Positions 1 to 64,000 of a stretch of DNA of 64,000 nt are shown one piece after another. Position 1 is the first letter of the stretch, and each line of letters begins with the position of its first letter. The position numbers and the translations under genes were made by a program. This DNA is from an uncultured Lachnospiraceae bacterium (GTDB lineage Bacteria; Bacillota; Clostridia; Lachnospirales; Lachnospiraceae), in assembly GCA_946628415.1 (NCBI GenBank), contig CAMOWK010000013.1, positions 1 through 64,000 of the forward strand, in the 5' to 3' direction. The notes under the pieces were generated by a model. That model was not told the DNA's origin and searched no databases. It was given only the letters and a program-made list of their open reading frames with translations.

Positions 1-165
1 AAACCTAAAGTTTATAACCTGGATATGATACTATCAGTGGGATATAGAGTAAATTAATATACAGATGCATTATTATTACTTGATCAATATGATCATCAAG
101 TGGTTCCAAGACCGGAAGAAAAAGATATAATGGTTGCATTGGTTATGAATTGTCTGACTTTGTAG
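1..165 (+). pseudogene. RhuM-family virulence protein remnant
   Basis: Frame 1 reads KPKVYNLDMILSVGYRVN, stop at 55-57, then in the same frame YTDALLLLDQYDHQ and on to a stop at 163. Both blocks resemble conserved blocks of RhuM-family proteins (the LDMILSVGYRV block and a later LLDxYDHQ block), but the sequence between them in an intact gene is missing. I read this as an internally deleted and decayed gene that continues to the left of the window. RhuM proteins are common in mobile and genomic-island DNA; their function is not established. The assignment is from memory of the family motifs. Confidence 0.45.
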
Positions 166-181
166 CAAAGGGAAAGTTAAT

Positions 182-763
182 ATGAATGCAAGAGAATTTT
201 TGGAAATATTACATGTGGCTGAGAAACTTAAAGATACTCCGCGTCACTGCACCACGAGAAAAAGAAGGATAGAGAGTGTTGCCGAGCATAGTTGGAGAGT
301 ATCACTTATGGCATTTCTTCTTAAGGATGAATTCCCTGAGGTCGATACTGACAAAGTAGTTTGTATGTGTTTAATTCATGATCTTGGAGAATGCTTTACG
401 GGAGATATTCCAACATTCGTTAAAACAGATAGCGACAGAAAAACTGAAGATGAGCTGCTTGGCGAGTGGGTGAAGAGCCTTCCTGAAGAAGTGTCAAAGT
501 CTATGGCGGAACTATATGATGAAATGGAGAAACAGGAAACTCTTGAGGCGAAGCTGTATAAAGCTCTGGATAAACTCGAGGCTCTTATTCAGCATAATGA
601 ATCGCCTATAGACACTTGGTCAGAGAATGAATATGAATTAAATAAGACGTATGCATTTAATGTAGTTGATCATTCTGAATGGCTGAAGGAACTTCGGCAG
701 GAAATCCTTAAGGATACACTTGAAAAAATAGAGGTGGAAAAGCCTGATAGTAGTAAATGCTAA
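182..763 (+). CDS. HD-domain hydrolase (YfbR-like 5'-deoxynucleotidase family)
   Basis: A 193-aa cytosolic protein with the metal-binding HD signature: AEHSW near residue 35, LIHDLGE near residue 65 and a later conserved Asp. This spacing is typical of the short HD_3/YfbR-type nucleotidases and related phosphohydrolases, which remove phosphate from (deoxy)nucleoside monophosphates. The exact substrate cannot be read from sequence. The ATG at 182 overlaps the end of a short upstream reading frame (stop TGA at 183-185), which suggests translational coupling to a gene whose remains precede it. It lies just outside the left end of the integrated element, so it probably belongs to the host or to an older island. 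No signal peptide or membrane segment is visible. Confidence 0.75.
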   Translation: MNAREFLEILHVAEKLKDTPRHCTTRKRRIESVAEHSWRVSLMAFLLKDEFPEVDTDKVVCMCLIHDLGECFTGDIPTFVKTDSDRKTEDELLGEWVKSLPEEVSKSMAELYDEMEKQETLEAKLYKALDKLEALIQHNESPIDTWSENEYELNKTYAFNVVDHSEWLKELRQEILKDTLEKIEVEKPDSSKC

Positions 764-802
764 GAGTTATACGATAATCACGGCTCATAGAGGTAAGTAA
801 TT

Positions 803-898
803 ATGATAAATGTACTGTTTGTCTGCTGGGGCAATATATCTATGCTATTGAAAATGCTTGATTCTGTGGGCTTTTATGCGGTCAATAAAAATCCATAA
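803..898 (+). pseudogene. 5' fragment of low-molecular-weight protein tyrosine phosphatase gene
   Basis: ATG at 803, preceded by an AGAGG Shine-Dalgarno, starts MINVLFVCWGNI, which is the N-terminus and first half of the C-x5-R P-loop of LMW-PTP. After NI the sequence diverges and stops at 896. The missing remainder, beginning with the same CWGNI and continuing CRSPMAEF, is at 15869 onward. The gene was therefore split at the P-loop codons by the roughly 15 kb element between the two points. The 31-aa fragment cannot be an active phosphatase because it lacks the catalytic Arg and everything after it. Confidence 0.75.
824..834 (+). repeat. Left attachment core (attL candidate)
   Basis: TGCTGGGGCAA is identical at 824-834 and 15869-15879 and lies at the same codons of the LMW-PTP P-loop (CWGN). 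Flanking bases stay similar for a few positions on each side. This is the expected direct-repeat core left by tyrosine-recombinase integration. Confidence 0.65.
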
Positions 899-919
899 CA
901 CACTTTATAACACACTTTT
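895..919 (+). repeat. Tandem arm-type repeat near left element end
   Basis: ATAACACACTTT at 895-906 is followed directly by ATAACACACTTTT at 907-919. A related TATAACACAATTTTT lies at 15690-15704 close to the right end, and an inverted GTGTTAT at 15661. Repeats of this kind flanking both ends are candidate integrase arm-binding sites; that role is inference. Confidence 0.4.
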
Positions 920-931
920 CAAAATAGCTAT

Positions 932-965
932 GAGGTCACGAGAGATACTTCGCGACCTCTTTTTG
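932..965 (+). terminator. Rho-independent terminator at left end of element
   Basis: GAGGTC at 932-937 pairs with GACCTC at 954-959, the stem extending inward with one mismatch, followed by a run of T. It would stop host transcription entering from the broken phosphatase gene. Confidence 0.65.
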
Positions 966-1085
966 TATGGATTTAGATGTAACCTCTAAAATGTAATAAA
1001 ACATGTTGAAATAGATTGATATTTCTGATATTATTGATGTATGAAAATAGACGGTCGTTAAAATGCATATATAAGAGGTGGCGTT

Positions 1086-1763
1086 ATGATTTATGGTTAT
1101 GCTAGAATATCAACAGCGAAGCAAGATATAGATAGGCAAATACGAAATATAATGGTACAGGAGCCATCTGCAAAAATCTATCAGGAAGTATTTACCGGAA
1201 CTAAAAGAACTGGAAGAAAAGAATTAGAAAAACTACTCGACAGAGTAGGTGTAGGTGATACTATTATTTTTGATTCAGTATCTCGAATGAGTAGAAATGC
1301 AGAAGAAGGATTTAAAATGTATAAAGATCTCTACGATAACGGTGTAAATCTTGTTTTTATAAATGAGCCTTATATTAATACGAGTGTATATCGAGAGGCG
1401 ACAAAAGCCACGGTTCCTATGACTGGAACAGATGTTGATGTAATACTTCGTGGAGTGAATGAATATCTTATTACACTTGCAGAACAACAAATTAGGATAG
1501 CGTTTGAACAAGCTCAGAAAGAGCGAGATGATCTTTCCGAACGAACTAAACAGGGCTTAGAAACTGCAAGAAGAAAAGGGAAAAAGCTAGGACGTATTCC
1601 GGGAACACGTGTAGAAACGAAAAAAGCGGAAACATGTAAAAAGAAAATATATAAGCTGAGCAAAGCTTTTGGTGGAAGCAATACAGATAAGGATATTATT
1701 TTGATGTTAGGTATTGATAAGAATACTTATTATAAATATAAAAAAGAACTATTATGTCATTAA
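1086..1763 (+). CDS. Serine recombinase (resolvase/invertase family)
   Basis: A 225-aa site-specific recombinase. The N-terminal catalytic domain begins YGYARIST, with the nucleophilic Ser at residue 9, followed by VFTGTKRTGR and the DSVSRMSRN block near residues 63-71, all typical of the resolvase/invertase fold. The long E helix leads to a GRIPG linker, and a C-terminal helix-turn-helix of about 40 residues contains DKDIILMLGIDKNTYYKY. The length fits small resolvases and invertases, not the large serine integrases. It is preceded by an AGAGGTGG Shine-Dalgarno. A region around residues 95-115 looks inserted relative to classical resolvases. It could resolve element dimers or invert a local segment; no obvious inverted crossover sites were seen beside it. 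Confidence 0.85.
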   Translation: MIYGYARISTAKQDIDRQIRNIMVQEPSAKIYQEVFTGTKRTGRKELEKLLDRVGVGDTIIFDSVSRMSRNAEEGFKMYKDLYDNGVNLVFINEPYINTSVYREATKATVPMTGTDVDVILRGVNEYLITLAEQQIRIAFEQAQKERDDLSERTKQGLETARRKGKKLGRIPGTRVETKKAETCKKKIYKLSKAFGGSNTDKDIILMLGIDKNTYYKYKKELLCH

Positions 1764-1956
1764 ATATGCCAAATTATTGTAAAATGGAGAGAATCAGCAA
1801 CGGAGAAATATATAGCTAGTATTCTGTTTTAAAAATTTTGGAAGTGGCGATATGATGAAGAAGATTACCCTATCGAAGATTTAAATGCATTAGGGATATT
1901 TTGTGCTTGAATGTATTCCGATACAGGAATATAATAAAAAACGTGAGGTATTGCGC

Positions 1957-2136
1957 ATGGAATATATGACAACAATTGAGGCATCCAAAAAATGGAATAT
2001 TTCTAGCCGAAGAATATCTAAACTCTGCAGTGAAGGAAGAGTAGAGGGAGCTGTTCTTAAGGGTAAGACCTGGTTGATTCCAGAGCGTAATGAAAAGCCA
2101 AGGGAATTAAAACCGGGGCGAAAAAAGAAATTATAA
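1957..2136 (+). CDS. Small helix-turn-helix DNA-binding protein (excisionase/MerR-like)
   Basis: About 59 aa from ATG 1957, chosen because GTGAGG lies 8-14 bases upstream; an alternative start at 1903 has no good ribosome site. MTTIEASKKWNISSRRISKL is a winged-helix recognition motif like those of excisionases and DNA-binding domain class 17 proteins, followed by GKTWLIP, the usual wing. The C-terminus is a basic RKKKL tail. It could be a recombination directionality factor or the controller of the downstream restriction-modification-like operon. The large distance from the integrase and the adjacent operon make the controller role at least as likely. Confidence 0.65.
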   Translation: MEYMTTIEASKKWNISSRRISKLCSEGRVEGAVLKGKTWLIPERNEKPRELKPGRKKKL

Positions 2137-2216
2137 CATTGTTTTTATAGACAATACATCAGTTAGAGAAAGAACGCTGATAGTGTTGTTTTATAAATAC
2201 AGGTAGGAGTGTTTCT

Positions 2217-4007
2217 ATGAGAGAACAATTTAAGGATGTTACTGTTCCAAGGTTTTTAGGAATGGTTGAAGACCTTAGCAATAATGTAATTGAAGAGGAA
2301 TTAATCAAGGCATATTTAGAGAAAAAAATAGGGAATTATGCAGTGGCGGATGCTATAAAATCGCTGGATATGTCGATTGATGTTGAGACGTTAACATATT
2401 TATTTGAAGCATTGTTGGATAAAAGTGCTGTAAATGAAAACGGTATTGTTTTTACTCCAGAGTACATAGCTTCGTTTATCTGTGAAGGAGTTTTTGCAGA
2501 TCTTAAAACATGGGATGATAACATAAAGATTATAGATCCAGGTTGTGGATGCGGAATATTCCTTGTGGCAGCTGTTTTGTATATTCATAATACATACAAC
2601 ATTCCAGTAAAAAAAATAATTAAAGATAATATTTTTGGAATAGATATTATTCCTGAGAATGTCAGTAGATGCAAAAAAATACTTCTTGCAATAGCCGAGA
2701 AAAATGGTGAGACATTATTAGAAAAAGATATCAATATAGTATCTGCGGATAGTTTGAAGTTAGATTGGAATGATGCTTTTCATGTTGATGGATTTACATA
2801 TGTTATTGGCAATCCTCCATACGTTAATACGCATGACATGTCTAAAGAAACAGCGGCCTTCCTGAAGAAGAATTTTGAGACTACAAAGAGCGGAGTATAT
2901 AATATTTTCTATGCTTTTGTAGAGAGAGCTATGACTTATTTGTGTGACGATGGAAAACTTGGATACATTGTTCCAAATAACTTTTTGACAATTAAGGCAG
3001 CAACAGAGCTAAGAGCTTTTATACAAAAGAATAAGTACCTTGTAAGCATACTTGATTTTGCTGATAATATGGTTTTTAAACCTGTTCGTACATACAACTG
3101 TATCATTATGCTTGATAAGAAGGATAATGAGAAATTTAAGTACTGTGTTCTTGAAAAAACTGATGACATTAAAACGCGATTGAATAGTGTTGTTTATGAC
3201 GAGATGCCTGTTAAGAACATCGACAAAGCTGGATGGAAGCTGGTAGATCATAAAACATACTTGAATTTGTCAAAAATTGAGAACCAATTTATTTCGATAA
3301 AGGATTATGTGAGAACAGGAATCGCGACTCTAAGAGATGAAGTTTTTATGGTCAACTATGATGACGGCGAGTATTGGAAGATTATAGGTGATACAAAATA
3401 TATCATTGAACCAGAGATTGTGAAAACACTGTATAAGGTTCCGGAGCTTAAGAATTGCGAGAATCTTTCTGATGTAAAAAGACATATAATATTTCCATAT
3501 TTTAAAGGGAAAAGCGGATACGAGATAATAAAGGAAGATGATTTTAAAGATCGATATCCTATGGCGTTTAGTTATTTGCTGGCAATGAAAAGCGAGCTTG
3601 ATAAACGTGACAAAGGAAAGCCTAATCCTGTTGCATGGTATGCGTATGGTAGAACTCAGGGCTTAAACAAATATGGCCGAAAACTCTTGTTTCCTACGTT
3701 TGCAGATACTCCAAAGTTTCTTCTGGTAGAAGACGATACAGCTTTATTTTGCAATGGGTATGGGATTTTTGAGAATGATTATTTAGACTTAGAAGAATTG
3801 ATAGCTGTTTTAAATTCAAAAGTAATGGATTACTATGTTTCTAATACTAGTTATTCAATAGAAGGTGGTTACTATTGTTATCAAAAAAAATATATAGAAC
3901 GATTTTCATTGCCTTGGTTCTCTGCCGAGGAACGGACTATATTAAGAAACGGAAACAGGGAACAAGTAAACGAAATGTTGATTGAAAAATATGGGATAGC
4001 AATCTAA
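2217..4007 (+). CDS. N6-adenine DNA methyltransferase with target-recognition region
   Basis: A 596-aa gamma-type adenine methyltransferase. FTPEYIASFI (about residue 79) is the family's motif X region, DPGCGCGIF (107-115) is the S-adenosylmethionine-binding motif I, and NPPY (199-202) is catalytic motif IV, which transfers the methyl group to the N6 of adenine. GKLGYIVPNNFL is a later conserved block. Residues after about 330 resemble the TaqI/Eco57I-type target-recognition domain, with no nuclease domain of its own. AGGAGTG precedes the ATG. It is followed after 14 bases by a putative endonuclease, so it is most simply the modification subunit of a type II-like system carried by the element. 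Confidence 0.88.
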   Translation: MREQFKDVTVPRFLGMVEDLSNNVIEEELIKAYLEKKIGNYAVADAIKSLDMSIDVETLTYLFEALLDKSAVNENGIVFTPEYIASFICEGVFADLKTWDDNIKIIDPGCGCGIFLVAAVLYIHNTYNIPVKKIIKDNIFGIDIIPENVSRCKKILLAIAEKNGETLLEKDINIVSADSLKLDWNDAFHVDGFTYVIGNPPYVNTHDMSKETAAFLKKNFETTKSGVYNIFYAFVERAMTYLCDDGKLGYIVPNNFLTIKAATELRAFIQKNKYLVSILDFADNMVFKPVRTYNCIIMLDKKDNEKFKYCVLEKTDDIKTRLNSVVYDEMPVKNIDKAGWKLVDHKTYLNLSKIENQFISIKDYVRTGIATLRDEVFMVNYDDGEYWKIIGDTKYIIEPEIVKTLYKVPELKNCENLSDVKRHIIFPYFKGKSGYEIIKEDDFKDRYPMAFSYLLAMKSELDKRDKGKPNPVAWYAYGRTQGLNKYGRKLLFPTFADTPKFLLVEDDTALFCNGYGIFENDYLDLEELIAVLNSKVMDYYVSNTSYSIEGGYYCYQKKYIERFSLPWFSAEERTILRNGNREQVNEMLIEKYGIAI

Positions 4008-4021
4008 GGAGGTCAAAATAA

Positions 4022-4909
4022 ATGTCATATATTGATGAACAACTAGTTATTTTCAAAAACATGATTGAAGATGCAATTCGAACTGGAGGAGCAAAAGGAA
4101 AAGAATCCTGCATTCGATCTTCTGCTCTCATCAATTTGATTCATGATGCAGTAAAACACGAATTGATAGAGCATGGATTACGCGCAGAGTTCATTTTTCC
4201 GCATTTTGGAGAAACAAAGCCTGAAATCAAATTAGCTGGTTTTTTGAAGCAGAAAGATCAAGATGTTTGCGTGTTGCCTAAGAATATTGATGAAGAACCA
4301 ACACATATAAACTGGGGGCCCATGGCGTTCCAGAATAAAGTCGATCCGTATGGATACGATTATTCAACGAATGCGTTAGTAATAAATGTGAGAAGTCAGA
4401 TGAGTAGTCTTGCAAAAAATGCAGATACACTTTTTGAAAGAACATTTGCTGAAGCATTGAATCTACACATGAGATATCCAAACATGGTTTTGGGTGAAGT
4501 CTATTTGATTCCGGTATATGAATACGATGACAACATGGTCAATGATAATAAGGTCGGGTTCAAGACAAACCAGACAGATGTAGAAAAATACATTAGCTTT
4601 TTTGATTCAATAAATAATAGGGATGATGTAGAAGAAACCTACAAATATGAAAGATGTACATTGTTAGTTGTTGACTTTAGATCAGAAAAACCAATTCTGT
4701 ATCGTAATAGCGATGAACTCAAAAAGGCAGGTATAATATCGAAAGACTTCCCTATCGAATATGCGACATTAGGTTTTGATTCATTCGCAGAAGATATTAT
4801 TGATATATACGCCAAGAGATATCCGATAAGAAATATTCAAGAACTCGGCAGAATTAAAAGGTTAAAGGCTTATGCAGAAAAAATGAGGAAATATCATGAT
4901 GAAATCTAA
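4022..4909 (+). CDS. Putative type II restriction endonuclease
   Basis: A 295-aa cytosolic protein placed directly after the methyltransferase, with an AAGGAGG ribosome site in the 14-base gap. I do not recognise a named family with certainty. Visible features are an acidic/lysine pattern around residues 64-82 (KPEIK, then KQKDQD), a conserved-looking NVRSQMSSLAKNADTLFERT block at 122-141, and GEVYLIPVYEYD at 158-169, which could be parts of a PD-(D/E)xK nuclease core. The position and size fit a restriction subunit, and its last 14 bases overlap the next gene. The function rests mainly on context. An alternative is a nonnuclease specificity or accessory factor. Confidence 0.5.
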   Translation: MSYIDEQLVIFKNMIEDAIRTGGAKGKESCIRSSALINLIHDAVKHELIEHGLRAEFIFPHFGETKPEIKLAGFLKQKDQDVCVLPKNIDEEPTHINWGPMAFQNKVDPYGYDYSTNALVINVRSQMSSLAKNADTLFERTFAEALNLHMRYPNMVLGEVYLIPVYEYDDNMVNDNKVGFKTNQTDVEKYISFFDSINNRDDVEETYKYERCTLLVVDFRSEKPILYRNSDELKKAGIISKDFPIEYATLGFDSFAEDIIDIYAKRYPIRNIQELGRIKRLKAYAEKMRKYHDEI

Positions 4910-5318
4910 TCAAGAAGAGTTTTTGTTATTGAAAATTAAAACACCAGCGGGTATATCATTTTATGATGAACATATTGCGCTAATAAAAGAGCATGGCTAT
5001 GTTGACTTTGCCAAAATAGGAAATTCCATTTTGAAAAGTGAAATTTTTAAGGAAGGTAATACAATCTATATTAAAGAGAGCATTTCAAGTGGAGGTAATT
5101 TATACAGGGCTATAACGAGCGGTATTCTTGACGACGGAATAATCTATCCATCATATTATGATTCGTTTGAAGGATTAAACAGAATTTGGGTAAGACTTGT
5201 TAGCTTAGAGTTGATTAAGGATGATAAGTTTTTAGATGGATATAAGACGCGTGCTGGCGGAGATGTCCATAAAGCATTAAAATCTATGTCTCCTAATTTT
5301 TTTATAAGGAAAAGATGA
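4896..5318 (+). CDS. Small protein of unknown function in restriction-modification-like operon
   Basis: 140 aa, family not recognised. The start ATG at 4896 overlaps the end of the preceding gene by 14 bases, and its stop overlaps the start of the glycosylase gene by four bases (ATGA-type coupling). It is mixed alpha/beta in character with a basic C-terminus ending FFIRKR, no signal peptide and no membrane segment. The double overlap says it is made in step with the putative endonuclease and the glycosylase, so it is probably a subunit or accessory factor of the same system. Confidence 0.6.
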   Translation: MMKSNQEEFLLLKIKTPAGISFYDEHIALIKEHGYVDFAKIGNSILKSEIFKEGNTIYIKESISSGGNLYRAITSGILDDGIIYPSYYDSFEGLNRIWVRLVSLELIKDDKFLDGYKTRAGGDVHKALKSMSPNFFIRKR

Positions 5319-5965
5319 TGTCAGAAGTGATTAGAGTATCTACAGATTCAGATGAAATCAAGTATCTGTGTTGCAGGGATAAACGACTTGCTAAGGTGAT
5401 ACATATGATTGGCCCGATTACGTATAAACCATATGAGAATGAGTATTCTTTTTTGGTGCAACAAATTATTGGACAGATGTTGGGTAATAAGGTGGCTTCA
5501 AAAATAACTGAAAGGCTTGTTGCTTTGTGTGATGGTGAAATAACACCGAACGCAATTAGAGGTATTGATGATTCTTTGATTAAAGGAACAGGAATGTCTA
5601 TGCCTAAGGTTCAGTACATTAGAAACTTAACATCTGTAATTGAGAATGGGGAGTTACAATTTGAAACAATTAACGGTTTAGATGATAGAGAGGTAATCAA
5701 GGAGCTTACGAAGATAAAGGGTATCGGTGAGTGGACAGCTAAGATGTATCTCATTTTTGTATTGAACCGAATGAATGTGTTGCCTTACGAGGATATGGCT
5801 TTTTTGCAGGCATATGGTTGGTTATATAAAACAGATGATTATTCTAAAGGAAGTGTGACAAAAAAATGTCGTAAATGGAGTCCGTATTCATCGTTAGCTG
5901 CAAGATATTTATACAAGGCATTAGATGGCGGACTAACCAAGCAGGAGTTCCATTTATATAAGTAA
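5315..5965 (+). CDS. AlkA-like DNA glycosylase (HhH-GPD family)
   Basis: 216 aa. The helix-hairpin-helix is LTKIKGIGEWTA (131-142), followed by the catalytic Asp in PYEDMAFLQ (Asp160). WSPYSSLAARYLY (188-200) is the AlkA/MAG signature after the active site. This family excises alkylated bases such as 3-methyladenine from DNA. It lacks the N-terminal TBP-like domain of E. coli AlkA and is the short form. The start (ATG ATG at 5315/5318) overlaps the previous gene, so it is the fourth gene of the methyltransferase operon. A base-excision enzyme in a restriction-modification cassette is unusual and is discussed in the findings. Confidence 0.85.
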   Translation: MMSEVIRVSTDSDEIKYLCCRDKRLAKVIHMIGPITYKPYENEYSFLVQQIIGQMLGNKVASKITERLVALCDGEITPNAIRGIDDSLIKGTGMSMPKVQYIRNLTSVIENGELQFETINGLDDREVIKELTKIKGIGEWTAKMYLIFVLNRMNVLPYEDMAFLQAYGWLYKTDDYSKGSVTKKCRKWSPYSSLAARYLYKALDGGLTKQEFHLYK

Positions 5966-5970
5966 CTTCA

Positions 5971-6020
5971 ATAATATCCATAATAGTTCAGATGGTAGTG
6001 AGAGCTATTATGGATATTAT
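5971..6020 (+). terminator. 16-bp perfect inverted repeat ending the glycosylase operon
   Basis: ATAATATCCATAATAG (5971-5986) pairs perfectly with CTATTATGGATATTAT (6005-6020) across an 18-base loop. It follows the last gene of the operon and faces the convergent rep gene. There is no long T run, so it may be a weak terminator or a protein-binding site. Confidence 0.5.
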
Positions 6021-6206
6021 TTATGCTATTGAGTATACGTAAAACCAAAGGGAGTTGTGTCAAAAGTATGCACATAAAATGGGACGTCCCTAAAGGGTTC
6101 ATCCATAGATTTAGAGACTGTTTATCAGTATTTATTTAGTGGTATCAAAATATACAGAGTAAAAATGTTATCATATATGCAAAGATTAACTATTAGTTTT
6201 GTTGCT

Positions 6207-7424
6207 TTATAAGTTTAACTCATCTAAATCTATAGTAAGTGTATTGGATGCATTTAATGAGTCTGCCAAGACTTCGTTAAATCTGTCACGTAATTTTTTA
6301 AATTCTTTGAGGATGAAGTTATACTCATCTTCTGAATATTCATATCCCGGCTGTTCGATGCAGATAAGCTTATTATTTTTTATGGTACATAAAAAACTGT
6401 CTTTATTAGTTTTGTAGTGTTCAAAGATGAAATAGTCGCTTTTGCTGGTATATATACGGATCCGGGGATTTATACGGGGGATATACGGGTGAGTAAATAT
6501 GAATACCTTGCCAGCCCAGATACTTTTTGTACTGGTAATCGGAATCCTTAATTCTGTGATTCTGCTGCATGATATATCTCTATAATCATACATTTTATCA
6601 TCTGAATCCGAGTATAATAAAATGGCTTCAGTAAATGGGTCAATTCTCAAAGGAAGATGACTGCACTGGCTGCTGCGATATACAGATATTGCTTTACAAA
6701 GAGCATCATCAATTCTTTTTTTTGATGCTTCAGAAATGCCTTCAGGATATTCGACTTCAATAGTAAATCTCATGATTCTATTATTTTTGTACATCCTATC
6801 ATTTATTCCAGAAATATACGAGTTTCTAAATTTTTTATCATCTGTAGAACCTATTCCAAAGATTCTGAAGGATTCTATGAAATCCTCGAAGTTTTCAAGG
6901 TTGTAACCGGCAGTTCTAGCCTTATCAACAATATTGGCACGTGTTGAGGCAGTTAATGCTTCTTTACTAGGTGTATATCCTGCCAGAACTGTTGAGATGT
7001 CTTCGGAACTAAGATTGGTGATATATTCATCTGGATCATAAGGCGCTTTGCCGCCTTGTATTGCTTCAGTGGTTTTATGGAGTAAGTAAACGGCATATTT
7101 ACTAAAGTAACCACATGTTTCTAAAGCTCCTTTAGACAGCAAATCATCATCTGTCTTATCTCTATATTCAATGCCAAGTTCTTTGAGTACGGTTGATACC
7201 GTTCCTTTTTTTGAGTTGTCAAGCATTCTCACAAGGATATGATAATGTGATTTATTTCTGCTCTTGTTATGATTGATACCAATGATTTGATATTTTTCTT
7301 TATCTGCATTTTGAATTCTGTCGTAAAGATAGTCTTTACCCTTGGTTAATTGTTCGTCATAACATGTAATTGCCAATGTGGCAAATTGGTCTTCTGGAGT
7401 TAGTGTTTTTCTATCGCCTTTCAT
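6207..7424 (-). CDS. Rolling-circle replication initiator (Rep_2-like)
   Basis: 405 aa from the ATG at 7424, chosen because AGGAGG sits at 7432-7437; a start 30 bases upstream has no such site. HYHILVRM (residues 60-67 of this start) is the metal-binding HUH-type motif. YFSKYAVYLLHKT, followed by a DPDEYI segment, matches the region of plasmid Rep_2 proteins that holds the catalytic tyrosine (the pMV158-type YLTHK...Y block). These proteins nick the double-strand origin and prime rolling-circle replication. The C-terminal half is not recognised and may be an extra domain. The upstream intergenic region carries repeats suited to Rep binding. In an integrated element such a Rep can maintain the excised circle. 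Confidence 0.7.
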   Translation of the reverse strand: MKGDRKTLTPEDQFATLAITCYDEQLTKGKDYLYDRIQNADKEKYQIIGINHNKSRNKSHYHILVRMLDNSKKGTVSTVLKELGIEYRDKTDDDLLSKGALETCGYFSKYAVYLLHKTTEAIQGGKAPYDPDEYITNLSSEDISTVLAGYTPSKEALTASTRANIVDKARTAGYNLENFEDFIESFRIFGIGSTDDKKFRNSYISGINDRMYKNNRIMRFTIEVEYPEGISEASKKRIDDALCKAISVYRSSQCSHLPLRIDPFTEAILLYSDSDDKMYDYRDISCSRITELRIPITSTKSIWAGKVFIFTHPYIPRINPRIRIYTSKSDYFIFEHYKTNKDSFLCTIKNNKLICIEQPGYEYSEDEYNFILKEFKKLRDRFNEVLADSLNASNTLTIDLDELNL

Positions 7425-7588
7425 ATATAGTCCTCCTGTAATTGATAATAACATTACATAAATTACATAATGCTTACATCATAACGACGTAGTAAAAATC
7501 TTTGTATATGAAGATTTATGACGTGTGCGTTGTTTTTTTTACACAAATCATAATTATAAAAAATTATTTATGCCCTATAGTTTTCAAA

Positions 7589-7763
7589 AAACTTTGGCAC
7601 AAATGGCACATTTTTGCTCAAACCGTTGACTATCAACAGGATAACCCGTGCCAGTATATAATTAGCAATTTACGCTTAAAATATTGTAAAACTATTGATA
7701 GTCATGGGTTAAACACATGTGCCATTTTTGTAATTTTAAACTTTGGCACAAATGGCACATTTT
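7589..7763. repeat. Iteron-like repeats, candidate replication origin
   Basis: The 26-bp sequence beginning AAACTTTGGCACAAATGGCA occurs identically at 7589-7614 and 7738-7763. An inverted, partial copy (TGTGCCATTTTTG) lies near 7719-7731 and another TTTGGCACAC follows the second copy. Between them GACTATCAA (7628-7636) is inverted as TTGATAGTC (7695-7703). The region sits between the divergent-facing upstream side of rep and an unknown gene, spans 7425-7826 and has no coding potential, so it is the best candidate for Rep binding and the double-strand origin. Confidence 0.55.
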
Positions 7764-7826
7764 GGCACACTTTCTATATGTATTAGGAATAATGTATAGA
7801 TTGTATAGAATGTATAGATTTTTAAT

Positions 7827-8645
7827 CTATACATTTTTGGTTTCATACATTCTTTTAGTTTCTTTGAATATGTATTTGAGCTGAGTTTCGTTCCAAATAG
7901 GATCTCCGGTACTTGATATTTTTTTATCGAAGATATAATTTGCCAGGCCGAATCTATCATCCTGATCTAAAATATACTTATAAGCATTTGGTATTGTGTA
8001 TATAAACAGGATTATCTCATATTCGTTTATACTCAAGGTATTTCTCTTCTTATACGCTATAAGGTATTTTAAAAGATTATCAATGTCAGGAAATAAGCCA
8101 TTAAGATATACATTAAAACGTTTTAAGGCTGTTGCTTTAGCATCATTGGATTCGTCGATACCGTCAACATCAGTATATTTTATCCGGAATCTAAAGAGTA
8201 ACTCCATCTCTTCTAATAATTTTTTTGATTTGTTATGATTATGTACGGTTGTTTTTTCGCGTTTCTCTGAGGGGGAAACTTCTTTATTTTGCTCCTTGGA
8301 TTTGTCTTTTGGAGCCTGCTCGTTATTTGAGAATCCCGCGCTTATAATGGTATTTGGCGGAAGAGTATCAGCTTCTTTTTCCTGTGTATCACTAGAACTA
8401 CTATTTTCTTCCTTCTTGTCAATTACCATGCTGGCATCCATTTCAGCTACTTTTTTCATAGCAAAAAGATTTACGAATGATTCAAGACTATCAGCCAGTC
8501 TGTTTTCTGGGACGTCCGAGGTTTTATCTTTATCCTTGCCAAAGTCTCTTTTTTCTAAACCATCCAAGTAGATGTTATAGTTAAGAGAATCTTTAAAGTT
8601 CTGGGAAAGTTCTCCCTTATCGTGGTTATTAAATAATTCGTTCAT
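7827..8645 (-). CDS. Hypothetical element protein with low-complexity linker
   Basis: 272 aa, not recognised. Residues 1-80 are acidic/polar, residues about 80-140 form a Ser/Glu/Lys-rich disordered linker, and residues 145-272 form a compact helical domain (from LLEEMELLFRFRIKY to the end). It has no membrane segment or signal peptide. It is transcribed after the relaxase gene with a 14-base gap and before rep, so it probably belongs to the mobilization/replication operon. It could be a relaxosome or replication accessory factor, but sequence alone gives no function. Confidence 0.55.
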   Translation of the reverse strand: MNELFNNHDKGELSQNFKDSLNYNIYLDGLEKRDFGKDKDKTSDVPENRLADSLESFVNLFAMKKVAEMDASMVIDKKEENSSSSDTQEKEADTLPPNTIISAGFSNNEQAPKDKSKEQNKEVSPSEKREKTTVHNHNKSKKLLEEMELLFRFRIKYTDVDGIDESNDAKATALKRFNVYLNGLFPDIDNLLKYLIAYKKRNTLSINEYEIILFIYTIPNAYKYILDQDDRFGLANYIFDKKISSTGDPIWNETQLKYIFKETKRMYETKNV

Positions 8646-8659
8646 AATGATAGGCTCCT

Positions 8660-9823
8660 TTACATTGTTTTTTCATTCTCTTTATGAGAATGCTTTATAT
8701 CGAGAACTGATTGTGCTTGTTCAGCACGCTTTTCGGTTCTCTTTTGTGTGGATGATCTGTTTCGAAGTTCATTTGCCAGGTCTTTAGTTACTTTAAGTAT
8801 TTGTTCAAGCTGTTCCTTATCAATACAAATGCTATTAATCAGCTCCATTGGAGTGATTGTTTCGATGGGGCTTGAATTCTCGGAAAATTCTTCAAGTTCT
8901 GATACAGATGTATTGGCAGAGATTGTTCTTTTTTCATGTTTTGGCTTGCGTTTTGCTTTATTATCCCAGTATGCCTGAATGGCAGTAGGAGAGAAGTCAT
9001 CACCAAGACTACTGGACCGGGCTTTTGTATTCATTACTTTAATGGGACATTTAACGTAATTAAATACATAGTAATCGCCTTTCTTCTTACTCGATTTTTT
9101 GGCGGTGGTAATACCAAATCTTTCAAGCAGATTGATAAAATCAGTTTCATTTTCTGTTTTGTTCCGGGCGTGAAGTATGATGGTTCGCATATCTTCTTTG
9201 TAGCTATAGTTATCTGTTTTGATTAGAAGATCACGCAGTTGCTTATAGTTCAGTTCTTCGTTGTATTTCCGAAGCCCTTTACTGTTTTCTAACTTTTCTT
9301 TTTCTTTATTTGTTCTCTTGAATCTACTTCTTTTACCATCGTCAAGTTCTATGTATTTAGATGCAATCTTATTTGACCATTTTTTTATATTTGAATGTCT
9401 GCATTGTGCCTTATTACAGCCTTTATGGTTTGTAATGGATACATCGTTAATGATGATATGGATATGCAGTTTTTTACCTTTTCCATCGGCCTGAGTGAAT
9501 ATTACGGCCTGTCTGTTGGGGTAGTATTTCTTCACAAACTCTCTAGCAATATGGTCCGCTATTTCTATATCAGCCTCGTCATGTGGGCTTAATTCATTAT
9601 CGGAATAGCTGATTATAATATTTCTGGTTTGGTTATGGTGATTAGACCTACCGAACCGCCAGTATTCACTCATTTGAGCTGCGTAATTTCCGCTAGGGTC
9701 CCGCATATTGATAGTAGAAATACGAAGATTTCTTTTGCGGTTTCCGTTATGACCGTGACCGGAACCTATGCAGTAACGCAGGCTTTTGGTTCCATCTCTG
9801 CTATGGTTTATTTTTGTGTACAT
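8660..9823 (-). CDS. Relaxase (MobA/VirD2-type mobilization nuclease)
   Basis: About 387 aa from ATG 9823 (GGTGA lies about 8 bases upstream; an in-frame start at 9835 is less likely). NIIISYS, then the metal-binding KKLHIHIIINDV block (His-Ile-His at about 120-122 of this start) is the relaxase motif III of the MOBP/PF03432 group. The C-terminal half is charged and probably disordered, typical of mobilization proteins. It would nick oriT and pilot the strand into a conjugation pore supplied by another element. Its start overlaps the end of mobC, and both are read toward the rep side. Confidence 0.82.
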   Translation of the reverse strand: MYTKINHSRDGTKSLRYCIGSGHGHNGNRKRNLRISTINMRDPSGNYAAQMSEYWRFGRSNHHNQTRNIIISYSDNELSPHDEADIEIADHIAREFVKKYYPNRQAVIFTQADGKGKKLHIHIIINDVSITNHKGCNKAQCRHSNIKKWSNKIASKYIELDDGKRSRFKRTNKEKEKLENSKGLRKYNEELNYKQLRDLLIKTDNYSYKEDMRTIILHARNKTENETDFINLLERFGITTAKKSSKKKGDYYVFNYVKCPIKVMNTKARSSSLGDDFSPTAIQAYWDNKAKRKPKHEKRTISANTSVSELEEFSENSSPIETITPMELINSICIDKEQLEQILKVTKDLANELRNRSSTQKRTEKRAEQAQSVLDIKHSHKENEKTM

Positions 9824-10256
9824 GATTAAGATCACCGACCTTTTTTATCACTTCATCAAATCTTCTTGAAAGAATAGTGATATCGTCTTTTGAGATTGCA
9901 GGAGCACTTTCTATCAAAGCCATATATTCATCGAATGTAAGGCTGCTCTTTTGAATGGCATTCCGAGCTTTGGCTATTTGATTGATGTTTACTCCGAGCA
10001 TCCTAATATCACGTCGAATATCTTCGAGGATGTTTCCAACGACTACGATATTATGGTTTATTTTTTTGGCCTGTCGTTGGTCGACGTAGCGCACATTGCC
10101 CAAGTATTTTTCGAGAGCCTGATCGAGAGCAAGTCGTACTATGACGGATTTAGATGTGCCATATTCATTAGCGAGAGATTCAATTACTTCGTATACCGAA
10201 GAATCGAGTCTCACGCTTATAGCTTTGGCACATCCTTTATTGTCGTTTTCGCTCAT
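9801..10256 (-). CDS. mobC: MobC-like relaxosome accessory protein
   Basis: 151 aa. The N-terminal 50 residues contain a ribbon-helix-helix DNA-binding unit (KAISVRLDSSVYEVIESLAN, then TSKSVIVRLAL). Residues around 78-97 contain IRRDIRMLGVNINQIAKARN, which matches the conserved LRxxGxNxNQIA block of MobC proteins. MobC helps open DNA at oriT for the relaxase. The gene overlaps the relaxase start by 23 bases and is preceded by the palindrome-rich region that is the oriT candidate. Confidence 0.8.
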   Translation of the reverse strand: MSENDNKGCAKAISVRLDSSVYEVIESLANEYGTSKSVIVRLALDQALEKYLGNVRYVDQRQAKKINHNIVVVGNILEDIRRDIRMLGVNINQIAKARNAIQKSSLTFDEYMALIESAPAISKDDITILSRRFDEVIKKVGDLNHVHKNKP

Positions 10257-10312
10257 AAAATCACCTTACTTTTTTATTTCTCTTTTCTGCGCTTCAACGA
10301 CTTGCAAGCAAT

Positions 10313-10446
10313 GGGTTTGTTTACAAACCCAACGCTGCACCTGTCGGTGAGCTTAGCTTGACAGGGGAGAGAACATCTTTCCCCTTGCAACCCCTTTTTG
10401 TATGGTGTAAGGATGATATCATCCTTACACCGGCACTTTGTGCCGG
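10313..10446. other. Candidate oriT region with nested palindromes
   Basis: Directly upstream of mobC are three inverted repeats: GGGTTTG-4-CAAACCC at 10313-10330, a perfect 28-bp palindrome at 10404-10431 centred on GATATC, and CCGGCAC-3-GTGCCGG at 10430-10446. Stretches rich in CCCC and a GCTTGACAGG segment lie between. Inverted repeats next to mobC are typical of transfer origins; the nick site cannot be placed by eye. Confidence 0.5.
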
Positions 10447-10857
10447 CTAATACTTCCGGGTGAATGTTGATTCAGATTTAGAGCTGTTATTATTGGCTGA
10501 ATCAATATGCCCTGGTTCGGAAGTATTAGTTAAAGCTGTTTTGTTAAGCTTGTTTTTAAGCCGTCTTGATTCGTTCTTCTTTTCGCGCTTTTCTTTGTTG
10601 CTTTTTATACGTGGTTCGGCCTTTTTATAGAATTCCGGCAGCTCTTTACTTATTGCAGATGCTATGATGCGTATATCAGAGGTGTTCAAATTATTATTTA
10701 AGATCAATGGTATTAAATCATTGTTTTCAAATAACAATTCGTCCATAAATGCCCTGATATGCTTCTTGCATTTTTCTCTGTCATAGTTTGCTTGTAAGTT
10801 CTGGATTTCTTTCTGTTTTTTTGCAATTGTCTTTTTGATATTTCTTTCGTCAATCAT
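10447..10857 (-). CDS. Hypothetical charged helical protein of the mobilization region
   Basis: 136 aa with an AGGAGG ribosome site just upstream of ATG 10857. Residues 1-35 form a Lys/Glu/Gln-rich coiled-coil-like helix, the middle section (LLFENNDLIPLILNN) is a more hydrophobic helical hairpin, and residues 85-136 are basic then Ser/Asn-rich and probably disordered. Family not recognised. Its position upstream of mobC on the same strand, with the oriT-like region between, suggests a mobilization accessory protein. Confidence 0.5.
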   Translation of the reverse strand: MIDERNIKKTIAKKQKEIQNLQANYDREKCKKHIRAFMDELLFENNDLIPLILNNNLNTSDIRIIASAISKELPEFYKKAEPRIKSNKEKREKKNESRRLKNKLNKTALTNTSEPGHIDSANNNSSKSESTFTRKY

Positions 10858-10880
10858 GATAATTACCTCCTGAAATGCAT

Positions 10881-10926
10881 AAAAAAATCGCCATTGGTAC
10901 TTTATAAAAAAGTATCAATGACGATC
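10881..10926 (-). terminator. Intrinsic terminator in the leader of the 136-aa gene
   Basis: On the minus strand a 16-bp stem (two wobble positions) spanning 10924-10887 is followed by seven T residues, then 20-odd bases later the AGGAGG of the 136-aa gene. A terminator this close before a start codon suggests attenuation of the mobilization operon, or insulation from upstream transcription. Confidence 0.55.
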
Positions 10927-11599
10927 TCTAAATCATTTATATATTAAAGTATAAGACTGTGTCAATAACCAATTTTTAACGAAAAAAGTAGACTATTAAA
11001 ATACGCTCATATATCAGAAGACTTAGAATTGTGAATTTTTTGTGTTTTCACCATTCCCATCCGCTTCGCAGGTCTTGCCCGACTCCGAGACCACAGCCTT
11101 CGGCAGCAAGGAGTGATCAGATTTCCCCTAAATCCCCCAGAGGGGGACTGGAAAACCCCACCGAAGTCCAAGACTATATCGGATGATGCATCATCTTAGA
11201 AGTTAAATTGAAAGAGGTCTGTCAGCTTAAGGCTGATTCATGAATCCTGCGTTCTTGTTTATTCGCTCGTACAGATTACGCCTGCTATGCTGATAATTTA
11301 TATTTCATCGGTTCGCATCTTTTTGGCTAATCTTTTATCCAAATATAATATCAACTCCTGTGACACCTCATTTCTTCATAAACTACACCTGTTACATCAT
11401 CTTTGACACACCTTATTATATCTGAAGGTGTTCTTCGATGTGCCACTTTACGCCGTTTGAACTATATATTGCTAGGATACAGATTTTAACAAGTGAAAAT
11501 CTTATCAAGCGCTAAGCGTCCTTGCAATTCGTTCCACACTCTGTTCAGGTAAGGCCATCGGAACACGGTTTCCAGAAAATAATAAGGAGGATCAAAGAT
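10927..11599. other. Noncoding interval of about 670 bases
   Basis: No convincing gene is seen on either strand. It contains GC-rich blocks unlike the AT-rich element genes, for example around 11045-11160, with CCTTCGG and CCCCCAGAGGGGG hairpin-like motifs, and a TTGACACACC segment near 11403. It could hold a structured RNA, a single-strand origin or regulatory leader DNA for the flanking genes. AAAATACGCTCATATAT near 10997 resembles the AAAATCCGCTCATATA repeats at the element's right end. Confidence 0.35.
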
Positions 11600-11893
11600 A
11601 TGATCGATGTAACTGGAGTAGTAATCAATGAAGAAGCAAATGAGGTAGTAATCACAGGAGTTGATCTTGACAGTATTTGGATTTTTAAAGATGAACCATC
11701 AGAAGATGCCGAGTGCACCGAGGTTTCATATAAATTCAATATCAGCCTTGCAGGTGCTCGTAAGTACCTGTACCTCGTGACAAAAAACAACAAGAAAGCT
11801 AGTGGATTCAAGTATATGAATCAGCGTCTTGAAGCTCTCATAGGACAGACAATTCATCTTTCAAGTAACTTCTTGGTTAAAGATGAAGCTTAG
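11600..11893 (+). CDS. Small hypothetical element protein (97 aa)
   Basis: 97 aa from ATG 11600, chosen because TAAGGAGGATC ends about 7 bases before it; the open frame extends 26 codons upstream without a ribosome site. It is beta-rich at the N-terminus (MIDVTGVVINEEANEVVITG) and has no membrane segment. Family not recognised. It stands alone between noncoding intervals and is followed by a strong terminator, so it is a single-gene unit. Confidence 0.6.
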   Translation: MIDVTGVVINEEANEVVITGVDLDSIWIFKDEPSEDAECTEVSYKFNISLAGARKYLYLVTKNNKKASGFKYMNQRLEALIGQTIHLSSNFLVKDEA

Positions 11894-11912
11894 CCTTCAT
11901 CCGAATTTTAAG

Positions 11913-11943
11913 CCTCGGACTTCGGTCCGGGGTTTTCTTTTTC
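11913..11943 (+). terminator. Rho-independent terminator after the 97-aa gene
   Basis: CGGAC-TTCG-GTCCG tetraloop hairpin within 11913-11932, followed by GGTTTTCTTTTTC. Confidence 0.85.
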
Positions 11944-12093
11944 TGAGGCACCCCCACACCCCACAGACCTTTGGTCTGCCTGCCCGTTCCTCAGGCTCCT
12001 TCCCGGATTAAGCTGCTACGCAGTAGTAAGTGTAGTGAATAAGTAAGAGTAAGAAAAGAAAGTGTTTGTACATCTTTCAATCTGCAACACCTT

Positions 12094-12231
12094 CTTATAT
12101 GCGCGAGTGATTTATGACCAGCATAGCTGACCGGAAACCATATGGAAAGGGCAAGCGTTGTCCTGTGACCCTTGCCATATGGATTTCGGTCAGCTTGTAT
12201 GCGGTCAAAATCAATCGCAAATGCATATAAG
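12094..12231 (+). ncRNA. 138-nt near-complete hairpin leader
   Basis: Almost the whole interval folds on itself. CTTATAT (12094-12100) pairs with ATATAAG (12225-12231). The inner arm AGCTGACCGGAAACCATATG (from 12125) pairs with the complementary arm at 12169-12195 with few mismatches, and intermediate parts (TGACC, GCATA and GATTT blocks) also pair. The base of the stem runs into the AAGGAGGTG ribosome site at 12229-12236, which serves a nine-codon ORF. Folding would hide or expose that site. This may be a regulatory leader or an origin structure used as single-stranded DNA. Confidence 0.55.
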
Positions 12232-12243
12232 GAGGTGTTTTCT

Positions 12244-12273
12244 ATGCAGCATGTAAGAAGTCCTGATAGATAG
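12244..12273 (+). CDS. Nine-residue leader peptide ORF
   Basis: ATG at 12244 has AAGGAGGTG 8 bases upstream, the best ribosome site of the region, and encodes MQHVRSPDR then TAG at 12271. It ends 46 bases before the next gene's start and sits at the foot of the long hairpin. It may be a regulatory peptide or may only couple ribosomes to the downstream gene. Confidence 0.4.
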   Translation: MQHVRSPDR

Positions 12274-12319
12274 GTAGTAGAGCAGTTAAATGAAATATAA
12301 AATAAAGGAGATTAAGAAT

Positions 12320-13261
12320 ATGAATAATATTAGTTTTGATGAGTTTAAGGATATAGTTGTTGAAAGAATAAGAGAGTTTCTCCCAGAAGGCTTTGATGAA
12401 GTGAGTCTGAATATAGTGACAAAGCCTAATGATATTAAGCTTACAGGTCTTACGATTAGAAAGGCAGGAAGTAATATCGCACCGAATATCTATCTGGAGT
12501 CTTTTTACAGTCAGATAGAGAACGGAGATAGCATAGGTGTCGTGCTGAGAAGAATTGCTGATTTGAGAATGACTCAGGATGTTGAGAATATTGATATAGA
12601 ATCAGTTTTAGATTTGGAGAGTTGCAAGGAAAAGATACTACCTAGAATATATAGCTTTGAGCTCAACAGTAATATGACTGAGTGCCGAGTGTATACGAGA
12701 ATAGAGGATTTTATAGTTCTGTATTTTGTAGAGGTTAAAGAAACTGATAATGGTGGAATGAGTATTCCTATAGATAAAATGCTTCTTCAGAGATGGAATA
12801 TCAGTATAGAGGAACTTCATCAGATAGCTATTGATAATTTGAAGGGACAAGGAACGATAAGGACTATGGCTGAACTTATGAGGGATATGATGTATCCAAG
12901 CATCCTTGAGGAAATGGATGGTGATTCTGATATGGCTGACAGCATGTTTGAAGAAATGTTCAGTATTCCGGAGGAACAGACTATGTTTGTAGTTTCAAAT
13001 AAAAGGGGCATAAATGGTGCTTCTATGATTCTGGATGATGATTTTATGAATCAGGTTTATGAGAGCGTTGGTAAAGACTTCTATGTTATTTTTTCGAGCA
13101 TACATGAAATAATTCTTGTTCCGGTTGAAAATATGGACGACGTAGCTTATATGCAGAATATGGTTTACGAGATTAACCGTACTCAGGTTAGCTTTGAGGA
13201 TAGACTAAGTGATCATGTGTATAAATATACTAAGGAAGATGGCTTGGTAAAAGCTGCATAG
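12320..13261 (+). CDS. DUF5688-like protein
   Basis: 313 aa from ATG 12320, preferred over 12290 because AAAGGAG lies 9 bases upstream of 12320. The start SFDEFKDIVVERIREFLPEG, the middle KNDNG-type region, MPRIYSFELN-like and the tail segment IHEIILVPVENMDDVAYMQN resemble the DUF5688 family that is common in Lachnospiraceae mobile elements; I base this on recollection of the family pattern. Function is unknown. It is cytosolic with no catalytic motif I can point to. It is downstream of the long hairpin and the leader peptide and begins a three-gene run with the next two genes. Confidence 0.65.
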   Translation: MNNISFDEFKDIVVERIREFLPEGFDEVSLNIVTKPNDIKLTGLTIRKAGSNIAPNIYLESFYSQIENGDSIGVVLRRIADLRMTQDVENIDIESVLDLESCKEKILPRIYSFELNSNMTECRVYTRIEDFIVLYFVEVKETDNGGMSIPIDKMLLQRWNISIEELHQIAIDNLKGQGTIRTMAELMRDMMYPSILEEMDGDSDMADSMFEEMFSIPEEQTMFVVSNKRGINGASMILDDDFMNQVYESVGKDFYVIFSSIHEIILVPVENMDDVAYMQNMVYEINRTQVSFEDRLSDHVYKYTKEDGLVKAA

Positions 13262-13317
13262 AATAATAGCTGAGCTAGCGGCTATACGGGCATATTAAGG
13301 AAGAGAGGTGTTTATAA

Positions 13318-13614
13318 ATGACAAATGAAGAACTTATTGCGCAGGTTGCAATATCTTCGGGAATATATACAGTTGAAGAAATTGAAGCATTTATAGAGGA
13401 AGGTAGAGAAATACCGCTTCATACTCTTAAAGGATGGGATTCCCGTGGTTATAAGGTGAAGCCGGGTGAACACGGGCTGGAAACAAGACTATGGAAGAAA
13501 AAGCAGATAGAGGATGATGTGAGTTCTGAACAATCAGAAATATCAGAAACGGCATTTTATCTCACAAAAGCATTTCTGTTTAGTTTAGAACAAGTTGAAA
13601 AGAAGGAGGCTTAA
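13318..13614 (+). CDS. Small protein with ArdC-like ssDNA-binding segment
   Basis: 98 aa preceded by AGAGAGG. Residues 1-30 form a helical start (EELIAQVAISSGIYTVEEIE). The segment HTLKGWDSRGYKVKPGEHGL followed by ETRLWKK resembles the block found in the N-terminal domain of ArdC-type antirestriction/ssDNA-binding proteins (WxxxGxxVxxGExG). The Zn-protease part of ArdC is absent. The stop codon abuts the ATG of the RadC-like gene, so the two are co-translated. Confidence 0.55.
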   Translation: MTNEELIAQVAISSGIYTVEEIEAFIEEGREIPLHTLKGWDSRGYKVKPGEHGLETRLWKKKQIEDDVSSEQSEISETAFYLTKAFLFSLEQVEKKEA

Positions 13615-14097
13615 ATGAGTAATATAATTACATATCGAATGGAACAAGATGAGTTAAGGCATCCGTGCTTAGTTGCTGAGCAAGTGGTAGATTATACATC
13701 TACTATAGTAACTACACCAGAACAGGCTGTAGATGTTGCAAATCACGTATATAATATGGCTCGTCTGGCTGAGGAGATGGTTTGCTTATTGTCTCTTGAT
13801 AGTAAAGGAGAGATACTTGGTATTTTTAGAGTTAGCCAGGGTACTGTGAATGCATCTCTATGCAATCCAAGAGAAGTATTTATAAGGGCTTTGGTTTCTG
13901 GAGCAAGTTCAATTATAATTTTGCATAACCACCCGTCAGGTGATTCCTCGCCTTCAGATAAGGATATGATGGTTTGTGAGAGACTATCAAAGGTGAGCGA
14001 CATGATGGGAGTAAAGTTAAGTGATTTCATTATAATAGGAGAAACATATTACAGTTTTAGGGAAAATGATAATACTATTCTTGGAAAAACTGCTTGA
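13615..14097 (+). CDS. radC: RadC-family JAB-domain protein
   Basis: 160 aa. The JAMM/JAB signature is HNHPSGDSSPSDKD near residues 103-116, preceded by LLSLDSKGEILG and ALVSGASSIIILHN. This is the C-terminal RadC (PF04002) domain alone, without the HhH half of chromosomal RadC, which is the form usual on plasmids and integrative elements. The biochemical role is not settled, and a repair role for RadC is doubtful. It starts directly at the previous gene's stop. Confidence 0.85.
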   Translation: MSNIITYRMEQDELRHPCLVAEQVVDYTSTIVTTPEQAVDVANHVYNMARLAEEMVCLLSLDSKGEILGIFRVSQGTVNASLCNPREVFIRALVSGASSIIILHNHPSGDSSPSDKDMMVCERLSKVSDMMGVKLSDFIIIGETYYSFRENDNTILGKTA

Positions 14098-14134
14098 CAT
14101 GGTGTCCCCTGCTTATATGATAAGGCAGATTTTT

Positions 14135-14165
14135 GAGGCAGGAACATTGATATTGGTCCTGCCTC
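14135..14165. terminator. Hairpin after the RadC-like gene
   Basis: GAGGCAGGA (14135-14143) pairs with TCCTGCCTC (14157-14165). No T run follows, so termination may be inefficient. Confidence 0.4.
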
Positions 14166-14281
14166 GAAAAGATGTATCATATTCGCCTCCCCATATCAAG
14201 CGGTTTTTAGTCGTATGGTGTTGACGTTAAGCGAATATTCAATATATAATTTTGTGAAAATAATGATGAAAAGAGGATGCT

Positions 14282-15652
14282 ATGGGAAAGAATAAAGAAG
14301 AAAGATTAGATCCTTTTGGTAGAAAACTGCAAATGGGTGAAACGTACGATAAAAAAACTGGTAGATATAGATATTCATATACTGATAATGGTGGAATCAG
14401 AAGGCAAGTCTATTCATGGACGTTGCTGGCAAGTGACTATATTCCTATTGGGAAGAAGCAAAAGAGAGGGGAATCCTTACGAGAGAAAAAAACTAAGGTG
14501 CAGGCTGACTTGTATAATGAGATAGATACTTCGCGTGGGAATATGTCGGTGATTACGCTTCTTGAGATGATTGTTGAGATAAATAGCCCGAATGTCCGGG
14601 AGACTACGAGAAAAGGATATCGAACACAAATCAATTTTATGAAAAACAACTCTACAGCATTAAAGATGGCAAACAAAAAAATACGTACAGTTAATGCGTT
14701 GGATGCTGAAAAGTGGATGCTTGACCTTCATAAGAAAGAGGGACGTAGTTATTCATCGCTTCATACGCTTAAAGGTATGCTAAATCAGGCGTTTATCTTT
14801 GCTAAAAAGAATCGATGGGTTGTGGATAATCCTTTTGATTTTAGTATGGCTAAAAAGGCGTATGGTGGAACAAAAATGAGAGATGCACTCAGTAGGGCTG
14901 ACATGAGAAGGTTTTTGGACTTTGTTCAGGATGATACTCATTTTAGAAAGTACTACGATGGATTATATATATTGTTCTTCACAGGACTACGTATATCGGA
15001 ATTCTGCGGATTGAACGCCGATGATTTGGATTTTGAACAGCATGTCATACATGTTCGTTGGCAATTATTAAGAGTATATGATGGTAAGACTAATAAGTAC
15101 TATATCGAAAGACCAAAGACAGAAAATGGGTTAAGAAATGTCCCTATGTTACCGGGGGTAGAGGAGGCGTTTAAAAATGTTATAAAAAATAGACCTTTGA
15201 TAAAGGAAACTATTGTATGGGATGAATTAAAACAGAATTCCAAGACAGGGTTTCTGTGGTTAGATAAAGATAATAACTATGAGGTGGCACAACATTGGTC
15301 GAATCATATAAGATGGGCGAGGAATAAATTTAATAAAAAATATAAAGATGAAATGCCTTTTGTTTCACCACATGTGTGTAGGCATACTTTTTGCTCTAAT
15401 TGTGCTGGTGCGGGGATGAGTCCGAAAACATTACAAGTAATCATGGGTCACAGTAGTATTGAGTTTACACTTAATGCCTACACGCATGTGGAAGCGGGTG
15501 ATGTTAAATCAAATTTTTTCACATTTATGAATTCTTCGAACTATGATATATGCGAATATAAGCGTAAACCGGATATCGTCACTCAAAACATCAGCTATGA
15601 GGTTGAAGAGGGTGAGGTTGATTTTACAGAAAAACCAGATGATGATGAATGA
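14282..15652 (+). CDS. int: Tyrosine integrase (Tn916 Int-like)
   Basis: 456 aa. The catalytic residues are visible: Arg237 in TGLRISE, Lys near 279 in RPKTENG, HVCRH with His364 and Arg367, GHSS with His390 and the nucleophile Tyr400 in NAYTHV. The N-terminal 80 residues resemble the Tn916-type arm-binding domain (KKTGRYRYSYTDNGGIRRQV), followed by a SAM-like core-binding domain at about 90-190. The gene lies about 200 bases inside the right attachment core, the normal place for an integrase. It should catalyse integration and excision at the LMW-PTP P-loop codons. Confidence 0.92.
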   Translation: MGKNKEERLDPFGRKLQMGETYDKKTGRYRYSYTDNGGIRRQVYSWTLLASDYIPIGKKQKRGESLREKKTKVQADLYNEIDTSRGNMSVITLLEMIVEINSPNVRETTRKGYRTQINFMKNNSTALKMANKKIRTVNALDAEKWMLDLHKKEGRSYSSLHTLKGMLNQAFIFAKKNRWVVDNPFDFSMAKKAYGGTKMRDALSRADMRRFLDFVQDDTHFRKYYDGLYILFFTGLRISEFCGLNADDLDFEQHVIHVRWQLLRVYDGKTNKYYIERPKTENGLRNVPMLPGVEEAFKNVIKNRPLIKETIVWDELKQNSKTGFLWLDKDNNYEVAQHWSNHIRWARNKFNKKYKDEMPFVSPHVCRHTFCSNCAGAGMSPKTLQVIMGHSSIEFTLNAYTHVEAGDVKSNFFTFMNSSNYDICEYKRKPDIVTQNISYEVEEGEVDFTEKPDDDE

Positions 15653-15710
15653 AGTGAAGTGTGTTATACTACAAAAAAATAACATATTATATAACACAAT
15701 TTTTCTAAAA

Positions 15711-15819
15711 AAAATCCGCTCATATACGAGGAAAAAATGAAGATGAAAAATGAAGAAAGAATTATAGGTATTGGTAAAATGGCGGAAATAAAAGAAAATC
15801 CGCTCATATATGAGGAGAA
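15711..15819 (+). repeat. Duplicated ribosome-site leader at the right element end
   Basis: AAAATCCGCTCATATA occurs at 15711-15726 and 15795-15810, each followed by a purine-rich Shine-Dalgarno (CGAGGA or TGAGGAG) and an ATG (15737 and 15826). The offset is 84 bp, a multiple of three, so the ORF from the first ATG reads through the second copy. Confidence 0.7.
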
Positions 15820-16384
15820 AAAAATATGGTCAAAATCTTATTCGTCTGCCACGGCAGTATTATTCGTTTGCTGGGGCAACATCTGCCGTTCTCCGATGGC
15901 AGAATTTATCCTTAAAGACATGATTGAAAAAATGCATATCAAAGAAGAATTTCATATTGAGTCAAGAGCGACTCATACTGATGAAATATGGAACGGGTTG
16001 GGAAATCCTGTATATCCGCCTGCAAAGAGTAAACTTGCGGAGCATGGTATATCCTGCAAAGGGAAGAGGGCTCAGCTTCTGAAAAGATCAGATTATAATG
16101 AATATGATTATATAATCGGAATGGATGATATGAATATGAAGTGGATGTGCCGGATTCTGGGTCAGGATGTGCCGGACAGGAGATTCATATTCGGGGCTGA
16201 AAGAGGTAAGGAGTATCTTGCAGCATTGGCTGAAAATAAGATTACACTTCTTATGGACTATACCAACAGACCCGGAAATGTTGCCGATCCGTGGTATACA
16301 AGAGATTTTGAAACCACCTATAACGATATTTTTGAGGGATGTAAAGGATTTCTTGATTTTCTGAAAACTATGGGTAAAATATAA
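15737..16384 (+). CDS. Low-molecular-weight protein tyrosine phosphatase with element-derived N-terminus
   Basis: 215 aa. Residues 1-41 are not part of the family and come from element DNA. LFVCWGNICRSPMAEF then begins the normal LMW-PTP fold, with nucleophile Cys45 and Arg51 of the C-x5-R-S loop, and DPWYTRDFETTY near the end supplies the general-acid Asp. The family dephosphorylates protein tyrosine or arginine, or acts in exopolysaccharide control. A second ATG at 15826 with the better ribosome site starts MVKILFVCHGS, itself an LMW-PTP N-terminus, but in another frame that stops at 15913. The gene is thus a chimera made by integration; whether the extended protein is active is not known. 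A minor alternative is initiation further inside. Confidence 0.8.
   Translation: MKMKNEERIIGIGKMAEIKENPLIYEEKKIWSKSYSSATAVLFVCWGNICRSPMAEFILKDMIEKMHIKEEFHIESRATHTDEIWNGLGNPVYPPAKSKLAEHGISCKGKRAQLLKRSDYNEYDYIIGMDDMNMKWMCRILGQDVPDRRFIFGAERGKEYLAALAENKITLLMDYTNRPGNVADPWYTRDFETTYNDIFEGCKGFLDFLKTMGKI
15869..15879 (+). repeat. Right attachment core (attR candidate)
   Basis: TGCTGGGGCAA, identical to 824-834, within the P-loop codons. A diverged copy of the same coding segment (TTCGTCTGCCACGGCAG) lies just upstream at 15841-15857, suggesting an earlier integration event or an element-borne substitute 5' end. Confidence 0.65.
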
Positions 16385-16414
16385 ATTCAGATTTGAACAA
16401 TAATAAGGAGAGCC

Positions 16415-16909
16415 ATGGCTAAAAAAGAAGACGAAAAGACAAATGTAATGCGGGTGCTTGATCAAAAGAAGATTACTTATAAGCACTATTGTTATATTAA
16501 TCTTGGTGAAGAAGTAACCACAAACGGAGTTGAGATTGCAAGGCTTTTGGGTGAAGATGTTTCAAGAGTATTTAAGACACTTGTAACAGTTGCAAAAACA
16601 GGTCAGCATTATGTGTTTATGGTTCCTGTTGCAAGAGAACTTGATTTAAAGAAAGCAGCGAAGGCGGTAGGCGAAAAGTCGATCGAAATGATTCCCCAGA
16701 AGGAACTTCTGCCTCTTACGGGATACATTCATGGCGGCTGCTCGCCTATAGGGATGAAAAAAGCATTTCCGACTGTGATCAGTGAATCGGCAAGCGGATT
16801 TGAACACATTATATTCAGTGCGGGGAAAGTGGGCTATCAGGTTGAAGTAGCGCCTAAGGATTTAGAAAAAGTAATACGAATTAAATATGCTGATATTTGC
16901 ACTGAGTAG
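16415..16909 (+). CDS. ybaK: YbaK/EbsC-type aminoacyl-tRNA deacylase
   Basis: 164 aa, the full family length. YbaK proteins hydrolyse Cys-tRNA(Pro) formed by mistakes of prolyl-tRNA synthetase. Visible family blocks are the VFKTLVTVAKTGQHYVFMVP strand region, the invariant Lys in FKTL, and GYIHGGCSPIGMKK (about residues 104-117), the substrate-binding GG-SP-G loop. AAGGAG precedes the ATG. It follows the phosphatase by 30 bases and may be co-transcribed with it. Confidence 0.92.
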   Translation: MAKKEDEKTNVMRVLDQKKITYKHYCYINLGEEVTTNGVEIARLLGEDVSRVFKTLVTVAKTGQHYVFMVPVARELDLKKAAKAVGEKSIEMIPQKELLPLTGYIHGGCSPIGMKKAFPTVISESASGFEHIIFSAGKVGYQVEVAPKDLEKVIRIKYADICTE

Positions 16910-16972
16910 CAGTTTGAAAAACGGGATAGTTAGCTGTTCATGATATGAAATGAACAGCGCAAGGATAAAAAA

Positions 16973-18289
16973 ATGCACGAAATAAAAGAAGAAAAAGAAT
17001 ATGTTATACTCGTCGCGGTAGATACAGATGAAATGGATGACGAATCCGGGGCAAATGAATCGCTGGACGAACTTAAGGAACTGGCTGAAACAGCGGGCGC
17101 TGAGGTTGTCGGAAGAATGATCCAGAAGTTGCCGCATTTTAATTCGGCCACATATATTGGCAGCGGAAAACTTGAAGAACTGGCTTTAATGATAAATGAA
17201 ACGGGCGCCACAGGTATTATAACCGATGATGAATTATCGCCTGCTCAAATGTATAATCTTGGTCAGGCACTTGATATAAAAGTTATGGACAGGACACTGG
17301 TAATTCTTGATATATTTGCAGCGCACGCAAGGACTGCCGAAGGAAAGCTGCAGGTTGAAATGGCACAGCTTCAATATAGGCTTTCAAGACTTTCGGGAAA
17401 AGGTAATTCCCTTTCAAGACTTGGCGGTGGAATCGGAACGAGAGGACCGGGAGAGAAAAAGCTTGAACAGGATAGACGAGTTATCAGGAACAGGGTTGCC
17501 CAGTTAAGACGCGAACTATCCGAGGTTGTTTCACATAGAGAAGTCACAAGGAAGAATAGAGAAGTCGGTAAATATCCCGTTTTTGCCATAGTTGGATACA
17601 CAAATGCAGGAAAGTCTACGCTTCTAAATGCACTTACCGGTTCGGAAATACTTGCCGAAGATAAGCTGTTTGCTACACTTGATACGACTACAAGAGCATT
17701 TATACTTCAAAAAGAAGGTAAAGAAGAGGCGGATGTTTCGGATGAAAGAAAGAATAAAAGCAAGCAGAAAGTTCTTCTTACCGATACGGTAGGGTTCATA
17801 AGAAAGCTGCCGCATAATCTGATCGATGCATTTAGAAGTACACTTGAGGAAACAAAATATGCAGATTATATAATCCATGTAGTAGATGCATCGGGAAAAG
17901 ACAGGGATGCCAAGATGAAGGTTGTGTATGAGACTCTAGACATGCTGAAGGTAGAAGGCAAGAAAGTAATAACTATTTTTAACAAGATGGATAAGCTGCT
18001 AAGTCCGGATGACAGGATAGGACTGCATGATATTCGTGCCACAAAAGTACTCGAGATTTCCGCAAAAGAAGGAACAGGTCTTTCTGATATCAGCACGGCT
18101 ATTGATGATATACTCCGCGAGGAAAGAAAAGAAATCGACATCGTGCTGCCGTATAAGAGTATGTCACTTCTGGCTGATATAAAGGAAAGAGGCGAGATCA
18201 GCATGGAAGAGTATAGTGAAGAAGGGGTACACATAAGAGCATTTGTTCCGGTGGATATTTCCAACAAACTAAGCACGTTCATCAGGTAA
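16973..18289 (+). CDS. hflX: Ribosome-associated GTPase HflX
   Basis: 438 aa. The N-terminal HflX domain contains TYIGSGKLEEL and the glycine-rich GGGIGTRGPGEKKLE loop, then a coiled coil at about 165-195 and a GTPase domain with GYTNAGKST (P-loop, G1), DTVGFIRKLPH (G3) and NKMD (G4). HflX splits stalled or stressed ribosomes using GTP and ATP. The gene starts 63 bases after ybaK and is followed after 29 bases by the GH31 gene, suggesting one transcription unit. Confidence 0.95.
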   Translation: MHEIKEEKEYVILVAVDTDEMDDESGANESLDELKELAETAGAEVVGRMIQKLPHFNSATYIGSGKLEELALMINETGATGIITDDELSPAQMYNLGQALDIKVMDRTLVILDIFAAHARTAEGKLQVEMAQLQYRLSRLSGKGNSLSRLGGGIGTRGPGEKKLEQDRRVIRNRVAQLRRELSEVVSHREVTRKNREVGKYPVFAIVGYTNAGKSTLLNALTGSEILAEDKLFATLDTTTRAFILQKEGKEEADVSDERKNKSKQKVLLTDTVGFIRKLPHNLIDAFRSTLEETKYADYIIHVVDASGKDRDAKMKVVYETLDMLKVEGKKVITIFNKMDKLLSPDDRIGLHDIRATKVLEISAKEGTGLSDISTAIDDILREERKEIDIVLPYKSMSLLADIKERGEISMEEYSEEGVHIRAFVPVDISNKLSTFIR

Positions 18290-18318
18290 AGAAGGCGAAG
18301 ATTTAGAGGAAAACTAAT

Positions 18319-20235
18319 ATGATTAACAGATTCAAAACCGGGCTTCCTATTGAGACGGCTGCGATTCCAAGTGAAAACAGAGGCTTATATAAAGATAATA
18401 CCGTCCTTGATATAAATGCATTTCCGAATATTATGTCAACTAATAAGGAATGTATTGATGGTCTCTATAAATTTTCGCTCTCTGATAAAGCAATGGTTTT
18501 TGGGCTTGGTGAAACAGTTCGGGGGATAAACAAAAAAGGTTGGATATATGAAAGCTTCTGCGCCGATGACCCCAATCATCAGGAGGGTAAAAGATCTCTT
18601 TATGGAGCGCATCATTTCATAGTTATAAAGGATGATAAGTGCTTTGGATTATTCATAGATAACCCAGGAAGAGTTACGTTTGATATAGGATATACGGACA
18701 GAGACAGGCTTGTGATAAAAAGTGAGAATCCGGAGCAGTATATTTATCTTATAGATGGAAATGAACCGTATGATATCATTAAGCAGTTTTTAAGGCTTAT
18801 AGGCAAGGCGTATATTCCGCCTAAGTGGGCGTTCGGATTCGGACAGAGCCGCTGGGGTTATAACAGCGCTGAAAATGTTCGTGAAGTTGTTAGACAGCAT
18901 AGAGAGAATCATATACCTATAGATATGGTCTATATGGATATTGATTACATGGAAGGCTTCAGGGATTTTACTGTAAGAGAAGATAATTTTCCGGATTTTT
19001 CGGCATTTGTTAGGGAAATGCATGAACAGCACATACATCTCGTTCCGATAATCGATGCAGGGATTAAAGAAGAAGCGGGCTATGATATTTATGACGAAGG
19101 CGAAGAAGGCGGTTTCTTTTGTAAGGATGCAGATGGAAATACATTTGTTGCAGCGGTATGGCCGGGAAGATCTGTATTTCCCGATTTCATGAATAAAGAG
19201 TCACGTGACTGGTTCGGAAGCAAATATAAAAAGTTGATTGATGCCGGAATTGACGGATTTTGGAATGATATGAATGAACCTGCGCTGTTCTATACACCGA
19301 TAAGGCTTAAGAAGGCTGTTGATAAAGTGAACGGGCTTTCAAAAGGTAATCCCGGTATCGATTCATTTTTTGAGATATCAGGAAGTGTAAATTCACTTCA
19401 GAACAGCTTAGAGGACTACGAATCATTCTATCATAAAATGGATGACGGGAGTGTAGTCCGGCATGACAGGGTTCATAATCTGTACGGAATGAATATGACA
19501 CGTGCTGCTGCGGAAAAGATGAAAGAGGATTATCCGGATAAAGAGTTTCTTCTGTTCTCGAGAGCATCATATATAGGGGCTCACAGATATGGTGGAATAT
19601 GGCAGGGAGACAATAAATCCTGGTGGTCGCATTTAAAGATGAATGTTGCAATGACAGCTAACCTTAATATGTGCGGCTTTCTGTTTACGGGAGCAGACAC
19701 GGGAGGCTTTGGAGATGATGTTACTGAAGACCTTCTTATAAGGTGGCTCAGCTTTTCCATATTCACGCCGCTTATGAGAAATCACTCTGCAACGGGGACG
19801 AGAGAACAGGAATTCTACAGATTTAAGGATACAGATACATTCAGGCATATTATAGGAATCAGATACAGACTGCTTCCTTATATTTACGAAAGCTATCTTC
19901 ATGCTGCCGAGAATTATGAGATGCTTCTGAGACCGCTGGTATTTGACTATCCTTATGATGAGAGAGTGCTCGATATCGAAGATGAGCTGATGCTGGGAGA
20001 CAGAATCCTTATAGCGCCGGTGGTGGAGCAGAATAAGAATGGAAGGATGGTTTATCTTCCTGAAGATATGATTATGGTTCGCCTTACAAGAGATGCCGAA
20101 GGCAGATTTTTGGAGGAAAGAAGCGAAGTTCTGGCGGGTGATAATTATATAAATGTACCGCTTTCGGATGTTGTATTCTTCTTAAAGAAGGGAATGACTC
20201 TTGAGCTTTCGGAATTTAAAGAATATATAGATTAA
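18319..20235 (+). CDS. GH31 alpha-glucosidase
   Basis: 638 aa, cytoplasmic (no signal peptide). The catalytic (beta/alpha)8 barrel has WNDMNEP with nucleophile Asp317 and GGIWQGDNKSWW with acid/base Asp431; KWAFGFGQSRWGY is the GH31 start-of-barrel signature. The family hydrolyses terminal alpha-glucosidic or alpha-xylosidic bonds in oligosaccharides. The length is a little short for the family. It is read in the same direction as hflX and ends at a strong terminator just before the LacI gene, so it may not be part of the galactan regulon even though it is adjacent. Confidence 0.9.
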   Translation: MINRFKTGLPIETAAIPSENRGLYKDNTVLDINAFPNIMSTNKECIDGLYKFSLSDKAMVFGLGETVRGINKKGWIYESFCADDPNHQEGKRSLYGAHHFIVIKDDKCFGLFIDNPGRVTFDIGYTDRDRLVIKSENPEQYIYLIDGNEPYDIIKQFLRLIGKAYIPPKWAFGFGQSRWGYNSAENVREVVRQHRENHIPIDMVYMDIDYMEGFRDFTVREDNFPDFSAFVREMHEQHIHLVPIIDAGIKEEAGYDIYDEGEEGGFFCKDADGNTFVAAVWPGRSVFPDFMNKESRDWFGSKYKKLIDAGIDGFWNDMNEPALFYTPIRLKKAVDKVNGLSKGNPGIDSFFEISGSVNSLQNSLEDYESFYHKMDDGSVVRHDRVHNLYGMNMTRAAAEKMKEDYPDKEFLLFSRASYIGAHRYGGIWQGDNKSWWSHLKMNVAMTANLNMCGFLFTGADTGGFGDDVTEDLLIRWLSFSIFTPLMRNHSATGTREQEFYRFKDTDTFRHIIGIRYRLLPYIYESYLHAAENYEMLLRPLVFDYPYDERVLDIEDELMLGDRILIAPVVEQNKNGRMVYLPEDMIMVRLTRDAEGRFLEERSEVLAGDNYINVPLSDVVFFLKKGMTLELSEFKEYID

Positions 20236-20240
20236 AAATA

Positions 20241-20297
20241 CCCTCTTTATCAATGCATTCATAGTAAGAATGTCATTGTTAAAGAGGGCATTTTTTT
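20241..20297 (+). terminator. Terminator between GH31 and lacI-type gene
   Basis: CCCTCTTTA..CAATG (20241 on) pairs with CATTG-TTAAAGAGGG (ending 20288), followed by CATTTTTTT. Because the flanking genes converge, it may serve both. Confidence 0.85.
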
Positions 20298-20365
20298 GAG
20301 AGGTTTTATGAAAAAGTTTTATTGTGAAGTCTGTTTATAATCTGTTTAAGAATCTAAAAGAATGA

Positions 20366-21385
20366 TTATACCTGAGTGGATCTTTTCAAAAGTACTTCGT
20401 AACTAAGGTAGGTTTTTTCCTCCACCGGTTCATTCTTAAGCATTGCAAAAAGTGTTCTTGTAGCGGCTGCACCAAGCTCGCGCGGATCATAATTCAGAGC
20501 TGTTACTGCCGGCTGATAATAATCAAGAAATGTACTGTTGTAGAAAGATGCAACCTTTATGTCGCTCGGAATAGATATTCCGTCTCTGCTGAGCTTATTG
20601 AGAACTCCGCTGCATATACGGTCGTCCGTGCATATTAAGCAGTCAGAACCGGATCTTATCGCCTGATCGGCAGCTCTTTCAATATCTGCAGTTTCCTCGC
20701 AGTTCATGATAATCAGGTCTTCGTCAGGATTAAGTCCTTTATCGGTGAAGGCTTTTTTATAACCTTTTAGTCTTGTGCAATTAACTACATGCTTCAGGCT
20801 TCCGCCGATAAGTGCAGGGTGCCTGATTCCTTTCATAAGAAGTATGGAAGTGAGCTCATTACATGCATTTACGTGATCGTTATCTATCTGAACTACACCC
20901 TTTTCTGTGGAACTTCCGATTACAACAAATGGAATACTCTGTTCCTTCAAATACCTTACACATAAATCATCTGAAAGAGTACGGCCGAGTATAACACCGT
21001 CTACTTTTCTGTTCTCGACTATTCTTTTTAACTGAGAAATGTCATCCTCATATATGAGTGAAATGATAACATCATAGTCTTCAGCCATAGCAACGTCTTC
21101 AATTCCGATCATTGCATTTTGGAAGAATGGAAGATCCGTCACTGTTGAATCCCCGGGCATTGCCCAGCAGATGTTATATGTAAGTGAATTTGCAAGTCCC
21201 TTTGCGAGAGGGCTTGGCTTATAATTGTGCGTGTCTATATATTCCAGTACTTTTTTTCTTGTTGCTTCGCCAATTCTTCCTTTTCCGGAAATGGCTCTTG
21301 ATACAGTGGTTTTTGAAATCCCAAGTGCATCCGCAACATCACCAATAGTTAGGTTATTTTGATTTTTCTTTTCCTCAGTAGCCAT
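20366..21385 (-). CDS. LacI-family transcriptional repressor of the galactan regulon
   Basis: About 339 aa from ATG 21385, chosen over an in-frame upstream start because GGGGAG lies about 6-11 bases before it. The N-terminal helix-turn-helix is LTIGDVADALGISKTTVSRA with the hinge KPSPLAKGL, followed by a periplasmic-binding-protein-like effector domain (WAMPGDS.., VDGVILGRT.., FVVIGSS..). It is divergent from the GH42 gene across a 316-base intergenic region that contains its probable operator. I infer that it senses galactose or a galacto-oligosaccharide and represses GH42, the importer and both galactanase units. Confidence 0.88.
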   Translation of the reverse strand: MATEEKKNQNNLTIGDVADALGISKTTVSRAISGKGRIGEATRKKVLEYIDTHNYKPSPLAKGLANSLTYNICWAMPGDSTVTDLPFFQNAMIGIEDVAMAEDYDVIISLIYEDDISQLKRIVENRKVDGVILGRTLSDDLCVRYLKEQSIPFVVIGSSTEKGVVQIDNDHVNACNELTSILLMKGIRHPALIGGSLKHVVNCTRLKGYKKAFTDKGLNPDEDLIIMNCEETADIERAADQAIRSGSDCLICTDDRICSGVLNKLSRDGISIPSDIKVASFYNSTFLDYYQPAVTALNYDPRELGAAATRTLFAMLKNEPVEEKTYLSYEVLLKRSTQV

Positions 21386-21496
21386 TTGATACTCCCCAAA
21401 CAGGCTGAATTTGATACCTAAACAAGCTGCATAAAACATGATAAAAGTCAATTATTAAGCCGTTTATAAAGCAAAACTCTGTTTTAAATCAGCTTG

Positions 21497-21546
21497 TTGA
21501 CAGACCCAAAATGTCATGTTAGAATCAGTTAACGCAATCGGTTGCG
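21497..21546 (+). promoter_or_regulatory. GH42 promoter with LacI-type operator
   Basis: TTGACA at 21497-21502, a 17-base spacer and TAGAAT at 21520-21525. The operator CGCAATCGGTTGCG (21533-21546) overlaps the expected start site, so bound repressor would block RNA polymerase. An additional GTTGCGC half-site lies at 21574-21580. Confidence 0.75.
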
Positions 21547-21589
21547 CTATTAACGATTATTAATTTACCACTCGTTGCGCACAGTGTCA

Positions 21590-21675
21590 ACAATTTTTTG
21601 AAATACAGGTTACAGTTTTTTGAAACATAGGTCACAGTTTTTTTGGAAAACAGCGTACAGTTTCAAAAAAATTGA
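21590..21675 (+). repeat. Tandem T-rich repeats in the GH42 leader
   Basis: Units of about 22 bases start ACA(A/G)TTTTTTGAAA at 21590 and 21612, then ACAGTTTTTTTGG at 21634 and ACAGTTTCAAAAAAA at 21657. They lie in the 5' untranslated leader between operator and start codon. Their role is unknown. Confidence 0.6.
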
Positions 21676-21701
21676 CTGTTTTTTGTGAAAAGGGGATAGA
21701 T

Positions 21702-23897
21702 ATGAACAGTAAGAGTTTACCTTCGGATTTTTTGTTTGGTGCTGCATATTATGACGAATATATGCCTTATGACAGGATAGAGACAGATTTTAAACTTATG
21801 AAAGATGCGGGTATGAATGTGATCAGGATTGCTGAATCCACATGGAGTACATGGGAACCTGAGGACGGCAGGTTTGATTTTACGCATTTAAGGAGAATGC
21901 TGGATAATGCTGTGAAATATGACTTAAAGGTAATAGTGGGAACCCCTACTTATGCGGTTCCTTCATGGCTTGTTAAGAAGTATCCGGATATTATGGCGGT
22001 TACGAAAGACGGGCAGTTTCTTTACGGACATAGACAGCTGACGGATATAACGAATCCGGATTATCTTCGTTATGCCGAAAGGATGATAAGGCGCCTTATG
22101 GAAGAGTGCGCAGGGTATGAGAATATCATAGGATTTCAGCTTGATAATGAAACGCGTGCCGCCGGCGCAGCATCACCGGAGACGCAGAAAATATTCGTGG
22201 AAAGATTAAAGAAAAAATACCCTGATATAAATGAATTTAACAGAGAATTCGGACTGGATTACTGGAGTAATCGTGTCGATAACTGGGAGGATTTTCCTGA
22301 TATTCGTGGAACTATTAACGGCAGCCTTTCAGCGGCATATAAAAGATTCCTCCGTGATGTGATTACTGAATTTCTTTTATGGCAGAGAAGTATACTTCTC
22401 GAATATATGAGACCGGATCAGTTCATAACACACAATTTTGATTTTGCGTGGGATGGGTATTCCTGTGGCGTTCAGCCGCTTGTTGATCAGATAAATGCAG
22501 CGGAGGCAGTTGATATAGCGGGAGCGGATATATACCATCCTACAGGCGGAAAGCTTGACGGGACTGTCATTTCCTTCGGCGGAATGATTGCGAGATCTCT
22601 TAAGAAAGACAGATATTTCGTGCTTGAGACACAGGCGCAGGGGAATACGGCGTGGCTTTCTTATCCGGGGCAGCTTAGGCTACATGCATACAGCCATCTG
22701 GCAAGTGGCGCCGCATCTGTAATGTACTGGAACTGGCATTCCATACATAACGCGATTGAAAGCTATTGGAAGGGCGTTCTCAGCCATGACCTCACTCCGG
22801 GTGAGACTTACAGGGAGATATCAGAGTGGCGTCATGAGATGCTGCCGCTTGAAAAGACTATAACCGGAAATGCAGGGAAGTTCGATACAGCCATACTTGT
22901 TGACAGTGCAAGCCTCGCCGGAATTGAAGAATTCCCTGCAGGAAGTGATGTGACCTATAACGATGTATTCAGATGGATGCATGATACTCTCTTTAAAATG
23001 AATATCGAGTGCGACATCGTATATAAGGATGATGACTGGAGCTCATATAAAATGCTTCTTATACCGGCGCTTTATTCAGCATCCGATGCAGTAATAGAAA
23101 AAATACGTAAATATGCGGAAATGGGAGGACAGGTGGTTCTCGGATTCAGAAGCTGTTTTTCGGATGATGAGATAAAGATATATCCGGATGCGCAGCCGCA
23201 CGGCATGACTGAAGCTGCAGGAATGACCTATGACCGTTTTACCATCCCTGAAGAAGGAATGGCTATCAGATTTTGTGAAGATGGTGAAATAAGAAGTGGA
23301 TTACATGCACATAACATAAGTAAAAAAGAGGATGCTCCGGAAGAAAAACCGATTTGTACATATCCGGTCAGAGGATGGATGGAACTTCTAAGACCTACTA
23401 ACGCAGAGGTTATTGCCGTCTATTATCACAAGTACTGGGGAAATGTACCGGCTGTTACATATAGTGACTACGGAAACGGCGGCGTTACTTATATAGGCTG
23501 CTATACAGATGAAGCTGCTTTAAGAAGGATTATAGAAAAGGCGGCAGGAAGAGCAAGGATAAATGTTCCTGTTTATTCTTTCCCGTTAATAAGAAAGACT
23601 GTCATAAATGCCGCAGGAGATAAAGTAAAGTATTTCTTTAACTATTCTACAGAACCGGTAAGCTTCAAATATGATGGAAACGGTGGAGAAATACTGGTAT
23701 TCGACGAATGTATAGCGCTTGAAGAGCGTGAACAGCCGGTAGAAACGGACAGGTTTGCAGAAGAAACTGATGATTTGTCATCCGACAGGAAGTTAAGAAT
23801 ATCCGGAACGGGCATAAATACTTATGAAAAAATGGTTGCGCAAAATCAAATGATTACACTAAAAGACTGGGGAGTCCTTATAGTGAAAGAAGGCTGA
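21702..23897 (+). CDS. GH42 beta-galactosidase
   Basis: 731 aa from ATG 21702, selected because AAAGGGGATAG precedes it; a start 30 bases upstream has no ribosome site. Barrel domain: DFLFGAAYYDEY start, DGRFDF, acid/base Glu150 in QLDNET and nucleophile Glu309 in VLETQAQG. A trimerisation domain (after about residue 395) and a C-terminal beta domain follow, the normal GH42 layout. No signal peptide, so it acts in the cytoplasm on imported beta-galactosides, consistent with its place in a galactan operon. It is probably the final step from galacto-oligosaccharides to galactose. Confidence 0.93.
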   Translation: MNSKSLPSDFLFGAAYYDEYMPYDRIETDFKLMKDAGMNVIRIAESTWSTWEPEDGRFDFTHLRRMLDNAVKYDLKVIVGTPTYAVPSWLVKKYPDIMAVTKDGQFLYGHRQLTDITNPDYLRYAERMIRRLMEECAGYENIIGFQLDNETRAAGAASPETQKIFVERLKKKYPDINEFNREFGLDYWSNRVDNWEDFPDIRGTINGSLSAAYKRFLRDVITEFLLWQRSILLEYMRPDQFITHNFDFAWDGYSCGVQPLVDQINAAEAVDIAGADIYHPTGGKLDGTVISFGGMIARSLKKDRYFVLETQAQGNTAWLSYPGQLRLHAYSHLASGAASVMYWNWHSIHNAIESYWKGVLSHDLTPGETYREISEWRHEMLPLEKTITGNAGKFDTAILVDSASLAGIEEFPAGSDVTYNDVFRWMHDTLFKMNIECDIVYKDDDWSSYKMLLIPALYSASDAVIEKIRKYAEMGGQVVLGFRSCFSDDEIKIYPDAQPHGMTEAAGMTYDRFTIPEEGMAIRFCEDGEIRSGLHAHNISKKEDAPEEKPICTYPVRGWMELLRPTNAEVIAVYYHKYWGNVPAVTYSDYGNGGVTYIGCYTDEAALRRIIEKAAGRARINVPVYSFPLIRKTVINAAGDKVKYFFNYSTEPVSFKYDGNGGEILVFDECIALEEREQPVETDRFAEETDDLSSDRKLRISGTGINTYEKMVAQNQMITLKDWGVLIVKEG

Positions 23898-23964
23898 TAA
23901 TGGCTGTTTTACTTGATAAATAACAACATTGTACAAAAAATATAAAATTATTTTAAAATATTTG

Positions 23965-24018
23965 TTGACATTTGAAAAGTTGCACAATATAATACGTGTA
24001 TAGAACAACCGATTGCGC
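23965..24018 (+). promoter_or_regulatory. ABC importer promoter with LacI-type operator
   Basis: Consensus TTGACA (23965-23970), 17-base spacer, TATAAT (23988-23993), then operator ACAACCGATTGCGC at 24005-24018 covering the start of transcription. A further inverted GCGCAAATAGCG follows at 24024-24035. This is the strongest-looking promoter in the window. Confidence 0.85.
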
Positions 24019-24089
24019 AGAAAGCGCAAATAGCGAAAAAGAAATCTAAAGTATGAATTTTTTATTCAAAATAAGGAGGGTTTTAAAAG

Positions 24090-25370
24090 ATGAAGAAGAA
24101 GATTCTTGCTGTTACACTTGCAACAGCGATGACACTTGGAACACTTGCCGGATGCGGTAATACAGCAAAGAAAGAAGATGCTACAACGACCGGTGGATCA
24201 GGAGTAAATGCTGATGCGGTTCAGAACCTTATTGATGCAACAGAGGGAACAGTTAAGCTTACTGTATGGGCTTCTGAAGAAGATCAGGATCTTACACAGC
24301 AGCTTATAGATGATTTTAAGGCTAAGTACAGTGATGTATCATTTGATATCTCACTCGGAACTCAGTCAGAGGCAGGAACAAAGGATACAGTTCTTACAGA
24401 TATTGAAGCAGCAGCTGATGTTTATGCTTTCGCAGATGACCAGATTAACGAGCTTGTTAAGGCAGGAGCACTTCAGGAAGTTGTTTCAAACTATACATAT
24501 GATGTTAAGGCTTCAAACCTTGCAGGCGCAGTTGAAGCAGCATCTGTTGATGATAAACTTTATGCTTATCCTATGACAGCTGATAACGGATATTTCATGT
24601 TCTATGACAAGTCAGTTTTCTCAGAGGAAGATGTTAAGTCACTTGACAAGATGATCGAAGTTGCTGAAAAGGCAGGAAAGAAGATTGCTATGGACTTTGA
24701 TTCATGGTATCTCTATTCATTCTTCCAGGGTGCAGGTTATACACTTACACTTAATGATGACGGTTCAAACTCATGTACATGGAACGCTGAAGGAGCAACT
24801 GAAGTTGCACAGTCGATCATCGACCACACAAAGTCAGGCGTTCTTGTAAACATGAACGATGGTGATCAGGCTACAGCACTTGCAGAAGGAACACTTTGTG
24901 CATGTGTTAACGGAACATGGAGAGCTGAGACAGCAGAGCAGGCATGGGGTGAGAACTATGCAGCTACAAAGCTTCCTACTATCAAAATGGGATCAAAGGG
25001 TGATGTTCAGATGGCATCATTCTCAGGATACAAGCTCATTGGTGTAAATGCTTATTCAAAGAACGTTGGCTGGGCAATGCTTATGGCAGAGTTCCTTACA
25101 TCAGAAGAAAGCCAGATTAAGAGATTTGATGCAAGAGGTCTTGGACCTTCAAATATCAATGCAGCAGCATCAGACGCAGTACAGGCTAACCCGGCTATAG
25201 CAGCACTTGCAGCACAGGCTGAATTCGCAACTCCTCAGCGTGTTGGCGCTAACTACTGGGCACCTGCACAGACACTTGGTTTCACACTTGCAGCAGGAAA
25301 TCCGGACGGAACAGATCTTCAGGAACTTCTTGATAATGCAGTTGAAGGAATCACAGCTCCGGTTGAGTAG
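24090..25370 (+). CDS. Galacto-oligosaccharide ABC transporter substrate-binding lipoprotein
   Basis: 426 aa with a lipoprotein signal peptide; lipobox LAGC at residues 19-22, so Cys22 would be lipidated. TVKLTVWASEEDQDLTQQL starts the MalE-like family-1 solute-binding fold. AAGGAGGG precedes the ATG. Codon use is strongly biased (ACA, GCA, CTT), as for a highly expressed gene, consistent with the consensus promoter. It is followed by a hairpin and then two permease genes. It should capture beta-1,4-galacto-oligosaccharides released by the surface GH53; the substrate is inferred from context, not from binding residues. Confidence 0.9.
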   Translation: MKKKILAVTLATAMTLGTLAGCGNTAKKEDATTTGGSGVNADAVQNLIDATEGTVKLTVWASEEDQDLTQQLIDDFKAKYSDVSFDISLGTQSEAGTKDTVLTDIEAAADVYAFADDQINELVKAGALQEVVSNYTYDVKASNLAGAVEAASVDDKLYAYPMTADNGYFMFYDKSVFSEEDVKSLDKMIEVAEKAGKKIAMDFDSWYLYSFFQGAGYTLTLNDDGSNSCTWNAEGATEVAQSIIDHTKSGVLVNMNDGDQATALAEGTLCACVNGTWRAETAEQAWGENYAATKLPTIKMGSKGDVQMASFSGYKLIGVNAYSKNVGWAMLMAEFLTSEESQIKRFDARGLGPSNINAAASDAVQANPAIAALAAQAEFATPQRVGANYWAPAQTLGFTLAAGNPDGTDLQELLDNAVEGITAPVE

Positions 25371-25407
25371 TTAATCAGACAAAAGTTTGTTACATATAAT
25401 TATACAG

Positions 25408-25440
25408 TGCCCCATATTCCTACCGGTCTATGGGGCATTC
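25408..25440 (+). terminator. Hairpin between binding-protein and permease genes
   Basis: TGCCCCATA (25408-25416) pairs with TATGGGGCA (25429-25437), followed by TTCTTAT. A leaky terminator or 3' stabilising hairpin here would explain more binding protein than permease. Confidence 0.6.
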
Positions 25441-25464
25441 TTATCAAAAGAAGGGAAAAGTACT

Positions 25465-26922
25465 ATGGAAACTAAAAAAGAGAAAAGTAAGTTTTCTAAG
25501 GTGCTGAGCGCTTTTGGAGGGTACTGGAGAGATCTTGGGATTGCCCTTAAAGAAGGCGATATTTGGGTAAAACTTTCAACTATCTTCATGGGTGCCGGCT
25601 ACATAGCAAGAAAGCAGATTATTAAAGGTATCATTGTAATGATAATCGAGGTGCTGTTTATTCTTATGTGCATTTTCTTTGCAGCTCCGTATCTTTCAAA
25701 ATTCGGAACACTTGGAACAGTAAGAAGAGAGCAGGTTTTCGACCCTGTTACAATGCAGTCAAGTACCAATGACTATGACAATTCATTTCTTATATTACTG
25801 AATTCAATAATTGCGCTATTTGTAATATTCATTTTCGTCCTTTTCTGGATCAGAAATATTAAATCTTCTTATGAAATAGAAAAGGCATCAAAGACCAAAG
25901 GTATGCATGTTAATACATTCAGAGAGGATCTGAAGGAGCTTGTTGGGGCTAATTTCCATCTCACACTTCTTTCACTTCCTGTTCTCGGTGTTGTTCTCAT
26001 GAACATACTTCCTATACTTGTGCTCATAGCCATAGCATTTACTAACTATGACCAGCAGCATATGCCGCCTTCGGATCTCTTTACATGGGTAGGCTTCAGT
26101 AACTTTGCAAAGCTTTTTACGAACACAATAACATCAAGTTTCAGTTATGCGTTCGGAAAGGTTCTCAGCTGGACACTTATATGGGCTTTCCTTGCAACCT
26201 TTACAACATTCTTCGGCGGGATTCTTTTTGCAAAACTTGTTAACAGCAAACTTACAAAGTTCCCTAAATTTTGGAGAACATGTTTCATCATAGCAATTGC
26301 TGTTCCTCAGTTCGTTACACTTCTTCTTGTAAGAAACTTCTTCGGAGATTCGGGAATAGTTAATTCTATATGCAGCAGTGTAGGGATAACATCATTCTTA
26401 AAGAGCATAGGACTTGTCAGAGAGCATCTTAATTACATACCGTTTCTGACTGATCCGCATTGGGCTAAGTTCATGATAGTTATCATCAATATCTGGGTAG
26501 GTATTCCTTATCAGATGCTCATCGCGACAGGCGTTCTTATGAACATTCCTACAGATCAGATTGAGAGTGCAAAGATTGACGGTGCAACCGACATGCAGGC
26601 ATTCTGGCATATCACAATGCCTTACATTCTCTTCATTCAGGGACCGGCGCTTATAACGGACTTTGTAAAGAATATAAATAACTTTAATGTTATATATCTT
26701 CTCACACAGGATGTATATGTCACGGGAGACCAGGCACTGGCTAATGCCAATGCAAAGGAGGTTGACCTTCTTGTGACGTGGCTGTTCCGGCTCACCAATG
26801 AAAATTATAACTACAAGATGGCATCGGTTATCGGTATTTTTGTATTCGTTATCTGTGCCGTATTTACGATCATTTCATTTACAAGAATGATTTCGGGAGA
26901 TAAAGAGGAGGTGTATCAGTAA
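25465..26922 (+). CDS. ABC sugar transporter permease (MalF-like)
   Basis: About 485 aa from ATG 25465 (AGAAGGG upstream; earlier in-frame starts fall in the intercistronic hairpin). The N-terminal part has two extra membrane segments and a charged cytoplasmic stretch, then six transmembrane segments; the EAA loop that contacts the ATPase reads QIESAKIDGATDMQAFWHIT. The last codon overlaps the start of the second permease. There is no ATPase gene nearby, so a shared MsmX/UgpC-type ATPase elsewhere is expected. Confidence 0.9.
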   Translation: METKKEKSKFSKVLSAFGGYWRDLGIALKEGDIWVKLSTIFMGAGYIARKQIIKGIIVMIIEVLFILMCIFFAAPYLSKFGTLGTVRREQVFDPVTMQSSTNDYDNSFLILLNSIIALFVIFIFVLFWIRNIKSSYEIEKASKTKGMHVNTFREDLKELVGANFHLTLLSLPVLGVVLMNILPILVLIAIAFTNYDQQHMPPSDLFTWVGFSNFAKLFTNTITSSFSYAFGKVLSWTLIWAFLATFTTFFGGILFAKLVNSKLTKFPKFWRTCFIIAIAVPQFVTLLLVRNFFGDSGIVNSICSSVGITSFLKSIGLVREHLNYIPFLTDPHWAKFMIVIINIWVGIPYQMLIATGVLMNIPTDQIESAKIDGATDMQAFWHITMPYILFIQGPALITDFVKNINNFNVIYLLTQDVYVTGDQALANANAKEVDLLVTWLFRLTNENYNYKMASVIGIFVFVICAVFTIISFTRMISGDKEEVYQ

Positions 26923-27764
26923 TGAAAAAAGCATTAAAGATAACCGGACACCATCTGCTCCTTACAATACTTGTAGTCATATGGCTTATACCTATACTTT
27001 GGCTTTTTGTTACGGCATTCAGCGGTTACAGAGGAATGAATACAGCTCATTTCTTCCCTGAAACATGGTCGTTCCAGAATTTTTACAAGATTCTTTTCCA
27101 GCCGGATAATATAGTTAAATACGGAAGATGGTTTTTGAATACACTGATAATAGCCAGTGCTTCATGTGTAGTATCCACTATATTTGTTCTTATGGTCAGC
27201 TATGCATTCAGCTGCACTAGATTTAAGGGACGTAAGGAACTTATGACATTTTCACTTATTTTAAATATGTTCCCGGGCGTTCTTTCGATGATAGCCATTT
27301 ATTTCATACTTAAATCCATAGGTCTTACGAACAGTCACCTCGGACTTATTATCTGCTATTCGGCAGGATCGGGACTTGGTTATCTTATCGTTAAGGGCTT
27401 TATGGATACTATACCTGTATCACTTCGTGAAGCGGCAAAACTTGAAGGGGCAAATGAATTTCAGACCTTCTGGAAGGTGGTTATACCTATATGTAAGCCG
27501 ATAATCGTTTATCAGATAATCAGTTCATTCCTCGCACCTTGGGGAGATTTCGTTATGGCAAGACTTATGCTTACAAGCGGACTTTCAAAGGACTGGACTA
27601 TAGCTATAGGTCTTTACAATATGCTTGACAGAGCGCTTATCGACAAGTATTTCTCGATATTCTGTGCAGGCGGAATACTTATCGCCATACCTATATCGAT
27701 ACTTTTTGTAATAATGCAGAAGTATTATGTTGAAGGTGTTACAGGCGGTGCTGTTAAGGGTTAA
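26922..27764 (+). CDS. ABC sugar transporter permease (MalG-like)
   Basis: 280 aa with six membrane segments; the EAA motif is PVSLREAAKLEGANEFQTFW near residues 166-185. It starts in a TAATG overlap with the MalF-like gene and is followed after 19 bases by the 608-aa unknown gene. It forms the second half of the membrane channel of the galacto-oligosaccharide importer. Confidence 0.93.
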   Translation: MKKALKITGHHLLLTILVVIWLIPILWLFVTAFSGYRGMNTAHFFPETWSFQNFYKILFQPDNIVKYGRWFLNTLIIASASCVVSTIFVLMVSYAFSCTRFKGRKELMTFSLILNMFPGVLSMIAIYFILKSIGLTNSHLGLIICYSAGSGLGYLIVKGFMDTIPVSLREAAKLEGANEFQTFWKVVIPICKPIIVYQIISSFLAPWGDFVMARLMLTSGLSKDWTIAIGLYNMLDRALIDKYFSIFCAGGILIAIPISILFVIMQKYYVEGVTGGAVKG

Positions 27765-27783
27765 AATGAGTTAAGGAGACAAC

Positions 27784-29610
27784 ATGGAAAGTACATTTGT
27801 TGTAAATATAATACATCGTCCTGAAATGGTTCCTGAGTATGCAGAAAAGGTTACAGGACAGGGCAAGAAAGAGGATATCGGAAGGAAGGCACTTCTTACC
27901 GAATCCCTCGATATATTCAGATTTCAGCAGGAGACAGCTCATAAGAACGGACTTAAGACAACCATACAGATGACTTATGCAAGTCTGTTTAATGAAGAGG
28001 CAGTTGAGATAGCCAAAGAGCATCATGAGAAGTACGGTGACGAGATATCGCTTTCTCTTCTTGGGCTTCCCTGTAAGGAATTCAGAGAGAAGTATAAAAC
28101 AAAGGATTTCTGTATATGGATGTTCTCAATGGAGGACAAAAAGGCAATAGTAGATGATGTGTTTGGAAAGTTCCACGATACATTTGGATTCTATCCTGAA
28201 TCCACAGGCTCATACTACATGGATGCCGATCTTATAAACTATGTAAAAGAAGCATATCCTTCAGTAAAATGTGCCGTTGCGACATGCTGGGAGGAAGGAC
28301 CAAAAGCATATCATACATGCAATAATTCATGGTATACATTTATGGATGGAGGTCCGTGGAATCCATGGATACCGTCAAAGCAGAATACGCATGCTCCTGC
28401 AGCTGATGAATCGGAGGATAGCGGAATCGTAGCAATACCTCATCTTTCGAGAGATCTTCTTGCATGTTATGACGGAAATGGATCGAACTTCGGTACTCAT
28501 CCGCAGAACGTACTTCGTGGAATGATATATGACAGTAAGACATGGGAATATCCGTATCTTTACAATCTTATAGATCAGTACAGACATCTTGCTGATTATA
28601 ATAACGGGTATTCATATAATATGATGTTCGTTGGACCGGGCTGGCTCAATAAGATGGGAAGATGGGAAGCTCCTTACGAGCTCCTTAAGAAGTCTTATGA
28701 AGACGGAATGGCATACTATGGTGAGCTTAAAAAAGAAGGTAAGCTGCTTGATCTTACAATGGCTGAATTTGCTGACTTCTACCGTGATAAAAAGACTTAT
28801 ACAGAACCGGAGTGCGCTCTTTGGAAGGATATTCTCTATGGATCGGATAAACAGCTTTTCTGGTATGCAGACCCTTATATGAGAGCGTGTGTAAATATGG
28901 ATCAGGGCGGTGCTATAGTTGATTTAAGACCATATGCCGCTAAGCTTGAGTGGCCTGTAGGAATTGGTACAAAGCATGTAACGGATGCATCATATCCTTT
29001 CCTTATTCAGGAAAAATACAGAGCCGGTTACTTTACACACTATGCAGGTGAAGGGACAATAAGGAGTGCAAAGCTTTCTCATAATGGTGAAGAGGTGGAT
29101 CTTGCACTTTGCAGAACGAAAGCAAGCTTTATTCAGGACGGAGCAGACAGAATGCTTAAGCTCGATCCTGTAGAGATAGTATTTGCAGATCTTACCGTTA
29201 AGCTTGAAACAAGGATTCATTTCGTGGAAGGATCATCAGAGATAAGGTTCGAGAGAGAGATTTCTATGTCAGATCCTGATGCAGACCTTACGCTGAATGA
29301 ATACATGGTTGCGTGCTATGGTACTACAGAGTACTCCGAAGATATGACAAGCCTTACACTCTCGGTAGGTGATACAACTATTCCTTATGAGTATAAGTGC
29401 CGGGAGTTGTTTGATGAAGGTGCGGGTACTGCATCTGCAGTAATTCCGCCGATAAATACAAAAGTTGATTTTTCATGTGACGCTGAGGATGCGAAAATGT
29501 ATGTCAAAGAAGGCTATGCATTTTCACCTATGTTTACACTTGGCGCAGAGAAGAAGATTAAGAGTGGGGAGGTAGTATCAACATGGCTCAAGCTACAAAA
29601 GGTAAATTAA
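27784..29610 (+). CDS. Protein of unknown function in galactan operon, possible glycoside hydrolase
   Basis: 608 aa, no signal peptide. It does not match a CAZy family I recognise; the pattern may correspond to the DUF3863/DUF3864 pair, but that is an uncertain recollection. Residues 1-330 look like a (beta/alpha) barrel, with FQQETAHKNGLKTTIQMTY, GFYPESTGSYYMDADL, ATCWEEGPKAYHTC, NSWYTFMDGGPWNPWIPS and MMFVGPGWLN blocks rich in Trp, Tyr, Asp and Glu, as in carbohydrate-active enzymes. Residues 370-608 look like a beta-sandwich. AAGGAGAC precedes the ATG. It sits between the importer and the intracellular galactanase and its end overlaps the zinc-ribbon gene, so it most likely acts on imported galactan fragments or side groups. 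Confidence 0.6.
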   Translation: MESTFVVNIIHRPEMVPEYAEKVTGQGKKEDIGRKALLTESLDIFRFQQETAHKNGLKTTIQMTYASLFNEEAVEIAKEHHEKYGDEISLSLLGLPCKEFREKYKTKDFCIWMFSMEDKKAIVDDVFGKFHDTFGFYPESTGSYYMDADLINYVKEAYPSVKCAVATCWEEGPKAYHTCNNSWYTFMDGGPWNPWIPSKQNTHAPAADESEDSGIVAIPHLSRDLLACYDGNGSNFGTHPQNVLRGMIYDSKTWEYPYLYNLIDQYRHLADYNNGYSYNMMFVGPGWLNKMGRWEAPYELLKKSYEDGMAYYGELKKEGKLLDLTMAEFADFYRDKKTYTEPECALWKDILYGSDKQLFWYADPYMRACVNMDQGGAIVDLRPYAAKLEWPVGIGTKHVTDASYPFLIQEKYRAGYFTHYAGEGTIRSAKLSHNGEEVDLALCRTKASFIQDGADRMLKLDPVEIVFADLTVKLETRIHFVEGSSEIRFEREISMSDPDADLTLNEYMVACYGTTEYSEDMTSLTLSVGDTTIPYEYKCRELFDEGAGTASAVIPPINTKVDFSCDAEDAKMYVKEGYAFSPMFTLGAEKKIKSGEVVSTWLKLQKVN

Positions 29611-29804
29611 ATTATAGATGTCCTCTCTGCTTTATGAGGGATCTTGATATAGATATGTTCTATGACAGTGACAAGGATGAGTACTACTGCCTTCGCTGCC
29701 AGTATACGGGGAACGAGGCGGACATACTTGAAAAGAATGAGCAGATCCGTATCAAATATCGTGCAATGTATAAACGTATTACTGTTGATGACTATGACAG
29801 ATAG
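29583..29804 (+). CDS. Small zinc-ribbon protein
   Basis: 73 aa. CPLCFMRD and YYCLRCQYTG give two CxxC knuckles about 25 residues apart, a typical zinc ribbon. The start at 29583 overlaps the last 28 bases of the 608-aa gene and uses GGGGAGG inside it, so the gene is translationally coupled. It is followed by the intracellular GH53. Its role is unknown; small zinc ribbons may bind nucleic acid or proteins. Confidence 0.65.
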   Translation: MAQATKGKLNYRCPLCFMRDLDIDMFYDSDKDEYYCLRCQYTGNEADILEKNEQIRIKYRAMYKRITVDDYDR

Positions 29805-29877
29805 TAAACAATAACGATCAAGCCTGATCGTAAACATGAATTTTTTCAAGTGTTTTGCTTTTGGCAAAAGGAGTATT

Positions 29878-31128
29878 ATGAGTGATTTCATAAAGGGAAT
29901 GGATATATCTACTCTTCCGGAAGAGGAAGCCTGCGGTGCAAAGTTTTTTGATAATGGTGTTGAAGATGATGCACTTAAGATACTTAAAAAATACGGGACT
30001 AATTATGTGAGACTCAGGCTTTGGAATGATCCTTATTCTGAAGATGGCAGGCCATACGGTGCAGGAACAAATGACTTGGAAAAGACAAAAATCCTTGCAA
30101 AAAGAGCAAAGGATCTTGGAATGGGGGTTTTGCTTGATCTTCATTACAGTGATTTCTGGGCAGACCCCGGAAAGCAGAATGTTCCTAAAGCTTGGAAGGG
30201 TTATTCGGAGGATGAACTTGAAACTGCCGTATATGATTTTACAGTAGCAGTTATGGAGGAACTTGTGTCATGCGGTGCGGCTCCTACCATGGTTCAGGTC
30301 GGAAATGAGATAACCAACGGTCTTCTCTGGCCTACCGGAAAGAAGCCGGAATTTGACAATATTGCAAAATACATTAATGCCGGAATAAGAGGTGTGAGGA
30401 AAGTAAGTAAAGACATTCCCGTAATGATTCATCTTGATAATGGTGGCTTTAATTCCATGTATGTCGAATGGTTTGATAACTTTGTAAGAAGAGGTGAAGA
30501 TTTTGATATCATAGGATTGTCGTATTACCCGTTCTGGCATGGAACTTTAGATGAGCTTTCATTTAATATGAAAGACATGGCAAAGAGGTACGGAAAGAAG
30601 ATAGCTGTTGCTGAAGTTTCAATGGGATTTTCCATGGACGACTACAGGATTTACGAAGTGCCGGAAAATGTCATTTTAGATGTCAGCGAAAAGCTGTACG
30701 GCAGATCTTTTAGCCGGGATGAAGCGATAAAGGTATATAGGCAAAGCAAGAATAAGTTATCCGTTTCAGATTCAGTGGAGAACTACGCAGCATTTGTTTC
30801 AGAGCTGGACAGATGGATGGAAGCAAACTTAAAGGGCAAGGCTACAAGGGCAGAGCTTGTGGAGAAGCTTCCGTACAGCATGACGAAAGAAGGACAGGCT
30901 GACTTTATGAAGGATGTCATGCAGCGGATAAAAGATGTAGACGGAGGACTTGGATTCTTTTACTGGGAGCCGGCGTGGGTTCCTGTTCCGGGGTGCGGAT
31001 GGGCAACTGATGAAGCGCTTCTTTATACCGGAGAAAAAGGACCGTGCGGAAATGAATGGGCTAACCAGGCACTCTTTGATTATGAGGGAAATGTACTTCC
31101 TGCCCTTTCTGCAATAAGGGATTTTTAA
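29878..31128 (+). CDS. Intracellular GH53 endo-beta-1,4-galactanase
   Basis: 416 aa from ATG 29878, selected by AAAGGAG 5 bases upstream. FIKGMDISTLPEEE, YVRLRLWNDP and LLDLHYSDFWADPGKQ are GH53 signatures; acid/base is Glu144 in VGNEITNG and nucleophile is Glu246 in VAEVS. There is no signal peptide, so it should trim imported galacto-oligosaccharides. A Ca-binding tail like that of other GH53 enzymes ends the barrel. A region at about residues 255-330 seems extra relative to minimal GH53. It completes the importer operon. Confidence 0.92.
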   Translation: MSDFIKGMDISTLPEEEACGAKFFDNGVEDDALKILKKYGTNYVRLRLWNDPYSEDGRPYGAGTNDLEKTKILAKRAKDLGMGVLLDLHYSDFWADPGKQNVPKAWKGYSEDELETAVYDFTVAVMEELVSCGAAPTMVQVGNEITNGLLWPTGKKPEFDNIAKYINAGIRGVRKVSKDIPVMIHLDNGGFNSMYVEWFDNFVRRGEDFDIIGLSYYPFWHGTLDELSFNMKDMAKRYGKKIAVAEVSMGFSMDDYRIYEVPENVILDVSEKLYGRSFSRDEAIKVYRQSKNKLSVSDSVENYAAFVSELDRWMEANLKGKATRAELVEKLPYSMTKEGQADFMKDVMQRIKDVDGGLGFFYWEPAWVPVPGCGWATDEALLYTGEKGPCGNEWANQALFDYEGNVLPALSAIRDF

Positions 31129-31149
31129 TGCATTTTCGTGAAAAAATAG

Positions 31150-31155
31150 TATAAT
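31150..31155 (+). promoter_or_regulatory. -10 element for the Ldh_2 gene
   Basis: TATAAT at 31150-31155, about 35 bases before the ATG and after the end of the GH53 gene. A clear -35 was not seen. It suggests the dehydrogenase is a separate unit. Confidence 0.45.
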
Positions 31156-31188
31156 ACTCTTTAAAGAATAAATTAGGGGGTGTTATAA

Positions 31189-32301
31189 ATGGTAGAGACA
31201 AGACCTTTTGTTCCATGGGACTTAATGAATGACTTTATGATTGATGCATTTAAAGGGTATGGGGTGCCTGATGACGATGCAAAGATATGTGCAGATGTAC
31301 TGCTTGAATCCGACAGACGCGGCATCGAAAGTCATGGCTGTAACAGATTTAAACCGATTTATATAGACAGAATAGTAAAGGGAACACTGCTTCCTGTTAC
31401 AAATCTTGAGATAGTAAAAGAGACGCCTACAACGGTTGTCATGGATGCACATGACGGTATGGGTATGGTCGCAAGCTATCATATGATGGAAAAGCTTATC
31501 GAGAAAGCCAAAACTTATGGTATGGCAGGTGGAGCCATAAGAAATTCCACGCATTACGGAATTGCCGGCTACTGGACTTCCATGGCAAGTAAAGAGGGTA
31601 TGGTAGGTATTACCGGGACAAATGCAAGGCCTTCCATTGCTCCTACATTCGGCGTTGAAAATATGCTTGGAACGAATCCGCTTACATTTTCACTTCCGAC
31701 AGATGAGGAATTTCCGTTCTGCCTTGACTGCGCGACATCTATAGTTCAGCGAGGAAAGATTGAGTATTATGCAAGAGAGGGAAAGCCGACTCCAAAGGGA
31801 ATGGTAATAAGCAGTGACGGAGAGGCTCTTACTGACAGCGAAGAAATCTTAAAACGTCTTGTGGACGGAACTGCCGCGCTTGCTCCACTCGGTGGAATCG
31901 GCGATGAACTTGCGGGTTATAAAGGTTATGGCTACGCGACAGTTGTAGAGATACTTTCAGCGGCACTTTCCGGTGGACAGTTCATGAAGGCACTCACAGG
32001 TGTGGATGATGAAGGAAAAGCTTCTATGTATCATTTGGGACATTTCTTCTTCGTTGTGGATCCCGATGCATTTATGGGAAGAGAAGAGTTTAAGAAGATT
32101 GCCGGTGATATAGTAAGAATCCTTCGTGCTTCGAAGAAAGCTCCCGGTGAGGACAGGATTTTTACCGCCGGTGAAAAGGAATATGAAATGTGGCTCTTCC
32201 GTAAGGATAAGGGTGTACCTGTAGGTGAAGCGGTGCAGAAGGATATCATAACGGTAAGAGACACACTTGGACTTCCTTATAAATTTGATTTTGAAAAGTA
32301 A
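31189..32301 (+). CDS. Ldh_2-family malate/lactate/ureidoglycolate-type dehydrogenase
   Basis: 370 aa, NAD(P)-dependent 2-hydroxyacid dehydrogenase of the PF02615 family, unrelated to classical LDH. Signatures: DRRGIESHGCNRF near 41-53, the NSTHYGIAGYW cofactor segment near 115-125, GTNPLTFSLP and GYKGYGYA. The precise substrate (malate, sulfolactate, 2,3-diketogulonate, ureidoglycolate) cannot be read. AGGGGGTG precedes the ATG. It stands on its own promoter-like element downstream of the galactan operon and converges with the next gene. Confidence 0.88.
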   Translation: MVETRPFVPWDLMNDFMIDAFKGYGVPDDDAKICADVLLESDRRGIESHGCNRFKPIYIDRIVKGTLLPVTNLEIVKETPTTVVMDAHDGMGMVASYHMMEKLIEKAKTYGMAGGAIRNSTHYGIAGYWTSMASKEGMVGITGTNARPSIAPTFGVENMLGTNPLTFSLPTDEEFPFCLDCATSIVQRGKIEYYAREGKPTPKGMVISSDGEALTDSEEILKRLVDGTAALAPLGGIGDELAGYKGYGYATVVEILSAALSGGQFMKALTGVDDEGKASMYHLGHFFFVVDPDAFMGREEFKKIAGDIVRILRASKKAPGEDRIFTAGEKEYEMWLFRKDKGVPVGEAVQKDIITVRDTLGLPYKFDFEK

Positions 32302-32302
32302 G

Positions 32303-32689
32303 CTATGCTCTTATTCGCTTTAGGAGCAGAGCTGAAAAGATATAGAGTATTATGCCTGCAGCAAGGAAAACTGAGCCGAATACCATAAGGTAGCTCTGGT
32401 AGACCGATGAATTTCCGGCTATATCAAATATGCCGTGCAGAAGTGAACTGACTGTAAGCGCAGCTACTCCGGAATTATATATATTCATAGTGATTCTTCC
32501 CGGGTATACAGTACCCGGGATTTTTGTCAGCAGTATGTACGGAAGGAATCCCAGTAGAAGCGGCCAGAGGAAAAGAAATGTCATAAAAGGTGAACGCACA
32601 CCATGCGAAAACTGGTCGTAAATCATGAATATAACAAAGCATAAGATACTTACTGCAGCATATATAAATGGGGGTTTTTTCTTTAACAT
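32303..32689 (-). CDS. Small integral membrane protein, four predicted helices
   Basis: About 128 aa from ATG 32689 (GAAAGGA upstream); an in-frame ATG at 32710 is possible. Four hydrophobic helices are seen at about residues 8-24, 36-54, 73-92 and 101-122 of this start. No conserved motif is recognised. It follows the phosphodiester glycosidase on the same strand and may be co-transcribed with it. Confidence 0.65.
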   Translation of the reverse strand: MLKKKPPFIYAAVSILCFVIFMIYDQFSHGVRSPFMTFLFLWPLLLGFLPYILLTKIPGTVYPGRITMNIYNSGVAALTVSSLLHGIFDIAGNSSVYQSYLMVFGSVFLAAGIILYIFSALLLKRIRA

Positions 32690-32719
32690 AGGATCACGTC
32701 CTTTCTTCATTATGATAGT

Positions 32720-33862
32720 CTATTCGGCAGGGATATAGATGATATCACTGACACTTCTTTCACTTATTTTATTGCCGTTTGTTGTTGGGTTATTTATAAC
32801 TTCGCCATTAAAATACATGGTTGAGGAACCGCCGCCATCAAGGTTGTAAGCGTATTCTACACCAAGATCCTTCATCACTTCAGCCAGCTGGTAGAGACTA
32901 AGACCTGTACTTTCCGAGGTTCTTCCATCAGATACAACAAATACATAATGCCCTTCGCCGTAGTAGCCTATGGCTGTTCTTGGGTTGGAGTTCATACTTT
33001 GACCAACCTCGTCATTTTCATCTACGCTGATTTCTCCGTTTTCAATGAGACCGGGGCCAAAAGAATAAATCTCTCTTGCGCCATTTGCGGCGAGTTCTTC
33101 TGCCGTGATGTCGCCTTCCTTTATTATTTCCATGCTGCCATCATCATATATAACAAGGTCTTCTGCATCGGCAGAACTCATTTCTGATCTGTAAAGATAG
33201 CCGCATCTCATTACATAGCCGCTGTCGCGGAAACCGTAAAAATCTCCGTTAATGGCAAGGACGGCATTTACTTCCTCCGCAATCTCGGATGTAGTCGCGG
33301 TAATATTTCTTCCGAAAGTACCGTCTGCAAGACCGGATGTTATGAGGAAAGTATCCTTAAGTGTAACATCTGCGATATATACATAAGTATTATCAATGTA
33401 TTCCTTGGTAACTGTTATAGATACATTTTCACTCTCGTATGTCATATCGGTATCAGTTGAGCCGGAGCTGCTGCCTGAACCGGATGAGCCGGAACTGTTA
33501 TTTGTATTGGATGAGCCGGAACTGTTATTTATATCATTTGAGTTGGAACCGTTGCCCGATTTTGATGTACCATTACTGCGTTCGGATGCATAAACGTTAG
33601 ACATATCGCGGCTGCTTCCGCCTTTTCTCTTTCGGGAGTGATTTCCTTTTCCGGAAGTTTCTTTATTTTGAGACGTGGTGACGCCAATGCCTTCATCTGT
33701 ATCTTCGGATGTGCTGGCTCCCGCATTCTCGGATGTGCTGACTTCGGATAAAACAACCGTATCATGAGGGATAACGAATGCATCAAGCAGAGCATACGTG
33801 GTATATCCGGCAAGCATGAGTCCATAAATTACAGCGTATACAGGTTTCTTTTTCATTTGCAT
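32720..33862 (-). CDS. Secreted phosphodiester glycosidase (NAGPA-domain) protein
   Basis: About 380 aa from ATG 33862 with AAAGGA upstream. Residues 4-25 form an uncleaved or cleaved N-terminal membrane anchor. Residues 40-140 are a Ser/Gly/Asn/Thr-rich linker with SSGSSNTNNSSGSSGS-type repeats. Residues 150-380 form the NAGPA/DUF2233 domain: AINGDFYG, NPRTAIGYY, VVSDGR and LGVEYAYNLDGGGSSTM. This domain removes N-acetylglucosamine or related sugars from phosphodiesters; in Firmicutes it acts outside the cell, perhaps on teichoic acid or exopolysaccharide decorations. Confidence 0.85.
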   Translation of the reverse strand: MQMKKKPVYAVIYGLMLAGYTTYALLDAFVIPHDTVVLSEVSTSENAGASTSEDTDEGIGVTTSQNKETSGKGNHSRKRKGGSSRDMSNVYASERSNGTSKSGNGSNSNDINNSSGSSNTNNSSGSSGSGSSSGSTDTDMTYESENVSITVTKEYIDNTYVYIADVTLKDTFLITSGLADGTFGRNITATTSEIAEEVNAVLAINGDFYGFRDSGYVMRCGYLYRSEMSSADAEDLVIYDDGSMEIIKEGDITAEELAANGAREIYSFGPGLIENGEISVDENDEVGQSMNSNPRTAIGYYGEGHYVFVVSDGRTSESTGLSLYQLAEVMKDLGVEYAYNLDGGGSSTMYFNGEVINNPTTNGNKISERSVSDIIYIPAE

Positions 33863-33937
33863 CACATCCTTTTCTTTAGAATAAATGCATTATAAAATGA
33901 ATTGCTGAAAAGAAACTTAAAAAACCTTAAAATGTAT

Positions 33938-33966
33938 TTGACATAGTACTTCAATTGTTGTACATT
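33938..33966 (+). promoter_or_regulatory. metK promoter
   Basis: TTGACA (33938-33943), 17-base spacer, TACATT (33961-33966), about 25 bases before the S-box leader. Confidence 0.65.
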
Positions 33967-33990
33967 TCTTTCTATCTGATAAAAGAAGAC

Positions 33991-34096
33991 TCTCTTATTC
34001 AGAGCTGGTGGAGTCACAAGGGACGATGAAGCCACGGCAACCTCCATACGGAAGGTGCCAACCTGAGCACAGAATTTATCTGTGACCGATAAGAGG
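33991..34096 (+). ncRNA. SAM-I (S-box) riboswitch
   Basis: The leader of metK has the S-box hallmarks: basal helix P1 CTCTTAT (33992-33998) with ATAAGAG (34089-34095), GATGAAGCCACGGCAACC core (34024-34041), and AAGGTGCCAACCTGAGCA (34053-34070). It binds S-adenosylmethionine and, when bound, favours the downstream terminator so that SAM synthetase is made only when SAM is low. Confidence 0.95.
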
Positions 34097-34118
34097 ATTT
34101 GTATTATAAATGATTTTC

Positions 34119-34157
34119 AAATCCGATTATTATTTTTTTAATAGTCGGATTTTTTTA
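34119..34157 (+). terminator. S-box-controlled terminator before metK
   Basis: AATCCGATTATT (34120 on) pairs with AATAGTCGGATT ending at 34151, followed by TTTTTT. It is the expression platform of the riboswitch. Confidence 0.9.
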
Positions 34158-34174
34158 ATCGGGAGGAATAGTAA

Positions 34175-35365
34175 ATGGAAAGAAGACTTTTTACATCTGA
34201 GTCCGTTACGGAAGGACATCCGGATAAAATCTGTGATCAGATATCAGATGCCGTTCTTGACGCACTTATTAAAGAAGACCCGAACAGTCGTGTAGCATGT
34301 GAAACGGCTGTTACAACAGGACTCGTTCTTGTGATGGGTGAGATTACTACAAATGCCTATGTTGACATTCAGAAGATAGTCAGGGAAACCATAAGAGAGA
34401 TAGGCTATGACAGAGCAAAGTATGGTTTTGACTGCGATACATGCGGTGTCATAACAGCTATCGATGAGCAGTCAGCTGACATAGCGATGGGAGTTGATAA
34501 AGCTCTTGAGGCAAGAGAGAACACCATGTCTGATGAAGAGCTTGAAGCAATCGGCGCCGGTGATCAGGGACTTATGTTCGGGTATGCAACAGATGAGACA
34601 CCTGAATTTATGCCGTACCCTATAGCACTTGCACAGAAGCTTGCCAAAAAGCTTACCGATGTCAGAAAAGATGGTACACTTCCTTATCTTAGACCTGACG
34701 GAAAGACTCAGGTCACTATTGAATATGATGAAAATGGTGTACCTGTAAGAGTTGATACGGTTGTTGTTTCAACACAGCACAGTGAAGATGTTACTCAGGA
34801 GCAGATTCATAGGGATATAAAGAAATATGTAATAGAAGCAGTTGTTCCTGAAAACATGATAGATGATGAAACAAAGTATCTCATCAATCCTACCGGAAGA
34901 TTCGTTATAGGCGGTCCTCACGGGGATTCGGGACTTACCGGAAGAAAGATTATCGTTGATACCTACGGCGGGTATGCGCGTCACGGCGGCGGTGCATTTT
35001 CAGGAAAGGATCCGACAAAGGTTGACCGTTCAGCTGCCTATGCTGCAAGATACGTTGCAAAGAACATTGTTGCAGCGGGGCTTGCCAAGAAGTGCGAGAT
35101 TCAGCTTTCATATGCGATCGGGGTTGCAAGACCTACTTCAATTAATGTAGATACATTTGGAACAGGTAAGCTTCCGGATGAAAAACTTGTTGAGATAGTG
35201 AGAGAGAATTTTGATCTTCGCCCTGCCGGAATCATAAAGATGCTTGATCTTAGACGTCCTATATATAAGCAGACAGCAGCATACGGACATTTCGGAAGAC
35301 TTGACGTAGATCTTCCATGGGAAAATGTTGATGTGGCTGAAAAGCTTGCAGGCTACATAGAGTAG
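34175..35365 (+). CDS. metK: S-adenosylmethionine synthetase
   Basis: 396 aa, full length. [20 protein letters not shown] at the N-terminus, [12 protein letters not shown] and [20 protein letters not shown] are the ATP- and methionine-site signatures. It makes SAM from methionine and ATP. GGGAGGA precedes the ATG, and expression is governed by the S-box leader. The OTC-family gene begins 11 bases after its stop and is probably co-transcribed. Confidence 0.97.
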
Positions 35366-35376
35366 GAGGGTATGAT

Positions 35377-36306
35377 ATGAAAAATATGCTTAATTTCAAA
35401 AACTTCAGTCCGGAAGAACTGATGGATATATTAAAGCTCGCTCAGGACATGAAAAAGAACCCTGAAAAATATGCACATGCTCTGGAAGGGAAAAAACTGT
35501 ATACACTTTTTGAGAAGACATCAACAAGAACTTACCTTTCATTTGCAACTGGTATTACAGAGCTTGGAGGGCATTACTTTAATCAGCTCTGGGAGGACAG
35601 TAACTTCGTGCTCGGAGAGCCGGTATCAGAGATCAAATACGTTTGCAGAAATGTAGATATAATCATGGCTCGTCTTGTGAAAAATGAGACGGTTGAAATG
35701 TTTGGTAAGAATGTTACAGTTCCTTTTATCAATGGCTGTGATAATTCATTTCATCCATGCCAGATACTTGCGGATATGCTTACAGTAATTGAAAAATTCG
35801 GAAGTCTTAACGTGAAGCTTCTTTACATAGGCGCAAAGAATAATGTATTCAACTCACTGGTTGAATTCTTTGCAAAGATGAAACAGGGTACAATTTACGG
35901 ACTCACACCACTCGTAAATGACACGGCGTGCGGTGATGACTTCTACGAGGAAGCAAAGGCAACGGGACACTATATAGAGCTTGATCCTACGATGTCTATG
36001 GAAGAGGCTAAGAAGTATGCGGATGATATGGATATTCTTTACACAGATACATGGGTAGATATGGAATTCTTCAATAACCCTGCATATAAAGAACAGAAGG
36101 AAGAAACACTTCGAAAGATGATGCCATATCAGATAAATGACGAGTTTACAAAGGACAGTAAGGCAATCGTATTCCATGACATGCCTATGCATGTAGGATA
36201 CGAAATATCCCAGAGTGTTGTAGATAAAAATCTGGAGCACATTCTGGATGAGGCAGAAAACCGCCGCCACGCCGAAAAAGCAGTCATGTACACGCTTTTA
36301 CAGTAA
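35377..36306 (+). CDS. OTC-family transcarbamylase with altered catalytic motif
   Basis: 309 aa of the aspartate/ornithine carbamoyltransferase fold. The carbamoyl-phosphate site is intact: STRT at 49-52 and HPCQ at 126-129; TDTWVDME (223-230) matches the TDVWxSMG region. The HCLP motif that binds ornithine-type substrates is replaced by HDMP at 267-270 (VFHDMPMHVGYEI), losing the conserved Cys. The acceptor is therefore probably not ornithine, and I do not assign argF. AGGAGGG precedes the ATG. Placement behind metK under the S-box is unusual. Confidence 0.8.
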   Translation: MKNMLNFKNFSPEELMDILKLAQDMKKNPEKYAHALEGKKLYTLFEKTSTRTYLSFATGITELGGHYFNQLWEDSNFVLGEPVSEIKYVCRNVDIIMARLVKNETVEMFGKNVTVPFINGCDNSFHPCQILADMLTVIEKFGSLNVKLLYIGAKNNVFNSLVEFFAKMKQGTIYGLTPLVNDTACGDDFYEEAKATGHYIELDPTMSMEEAKKYADDMDILYTDTWVDMEFFNNPAYKEQKEETLRKMMPYQINDEFTKDSKAIVFHDMPMHVGYEISQSVVDKNLEHILDEAENRRHAEKAVMYTLLQ

Positions 36307-36318
36307 CTGTCAGGTCAT

Positions 36319-36605
36319 AAGCAAAAAGAGGACCACGTGTTGCTTGCAACATAGTGGTTCTCTTTTCGCTTATGAACCTGGAACAGGTGTGCCCGCTGTA
36401 TCGCCAAACATAAGTGGCGAAGCCACGACATCCGCCTTCGTGTACCTTATAGAATGGCTATTCAATGCCGTTAGACAAGGTACACGAAGGTGGATGGTTT
36501 GGCGATTATACGAGGGGGCAACTGACAGTTACGTGACATGGAATCAACACCCCGAAGACTTATGGTTCAGCGACTACACATGTGCAACTGACAATTACGT
36601 GACTC
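36319..36605. repeat. Structured intergenic element with nested hairpins and a duplicated 20-mer
   Basis: First a terminator-like stem AAAGAGGACCAC..GTGGTTCTCTTT around 36322-36365. Then TATCGCCAAAC (36399-36409) and the ATCC-GCCTTCGTGTACCTT arm pair with AAGGTACACGAAGGTGGAT and GTTTGGCGAT ending near 36506, enclosing a small AGTGGCGAAGCCAC hairpin. Then CAACTGACAGTTACGTGAC (from 36519) recurs as CAACTGACAATTACGTGAC (from 36585). No credible gene is present. It may be a MITE-like remnant or a structured RNA; the first hairpin also ends the metK operon. Confidence 0.5.
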
Positions 36606-36611
36606 TTTTGG

Positions 36612-36641
36612 TTGCGTTTTCTCGGTATTCTAAAGTATAAT
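36612..36641 (+). promoter_or_regulatory. Promoter of the EAL-domain gene
   Basis: TTGCGT (36612-36617), 18-base spacer, TATAAT (36636-36641), ending 48 bases before the ATG. Confidence 0.65.
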
Positions 36642-36688
36642 GGCGATAGGGTACTTATAGCAGGAATTCCGGGAGAGGAGAAAAGCTT

Positions 36689-38305
36689 ATGGGGAGAAAA
36701 ATGACGGACAGAGAATTCATTCAACGTTTTGACGATGCATTGGAAAAGGGATACATTTATGCGAATTATCAGGCGCAGATTAATCATTCGACAGGAAGAA
36801 TGCTTGGGGCAGAAGCGCTTATGCGTTGGGAGGATCCTGAATTAGGTAAACAGTCACCTGCAGATTTTATCCCTGTTCTTGAGAAGAATGGGTTAATTTA
36901 CAGAGCAGATCTCTATATGTTTGATGAGGTCTGCAGGTTTCATGACAGATGCAGAAAAGAGGGTATACAGCTCATTCCGATTTCTGTAAATATGTCCCGA
37001 TTTGATATATACAATAATAATTATATTGATTCTATAGAGGAAATAAGAAAAAAGTACGATATTCCCGTAAAATATCTTCGCATAGAGGTTACTGAGTCTT
37101 CCGCCATAGGTGGTATGGAACTTGTCTCATCTGTACTTAGCCGTCTTCACTCGCTTGGATACATTGTCGAGATGGATGACTTCGGCAGCGGATATTCATC
37201 ACTCAACATTTTGAAGGATCTTATGGTGGATATCATTAAGCTGGATATGATTTTTATAAGAGGTGATATCGGAGGACGAGGTGGTACTATCCTTAGTTCG
37301 ATCATTCAGATGGCAAAGTGGCTTGATACTCCGATAATTGCTGAGGGAGTGGAGACCATTGAACTTGCCGACCATCTTAAAAGCATCGGCTGTAATTATA
37401 TACAAGGGTATCTCTATTCTAAACCGATCGGCGCGGATGACTTTATCGAATATATAAAAACCATAAAACATGAACCGATAAATGTATCGATTTCGATTCT
37501 TAACTCACTTGATTCAGGAAGGTTTTGGGATCCGGAATCCATGGAGACACTTATCTTCAGTAATTTTGCGGGTCCCGCAGCAATCTTCGTATATGATAAA
37601 AGCGACAGCAGCGCTGAGATACTTAGAGTAAATAAAAAGTATATACAGGAGATAGGTGCAGGAAGAACGGAAAAAGAATTTTTTGAAAACAGCCCATGGG
37701 ACAATCATGATGAAGAAAGCCGCAGGGACTATGAGAATACGATTCTTAGGGCTATTGAATCCGGTGACGAAGAAAGCTGTGAGACTTGGCGAAGCATTTG
37801 TACGGATATCTGTGGCGAAGAAAAAATATGCGTTAAGAGCAATATACGCCTTATAGGAAGAGGCGGAGACAAATACCTGTTTTATTCGATGGTCAGGAAT
37901 ATCACACGAGAAAAGGAAAGGCTGAATGATCTTGTCGAAAGTGATATGAGATTCAGACAGGCTTTTGAACAGGCAAATGTTTATGCGTGGGAAGTAGATG
38001 TGGCTACAAGAGAAATGAAACCATGCTTCAGATGCATGAGGGATTTACATCTTCCTCCGCTGGTAAAGAACTATCCTGAACCGGCTATAGAAGCAGAGAT
38101 TTTTCCACCGGAAACTGCGGATATGTACAGAGACATGATGAATAAACTGATAGCCGGTGCCGGTAGTATGGAAGCGATCATTCCGCTTACTGTTGGAAGA
38201 GTTCCTTTCCATGTAAGGTATACAACGGAATTTGACGAGAACGGAAAACCTCTTAAACTTTATGGCTCAGCGACACTGGTTGTTGACAGCGAGAGCAGTG
38301 AATAA
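36689..38305 (+). CDS. EAL-domain c-di-GMP phosphodiesterase with C-terminal PAS-like region
   Basis: 538 aa, soluble. EAL domain at about 8-258: AEALMRW (41-47), SVNMSR, EVTES, MDDFGSGYSS (Asp163/Asp164) and IAEGVET, and GYLYSKP are all kept, so it should hydrolyse c-di-GMP to pGpG. Residues about 285-410 and 415-535 look like two PAS-type sensory domains (IFVYDKSDSSAEILRVNKKY; FRQAFEQANVYAWEVDV). The order EAL then PAS is the reverse of the usual arrangement. GAGAGGAG precedes the ATG. It stands as a single gene with its own promoter and terminator. Confidence 0.9.
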   Translation: MGRKMTDREFIQRFDDALEKGYIYANYQAQINHSTGRMLGAEALMRWEDPELGKQSPADFIPVLEKNGLIYRADLYMFDEVCRFHDRCRKEGIQLIPISVNMSRFDIYNNNYIDSIEEIRKKYDIPVKYLRIEVTESSAIGGMELVSSVLSRLHSLGYIVEMDDFGSGYSSLNILKDLMVDIIKLDMIFIRGDIGGRGGTILSSIIQMAKWLDTPIIAEGVETIELADHLKSIGCNYIQGYLYSKPIGADDFIEYIKTIKHEPINVSISILNSLDSGRFWDPESMETLIFSNFAGPAAIFVYDKSDSSAEILRVNKKYIQEIGAGRTEKEFFENSPWDNHDEESRRDYENTILRAIESGDEESCETWRSICTDICGEEKICVKSNIRLIGRGGDKYLFYSMVRNITREKERLNDLVESDMRFRQAFEQANVYAWEVDVATREMKPCFRCMRDLHLPPLVKNYPEPAIEAEIFPPETADMYRDMMNKLIAGAGSMEAIIPLTVGRVPFHVRYTTEFDENGKPLKLYGSATLVVDSESSE

Positions 38306-38337
38306 AAATATTTAAAATATCACCTTCTAAGGATATA

Positions 38338-38391
38338 TAAAAACACTATCTGTATCTCTGTGATAACATAAATACAGATAGTGTTTTTTAT
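38338..38391. terminator. Bidirectional terminator between EAL and AIM24 genes
   Basis: AAAAACACTATCTGTAT (38339 on) pairs with ATACAGATAGTGTTTTT ending at about 38389; A-run and T-run flank both sides, so it can serve both convergent genes. Confidence 0.9.
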
Positions 38392-38416
38392 TTGCTATAT
38401 CAATTTGCGTAATCTT

Positions 38417-39283
38417 TTAATTACCGAATATACTTGATGTTATAGTACTTGCAAGGGTCGCACTTTGACCTGCATTTGCTGTTGTCTGCTCAGGACCGTT
38501 AGTATTAAGTCCCATGGTGCCTGCGATAGTAGGAGCCATAAGGATACGTCCGGTGCCACGGTAAACGTTAAGCAGGCCTTCGCCTGAAAGACCGGAACCG
38601 ATAAGTGACTTGGTTGATTTCTCTACAGTAAACTGAAGTGAACCTGACCATGCTATAGCCATGTTTCCATCAATCTTCACAACATCATCCTGAAGTACGA
38701 ATTCAAAAAGCTCCTGTCTTGGAACAGGTGTTTCAAGAACTGCCATACCCTGACCGATAAGACTTAAGTTAAAGAGACCCTCACCACCAAGAAGTGCAGA
38801 AGAGACATTCTGGCGTCTTACAACCTTCTCCTGAAGACCTGCATCACATGCAAGGAAGAGACCATCGTCAAGAACGATACCCTGTGGCCCCCATTGACCG
38901 ATATCTTCGAGAATGATGTGATTATATGTCGGCTCAAGCATAAGGAAACCCTGACCTGTATATATAGGCTTCACAGCGGATTCGCCGGTTACAGCACCCT
39001 TCACAGCCTTGCTGAAGAATCCGCCTACACCGCCTACATCTGCATTCATATCAACGGCGCCTGTTGTCCACTGCATAGCGCCTGCCTGAACTTTTACGGC
39101 GTTACCATTCAGCTGTGCAAGTACCTGACGTTTTTTAACATTCATTTCTTTCATGAAGTATGCGTCCGGCGCGGCATAAGGGCTGACGGAGAGATCGTTC
39201 TGATGTTCATATACATAAAACGGACCGCCGCTTGCGATACAAGTCATGTTTTCATTGTTAAATACATTGTTAAGTGTAACCAT
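38417..39283 (-). CDS. AIM24-family protein (TIGR00266-like)
   Basis: 288 aa, beta-rich and glycine-rich with repeated strands of the AIM24/DUF124 fold: VQAGAMQWTTGAVDM, FSKAVKGAVTGESA, GEGLFNLSLIGQGMAVLE and LIGSGLSGEGLLNVYRG. Bacterial members are of unknown biochemical function; the fold is related to tryptophan-RNA-binding attenuator-like barrels. GGAGGG lies before the ATG at 39283. It is on the same strand as the alcohol dehydrogenase gene 21 bases downstream but would have its own start. Confidence 0.9.
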   Translation of the reverse strand: MVTLNNVFNNENMTCIASGGPFYVYEHQNDLSVSPYAAPDAYFMKEMNVKKRQVLAQLNGNAVKVQAGAMQWTTGAVDMNADVGGVGGFFSKAVKGAVTGESAVKPIYTGQGFLMLEPTYNHIILEDIGQWGPQGIVLDDGLFLACDAGLQEKVVRRQNVSSALLGGEGLFNLSLIGQGMAVLETPVPRQELFEFVLQDDVVKIDGNMAIAWSGSLQFTVEKSTKSLIGSGLSGEGLLNVYRGTGRILMAPTIAGTMGLNTNGPEQTTANAGQSATLASTITSSIFGN

Positions 39284-39304
39284 AATAATAACCCTCCATA
39301 GATA

Positions 39305-40450
39305 TTACATAAGTTTTTTAAACATTTCCCTAAATTCATCAAGACTTGCAGGTCTTGGATTGCCCGGTGCACAGGCATCCGCTGCAGCAGATTCGCAAAG
39401 GAAGTCAAGATCTTCTTCTTTTAACTTATCAAGCTTTGTAGGTATTCCAACATCTACTGAAAGCTGTCTTACGGCATCAATGGCTGCCTTTCTGTAGGCT
39501 GCTGTATCCATACCGCTTGTATCTATTCCAAATGCTTCGGCAATGTATTTGAATTTATCGCCTGTTGCCTCAGCGTTAAATTCCATTACTATAGGCAGCA
39601 TCATTGCACATGCAACGCCATGAGGGGTATCATAAACAGCACCAAGTGTATGAGCCATTGAATGTGCGATACCGAGACCTACATTTGAATAAGCCATGGC
39701 AGTTACATACTGCGCAAGAGCCATTCCTTCACGACCGTCAGGGTCATTGTCAACTGCCTTACGAAGGTTAGCTGCTATAAGCTTTATAGCTTCAAGATTG
39801 AGACAATCAGAAAGCTCCCATGCAGCAGCGGTAGTATAGCCTTCAATGGCATGTGTAAGAGCGTCCATTCCGGTTGAAGCTGTAAGTCCCTTCGGCATTG
39901 TTGACATCATATCAGGATCAACAACTGCTACGTCAGGAATATCATTAGGGTCTACACACACAAATTTACGCTTCTTTTCAACATCAGTAATTACATAGTT
40001 GATGGTTGATTCAGCCCCGGTTCCGCCTGTAGTCGGAACTGCGATCGTAAATACTGTACGTTTCTTTGTTGGGGCAACTCCTTCAAGAGAACGGACATCT
40101 GCAAATTCAGGATTGTTAACAATGATTCCTATACCTTTACCGGTATCCATTGAAGAACCGCCGCCGATTGTGATCATGAAATCAGCACCCGATTCCTTGT
40201 ATGCCTTTACGCCGCTCTGTACATTTTCGATAGTGGGGTTTGGCTTGATGTCTGAATATACTTCAAATTCAATACCATTCTCGCTGAGAAGATCTGTGAC
40301 CTTTGATGTAACCCCAAATTTAACAAGGTCTGGATCTGATGCAACAAAAGCTTTTTTAAAACCCTTTGATTTGATAATTCCCGGAATTTCATTTATGGCA
40401 CCATGTCCATGATATGAAACTCCATTCAGCACAAAACGATTAACACCCAT
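39305..40450 (-). CDS. Iron-containing alcohol dehydrogenase (FucO/butanol dehydrogenase type)
   Basis: 381 aa. GGGSSMDTGKGIGI is the NAD(P)-binding loop; the iron ligands lie in DALTHAIEGY and GIAHSMAHTLGAVYDTPHG. The start MGVNRFVLNGVSYHGHGA and overall similarity fit the lactaldehyde/1,2-propanediol or alcohol dehydrogenase subgroup used to reoxidise NADH in fermentation. AGGAGG precedes the ATG. It is upstream of the AIM24 gene on the minus strand and divergent from iorA. Confidence 0.92.
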   Translation of the reverse strand: MGVNRFVLNGVSYHGHGAINEIPGIIKSKGFKKAFVASDPDLVKFGVTSKVTDLLSENGIEFEVYSDIKPNPTIENVQSGVKAYKESGADFMITIGGGSSMDTGKGIGIIVNNPEFADVRSLEGVAPTKKRTVFTIAVPTTGGTGAESTINYVITDVEKKRKFVCVDPNDIPDVAVVDPDMMSTMPKGLTASTGMDALTHAIEGYTTAAAWELSDCLNLEAIKLIAANLRKAVDNDPDGREGMALAQYVTAMAYSNVGLGIAHSMAHTLGAVYDTPHGVACAMMLPIVMEFNAEATGDKFKYIAEAFGIDTSGMDTAAYRKAAIDAVRQLSVDVGIPTKLDKLKEEDLDFLCESAAADACAPGNPRPASLDEFREMFKKLM

Positions 40451-40564
40451 AATAATACCTCCTTATATTTTGATGCATTTAATTATATCAGAACGCGGGC
40501 TCTGAAACTAGAGTATTTTTATCATGTTTTTTTCTGATTATGATGTCTTTTATACTGAAATATC

Positions 40565-40593
40565 TTGAGAATTATTATCAAATAAGCTATACT
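40565..40593 (+). promoter_or_regulatory. iorAB promoter
   Basis: TTGAGA (40565-40570), 17-base spacer, TATACT (40588-40593), 65 bases before the iorA start. Confidence 0.7.
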
Positions 40594-40657
40594 TTTGTGT
40601 GGTCTTTTGTTTGAAAGATAGGCATAACAAGAATGCTTTAGATAAAGGAGATTAGCG

Positions 40658-42403
40658 ATGAAAGAACTTATGTTGGGAAACAAGGCTGTTGCCCGCGGAC
40701 TTTATGAGGCCGGCTGCTGTTTCGTATCAAGCTATCCGGGAACTCCTTCTACGGAGATTACTGAGGAAGCTGCAAAGTATGATGAGATTTACTGCGAATG
40801 GGCTCCGAATGAAAAAGTGGCTATGGAAGCTGCCTTTGGAGCGAGTCTTGCAGGAAGAAGAAGTTTCTGCGGTATGAAGCATGTAGGACTTAATGTTGCC
40901 GCAGATCCGCTTTTCACTATGTCCTATACCGGAGTAAATGCCGGAATGATCATAGGAGTTGCAGATGATGCCGGAATGCATTCTTCACAGAATGAGCAGG
41001 ATTCCAGACATCACGCAATTGCATCTAAGATTCCCATGCTTGAGCCTTCCGACTCAGAGGAAGCTCTTCAGTTTACCAAGATAGCATATGAGTTATCGGA
41101 AGAGTTTGATACGCCGGTACTTATGAAGATGTGTACAAGAGTTTCTCACTCCCAGTCAGTTGTGGAGCTTGGTGAGAGAGTTGTTCCTGAAAGAAAGAAT
41201 TATGAGAAGAATATCCCTAAATATGTAATGATGCCGGGAAATGCTATTAGGCGTCATCCTTTTGTTGAAGAAAGAACGAGAAAATTAAGGGAGTGGTCTG
41301 AGACAGCTCCTGTAAACAGAGTTGAAATGGGTGGCACCGAGATAGGTATAATCACATCATCCACTTCATATCAGTATGTTAAGGAAGTTTTTGGCGACAG
41401 CGTTTCAGTACTTAAGCTTGGAATGGTGAATCCGCTTCCTGAAAAGCTGATCAGGGACTTTGCAGAGAAGGTTGATACACTTTATGTCGTAGAAGAACTT
41501 GATCCTATCATTGAAGATTATGTAAAGACTCTTGGAATTGCAGTTAAAGGTAAGGATATGCTTCCGATTGAAGGGGAGTTTTCACAGAACCTCATCCGAA
41601 ATGCATTTGGCAAGGATACACCGGAGGGAAGAGCACTTACTGATACTATCCCTGTACGTCCGCCTGTTATGTGTGCAGGCTGTCCTCACAGAGGTCTTTT
41701 CTTCACACTTAATAAGAATAAATGTACCGTTCTCGGTGATATCGGCTGCTACACACTTGGTGCGGTAGCTCCGCTTTCTGCTATAGATGTTACACTTTGT
41801 ATGGGTGCTTCAATAAGCAGTATTCACGGTTTCAACAAAGCCGGTGATGGGGAAAATGAAAATAAGACGGTTGCGGTTATCGGAGATTCGACATTCATGC
41901 ACTCCGGAATGACAGGCCTTGCAAATATTGCCTATAATCAGTCCAATTCAACCGTCATTATTCTTGATAATTCCATTACGGGTATGACAGGGCATCAGCA
42001 GAACCCTACAACAGGTTATAACATTAAGGGCGATCCGGCAGGTAAGATTGACCTTGAGGCGCTCTGCCGTTCCATGGGCTTTAACAGAGTAAGAGTAGTT
42101 GATCCTTATAATCTTAAAGAATGTGATGAGGCGATTAAGGAAGAGCTTTCGGTTCCGGAACCTTCAGTTATCATTTCAAGAAGACCGTGTGCACTTCTTA
42201 AATACGTTAAGCATAATCCGCCTCTCTGTGTTAACACAGATAAATGTATCGGCTGTAAGTCATGTATGAGAATAGGCTGTCCTGCCATTTCAATGAAGGA
42301 CGGTAAGGCACATGTTGATGAGACTCTTTGCGTAGGCTGTGGTCTGTGCGAACAGATGTGTCCTGTACATGCATTTGAAAGCACCGGAAAGGGGGAGAAC
42401 TAA
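40658..42403 (+). CDS. iorA: Indolepyruvate:ferredoxin oxidoreductase alpha subunit
   Basis: 581 aa. The N-terminal pyrimidine-binding domain (SYPGTPSTEITEEAA) is followed by a TPP-binding domain (GDIGCYTLGAVAPL, GDSTFMHSGMTGL) and two C-terminal [4Fe-4S] ferredoxin motifs, CIGCKSCMRIGCP and CVGCGLCEQMCP. With IorB it oxidatively decarboxylates aryl pyruvates to aryl-acyl-CoA, reducing ferredoxin. AAAGGAG precedes the ATG. It begins an operon-like run with iorB, a phenylacetate-CoA ligase and an ACT protein. Confidence 0.96.
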   Translation: MKELMLGNKAVARGLYEAGCCFVSSYPGTPSTEITEEAAKYDEIYCEWAPNEKVAMEAAFGASLAGRRSFCGMKHVGLNVAADPLFTMSYTGVNAGMIIGVADDAGMHSSQNEQDSRHHAIASKIPMLEPSDSEEALQFTKIAYELSEEFDTPVLMKMCTRVSHSQSVVELGERVVPERKNYEKNIPKYVMMPGNAIRRHPFVEERTRKLREWSETAPVNRVEMGGTEIGIITSSTSYQYVKEVFGDSVSVLKLGMVNPLPEKLIRDFAEKVDTLYVVEELDPIIEDYVKTLGIAVKGKDMLPIEGEFSQNLIRNAFGKDTPEGRALTDTIPVRPPVMCAGCPHRGLFFTLNKNKCTVLGDIGCYTLGAVAPLSAIDVTLCMGASISSIHGFNKAGDGENENKTVAVIGDSTFMHSGMTGLANIAYNQSNSTVIILDNSITGMTGHQQNPTTGYNIKGDPAGKIDLEALCRSMGFNRVRVVDPYNLKECDEAIKEELSVPEPSVIISRRPCALLKYVKHNPPLCVNTDKCIGCKSCMRIGCPAISMKDGKAHVDETLCVGCGLCEQMCPVHAFESTGKGEN

Positions 42404-42404
42404 T

Positions 42405-42977
42405 ATGGAAACTAAAAATGTTATGATAGTCGGCGTAGGCGGACAGGGTTCTCTTCTTGCAAGTAAGCTTCTCGGAAGACTTCTTCTTGATGAAGGATAT
42501 GATGTAAAGGTTTCAGAAGTACATGGTATGTCACAGCGTGGAGGAAGCGTTGTAACATATGTAAGATACGGTGATAAGGTTTATTCACCGGTTATAGATA
42601 AGGGAGAAGCGGACTATATCGTTTCATTTGAGATACTTGAAGCTGCAAGGTGGCTTCCTTACCTTAAGAAGGACGGACAGATAGTTACAAATATTCAGGA
42701 AATCGATCCTATGCCGGTTATAACAGGTGCTGCAGAGTATCCTGCTGATCTTGTTGAAAAGATGAAAGCATCGGGAGCAAAGGTTGATGCCCTTGACTGC
42801 CTGAAGCTCGCTGAAGAAGCAGGCTCTGCAAAAGCAGTAAATATAGTGCTTATGGGAAGACTCTCTCATTACTTCGATATGCCGGATGAGGCATGGCAGA
42901 AGGCTATGGAGAGGATTGTTCCTGCTAAGTTCCTTGAACTTAACAAAGTAGCTTTTGAACTGGGGAAGAATGCGTAA
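42405..42977 (+). CDS. iorB: Indolepyruvate:ferredoxin oxidoreductase beta subunit
   Basis: 191 aa from ATG 42405, chosen by GGGGGAG upstream, directly after the iorA stop. NVMIVGVGGQGSLLASKLLG starts the gamma-type pyruvate-ferredoxin oxidoreductase domain, with SEVHGMSQRGGSV the family signature. It pairs with IorA. Confidence 0.95.
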   Translation: METKNVMIVGVGGQGSLLASKLLGRLLLDEGYDVKVSEVHGMSQRGGSVVTYVRYGDKVYSPVIDKGEADYIVSFEILEAARWLPYLKKDGQIVTNIQEIDPMPVITGAAEYPADLVEKMKASGAKVDALDCLKLAEEAGSAKAVNIVLMGRLSHYFDMPDEAWQKAMERIVPAKFLELNKVAFELGKNA

Positions 42978-43075
42978 TATATGCATTTCTTATGTGGTTT
43001 TATTGAACTTTCGTTGGTTTACATAATTTGTAGTGTATTATTTTAAGTTTTGTTTTAAGAGGAGAAGTAAAGATA

Positions 43076-44377
43076 ATGGAACGTTATTTTCAGCCGGAGA
43101 TTGAGTGCGCGTCCCGGGAGGAGATTGTAGAGATCCAGAACAAAAAACTGGTGGAACAGGTAAAGCATGTTTGGGATAATGTGCCGTATTACCGTAAGAA
43201 GATGGAAGAAAAAGGGGTTACACCTGATGACATTAAGAGTATCGATGACCTTCATAAACTTCCGTTTCTTTCAAAAGCAGACCTTAGAGAGAGCTATCCA
43301 TACGGGCTTTTGGGAGTACCGCTTAAGGACTGTGTGCGCATTCATTCGACATCAGGTACCACGGGAAAAAGGGTTGTTGCTTATTATACCAAGGATGACC
43401 TTGAGCTTTGGAATGACTGCTGTGCCAGAGCTATAGTAGCTGCCGGCGGAACAGAGGAGGATGTAGTTCAGATTGCATATGGCTATGGACTTTTTACAGG
43501 CGGTATGGGTCTTCATGGCGGAAGCGAGAAGCTGGGATGCCTCACTATTCCCGCATCTTCAGGAAATACTGACAGACAGATAATGTTTATTAAGGATCTT
43601 GGAGCAACCATACTCTGCTGTACACCTTCATATGCGGCATACCTTGCTGAGACTATGAAGGAGATGGGCATGAGCCCTGATGATATACCGATCAAGGCAG
43701 GCATCTTCGGTGCTGAGGCATGGAGTGAGGAAATGCGTCGTGACATTGAAGCTACCATGGGTATCAAAGCCTATGACATCTTCGGTCTTACTGAGCTTTC
43801 CGGTCCGGGCGTTTCATTTGAATGTTCTGCACAGAAAGGCATGCATATAAATGAAGATCATTTCATTGCGGAAATAATCGATCCTGATACGGGAGAAGTT
43901 CTTCCGGATGGAGCTGAAGGTGAGCTGGTATTTACATCTATTGATAAGAAAGCATTTCCGCTTCTTCGTTACAGAACAAGAGATATATGTTCACTTACAA
44001 GAGAAAAGTGTTCATGTGGACGTACTCATGTAAGAATGGCTAAGCCAAAGGGACGTTCAGATGACATGCTTATAATCCGTGGTGTAAATGTATTCCCATC
44101 ACAGATTGAAACAGTTCTTCTCAACCATGGCTATCAGGCTAACTACCAGATTATAGTTGACCGTGTGAACAACACAGATACATTTGATGTACATGTAGAA
44201 ATGACACCTGAAATGTTTACAGATAAGGTTTCAGAGATAACAGAAAGACAGAATGAACTTGTAGCGGGTCTTAAGTCAATGCTCGGAATCAAAGCCAAGG
44301 TTACTCTTGTTGCACCTAAGAGCATTACAAGAAGCGAAGGAAAAGCAGTCAGAGTTATCGATAAACGTAAGATATAA
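43076..44377 (+). CDS. paaK: Phenylacetate-CoA ligase
   Basis: 433 aa, full length for the anaerobic type. STSGTTGKRVVAYYT is the AMP-binding P-loop, DIFGLTELSGPG and LLRYRTRDICSL the adenylation motifs, and GRSDDMLIIRGVNVFPSQIE the hinge. It joins aryl acetates to CoA at the cost of ATP, or in reverse makes ATP from the aryl-acyl-CoA released by IorAB. GAGGAG precedes the ATG. Context points to aromatic amino acid metabolism. Confidence 0.95.
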   Translation: MERYFQPEIECASREEIVEIQNKKLVEQVKHVWDNVPYYRKKMEEKGVTPDDIKSIDDLHKLPFLSKADLRESYPYGLLGVPLKDCVRIHSTSGTTGKRVVAYYTKDDLELWNDCCARAIVAAGGTEEDVVQIAYGYGLFTGGMGLHGGSEKLGCLTIPASSGNTDRQIMFIKDLGATILCCTPSYAAYLAETMKEMGMSPDDIPIKAGIFGAEAWSEEMRRDIEATMGIKAYDIFGLTELSGPGVSFECSAQKGMHINEDHFIAEIIDPDTGEVLPDGAEGELVFTSIDKKAFPLLRYRTRDICSLTREKCSCGRTHVRMAKPKGRSDDMLIIRGVNVFPSQIETVLLNHGYQANYQIIVDRVNNTDTFDVHVEMTPEMFTDKVSEITERQNELVAGLKSMLGIKAKVTLVAPKSITRSEGKAVRVIDKRKI

Positions 44378-44422
44378 TGAGACGCAAGCTGTAGCTTTGG
44401 TTTTATAAAAGGGGGTATAATC

Positions 44423-44857
44423 ATGAGCGTAAAGCAGATTTCTATCTTTGTAGAGAATAAACCGGGTAAAATGAATGGCATGACGGAAGTTCTTGCCGCT
44501 AACAATATTAATATGAGAGCGCTTTCACTGGCTGAAACGGAAGGGTTTGGAATCGTTCGTATCATAGTTGATGATGTGTATGAGGCAACAACTGTTCTTA
44601 AAGATGAAGGATATATCAATAAGGTGAATTCAGTTGTTGTCGTTGAGATTCCTGATGTCACAGGCGGTCTTAATAAAGTACTTAAGGTATTCACGGAGGC
44701 GAATATCAATCTTGATTATATGTATGCATTTGCAGGTGAGAAAAATGTGGCAAACGTATACTTTGTATTCAGGGTAAGTGATCATAAGGCAGCAGAATCA
44801 GCGCTTACAAAGGCAGGAATCAGAATCCTTTCTCAGGATGAAATACAGAGCCTGTAA
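44423..44857 (+). CDS. Tandem ACT-domain protein
   Basis: 144 aa made of two ACT domains: about 4-65 (KQISIFVENKPGKMNGMTEV) and about 72-142 (VVVVEIPDVTGGLNKVLKVF). Such stand-alone ACT proteins are regularly placed beside paaK and ior genes and probably bind an aromatic amino acid to regulate flux; this is inferred. GGGGGT lies before the ATG. Confidence 0.9.
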   Translation: MSVKQISIFVENKPGKMNGMTEVLAANNINMRALSLAETEGFGIVRIIVDDVYEATTVLKDEGYINKVNSVVVVEIPDVTGGLNKVLKVFTEANINLDYMYAFAGEKNVANVYFVFRVSDHKAAESALTKAGIRILSQDEIQSL

Positions 44858-44892
44858 AGTAAGATTATCCTGAACAGATGTTGGGGAAAAGT

Positions 44893-45384
44893 ATGAATAC
44901 AAGAAAGAAGGTATTCGGAATACTGTCCATAGTCGTAATGACACTTATATTTCTCTTTTCAGCCAGAAATGCTGAGAAGTCAACAGAGGACAGCTTAAGA
45001 GTAGGCATGGCAATCGGAAGACTTGTTGTTCCGGGTTTTGATGAACTGGATGAAGATGAGAAGGTTGACTATGCCATAAGTATAGATCACAGGGTTCGCA
45101 AGACGGCGCATTTCCTTGAATATACAGGACTTGGAATGATGCTACTCGGATTCTTCTATGACCGTGACAAAAAGAAATGGAAGTATATATGTGCAGCGTT
45201 TTTTGTCGGTGCATTTTATGCAGTGACAGATGAGTTTCATCAGATGTTTGTGCCGGGAAGAGCGTGCCAGGCATTTGACGTTATGATTGACAGCGCCGGT
45301 GTATTGACAGGTTCGGTTATTGCATTAATGGTCAGCTTTCTGTTGATTAAGGCGATGCAGAAAAAGTGTATTAAAAATAATTAA
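44893..45384 (+). CDS. VanZ-like membrane protein
   Basis: 163 aa from ATG 44893 (GGGGAAAAG upstream; an in-frame ATG at 44878 is possible). Four membrane helices; R-K-x-x-H-F-x-E-Y in VRKTAHFLEYTGLG and the DEFHQMFVPGRACQAFDVMID block are VanZ family signatures. Function is not established outside teicoplanin resistance. It follows the ACT gene by about 35 bases and is closed by a terminator. Confidence 0.88.
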   Translation: MNTRKKVFGILSIVVMTLIFLFSARNAEKSTEDSLRVGMAIGRLVVPGFDELDEDEKVDYAISIDHRVRKTAHFLEYTGLGMMLLGFFYDRDKKKWKYICAAFFVGAFYAVTDEFHQMFVPGRACQAFDVMIDSAGVLTGSVIALMVSFLLIKAMQKKCIKNN

Positions 45385-45409
45385 ATAAAAGATTACCAAT
45401 GAAGAGTAT

Positions 45410-45445
45410 GGGGCTATGAAACGAGTGTTTCATGGCTCCTTTTTT
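45410..45445 (+). terminator. Terminator after the VanZ-like gene
   Basis: GGGGCTATGAAAC (45410-45422) pairs with GTTTCATGGCTCC (45427-45439) across GAGT, then TTTTTT. Confidence 0.9.
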
Positions 45446-45501
45446 AGTTGCGATAATGAAAAATGCCAGGTGGCAGGATGAGGAGAAGCAGGAAAGGCGG
45501 A

Positions 45502-45577
45502 AGGATGAAGTGGCGAGGTGATAGAGTGGGATAAGTGACAGGATGAAGTGGCGAGGTGATAGAGTGGGATAAGTGAC
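45502..45577 (+). repeat. Two exact 38-bp tandem repeats
   Basis: The 38-bp unit starting AGGATGAAGTGGCGAGGTGA occurs at 45502-45539 and 45540-45577, with a partial third start (AGGATGA) at 45578. They lie in a 620-base gene-free interval between the VanZ-like gene and the surface galactanase. Confidence 0.9.
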
Positions 45578-45606
45578 AGGATGATAGATAATAATTGAAT
45601 AGAGGG

Positions 45607-45745
45607 CTGAGAGGTTGGAAAAAATCATAAAAAAACTGAGAGGTTGGAAAAACATAAAAAAATGAGAGGTTGGAAAAAACATAAAAAACTGAAAGGCTGG
45701 AAAAAACATAAAAAAACTGAAAGGCTGGAAAAAAATCGGAAAAGG
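45607..45745 (+). repeat. Five 26-29-bp imperfect tandem repeats
   Basis: Units starting TGAGAGGTTGGAAAAA or TGAAAGGCTGGAAAAA begin at 45608, 45637, 45663, 45690 and 45718, each ending in an A-rich CATAAAAAA stretch. No coding function is apparent; open frames on the minus strand here are Phe-rich products of the repeat. Confidence 0.85.
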
Positions 45746-45846
45746 GACTGAAAAGAATGAAATTATACTGCAAAAAAGGAACTGAAAAGAAATAATCCAG
45801 ATGGGGATTGTAAAAAATGCACAAACAAAATTGTGAAAAATGTCAA

Positions 45847-45904
45847 TTGATGAACAGCATGGTTATAAAGTATACTTCACTTACATGAACAACCGGTTGC
45901 GCAA
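45847..45904 (+). promoter_or_regulatory. Surface galactanase promoter with LacI-type operator
   Basis: TTGATG (45847-45852), 18-base spacer, TATACT (45871-45876), and operator ACAACCGGTTGCGCAA at 45889-45904 just downstream. A further GTTGCGCTAT half-site follows at about 45908. It matches the operators at 21533 and 24005. Confidence 0.78.
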
Positions 45905-46005
45905 TAGTTGCGCTATGCATTTGCATAAGGTCGGTTCATTGGTGCTGATAGGTCTGTTATCATTCACTTGTTAAAAGTATGAATGGTTTATGGAGGGTTT
46001 ACCTT

Positions 46006-49000
46006 ATGAAGAAAAGAGGATTAATTAATAAAATGATGTCTGCTGCGCTGTCTTCCGTACTTGCTGTATCACTTGCAACCTCATTTGCGGTATTTTCGCC
46101 TGTAGAACTGCTTAATCTTAATGCCTATGCAGATGGCGAAACCGTTATAGCCAATGCCGGCTTTGAAAATGATATTTGGGCATCTGATGCCGGGTGGTCA
46201 GTTACTGCAAGTGATTGGGAAGGTGATGCATCCGTACGTTATTTAAACTATGCCAATGAAGGGTTGACAGCAGCGTCTGAGAATTCAGGTGAATATTATG
46301 TAAACTGCTGGTCTCCTAAGCAGTGGGTTACATTTAATTTTACCCAGGATATTTCTCTTAAGGCAGGGACTTATACCTTTAATGTTTCGGGTGCGGGCGG
46401 AGACACTGAATACATGATGATGATTGATTCTTCTGGAGATGAAGTTACAAGCCTTGCAGAGGGTGATAAAGTTACTTCTTCCGGCTGGGATGTATGGAAC
46501 CAGGCTTCTGTTACATATACAGCAGATGAAGATAAAAAAGTTACACTTAAAATCTCTGCATGGACTACAGCTGAATCAGGCGGGTACATTTCCCTTGATG
46601 ATGTTTCTTATACATATACAGCAAACTCCGGAGGTGATACACCGGGTGATGATCCTGAACCGTCGGACCCTTCTACCGATGAACCGGAAGTTACAAGAAG
46701 CTTTACATTTGATACTATTCCTGTCAGCGGAGATCCCGTTGAATCAGAGCTTCATGTTGAAAAGGTCAGCATGATGAAGGATTTTATAACAGGTGCGGAT
46801 ATTTCTTCTTATAGGTCAATCAGAAACAGTGGCGCTACATTTAGTGACGAGGAAGGACATACTTTAAGTGACGAGGGATTCTTTAATCTCCTTCGTCAAT
46901 CCGGCGTTAATTATGTAAGAATAAGAGTCTGGGTTGATCCTAAGAATTCTGCAGGTAAATATTACGGCGGCGGTAACTGTGACCTCGATACTGCTAAATG
47001 GCTTGGTCGTCTTGCTACGAGTGAAGGCCTCCGGGTTCTTATAGACTTCCATTATTCAGACTTCTGGACAGATCCGGGTAAGTACCAGGCACCTAAGGCA
47101 TGGCAGAATCTTTCACTTGACGATAAGGCTAAGACTCTTAAAACCTGGACAGAGGAAAGCCTTACTGAACTTATAGATGCCGGCGTTGATGTAGGCATGG
47201 TTCAGATAGGAAATGAAACGACAAATGGTTTCTGTGGTGAAAAAGACAGAACAAACATGTGCAAGCTTTTCTCTGCAGGAAGCGAAGGCATAAGAAATGT
47301 AGAAGCTGCTAAAAATAAAGACATTATGATGGCTATCCATCTTACCAATCCTGAGCCGAACGGAACAGATTTTGATGGGTTCGCTAAAGACCTTAAGGAT
47401 AATGGAGTTATATATGACGTTTTTGCAACGAGCTACTATCCTTACTGGCATGGGACGCTTTCTAATCTTTACAGTAAGCTTTCGAATATCGCAAGCAAAT
47501 ACGATAAATATGTAATGGTTGCCGAGACATCCTACGTAAGAACTCTTGAAGACGGAGACGGGCATCCTAACACAGTCAGAGTAGGTAAGAATGATGAAGC
47601 GCTTCTTTATGATGTAAGTGAGCAGGGTCAGGTAACTCATGTAAGAAATGTTATCGAGCAGATTGCCAAGATTCCTGACAATAAAGGTATAGGCGTATTC
47701 TGGTGGGAGCCTGCATGGATACCTGTTCAGAATTACGCTTCTTCAACAGATAAAGATGCAACTCTTGCAGAGAATAAGGCTCTCTGGGAGCAGTACGGTT
47801 CAGGCTGGGCAAGCTCCTATTCGAGTGATTACGATCCGGAAGACGCCGGATTATGGTACGGCGGTTCAGCGGTAGATAATGAATCATGGTTTGATTTCGA
47901 TGGTAAGGTGCTTGAGTCAGCCAAGGTATTCAATATGGTTCGTTACGGAACTACAACTGATGACTATCTTATCCGTGTAAATGACACGTCAGCTTCTTTT
48001 GAAGAGGGTGATTACATAGAACTTCCTGAAACTGTTGATGCAATTTATGCAAGCGGAACAGTGAAGTCTGTAGCAGCTCTTTGGAATGAATCGGAAATTA
48101 AAGCTGCTAAAGAAGCTGGGACAGGCGAGTATGAAATAAGCGGAACAGTAGAATGTGATGAAGGTACATTTGACGTAATATGTAAGCTTACGATTCTTCC
48201 GGATAATCTTCTTATAAATCCGAGCTTTGAGGAAGACTCTAGAACGACTGACTGGACCATATCAGGCGACGGCGGAAACTGGAATGATATGGGGTCTAAT
48301 TCAAAGACAGGGGATGCATGCCTGCATTTCTACAGCGACTCTGATTTTAACTTTGTCGCATATCAGAAGCTTACACTTGATAAAGGCATTTACACCTACG
48401 GCGGATATATGCAGGGTGAAACTAAAGGAGAGGATGACCTGGTAGGAGTTTATGTCGGAATTGACAGGAATGTCCTTGAAGATGTTACAAAGTCCATGAC
48501 AGGATGGAAGAACTGGGCAAATCCTGAGATTGCGGAGTTTGAAATCGAAGAGGACGGAACTGAAGTGACATTTGGAATAACGGTAAATGCAACGGCTGAA
48601 TCATGGGGAGCATTTGATGACATGTATCTCTATAAGGTCGGTGATCTTAGTAATGAGGATGAGGAAGAAGATGACGATTACACATATGCATTTATCGATG
48701 ATGAAGGAAATGAGATAGAAGGAAAGTATTCTCATAAGATCGGAGATGAGAAGAAAGTAAGTATTCATATTGATGCCGATCATACTAAACTCGAAAGCGT
48801 AGCTGTTGATGGAAATGAACTCTCAGCTGACAACTACGATGTGACAGAGGGAAGTACCATCGTTACATTTGCGCCGGATTATCTTGATACATTAAGTATT
48901 GGAAATCATGAGGTGCTTATGAACTATAGTACAGGTAAGTCGGCTAAAGCAACGCTTGAGGTTCTTGCGGCAGACGCTGATGATGACGATGATGAGAGTG

Positions 49001-49278
49001 CAGGTACGGACAGAACAGCAGGTGCAGACAGCAGTTCGAACAGTGGAAGCAAGTCGGATTCAGGTTCGAACAGTGGAAGCAAGTCAGATGCGGGTTCGAA
49101 CAGTGGAAGCAAGTCAGATGCGGGTTCGAACAGCGGAAGTAAGTCAGACACAAACAGCAGTGCGGTTAAGACAGGAGATACATCACCTATCTTAATGGTG
49201 AATATAATACTTCTGGTATCAGTTATCAGTATCGCACTTATTCTCATAGAGAAAAAAAGAGAAAAGGAAAAAAATTAA
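46006..49278 (+). CDS. Cell-surface multidomain GH53 endo-beta-1,4-galactanase
   Basis: 1090 aa from ATG 46006, chosen by GGAGGG at 45992-45997. Order: signal peptide (1 to about 42, ending NAYA-DGE); CBM61-like galactan-binding module (about 43-205); acidic linker; GH53 barrel (about 255-650) with acid/base Glu404 in IGNETTNG and nucleophile Glu507 in VAETS; Ig-like domain (LIRVNDTSASFEEGDYIELP on); second CBM61-like module from INPSFEEDSRTTDW; X2-type beta domain (YAFIDDEGNEI on); four SNSGSKSDxG repeats; and a VKTGD motif, membrane helix and KKREKEK tail typical of sortase-type or membrane anchoring in Lachnospiraceae. It should begin galactan breakdown at the cell surface. Confidence 0.93.
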   Translation: MKKRGLINKMMSAALSSVLAVSLATSFAVFSPVELLNLNAYADGETVIANAGFENDIWASDAGWSVTASDWEGDASVRYLNYANEGLTAASENSGEYYVNCWSPKQWVTFNFTQDISLKAGTYTFNVSGAGGDTEYMMMIDSSGDEVTSLAEGDKVTSSGWDVWNQASVTYTADEDKKVTLKISAWTTAESGGYISLDDVSYTYTANSGGDTPGDDPEPSDPSTDEPEVTRSFTFDTIPVSGDPVESELHVEKVSMMKDFITGADISSYRSIRNSGATFSDEEGHTLSDEGFFNLLRQSGVNYVRIRVWVDPKNSAGKYYGGGNCDLDTAKWLGRLATSEGLRVLIDFHYSDFWTDPGKYQAPKAWQNLSLDDKAKTLKTWTEESLTELIDAGVDVGMVQIGNETTNGFCGEKDRTNMCKLFSAGSEGIRNVEAAKNKDIMMAIHLTNPEPNGTDFDGFAKDLKDNGVIYDVFATSYYPYWHGTLSNLYSKLSNIASKYDKYVMVAETSYVRTLEDGDGHPNTVRVGKNDEALLYDVSEQGQVTHVRNVIEQIAKIPDNKGIGVFWWEPAWIPVQNYASSTDKDATLAENKALWEQYGSGWASSYSSDYDPEDAGLWYGGSAVDNESWFDFDGKVLESAKVFNMVRYGTTTDDYLIRVNDTSASFEEGDYIELPETVDAIYASGTVKSVAALWNESEIKAAKEAGTGEYEISGTVECDEGTFDVICKLTILPDNLLINPSFEEDSRTTDWTISGDGGNWNDMGSNSKTGDACLHFYSDSDFNFVAYQKLTLDKGIYTYGGYMQGETKGEDDLVGVYVGIDRNVLEDVTKSMTGWKNWANPEIAEFEIEEDGTEVTFGITVNATAESWGAFDDMYLYKVGDLSNEDEEEDDDYTYAFIDDEGNEIEGKYSHKIGDEKKVSIHIDADHTKLESVAVDGNELSADNYDVTEGSTIVTFAPDYLDTLSIGNHEVLMNYSTGKSAKATLEVLAADADDDDDESAGTDRTAGADSSSNSGSKSDSGSNSGSKSDAGSNSGSKSDAGSNSGSKSDTNSSAVKTGDTSPILMVNIILLVSVISIALILIEKKREKEKN
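49035..49150 (+). repeat. Coding 30-bp tandem repeat in surface galactanase
   Basis: The 30-bp unit beginning TTCGAACAGTGGAAGCAAGT recurs at 49035, 49065, 49095 and 49125 and encodes SNSGSKSD(A/S)G. It makes a flexible spacer between the catalytic part and the anchor, and its copy number may vary between strains. Confidence 0.92.
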
Positions 49279-49287
49279 AATAATGTA

Positions 49288-49316
49288 TTGACGAACAAAT
49301 GTTCGAGTGATATTAT
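49288..49316 (+). promoter_or_regulatory. LexA (DinR)-controlled promoter
   Basis: TTGACG (49288-49293), 17-base spacer, TATTAT (49311-49316), with the perfect Gram-positive SOS box CGAACAAATGTTCG at 49292-49305 inside the spacer. LexA bound here would silence the polymerase gene until DNA damage. Confidence 0.92.
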
Positions 49317-49358
49317 ATAGAAAACACGGATGAACTCCCATCGTCCGGATTCGTAACC

Positions 49359-49407
49359 TTAGTCAGGTGTGCGCCTATCCCTATTTCCCAAAGGCATACC
49401 TGACTAA
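49359..49407 (+). promoter_or_regulatory. Leader hairpin of the SOS polymerase gene
   Basis: TTAGTCAGGT (49359-49368) pairs with ACCTGACTAA (49398-49407), with GCGCC/GGC extending inward. It lies between the LexA box and the start codon and has no T run. It could stabilise or delay translation of the message. Confidence 0.6.
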
Positions 49408-49428
49408 TGTTATATTTAAGAGGTCTAT

Positions 49429-50769
49429 ATGATGCCTGGAACGAATGAACGAATAAGACAACCGAATAGTGAAGCGAGGAGTTATATATGTATAGATCTC
49501 AAGTCATTTTACGCATCTGTCGAATGTGTAGAGAGAGGACTTGATCCCATGACTACGAATCTTGTTGTGGCCGATCCCGACAGGACTGAGAAGACTATAT
49601 GTCTAGCTATAACTCCTGCCATGAAGAAGCTCGGGATTAAAAACAGATGCAGGGTATTTGAGATTCCAAAGAATGTTGATTACATCATGGCTGAGCCGAG
49701 GATGAGTCTTTATATGGATTATTCGACAAGGATATACCGTATATATCTAAGATACATTTCCAGCGAGGATATTCATGTATATTCAGTCGATGAGGTTTTT
49801 ATAGATGTAACACACTATCTTAGGCTTTACGGCATGACACCGAAGGAACTGGGGAAGACTCTTATTGCCGCTGTATTTAAGGAGACAGGCATAACGGCAA
49901 CCTGCGGTGTCGGGACGAACATGTTTCTTGCCAAGATAGCTATGGATATAATCGCCAAGAAGTCGCCTGATTTTATGGGAGAGCTCGATGAAGAAAGCTA
50001 TAAGGAAATTCTCTGGGATCATAAGCCTCTTAGGGATTTTTGGATGATAGGTCCGGGAACGGTGAGAAGACTTGAGAAGTACGGGATCACGACCATGAGG
50101 GAGATAGCTCATACGGATGAGGATTTCCTCTATAAGCAGTTTGGTATAGACGCGGAGCTTCTCATAGACCATGCATGGGGAAGAGAGATTACGAATATAA
50201 GTGATGTCAAAGCGTATGTTCCGAAGGAGAACTCTCTTTCAAGAAGCCAGATACTTCCGTGTGATTACTGCTTTGAAGAAGGAGAACTAATTCTTAAGGA
50301 GATGATGGATCTTCTTTGTCTTGATATGGTTGATAAGGATTTCGTTACAGATTCCATAACCATTCATATTAGTTATTCAAGGGAATGTAATAAGGAAGCG
50401 GCACATGGAAGCGTGCATCTGGATTTCAGAACCAATGCCGACATGGTCATCATACCGGCTGTAACAGAACTCTATCAGGATATCGTATCAAAGGATTATC
50501 CGGTCAGAAGGATAGCTATATCCTGCAACAGAGTGGTTCATGAGGATTATATGCAGTACAATCTGTTTGTTGATTCGGAGACGCTTAAAAAGGACAGGAA
50601 TGTACAACAGGCAGTTATCGACATTAAGAAGAGATACGGTAAGAATGCTATACTTAAAGGGATGAATTATGAAGACAAGGCTACAACCAGAGAGAGGAAT
50701 ATACAGATAGGAGGTCATAAGGGCTATGGTGAAGGAAAGACAGTCTATGTCCGAGGCGATGAGAGCTAA
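49429..50769 (+). CDS. Y-family DNA polymerase (UvrX/UmuC-like)
   Basis: 446 aa. The catalytic acids are in YICIDLKSFYASVE (Asp23) and VYSVDEVFID (Asp121, Glu122); helix-hairpin-helix and little-finger regions follow at about 180-380. It copies past damaged bases at low fidelity. AAGAGGT precedes the ATG (49429, or 49432 as second ATG). The LexA box upstream and the YolD-like gene overlapping its end match the UvrX-YolD arrangement of Firmicute phages and chromosomes. It is more like UvrX than dinB. Confidence 0.92.
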   Translation: MMPGTNERIRQPNSEARSYICIDLKSFYASVECVERGLDPMTTNLVVADPDRTEKTICLAITPAMKKLGIKNRCRVFEIPKNVDYIMAEPRMSLYMDYSTRIYRIYLRYISSEDIHVYSVDEVFIDVTHYLRLYGMTPKELGKTLIAAVFKETGITATCGVGTNMFLAKIAMDIIAKKSPDFMGELDEESYKEILWDHKPLRDFWMIGPGTVRRLEKYGITTMREIAHTDEDFLYKQFGIDAELLIDHAWGREITNISDVKAYVPKENSLSRSQILPCDYCFEEGELILKEMMDLLCLDMVDKDFVTDSITIHISYSRECNKEAAHGSVHLDFRTNADMVIIPAVTELYQDIVSKDYPVRRIAISCNRVVHEDYMQYNLFVDSETLKKDRNVQQAVIDIKKRYGKNAILKGMNYEDKATTRERNIQIGGHKGYGEGKTVYVRGDES

Positions 50770-51055
50770 GCAGTTTTCGCCATTTGCTGCGCTGGTCGGA
50801 CTTGATGAGAAAGTTGATGGGGCGGGCTTTATACCGGATGACCGCATAGTGCTCGGACCAGAAGCGCTTGCCGAACTCGACAGGGCAATCTGCGGGCTCA
50901 GAAAAGGCGATATAATTAAAGTGAGATACTATTTTCGCGGAAGATATGTAAGCAGTATGGGGAGGGTTTCTAAGTTCGACAGACAGGAGAGAACCATAAT
51001 GATAGGAGAAGAGAGAGTTCTCCTCGATGATATAATTGAATTTGAGAAGATGTAG
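50726..51055 (+). CDS. YolD-like protein
   Basis: 109 aa, overlapping the last 44 bases of the polymerase gene, with AGGAGGT at 50709-50715 inside it. AKQFSPFAALVGLDEK is the YolD-family signature, and a beta-rich C-terminus (KGDIIKVRYYFRGRY..GRVSKFD) follows. YolD proteins are partners of Y-family polymerases and are thought to act like UmuD. It is under the same SOS control by translational coupling. Confidence 0.88.
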   Translation: MVKERQSMSEAMRAKQFSPFAALVGLDEKVDGAGFIPDDRIVLGPEALAELDRAICGLRKGDIIKVRYYFRGRYVSSMGRVSKFDRQERTIMIGEERVLLDDIIEFEKM

Positions 51056-51139
51056 GGCCGGAATCGGAAGCAATCTGAGCAAATCCGGAATTAAAGTAAA
51101 TTTCTTATTGACATTTATTACTTTAACGTGTTAAACTGC

Positions 51140-51417
51140 CCTAAACCGTTGATGAAGAGTAAGTAGGCAAGACCGCTTCTTCTACAGAGAGCTGTATGTG
51201 GTGAGATTACGGCGATGAATGTTTTACCGAATGGACTTCAGAGGGCGACCTGAAATGCTTTGCAGAGTATGGAAGACGGAGAGTCAGAACCTCCGTTATC
51301 AAAGTTCGGCATATGATAGTATGCATTAAGAGGGTGTATATTACACCAAGCCGGGTGGCACCGCAGGAAGATAACTTACCTGTCCCAGCAGTAACTACTG
51401 TTTGGGACATTTTTTTA
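51140..51417 (+). ncRNA. T-box leader, probably tryptophan-specific, with terminator
   Basis: The leader has AAGAGTAAGTAGGC near its start, a long Stem I, the T-box GGGTGGCACCGCAGG at about 51354-51368 and an intrinsic terminator (TGTCCCA at 51381-51387 with TGGGACA, then TTTTTT at 51410-51416). A UGG triplet at 51232-51234, in GAA-UGG-AC on the 3' side of Stem I, is the likely specifier codon and matches the tryptophan gene that follows. Uncharged tRNA(Trp) would favour antitermination. Confidence 0.9.
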
Positions 51418-51505
51418 TGGAAAAAATGTCCCGGTATGGTCCGATAAAAAATCCGGATGGGACCGGATGAAGCGGACAGGATTTAATGACATGGAGGTAA
51501 TTATT

Positions 51506-52879
51506 ATGTCAGACAACAAAATTCCTTACAAAATCTATCTTAACGAAGAGGAGATGCCGAAGGCTTGGTATAATCTACGAGCTGATATGAAGGTTAAACC
51601 GGCACCGCTTCTCAATCCGGGAACAGGAAAACCGCTTACGGCAGAAGAACTGTCGCCTATATTCTGCGAGGAGCTCGTACAGCAGGAGCTTGATGAAACA
51701 ACTCCATTTATAGAGATTCCTGAAGAGATAAGAGAATTCTATAAAATGTATCGTCCATCACCGCTTGTAAGAGCGTACTGCCTTGAGAAGAAGCTTGATA
51801 CTCCGGCTAAGATCTATTACAAATTCGAAGGAAACAACACAAGCGGAAGCCATAAGCTTAATTCTGCTATTGCTCAGGCTTACTATGCAAAGAAGCAGGG
51901 GCTTAAGGGAGTAACTACGGAAACGGGAGCAGGCCAGTGGGGTACAGCACTTTCCATGGCATGTTCATATTTTGATCTTGACTGTAAGGTATATATGGTT
52001 AAAGTCTCATACGAGCAGAAACCGTTCAGAAGAGAGGTTATGAGAACCTACGGTTCTTCGGTGGTTCCATCACCGTCAGAGACTACAGAGGTAGGAAAGA
52101 AGATACTTGCTGAGCATCCGGGTACAACAGGAAGTCTTGGATGTGCTATATCAGAGGCAGTTGAAGTAGCAACAAAGAATCCGGGTTACAGATATGTTCT
52201 CGGGAGCGTGCTTAATCAGGTTTTACTTCATCAGTCAGTTATAGGACTCGAAACAAAAACCGCGCTTGATAAGTACGGAATCAAGCCGGATATCATTATA
52301 GGCTGCGCAGGAGGTGGCTCAAACCTTGGAGGACTTATAGCTCCGTTCATGAGAGAGAAGCTTCGCGGAGAAGCAGACTACAGGATCATAGCAGTTGAAC
52401 CTGCATCATGTCCTAGCTTCACTCGCGGTACATTTGCATATGACTTCTGTGATACGGGAATGATATGTCCGCTTGCAAAGATGTACACACTGGGAAGCAG
52501 CTTCATCCCTTCACCGAACCATGCGGGAGGACTCAGATTCCATGGAATGAGTTCAACACTTTCACAGCTTTACCATGATGGTTTTATGGAGGCAAGAAGC
52601 GTTGAGCAAAACAGTGTATTTGAAGCGGCAGAGCAGTTTGCAAGGATTGAAGGTATACTTCCGGCACCGGAGAGCTCACATGCTATAAGAGCAGCTATAG
52701 ACGAAGCTCTGAAATGCAAGGAAACAGGTGAGGAGAAGACCATAGTATTCGGACTTACCGGAACAGGATATTTCGACCTTGTAGCTTACGAAAAGTATAA
52801 TAACGGAGAAATGACAGACGAGATTCCGACGGACGAGCAGATAGCAGCATCGGTAGCAAAGCTTCCTCATGTGGAGTAA
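51506..52879 (+). CDS. trpB: Tryptophan synthase beta chain (TrpB2 type)
   Basis: 458 aa from ATG 51506 with GGAGGT upstream. The length and YRPSPLVRAYCLEK, YYKFEGNNTSGSHKLNSA (PLP Lys in SHK), ETGAGQWG and GCAGGGSNLGG motifs show the TrpB2 subfamily, longer than TrpB1 and often without a dedicated TrpA. It joins indole and serine to tryptophan. No trpA or other trp gene is beside it, so it probably salvages indole. It is controlled by the T-box. Confidence 0.94.
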   Translation: MSDNKIPYKIYLNEEEMPKAWYNLRADMKVKPAPLLNPGTGKPLTAEELSPIFCEELVQQELDETTPFIEIPEEIREFYKMYRPSPLVRAYCLEKKLDTPAKIYYKFEGNNTSGSHKLNSAIAQAYYAKKQGLKGVTTETGAGQWGTALSMACSYFDLDCKVYMVKVSYEQKPFRREVMRTYGSSVVPSPSETTEVGKKILAEHPGTTGSLGCAISEAVEVATKNPGYRYVLGSVLNQVLLHQSVIGLETKTALDKYGIKPDIIIGCAGGGSNLGGLIAPFMREKLRGEADYRIIAVEPASCPSFTRGTFAYDFCDTGMICPLAKMYTLGSSFIPSPNHAGGLRFHGMSSTLSQLYHDGFMEARSVEQNSVFEAAEQFARIEGILPAPESSHAIRAAIDEALKCKETGEEKTIVFGLTGTGYFDLVAYEKYNNGEMTDEIPTDEQIAASVAKLPHVE

Positions 52880-52913
52880 GGGCTGCTTTAAATGCATTTT
52901 GTAAGTTACATAC

Positions 52914-52943
52914 TTGATAAAAATGTTGCTCTTTTGTTATACT
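52914..52943 (+). promoter_or_regulatory. Promoter of the 346-aa protein gene
   Basis: TTGATA (52914-52919), 18-base spacer, TATACT (52938-52943). Confidence 0.6.
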
Positions 52944-53010
52944 TTGTATAGTAATATGTAGACGTTCAAGGGAACAGTTTTAGATACATATGATGGTATG
53001 GAGGTATGAC

Positions 53011-54051
53011 ATGAAAGAAGTTAATCCAAATGAAATTGATGAATTTGCAGTCGGCAGTATAAATGATTATGAAGAGGAAGACAATTCATTTGAAGAACTT
53101 GAGAATGAAGAGTTAGAAAAGGCAAAAAAGAAAAAGGAACTTGCCGAGGATGAACTTAACAGAGAGCTTAACAATACCTTTGAGATAGGTGAAAATGAAA
53201 CGCTCGAGCAGCATTTTAAAGGCGAAAACGGCAAGATGAGTGCTGAGGATGAGAAAAAGTACTACAGCTACATGGAGTCTCATACCGGAGATAAGATAAA
53301 GGAAAAGTCTCCACGTGAGAAAATTGAAGCTCTTTCAAAAGCAGCTGCTGCTTATATGATGGTTAAGGCTACATCTACAAGAGTTTACAATACGAATACA
53401 ATCCATAAGAATGCTACAAAAATTAAGCAGACGCTTGACCTTTCAAATCTTCACGAGATCGATGTTGACGATATGCTCAGCAGCCCTGAGAACCTTAAGA
53501 AGGGCGTAAATGAAAGACTGAATCACCTTTACGGAAATGAGAAAAACTTTGATGAATACATCAAGAAGATGAAAACTCTTTCCGAAAACCTTATGTCGGA
53601 CGATAACAGATCTAAAGAATATAAGGCGATGGTAAGATGCATAAAGGAAGTAGCGCAGCTTAAGCCGGGTGATAAGGACGAGATCATATCCAAGAATTAT
53701 AAGCTCATGGAAAGCGTTGAGAAGTATATGAAGGGTAAGAAGAGAGTCCGTAAAACCGAGGTTGGTGTTGAGCATTTCAATAATGCGCTCGATGCTCTTG
53801 CTATCATGAATGAATATAACCCTATGCTTACGGATAAGGTTGCATCATTAGTAGACAGAGTTAATGAGGTTCGTGGTTCTGAGCTTGCCGATCATAAGGA
53901 CCATGTAGATATAGCTGATTTCGGTGCTGAAAGAGCAGTTGAAGCAAAGGCTAAGAGAATTGAAAGGACTAAGGAAAAGAAGAGAGAGCTTACGATGGAT
54001 AAAGAAATGCTTAAGAATAAGGAGCTCACTCATCCAACAGTAGGTATGTAA
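53011..54051 (+). CDS. Charged, helical protein of unknown function
   Basis: 346 aa from ATG 53011, chosen by GGAGGT at 52999-53004 upstream. Residues 1-60 are strongly acidic with a coiled-coil stretch (EELENEELEKAKKKKELAEDELN); residues 95-290 are an all-helical globular region (KAAAAYMMVKATSTRVYNTN, KMKTLSENLM, HFNNALDALAIMNEY); the last 40 residues are basic and helical. No signal peptide or membrane helix. It converges with the 1000-aa kinase-like gene across a shared terminator, and its AAAxMMVK helix vaguely resembles one near residue 900 of that protein, so they may belong to one system. Function not assigned. Confidence 0.6.
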   Translation: MKEVNPNEIDEFAVGSINDYEEEDNSFEELENEELEKAKKKKELAEDELNRELNNTFEIGENETLEQHFKGENGKMSAEDEKKYYSYMESHTGDKIKEKSPREKIEALSKAAAAYMMVKATSTRVYNTNTIHKNATKIKQTLDLSNLHEIDVDDMLSSPENLKKGVNERLNHLYGNEKNFDEYIKKMKTLSENLMSDDNRSKEYKAMVRCIKEVAQLKPGDKDEIISKNYKLMESVEKYMKGKKRVRKTEVGVEHFNNALDALAIMNEYNPMLTDKVASLVDRVNEVRGSELADHKDHVDIADFGAERAVEAKAKRIERTKEKKRELTMDKEMLKNKELTHPTVGM

Positions 54052-54071
54052 TTTAAAGCAGTAAGATATAG

Positions 54072-54103
54072 AAAGAGGCGGTTCATATGAATCGCCTCTT
54101 TTT
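54072..54103. terminator. Bidirectional terminator between convergent genes
   Basis: AAAGAGGCGGTTCATATGAA and its complement form a perfect hairpin at 54072-54098 (GAGGCGGTTC with GAATCGCCTC), with A and T runs on its sides. Confidence 0.9.
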
Positions 54104-54120
54104 ATATCTTAGTTTAGTAA

Positions 54121-57100
54121 TTATGCATGACTACTTGGACCTGATGTTTTTTTCTGATTCTTAATATTAACTTTCTTAAGAGGAACTTCTTCAAACTTCT
54201 TTTCCTCAGGATGAACTTTAAAATATGCGTTCTCAAATTCACGTGACTGACTAAGTCGATTGGTTGGGGTAGGAATAGAAGCTTCAGGTCTGTCATAGCC
54301 TTGAATACTTAAAAAGTCTTCTTTATTTCCTTCATAATAAGCTTTAAACTCTGCTGAATTTAGGAGAGTTTCAGCTGCTTTATTTAGAGGTGCAACTTTG
54401 ATGCTCTTAAGACGGTCACGCACAGTTTTCTCGTTTTCGGTAAGTTTTTTACCCTGTCTTAACTTATCTTCAAGGCTGAGTTTGAGAATGATCATATCGG
54501 CAGCAACAGCATTCTTTATCAGAGTCTCGGTATCTTCTGCGATAGGAAGTCCTGTTGATTTTCTAATGTCATCAAGGAATGGGTTTCTGTCAGCTTCCTT
54601 TAAGCCGGCAAGTCCAAATCCAAGATACTGTGCAAACTGAAGCTCATAATAAGCTTTTTCTTCAGCGTGTGCATTCGGGTGTTTTTTTATAACATTGTAA
54701 GTCTGATTAACCTGGAATTTAGTACGGCTTAAATGGTTACGGTATAGGTTAGCGCTTCTTTTGTCCTGTCTCTCAATAAATCTTTCACTGTTTAAGTACT
54801 GCATTTGTTTCGTGGTGTATTCAGTCTTAGCAGTGTTGTTCTTTGCTGAAACTTCAGCAGCGTCCTGGAGCTTTTTATCTAAATCATTAAAGCTGTTAAG
54901 CATTTTATTAAGGAAATCACGACAATTTTCCGCGTCCCTGTAACGTCTTTCCTGTCTGTTGGGTTTATGAGGCCCGTTAATATGTCTCCAGCTTTCATTT
55001 TTATTGTCCTTATACTGGATGTAGTCATTTGCTTTGGAAAGAGCTATTCTTACTTTTGTTTTTAAATCAACTAACTGCCTGATGTGCTTCTTATTTGTGA
55101 TAACCGATTTACCAAGAAGCGGACCCTGTAATTCAATCATGGATTTTTTGAGCTCTTTCATATCATCAAACAGTTTGTCGTATTTTTCAGAGCTTCCGCC
55201 CCAAAATGTATCATTATCAAGATTACCGATAAGCTTATTCATGTCGGGTATATTGCCTACAGTAAGATTATAAACGCTTTTAATATAGTCCTCTCTCAGA
55301 TTATTATGAAGGCAGGAAAATGCATAGTTGGAATTAGCGTTTTTTCTGAGTATCTCAAACAGATTTTTAGGATTAGCATTGCAGAGATCATCAGTTATCG
55401 TCATTTCGGAAAGTTCTTCATCTTCGACAATCTTTATGGTTCCGGGGATGATATATCCCTTTGTATATCCATTTGCATATTTGGCGGTATCCTTTGTCAG
55501 CTTGTCCTTCAAACTATCAAGTCTTGCTTTTGCTGCGTTAATTTCAGCTGTAGAAAAACCATAGCCATAGAAAACCTGTTCGAGCATCTGAGGTGAGATA
55601 GCCATTATCCGCTGCTGCATATCTTTTGTTATAACCTTCATGCGGTTAGGTGGAATATATGTCATGCGGGCTTTACTTGTATCAGCGCTTCCCCAGGAAG
55701 TGTCGTTATCTATTCCCTGTGGGAGATTAAGGTTGATGAGTCCGTCGGGACCTTCCGTAAAATCATAAAGCATATTACCGCCGTGTCTGTCAGGGTTACC
55801 ACATAAATAGTCAAGGATCTGGAGATTTCCGATCTGCTTTTTTACCTTAAGAGATTCAATACAGTCAAATTCAGCCTTTAGAGCAAGTGAATCCTTAGGA
55901 ATATTGTGTGAATCAAAACCCTTTGCACTCTTCATGAAGGTGCCTTTATATGTCTTGCCACCGATTGTAAGCTTCATGTTTTCTGAAAATGCTATGGCAT
56001 CCGGACATCCAAGTAATTCTGCCATCTTACTCATTGCGGCATTTCTTCTGTTAATATTACTGCCGGGTTCAATGCCTACACCTTCATTTATATTGACTTT
56101 GTTTTGTTCTCTAAAACCGGCAGAAGCCACGTCAACAAACATTTTCAGTTTTTCAGGGGTATTTATATAGCTCTTTAAAGAACTGCCCATATTTTTGCTG
56201 AGATATTTTACAGCTTCGGTATACTTCATCATGGATAGTTCTTCTTTTGCAAAAAGGATACTAGTTAGGGCATCTTTATTATTTCTGCTGAATTTTGAAT
56301 AAAAACTCTTAATAGCCGAAGTGCTGATAAAAGATGCAGCTTTTCCGTATTTACTTCTTGCGGTTCTGATTTCTTTTGCTACTGTATCACCTGATTCAAG
56401 AACATTGTCAGGAGTGAAAAAGCCATCTATCACTTCTCCACTCGGAGATTTTATCTTTACATGGATTCTTTCGTTCTGAGCTCCTTGATCCTTATGACCG
56501 TTATTAGCCGGTTCTTCCACAACCTGATAATCAGACCTGACTCGGGAATCTTCGTAAATGTCATTTATTGTAAGGTTGTCTTTATCTTTAGAATTATTAA
56601 AAGTTCTGAGATCTTTACTGAGGGTATTAAGTATTAAGTCAATCTGCTTAATCTGAGACTTTAGAGATTTGATTCTTCTTGTAATATCCCTTCGCTCATA
56701 TGCGTTGGTGGATGCGTCATGTTCTTCTTCAAGCTCGGATATTTTATCTGTCATTTTGTTGGTAAAGCTGGATAAAGTATGGATAGAAGCAGAATAGTAT
56801 GCGATTACTTCATTTATATCAGCTTTACTCATAACAGGAGCTTCGTTAATATCACCTACCAGAACTTCATCGTCGGGTTTCGCATTTTCTGCTTTTTTAG
56901 ACGCATTCTTTTTGCCTTTTTTAGCTCCATCATTATTCGGTGCCGGATTTACAGCCGGTTTTCTGTATGGACTGAATTTAGAAATTGTATCATTTAGAGC
57001 TTTAAGTGAATCTGAAATAGACTTCTTATCCTGGTAGTAAGGATCGTCCCTCTGTGGATTCAGATATATTTCATGCAGCTTTAAATATTCAACCTGGCGT

Positions 57101-57123
57101 TTTTTAAGTCTGTTTTTAGGCAT
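54121..57123 (-). CDS. 1000-aa protein with PI3/4K- or HipA-like kinase motifs
   Basis: No signal peptide or membrane helix. N-terminal 1-200: basic, linker (Pro/Asn/Lys-rich) and coiled coil. Residues 220-480 carry kinase-like features: HVKIKSPSGEVIDGFFTPDN, the NINRRNAAMSKMAELLG helix (357-373), the catalytic-loop motif GNPDRHGGN with Asp445, His447 and Asn450, and the metal-binding GIDND with Asp472 and Asp474. These parallel the DRHxxN and IDxxx segments of PI3/4-kinase-like, HipA and related atypical kinases. Residues 500-1000 are a long helical region with no recognised family. Substrate is unknown. It is preceded on the same strand by an XRE-family regulator gene. Confidence 0.65.
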   Translation of the reverse strand: MPKNRLKKRQVEYLKLHEIYLNPQRDDPYYQDKKSISDSLKALNDTISKFSPYRKPAVNPAPNNDGAKKGKKNASKKAENAKPDDEVLVGDINEAPVMSKADINEVIAYYSASIHTLSSFTNKMTDKISELEEEHDASTNAYERRDITRRIKSLKSQIKQIDLILNTLSKDLRTFNNSKDKDNLTINDIYEDSRVRSDYQVVEEPANNGHKDQGAQNERIHVKIKSPSGEVIDGFFTPDNVLESGDTVAKEIRTARSKYGKAASFISTSAIKSFYSKFSRNNKDALTSILFAKEELSMMKYTEAVKYLSKNMGSSLKSYINTPEKLKMFVDVASAGFREQNKVNINEGVGIEPGSNINRRNAAMSKMAELLGCPDAIAFSENMKLTIGGKTYKGTFMKSAKGFDSHNIPKDSLALKAEFDCIESLKVKKQIGNLQILDYLCGNPDRHGGNMLYDFTEGPDGLINLNLPQGIDNDTSWGSADTSKARMTYIPPNRMKVITKDMQQRIMAISPQMLEQVFYGYGFSTAEINAAKARLDSLKDKLTKDTAKYANGYTKGYIIPGTIKIVEDEELSEMTITDDLCNANPKNLFEILRKNANSNYAFSCLHNNLREDYIKSVYNLTVGNIPDMNKLIGNLDNDTFWGGSSEKYDKLFDDMKELKKSMIELQGPLLGKSVITNKKHIRQLVDLKTKVRIALSKANDYIQYKDNKNESWRHINGPHKPNRQERRYRDAENCRDFLNKMLNSFNDLDKKLQDAAEVSAKNNTAKTEYTTKQMQYLNSERFIERQDKRSANLYRNHLSRTKFQVNQTYNVIKKHPNAHAEEKAYYELQFAQYLGFGLAGLKEADRNPFLDDIRKSTGLPIAEDTETLIKNAVAADMIILKLSLEDKLRQGKKLTENEKTVRDRLKSIKVAPLNKAAETLLNSAEFKAYYEGNKEDFLSIQGYDRPEASIPTPTNRLSQSREFENAYFKVHPEEKKFEEVPLKKVNIKNQKKTSGPSSHA

Positions 57124-57209
57124 AGCATTTCTCCTTGTTTCTTAAACACAAACATTAATTCATACAGTTTATTCTACACTTAATGGGATAACAAAAGTGC
57201 AACAAATCT

Positions 57210-57452
57210 TTAGGAGTTTCGACGTTTTTCAAAAAATCTGACAAGACGTATGTCGAGGGCATTTGCTATACTGTTAAGGGCGGAAATTGAAACGCTCTTT
57301 ATGGTTGCATTTGATTCGAGTTTTGACAGGTAACTCATACTTATGCCTGACATTTCCGAGAGCTCCTTTTGGGTGAGACCGGATTTTGTCCTGAAAAACT
57401 TTATATTTTTGCCTATTACAGAATATAATTCTTTATCTGAATGAAATATCAT
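57210..57452 (-). CDS. XRE-family HTH transcriptional regulator
   Basis: 80 aa, a single Cro/CI helix-turn-helix domain: SGLTQKELSEMSGISMSYLS with the recognition helix and LSKLESNATIKSVSISALNS following. It lies 86 bases upstream of the 1000-aa gene on the same strand and may control it. No clear Shine-Dalgarno stronger than AGGAGT before ATG 57452 was needed; the start is well placed. Confidence 0.88.
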   Translation of the reverse strand: MIFHSDKELYSVIGKNIKFFRTKSGLTQKELSEMSGISMSYLSKLESNATIKSVSISALNSIANALDIRLVRFFEKRRNS

Positions 57453-57646
57453 ATTATAATCTTAGTACTCCTTTCATACTCACTGGAAGTTTGTGTAAGT
57501 GATATATAGTTTTTTGATAGTTGTGATTATACGAAAAGTATAACGCATGAGAGAGGAGAGTTTCAATATTCAGAGGTGAGGAAAATGCTACTTTTTTGGC
57601 GTTGGATCAGAGAAGTCCGGCATGCTGTAAAAATAGTGGATGAAAA

Positions 57647-58513
57647 ATGACTATGGATATAGATAAGATTACAAATGAGAATATAATTATTGATAACAGC
57701 GGACGTGCACCGTTTATCAAGCTTAAAGGAATGGACAGATTTACCGGCATCAGACATGGCTTTTCGACCAGACTGGGTGGGGTGAGTAAAGGCATATATG
57801 AGTCCATGAATCTGGGGCTGAAGCTGGATGATGAAAAGGAAAATGTATTAAGGAATTATGAGATTTTCGGTGAGTCGGTTGGGATTGATCATACCAGAAT
57901 ATCAAGTCCGGATCAGGTTCATAAGGCAAAAGTACTTGTAGCAACCGAGGAAGATGCGGGGGATGGAATAGTGAGACCTCTCACTCATTTCGAAGTTGAC
58001 GCGCAGGTAACAAATGTAAAAAATCTGCCGCTCATTGTTTTCGGGGCGGACTGCGTACCGATGATATTCTATGATCCTGTGCATGAAGCCATAGGTACCG
58101 CACATGGAGGATGGAGAGGTACGGTGATGAGAATTGCGGGAAATGTCATAAAGACGATGAAAGAAGAATATGGTTCCGATCCCGGAGACATACATGTTGG
58201 AATCGGACCGTCAATCGGACCCGGTAATTACGAAGTGGATGATACAGTTATAAGAGAAGTAAGTAAAATGAATCTTCCCGGTGCAGAGACGGCATACAGG
58301 TTGCGTAAAACAAAATATATGCTCGATTTATGGCTCCTCAACAGACTTGTTCTTATTGAGGCAGGAGTTCCGGATGAGCATATTTACTGCGCGGAGCTTT
58401 GCACAATGAAGCACCACGATACATTTTTCTCGCACAGATATACCCATGGAAGACGCGGACTTAACGCCGGAATAATATGTATAAATTTACCACAGGGACA
58501 GACCCCTTGGTAA
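57647..58513 (+). CDS. pgeF: Peptidoglycan editing factor PgeF (YfiH/laccase-domain)
   Basis: 288 aa. The zinc-site blocks are QVHKAK (His in about residue 88), GADCVPM (Cys near 126) and THGG-type TAHGGWRG (His near 146). The family removes L-Ser-containing errors from peptidoglycan precursors or acts as purine nucleoside phosphorylase. The upstream AT-rich sequence gives GTGGATG as a modest ribosome site. The C-terminal codons run into the 25-bp repeat at 58488, so the last residues may be variable. Confidence 0.92.
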   Translation: MTMDIDKITNENIIIDNSGRAPFIKLKGMDRFTGIRHGFSTRLGGVSKGIYESMNLGLKLDDEKENVLRNYEIFGESVGIDHTRISSPDQVHKAKVLVATEEDAGDGIVRPLTHFEVDAQVTNVKNLPLIVFGADCVPMIFYDPVHEAIGTAHGGWRGTVMRIAGNVIKTMKEEYGSDPGDIHVGIGPSIGPGNYEVDDTVIREVSKMNLPGAETAYRLRKTKYMLDLWLLNRLVLIEAGVPDEHIYCAELCTMKHHDTFFSHRYTHGRRGLNAGIICINLPQGQTPW

Positions 58514-58544
58514 AAAATTACCAGAGGGACTGTTCCCCTTGGCA
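58488..58544 (+). repeat. Direct repeat around the pgeF stop codon
   Basis: TACCACAGGGACAGACCCCT begins at 58488 and TACCAGAGGGACTGTTCCCC at 58519; both end in TTGG and are about 25 bases. The first copy encodes the C-terminus of PgeF. Such CAGGGAC-CCCTTGG repeats are known as dispersed short sequences in Firmicutes, though I cannot confirm that from this window alone. Confidence 0.7.
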
Positions 58545-58560
58545 GAAATGAGGGATTGAT

Positions 58561-59205
58561 ATGAAAACAGCATTATTTGATATGGATGGAACATTACTTG
58601 ATACTGAAAGGATTTACCAGAAATACTGGAAAATGGCATCTGATGAGTTGGGATTCGGACTCACAGAAGAGGATTTACTGAAATTCAGGAGTCTTTCTGT
58701 TAAGTACGGCATAGCGCTGGCTGAGGAAATGACCGGCAGAAAAACAGCATATGAGGAGCTTCGAAACAGGCGTAAGGAACTTATGGATCCCATTATGAAG
58801 GATATAGAAATGCCCCTTAAGCCGTTCGTCGCGGAAGCGCTTAAAGTGCTCAAGGAAAATGGAGTGAGACTCGGTGTTGCAACCGCTACAAGGCTTGACA
58901 GAACAATGGATTATTTGGAAAGAGCGGGGCTTGTTTCATATTTTGATGAGATAATAAGTGCAAGGAGCGTGGAAAATGGTAAACCGGCTCCTGATGTATA
59001 TCTGTATGCATGTGAGAGGATAGGGTCAAAACCGTGCGATACATTTGCAGTGGAAGACGCACCTAACGGAGTCAAGTCCGCTTATAGAGCCGGATGTAAA
59101 GTTATAATGATACCCGATCTTACGGAACCGGATGATGAGATAGAAGGAATGATAAGTAAGGTTTCGAAGAACCTTATGGATGCAGCGGAATTCATACTTG
59201 GATGA
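58561..59205 (+). CDS. HAD-superfamily phosphatase (beta-phosphoglucomutase/GPH-like)
   Basis: 214 aa. FDMDGTLLDTE (Asp7 nucleophile, Asp9) is HAD motif I; GVATATR motif II; KPAPDVYLYA and VEDAPNGVKSA (Asp near 161) motifs III/IV. The helical cap between residues 17-85 is type C1. Likely a sugar- or nucleotide-phosphate phosphatase or phosphomutase; substrate not readable. Its ATG is 48 bases after pgeF with GAGGGA upstream. Confidence 0.92.
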   Translation: MKTALFDMDGTLLDTERIYQKYWKMASDELGFGLTEEDLLKFRSLSVKYGIALAEEMTGRKTAYEELRNRRKELMDPIMKDIEMPLKPFVAEALKVLKENGVRLGVATATRLDRTMDYLERAGLVSYFDEIISARSVENGKPAPDVYLYACERIGSKPCDTFAVEDAPNGVKSAYRAGCKVIMIPDLTEPDDEIEGMISKVSKNLMDAAEFILG

Positions 59206-59386
59206 CGGCAACGTACTGTATTTGCCGATGCGGCTTTCAGTACTGTGTTATGACGGAGTTTTCGTGATAATTATATGCCGGGATGATGACCGGCGTGATT
59301 GAAAGAAAGATTCATTCATGTTATAATAGGCACTATTGAAAGGTTATGAGGGTGTTTAAACAGACAAAAGATTGGGAGGATTAGAA

Positions 59387-60370
59387 ATGTATGGTTTTCG
59401 TTCACTGATTGATAAGTTAAAGTCAAATCCAAAGACTATAGTATTTACAGAGGGTACAGATGCGCGCATACTTGAAGCATCTTCCAGACTTCTTGCCAGC
59501 AGTTTTCTTAAGCCTGTTCTGGTAGGAAAACCTGAGGATATATATGAAAAGGCAGAAGACAGCGGATTCAATATACGTGGTGCCAATATTATAGACCCTG
59601 AGAATTTCCCTGATTTTGAGAAGATGGTTGAAGAGATTCTCGAAGTCAGAAAAGGAAAGGGACTTACCGAGAAGAGGGCAAGAGAGATACTTCTTCAGCC
59701 TAATTATTTCGGGACAATGCTTGTTAAGATGGGATATGCAGACTGCCTTCTTGGAGGTGCAACATATTCGACAGCTGACACTGTAAGACCGGCACTCCAG
59801 CTTATAAAGACCAAGCCTAATAACAAGATAGTATCTTCATGTTTTATTCTTGTAAGACCGGGTGCTACCGGCAAAAATGAGATACTAGCAATGGGTGACT
59901 GCAGTATCAACATTAAGCCTAATGAGGATGAACTGGTTGAGATCGCAGAGGAAACGATTAAGTGCGCAAAGATATTCGGTATTGATCCGCAGGTTGCATT
60001 CCTGAGCTATTCAACAGACGGCTCCGCAAAGGGTGAAGATGTGGAAAAGATGAGAAATGCCGCTAAGAAAACTAAGGAACGTAATCCTGATATTCCGATT
60101 GATGGAGAAATGCAGTTCGATGCAGCCGTATCACCGGGAGTGGCAAGCAAGAAGTACCCTACATCTCAGGTTGCCGGACACGCAAATACATTTATATTCC
60201 CTGACATTAACGCAGGTAATATAGGATATAAGATTGCTCAGAGAATGGGTAATTTTGAAGCTTACGGTCCTATACTTCTTGGACTTAATTCTCCGATAAA
60301 TGATCTGTCGAGAGGATGTACAGCTGCCGAAGTTTATTCGATGGCTATAATAACTGCTTCATTTGCATAA
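59387..60370 (+). CDS. pta: Phosphate acetyltransferase
   Basis: About 328 aa from ATG 59387 (GGGAGG upstream). FTEGTDARILEAS near the start, GGATYSTADTVRPALQ and QFDAAVSPGVASKKYP are Pta signatures, and the length fits the short Pta without regulatory domains. It interconverts acetyl-CoA and acetyl phosphate. No ackA is adjacent within the window; the next gene is on the other strand. Confidence 0.95.
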   Translation: MYGFRSLIDKLKSNPKTIVFTEGTDARILEASSRLLASSFLKPVLVGKPEDIYEKAEDSGFNIRGANIIDPENFPDFEKMVEEILEVRKGKGLTEKRAREILLQPNYFGTMLVKMGYADCLLGGATYSTADTVRPALQLIKTKPNNKIVSSCFILVRPGATGKNEILAMGDCSINIKPNEDELVEIAEETIKCAKIFGIDPQVAFLSYSTDGSAKGEDVEKMRNAAKKTKERNPDIPIDGEMQFDAAVSPGVASKKYPTSQVAGHANTFIFPDINAGNIGYKIAQRMGNFEAYGPILLGLNSPINDLSRGCTAAEVYSMAIITASFA

Positions 60371-60408
60371 GATATTACTACTTAGTAATTTGATGATTTG
60401 ATAAAAGA

Positions 60409-60437
60409 AGCCACCTGCTACAAGTAGGTGGCTTTAT
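60409..60437 (+). terminator. Terminator after pta
   Basis: AGCCACCT (60409 on) pairs with AGGTGGCT across CTACAAGT-type loop, then TTATTTG. It lies between two convergent genes. Confidence 0.85.
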
Positions 60438-60491
60438 TTGTTATGTAACTGAACAGTTATACTTTTTCAAATGCCTGATGCATTTTTGCTG

Positions 60492-61265
60492 CTACATACA
60501 AGTATATCCGCCGTCGACCGGAAGTGCGACTCCTGTAACGTATGTTGTTGCAGGGGAAGCGAGGAAGATGGCTGCAGTATCAAGCTCACCTTCATTTCCG
60601 TATCTTGAAAGAGGAATCATCGTCTGAGCATTTGCCTGGAAGAAATCACTGTCGAGCGTTTCTTTTGTAAGTGGTGAATAGAAATAACCCGGACAGATTG
60701 CATTAACTGTTATATTGTATTTGCCCCACTCTGCAGCAAGTGCTCTTGTGAGGTTAACTACACCGCCTTTAGCCGCATGATATGGTGAAGCAGGAGCAAC
60801 TTTATTACCTACCAGTCCGTACATGGAAGCGATGTTGATGATACGTCCGTAATTTGCAGGAATCATAGCCTTTTTAGCTACAGCTCTGGCAACCTTAAAT
60901 GAACCGAAAAGGTCGATATCGATTTCATTTTTAAATTGCTCATCTGTGATATCTTCAGCAGGAGCTACAGCACCTGTTCCGGCATTGTTGATGAGCACAT
61001 CGATACGTCCGAATTTAGCAAGCACTTCATCGATTGCAGCATTTACGTTATCTGTATCTGTAATGTCACATCTGATGCCGATTGCCTCAACGCCAAATTC
61101 TTTGCTGATTTCTGCGGCAACTTCGTCTATTAAGTTCTGACGTCTTGCCATGCAAACTATCTTTGCACCCTGACTTGCGAGAGCTTTTGCCATCTGAACC
61201 CCGAGTCCGGTAGATGCACCGGTAACAACAGCAACTCTGTCAGTTAGATTAAAGTATTCTTTCAT
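60492..61265 (-). CDS. SDR-family oxidoreductase (gluconate 5-dehydrogenase-like)
   Basis: 257 aa. GASTGLGVQMAKAL is the Rossmann GxxxGxG loop, NNAGTGAVAP follows, and the catalytic Ser-Tyr-Lys set is in IINIASMYG and SPYHAAKGG. The end VALPVDGGYTCM is typical. The sub-family resembles gluconate 5-dehydrogenase or 3-oxoacyl reductase types; substrate cannot be settled. GGAGAC precedes the ATG. Confidence 0.9.
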   Translation of the reverse strand: MKEYFNLTDRVAVVTGASTGLGVQMAKALASQGAKIVCMARRQNLIDEVAAEISKEFGVEAIGIRCDITDTDNVNAAIDEVLAKFGRIDVLINNAGTGAVAPAEDITDEQFKNEIDIDLFGSFKVARAVAKKAMIPANYGRIINIASMYGLVGNKVAPASPYHAAKGGVVNLTRALAAEWGKYNITVNAICPGYFYSPLTKETLDSDFFQANAQTMIPLSRYGNEGELDTAAIFLASPATTYVTGVALPVDGGYTCM

Positions 61266-61476
61266 ATTAGGTCTCCTTTAAGTGTTATTATTGATCGTAA
61301 TTCTAAATGTTACGATTCTTAAGTTAATATAGCAGATTGAGGGACTTGAGGCAAGCAAAGCCTTCATAATGTGAAGCAAATCGGAAATGAGAAAGAGTGT
61401 GGGCGGTTTTTGGAAATGCACCACATATTCACGGCATTTCTTGCGGAAAGTATAAAGTAGTGGTACAATTAGGCGC

Positions 61477-63156
61477 ATGGAAGATATACAGAAAAATCTA
61501 TTAAAATGCAAAGCAATATGCGAAAAGTATGAGAAGTTCATGCGTGACCGTGATCCGGGAGATCTTTTTTATTCATTCTGTTCAGAGGTCATCAATATGG
61601 GCTTTCTTATTGCGGTCTCTGACGGTTATGTTGACGGTTATGAGATATCGCTTATCAACAGGACATTTAACGTTTTACTTGATTATACAATGCTTTCCAA
61701 GAATTTCGGACTTGATTACCTGTCGGAAGACAGTTTTCTCCAGAAGGTTCCCACAAGTATAAAGGAGATATCAAGGCTTGAAAAAGCTGAATACATGGGG
61801 GCGAAGTGTTTCCTTGCGGATACCAGAGTCCTGTACAATACATTTAAGCAGTTTGGTGGAATGATAATTAACTGCAACGGTGCACGACTCAAATTTGAAG
61901 TAATGCTTCTTAACTTCTTTACAAATATATGTCTTGAATACATTTTCAGTATTGAAGAAAGTGATGATCTGCTTAACTCGATGGTAACGAGTAATAAGCC
62001 GGATTCATTTCGTGCAAGTAATCAGAGACTTAATAATAACCTTTCGTCTGCTTCTCAAAATGAAAAAAGGGATGCAGAAAAAGGCGGGCATAACAGGTAT
62101 GCCATGAAGGAAGCGTCGGGTGCACTTGAAAGACCGGCTGAAAGCGGTGCATATGGAATGCCTGCCGGAAATGTAATGCATGAAAAACCTGAAACCCGGG
62201 GTAATCTTTCGGTAGGACTTTCGGATGACGAACTTTATGCCGCCAGAAAAGAGGCGGGAGATGATGCAAGCCGTGACTTTATAGAAAGGTCGGTATCAGA
62301 GCATAGAGAAACTATGAGAGATATGTCAGACAGGACTGAGGTAAATGAACTTCTCAGCAAAATTGACAGTCTGACCGGACTTGGATGTGTTAAAAAAGAA
62401 ATTCATGATATGATCAATCTTCTTATGGTTCAGAGAATCAGAGAGAAGAAGGGACTTAAAGCAACCGCTATTTCGAGGCATCTTGTATTTACAGGAAACC
62501 CCGGAACCGGTAAGACAACTGTTGCAAGAATACTTGCAAAGATATATAAAAGCATGGGTATACTGAAGACGGGACAGCTCGTGGAGACAGACCGTTCCGG
62601 TATGGTTGCCGGCTATATGGGACAGACCGCCGAAAAGGTTAAAGAAGTCACAGAATCAGCTATGGGTGGAATTCTTTTCATTGACGAAGCATATACACTT
62701 GTTAACGGAAATGAAGGAGATTTCGGGCAGGAAGCGGTTGATACTCTGCTTAAGATTATGGAGGACAGACGAGATGAGCTCATCGTTATCGTCGCAGGTT
62801 ATCCTGATCTTATGGAGAAATTCCTTAATTCAAATCCGGGACTTCGTTCAAGATTTAATAAGTATATTCACTTTGAGGATTATTCTGACAATGAGCTTCT
62901 GACTATATTTAAGGCTTATGTGGATGAACAGGATTATTCACTTGAGGAAGGAATAGACGATACTGTTTTGGCAAAGATAGCAGAGCTTAGAGAAAATGCA
63001 GGAGAGAATTTCGGTAATGCCAGAGAGATCAGAAACTTTTTTGAGAAGGTAATCGGAAGGCAGGCTAACCGTATTATGGATATTCCGCCTGAGGAGCTTT
63101 ATACGGACGAAGCTGCACTTACAACTATCACGAGAGATGATCTCGAAGTGCTGTGA
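61477..63156 (+). CDS. CbbX/SpoVK-like AAA+ ATPase with N-terminal helical domain
   Basis: 559 aa. Residues 1-170 are an all-helical domain with ISDGYVDGYEISLI, possibly TerB-like; 180-280 is a disordered, Asn/Arg/Gly-rich linker; 290-559 is an AAA+ module of the CbbX/SpoVK/Ycf46 type. Walker A GNPGTGKTT lies near 340-348, Walker B ILFIDEAYT near 403-411, with the Arg-finger region SRFNKYIHFEDY and the sensor region after it. It probably remodels a protein complex; the client is unknown. It is the last complete gene before glmM. Confidence 0.88.
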   Translation: MEDIQKNLLKCKAICEKYEKFMRDRDPGDLFYSFCSEVINMGFLIAVSDGYVDGYEISLINRTFNVLLDYTMLSKNFGLDYLSEDSFLQKVPTSIKEISRLEKAEYMGAKCFLADTRVLYNTFKQFGGMIINCNGARLKFEVMLLNFFTNICLEYIFSIEESDDLLNSMVTSNKPDSFRASNQRLNNNLSSASQNEKRDAEKGGHNRYAMKEASGALERPAESGAYGMPAGNVMHEKPETRGNLSVGLSDDELYAARKEAGDDASRDFIERSVSEHRETMRDMSDRTEVNELLSKIDSLTGLGCVKKEIHDMINLLMVQRIREKKGLKATAISRHLVFTGNPGTGKTTVARILAKIYKSMGILKTGQLVETDRSGMVAGYMGQTAEKVKEVTESAMGGILFIDEAYTLVNGNEGDFGQEAVDTLLKIMEDRRDELIVIVAGYPDLMEKFLNSNPGLRSRFNKYIHFEDYSDNELLTIFKAYVDEQDYSLEEGIDDTVLAKIAELRENAGENFGNAREIRNFFEKVIGRQANRIMDIPPEELYTDEAALTTITRDDLEVL

Positions 63157-63272
63157 TGATCATTTTGAATATAAAATGTGTTCGGGTGCATGAACCGGAA
63201 TGCAATGCATTACTTATAAATTACATTATAGGATACTTATCAGACTACAAAGAGAATTTTTAGGAGGATATC

Positions 63273-64000
63273 ATGGGTAAATACTTCGGAACTGACGGAT
63301 TTCGCGGGGAGGCAAATGTAGATCTTACCGCAGATCACGCTTATAAGGTTGGAAGATTTATAGGATGGTACTACACAGAACTCAGGAAAAAAGCAGGGGA
63401 CTCTGAAAGGGCCAAGATAGTTATAGGAAAGGATACAAGACGTTCAAGTTATATGTTCGAGTACTCGCTTGTAAGCGGAATCACAGCTTCAGGCGCGGAC
63501 GCATATATGCTCCATGTTACAACGACACCTTCAGTTGCTTATATCACAAGACTTGATGATTTTGATTGCGGAATAATGATATCCGCAAGTCACAATCCTT
63601 ATTATGATAACGGCATAAAGCTTATCTCCGGCAAGGGAGACAAGATGGATGAAGAAACCACAAATCTCATCGAAGACTATATTGATGGCAAACTTCATGT
63701 ATTTGACAGAGACTTTGCAGAACTTCCTTTTGCAAAGAGAAATGACATCGGCAGAACGGTTGACTATGTATCGGGAAGAAACAGATACGTTGGTTATCTC
63801 ATCTCTCTCGGCGTATATTCATTTAAAAATATGAAGGTTGGACTTGACTGTGCCAATGGTGCGGCATGGACCATTGCGAAAGCGGTATTTGATGCGCTTG
63901 GCGCAAAGACTTACGTTATAAATGCAGATCCTAACGGAATTAATATCAATGAAAATGCAGGTTCAACCCATATAGAGAATCTGCAGAAATATGTTGTGGA
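63273..64000 (+). CDS. glmM: Phosphoglucosamine mutase (5' part)
   Basis: The gene starts at ATG 63273 with TAGGAGGATA upstream and runs off the window end at codon 243. MGKYFGTDGFRGEANVDLT is the start of GlmM; the phosphoserine loop ISASHNPYYDNGIK is present at about residues 109-122. The enzyme converts glucosamine-6-phosphate to glucosamine-1-phosphate for cell-wall precursors. The C-terminal domains lie outside the window. Confidence 0.9.
   Translation, partial: MGKYFGTDGFRGEANVDLTADHAYKVGRFIGWYYTELRKKAGDSERAKIVIGKDTRRSSYMFEYSLVSGITASGADAYMLHVTTTPSVAYITRLDDFDCGIMISASHNPYYDNGIKLISGKGDKMDEETTNLIEDYIDGKLHVFDRDFAELPFAKRNDIGRTVDYVSGRNRYVGYLISLGVYSFKNMKVGLDCANGAAWTIAKAVFDALGAKTYVINADPNGININENAGSTHIENLQKYVV

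What the first reader, a model, noticed from the sequence alone, without database searches (positions are those of the whole stretch)
54121..57123. Large orphan protein with PI3/4K- or HipA-like kinase catalytic loop
GNPDRHGGN (443-451) and GIDND (470-474), spaced 27 residues apart and preceded by an NRRNAAMSKMAELLG helix, follow the order of atypical kinases of the PI3/4K, HipA and related families. The rest, about 500 helical C-terminal residues and 200 disordered/coiled N-terminal residues, matches nothing I recognise. The gene lacks a signal peptide, has an XRE regulator upstream and a convergent partner of charged helical character downstream. It could be a new bacterial kinase or effector family; function is inference.
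Basis: partly seen in the sequence, partly recalled or inferred. Interest (0 to 1): 0.78.

Follow-up and report, generated by a model that had tools for sequence, protein, structure and literature searches.

The report
Lysine-less atypical kinase of gut Firmicutes
A 1000-residue bacterial protein that matches no named family folds as a kinase related to lipid and secreted-protein kinases, and it belongs to an unnamed, mostly ruminant-gut family that has lost the usual ATP-binding lysine and seems to use an arginine elsewhere in the pocket instead.

Summary
The gene is real: 54121-57123 on the minus strand, 1000 aa, with GNPDRHGGN at residues 442-450 and GIDND at 470-474. No Pfam, NCBIfam or PDB model matches the full-length protein. 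A family alignment does match PI3/PI4-kinase and Fam20C models. An AlphaFold2 model of residues 150-610 (pLDDT 93) gives a bilobal kinase fold, closest to PI4K type II (Z 15.2), Fam20 (14.2), CtkA (13.9), CotH (11.2) and HipA (10.7). Relatives occur in about 5% of sampled Lachnospiraceae genomes and in other Firmicutes, most of them labelled ruminant. Asp445, Asn450 and Asp472 are almost invariant. Two features were not foreseen. First, the beta3 lysine and the alphaC glutamate are absent: they are replaced by Thr237 and by invariant Arg360-Asn361, with an invariant arginine (Arg219) at the glycine loop. A sister branch does the reverse, keeping the beta3 Lys/Arg and lacking the loop arginine. 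Second, the convergent 353-aa neighbour carries a helical domain that other family kinases carry fused, and it co-occurs with the kinase across genomes. Best reading: an active atypical kinase with a relocated phosphate-anchoring residue, acting with helical partner proteins. Substrate and activity are untested. The upstream XRE gene is not a conserved partner.

The parts
54121..57123 (-). kinase gene, 1000 aa; N-terminal start MPKNRLKKRQ..EYLK conserved in orthologues
56527..57123 (-). residues 1-199: helical/disordered N-terminal region
   Evidence: helices 2-28 and 37-45 of the modelled fragment = residues 151-177, 186-194
56404..56526 (-). residues 200-240: kinase N-lobe strands beta1-beta3 with glycine loop (GAQNER) and GFFT in beta3
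56467..56469 (-). Arg219 at the end of the glycine loop, 68 of 69 (1 gap); aligned with the loop Lys of a HipA_C relative
56413..56415 (-). Thr237 at the beta3 lysine position, T/S in 67 of 69
56068..56391 (-). residues 245-352: all-helical insert between beta3 and helix alphaC
   Evidence: helices 98-200 of the fragment
56008..56055 (-). helix alphaC, residues 357-372, with invariant Arg360-Asn361 in place of the alphaC Glu
55774..55800 (-). catalytic loop GNPDRHGGN, residues 442-450 (Asp445 catalytic base, Asn450 metal ligand by homology)
55702..55716 (-). metal-binding loop GIDND, residues 470-474 (Asp472 = DFG-type Asp by homology; Asp474 invariant in the alignment)
54124..55338 (-). residues 596-1000: C-terminal all-helical region shared by the closest orthologues, no PDB match
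52990..54051 (+). convergent neighbour, 353 aa, charged helical; the conserved MKE(I/V) start suggests translation may begin at 53011
53263..53958 (+). partner's helical domain (Y.KGKK.R....G..RFDNALDALAI), homologous to modules fused to kinases in other loci
57210..57452 (-). 80-aa XRE/HTH_3 regulator upstream; possible local regulator, not a conserved partner

Best explanation
The protein is an active atypical kinase of the PI4K-II/Fam20/CtkA/HipA type. SHOWN BY COMPUTATION: (1) residues ~200-546 are predicted to fold as a bilobal kinase with a ~105-residue helical insert between beta3 and alphaC; (2) the catalytic Asp445, Asn450 and metal-binding Asp472 are kept by nearly all relatives; (3) the beta3 lysine and the alphaC glutamate are absent and replaced by Thr237 and Arg360-Asn361, with an arginine (Arg219) kept at the glycine loop. 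INFERRED: ATP-Mg binds between the lobes; Arg219 takes over the job of the beta3 lysine (as WNK does with a beta2 lysine and POMK with a glycine-loop lysine), with Asp474 of the DND motif as a possible salt-bridge partner of Arg219 or Arg360; Asp445 deprotonates a hydroxyl and phosphate is transferred. The helical modules, in the same chain or in the convergent neighbour, dock, regulate or are phosphorylated by the kinase domain.
For: Fold: AF2 model pLDDT 93.3, pTM 0.91 from 69 sequences. Foldseek top 12 hits are all PI4K-II, best E 5.8e-7; VIA Z 15.2 PI4K-II, 14.2 Fam20A, 13.9 CtkA, 11.2 CotH, 10.7 HipA, 10.0 actin-fragmin kinase. Sequence profile: Fam20A E 1e-5, Fam20C 1.3e-5, PI4K-II 0.007 in the PDB; 62 of 69 members match PF00454 and 41 of 69 PF06702 at E<=0.01. 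Catalytic residues. Lysine swap: R219 68/69, T/S237 67/69, R360 and N361 69/69, no conserved Lys; alignment to a HipA_C protein puts T237 on its beta3 Lys and R219 on its loop Lys; the sister branch has beta3 K/R and no loop Arg, and the two states separate on a tree built from the C-lobe alone with 2 changes against 12.4 in shuffles. Precedents: WNK, POMK (PMC12599244; PMC4718504). Partner: domain fused to kinases and co-occurring in 8 of 9 genomes, Fisher P 1e-10. SpoIIE proximity: 7 of 29 kinase loci observed against 0.56 expected.
Against: No activity, nucleotide binding or substrate is known. Loss of both the beta3 Lys and the alphaC Glu is the usual mark of a pseudokinase. The fold closest by Z is a lipid kinase. 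The window gene itself is not near a SpoIIE gene. Coordinates of the model could not be read, so the R219-to-phosphate geometry was not measured.
Confidence: 0.62

Rival explanations
1. It is a pseudokinase: the fold and the Mg-binding Asp are kept for nucleotide sensing or scaffolding, and no phosphate is transferred.
For: The canonical beta3 Lys and alphaC Glu are missing in all 69 aligned sequences. Degenerate copies do exist in tandem with intact ones: L056 first domain lost D472/D474, L054 second domain lost D445 and D472.
Against: D445 126/130, N450 128/130 and D472 124/130 are kept, which is not expected if catalysis were dispensable. The basic residue is relocated, not lost. Clearly degenerate copies are the exception and sit beside intact ones.
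Confidence: 0.2
2. It is a lipid (phosphoinositide-like) kinase acting on a eukaryotic neighbour, for instance a rumen protozoan or host cell, after delivery.
For: Closest fold is PI4K type II. The family is mostly from ruminant samples. Legionella has comparable PI kinases and one predicted effector kinase with a large helical insert (PMC9758233).
Against: Fam20 and CtkA, which are not lipid kinases, score within about 1.3 Z of PI4K-II. No secretion machinery is a conserved neighbour. No membrane-binding segment was identified. The rumen bias has no background control.
Confidence: 0.13
3. It is a HipBA-like toxin-antitoxin pair: XRE protein as antitoxin, kinase as toxin.
For: XRE gene 86 bases upstream on the same strand, with weak similarity to HipB-type regulators. 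HipA belongs to the same fold group.
Against: No relative of this XRE gene lies near any of the other kinase loci examined. Orthologues have unrelated upstream genes. No HipA_C match for the protein.
Confidence: 0.05

Closest known systems
Phosphatidylinositol 4-kinase type II
   Same: Best structural match (Z 15.2, Foldseek E 5.8e-7); similar IDN(G/D)xxF metal loop and LDYI..N.DR catalytic loop
   Different: PI4K-II has the beta3 Lys (VFKPKN) and SEAGA in alphaC; here GFFTPDN and RNAAM. Catalytic loop DRH..N rather than DRG..N. Large helical insert and flanking helical regions. Only 15% identity
Fam20 family (Fam20A/B/C, Golgi secretory kinases)
   Same: GN.DRH catalytic loop and (I/L)DN..(F)G metal loop align over ~90 residues, E 1e-5; Z 14.2
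HipA / CtkA bacterial Ser/Thr kinases
   Same: Same fold group (Z 13.9 CtkA, 10.7 HipA); the HipA_C relative L183 aligns along the kinase domain
   Different: HipA_C-type proteins keep beta3 Lys and alphaC Glu (L183: GLFK, SE); no HipA_C match for the window protein; no conserved HipB partner
WNK and POMK kinases (relocated lysine)
   Same: beta3 Lys missing and a basic residue near the glycine loop/beta2 instead; POMK also lacks the alphaC Glu and uses an acidic residue after the DFG-type Asp (PMC12599244)
   Different: Eukaryotic kinases of other families; here the residue is Arg, and R360-N361 replace the alphaC Glu; independent origin
Lmor_1975 (predicted Legionella effector kinase)
   Same: Large helical insert in the kinase domain plus C-terminal helical domains, remote similarity to known kinases (PMC9758233)
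   Different: Lmor_1975 is reported to keep the ion-pair Lys and Glu; no sequence relationship was tested here

Membership tests
Protein-kinase-like fold (PKL superfamily) | bilobal kinase fold | tested here: met
   AF2 pLDDT 93.3; Z 10-15 to six kinase families
Protein-kinase-like fold (PKL superfamily) | catalytic Asp, Asn and DFG-type Asp | tested here: met
   D445, N450, D472
Protein-kinase-like fold (PKL superfamily) | beta3 Lys and alphaC Glu pair | tested here: not met
   T237 and R360-N361 instead
Protein-kinase-like fold (PKL superfamily) | ATP-dependent phosphotransfer | not testable with these tools
   needs purified protein
PI3/PI4 kinase (PF00454) | Pfam gathering score 27.1 bits | tested here: not met
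   window domain 16.1 bits, E 0.011; 62/69 relatives match at E<=0.01, best 6.4e-8
PI4K type II | phosphorylates phosphatidylinositol | not testable with these tools
   no assay
Fam20C (PF06702) | Pfam match above cut-off | tested here: not met
   no match listed for the window member, 41/69 relatives at E<=0.01, best 4.5e-8
Fam20C (PF06702) | secretory-pathway location | not tested
HipA (PF07804) | HipA_C match | tested here: not met
   no match for full-length protein; 1 of 69 relatives at E 0.007
HipBA toxin-antitoxin module | conserved HipB-type XRE partner gene | tested here: not met
   XRE present only at the window locus
HipBA toxin-antitoxin module | toxicity neutralised by partner | not testable with these tools
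   needs expression test
WNK/POMK-type lysine relocation (analogy, not kinship) | basic residue at glycine loop/beta2 replacing beta3 Lys | tested here: met
   R219 68/69 with T/S237 67/69; reciprocal pattern in sister branch
WNK/POMK-type lysine relocation (analogy, not kinship) | relocated residue contacts ATP phosphates | not testable with these tools
   model coordinates not available; needs a nucleotide-bound structure

The most novel reading that the evidence does not exclude
A bacterial kinase family that has moved the phosphate-anchoring basic residue from beta3 to the glycine loop (Lys to Thr in beta3, Arg219 in the loop, Arg-Asn for the alphaC Glu) while a sister branch of the same family kept it in beta3. 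It works as the catalytic core of an unrecognised phosphorylation system in gut Firmicutes whose partners or substrates are the large helical proteins encoded beside it or fused to it.
Probability: 0.4. Interest if true: 0.8.

Novelty: new variant of a known kind. Interest (0 to 1): 0.62.

Why it matters
Current family libraries leave these proteins unnamed, so a whole group of likely kinases in ruminant and other gut Firmicutes is annotated as hypothetical. The family joins PI4K-II, Fam20 and HipA/CtkA at similar structural distance. It also contains both a lysine-bearing and a lysine-less branch, which makes it a natural test of how a kinase can relocate its phosphate-anchoring residue, so far known from scattered eukaryotic cases such as WNK and POMK. 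The linked helical proteins give a concrete first substrate or partner to test.

Tried and rejected
Full-length searches (Pfam, NCBIfam, PDB) gave nothing; only family profiles worked. The search for related loci with the single protein found nothing; A1 was too divergent for genome contigs, and A2 worked. Viral contigs: no relative, so a phage origin is not supported. HipBA reading: rejected because XRE is not conserved. The AAA+ gene at 61477-63156 as partner: rejected, one other locus only. A weak match of the N-terminal part of the profile to Legionella LnaB (E 0.029) was not followed up, since among many searches a hit at that level is weak evidence. hhalign with human PI4K2A aligned only the C-lobe, so the lysine claim rests on the HipA_C relative L183, on the sister branch and on a by-eye match of VFKPKN with GFFTPDN. 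The C-terminal 405 residues gave a helical model (pLDDT 82, pTM 0.52) with no PDB match at E<=0.001; depth was only 11 sequences, so absence of a known fold is not claimed. PADLOC matches (PDC-M03A) cover only the catalytic loop and were read as general kinase similarity. Literature searches found no description of this family.

Full report
WHAT IS THERE. The finding's coordinates hold one intact ORF on the minus strand, 1000 aa. The full-length protein matches nothing in Pfam, NCBIfam or the PDB.

RELATIVES. Whole-protein searches of 397 Lachnospiraceae genomes gave 21 genomes with relatives of residues ~330-590. A family profile gave the same 21, plus seven weak catalytic-loop hits; four of these were read, and the three scanned with Pfam resemble HipA-type or PI3/PI4-type kinases. 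In a sample of 398 genomes of the phylum only two carriers were found, both Lachnospiraceae. A scan of 84,980 species genomes with A2 found 145 relatives, of which 79 loci were kept: Lachnospiraceae mostly, also Oscillospiraceae, Erysipelotrichaceae, Acholeplasmatales and unplaced Bacilli. At least 55 of 79 titles bear ruminant labels. There was no background set, so this is a lead and not a proven restriction. No viral contig carries a relative. The closest orthologue is 56% identical over the kinase domain (L064), and the group L064-L069 is collinear along the whole protein.

FOLD. The alignment of 69 relatives (A3) gave an AF2 model of residues 150-610 with pLDDT 93.3 and pTM 0.91. Foldseek's first 12 hits are PI4K type II. 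VIA Z-scores: PI4K-II 15.2, Fam20A 14.2, CtkA 13.9, a bacterial Ser/Thr kinase (7vkc) 11.4, CotH 11.2, HipA 10.7, actin-fragmin kinase 10.0, MavQ 9.9. Profile searches agree: Fam20A E 1e-5 and PI4K-II 0.007. Pfam matches are PF00454 in 62 and PF06702 in 41 of 69 members.

ANATOMY. Strands beta1-beta3 lie at residues ~200-240. An all-helical insert of ~105 residues (245-352) separates beta3 from helix alphaC (357-372). The catalytic loop (442-450) and metal loop (470-474) follow. Residues 596-1000 form further helices, with no PDB match at E<=0.001.

THE LYSINE. Across A3, Arg219 is present in 68 of 69 (one gap), Thr/Ser237 in 67, Arg360 and Asn361 in all 69, and no lysine is conserved. Alignment with the HipA_C protein L183 (Pfam E 3.8e-15), after removing the insert, puts GFF-T237 on GLF-K (beta3 Lys), NE-R219 on SE-K (loop Lys) and R-N361 on S-E (alphaC Glu). 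The N-lobe part of that alignment has low per-column confidence and is supported mainly by the motif order. A more distant branch of the family has K or R at the beta3 position (VYFRK, TYFKP, SYIKE) and no arginine in the loop (GAGTSVVY). On a tree built from the C-lobe only, the two states need 2 changes against 12.4 in shuffles. The patterns used to fetch loci do not include these positions, so this conservation is not a selection effect; conservation of the catalytic motifs loci partly is, but the loci show it independently. WNK (beta3 Lys replaced, Lys from beta2) and POMK (both beta3 Lys and alphaC Glu missing, glycine-loop Lys paired with an acidic residue of the DFG-type motif) are precedents (PMC12599244; PMC4718504). 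The conserved Asp474 of DND is a candidate partner for Arg219 or Arg360.

PARTNERS. The convergent 353-aa gene carries a ~230-residue helical domain (A4). Relatives of it lie next to or near kinases in L046, L065, L073, L120, L132 and L048/L075. In L088, L137, L101, L128, L107 and L084 a homologous module is fused to the N-terminus of the kinase (profile-profile E 4e-6 over 110 columns in register). In 397 genomes the A4 domain occurs in 9, and 8 of these carry the kinase (Fisher P 1e-10), although some carriers have several A4 proteins far from the kinase. The XRE gene has no relative near the other kinase loci, so the HipBA-like reading is not supported. Excluding one SpoIIE-rich genome, 7 of 29 kinase loci lie within ~11 kb of a SpoIIE phosphatase gene against 0.56 expected; this holds for other members, not for the window gene.

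VERDICT. A real, unnamed family of atypical kinases, most likely active, with a relocated basic residue in the ATP site and a genetically linked helical partner. What it phosphorylates, and whether it is an effector, cannot be told from sequence.

Noticed in passing
own genome G000:C1:119548-122145 (locus L044, 6508-10467): A second gene of the family in the same genome, ~1319 aa, with two kinase domains in tandem; the first has DMH in place of DRH, the second keeps DRH and IDND.
   Followed up: partly
L056:8574-12497, L054:3335-7057 (same as L129), L037:9954-11366: Tandem or single copies with degenerate catalytic motifs (GVGNSF for GIDND; NGTRSEND for GN.DRH..N), suggesting kinase-pseudokinase pairs reminiscent of Fam20C-Fam20A.
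   Followed up: partly
L062:774-16994: SpoIIE phosphatase gene, RsbW-like gene and four family kinases in a row; SpoIIE genes are near 7 of 29 kinase loci against 0.56 expected.
   Followed up: partly
L073:1115-18625 and L046:7907-14423: Clusters of very large charged helical proteins (650-1521 aa) without Pfam match around the kinase; some start MKEID and carry the A4 domain.
   Followed up: partly
window 14282-16384, and L064:6090-7951: A tyrosine integrase gene followed by a low-molecular-weight phosphatase gene; in L064 the kinase gene follows directly, in the window it lies 40 kb away. Possible integration hot spot.
   Followed up: no
window 6207-10256: Replication/mobilisation genes (relaxase-like) in an apparent integrated element, with a recombinase and methylase-like genes at 1086-4909.
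   Followed up: no
window 45979-49278: Large secreted glycosidase-like protein with a short tandem NSGSKSDAG-type repeat before a C-terminal membrane segment.
   Followed up: no
L179, L180, L182 (360-aa ORFs): A separate group of ~360-aa kinase-like proteins in Lachnospiraceae with HK and SE-type motifs, weakly matching PF00454 and HipA_C below their cut-offs.
   Followed up: partly
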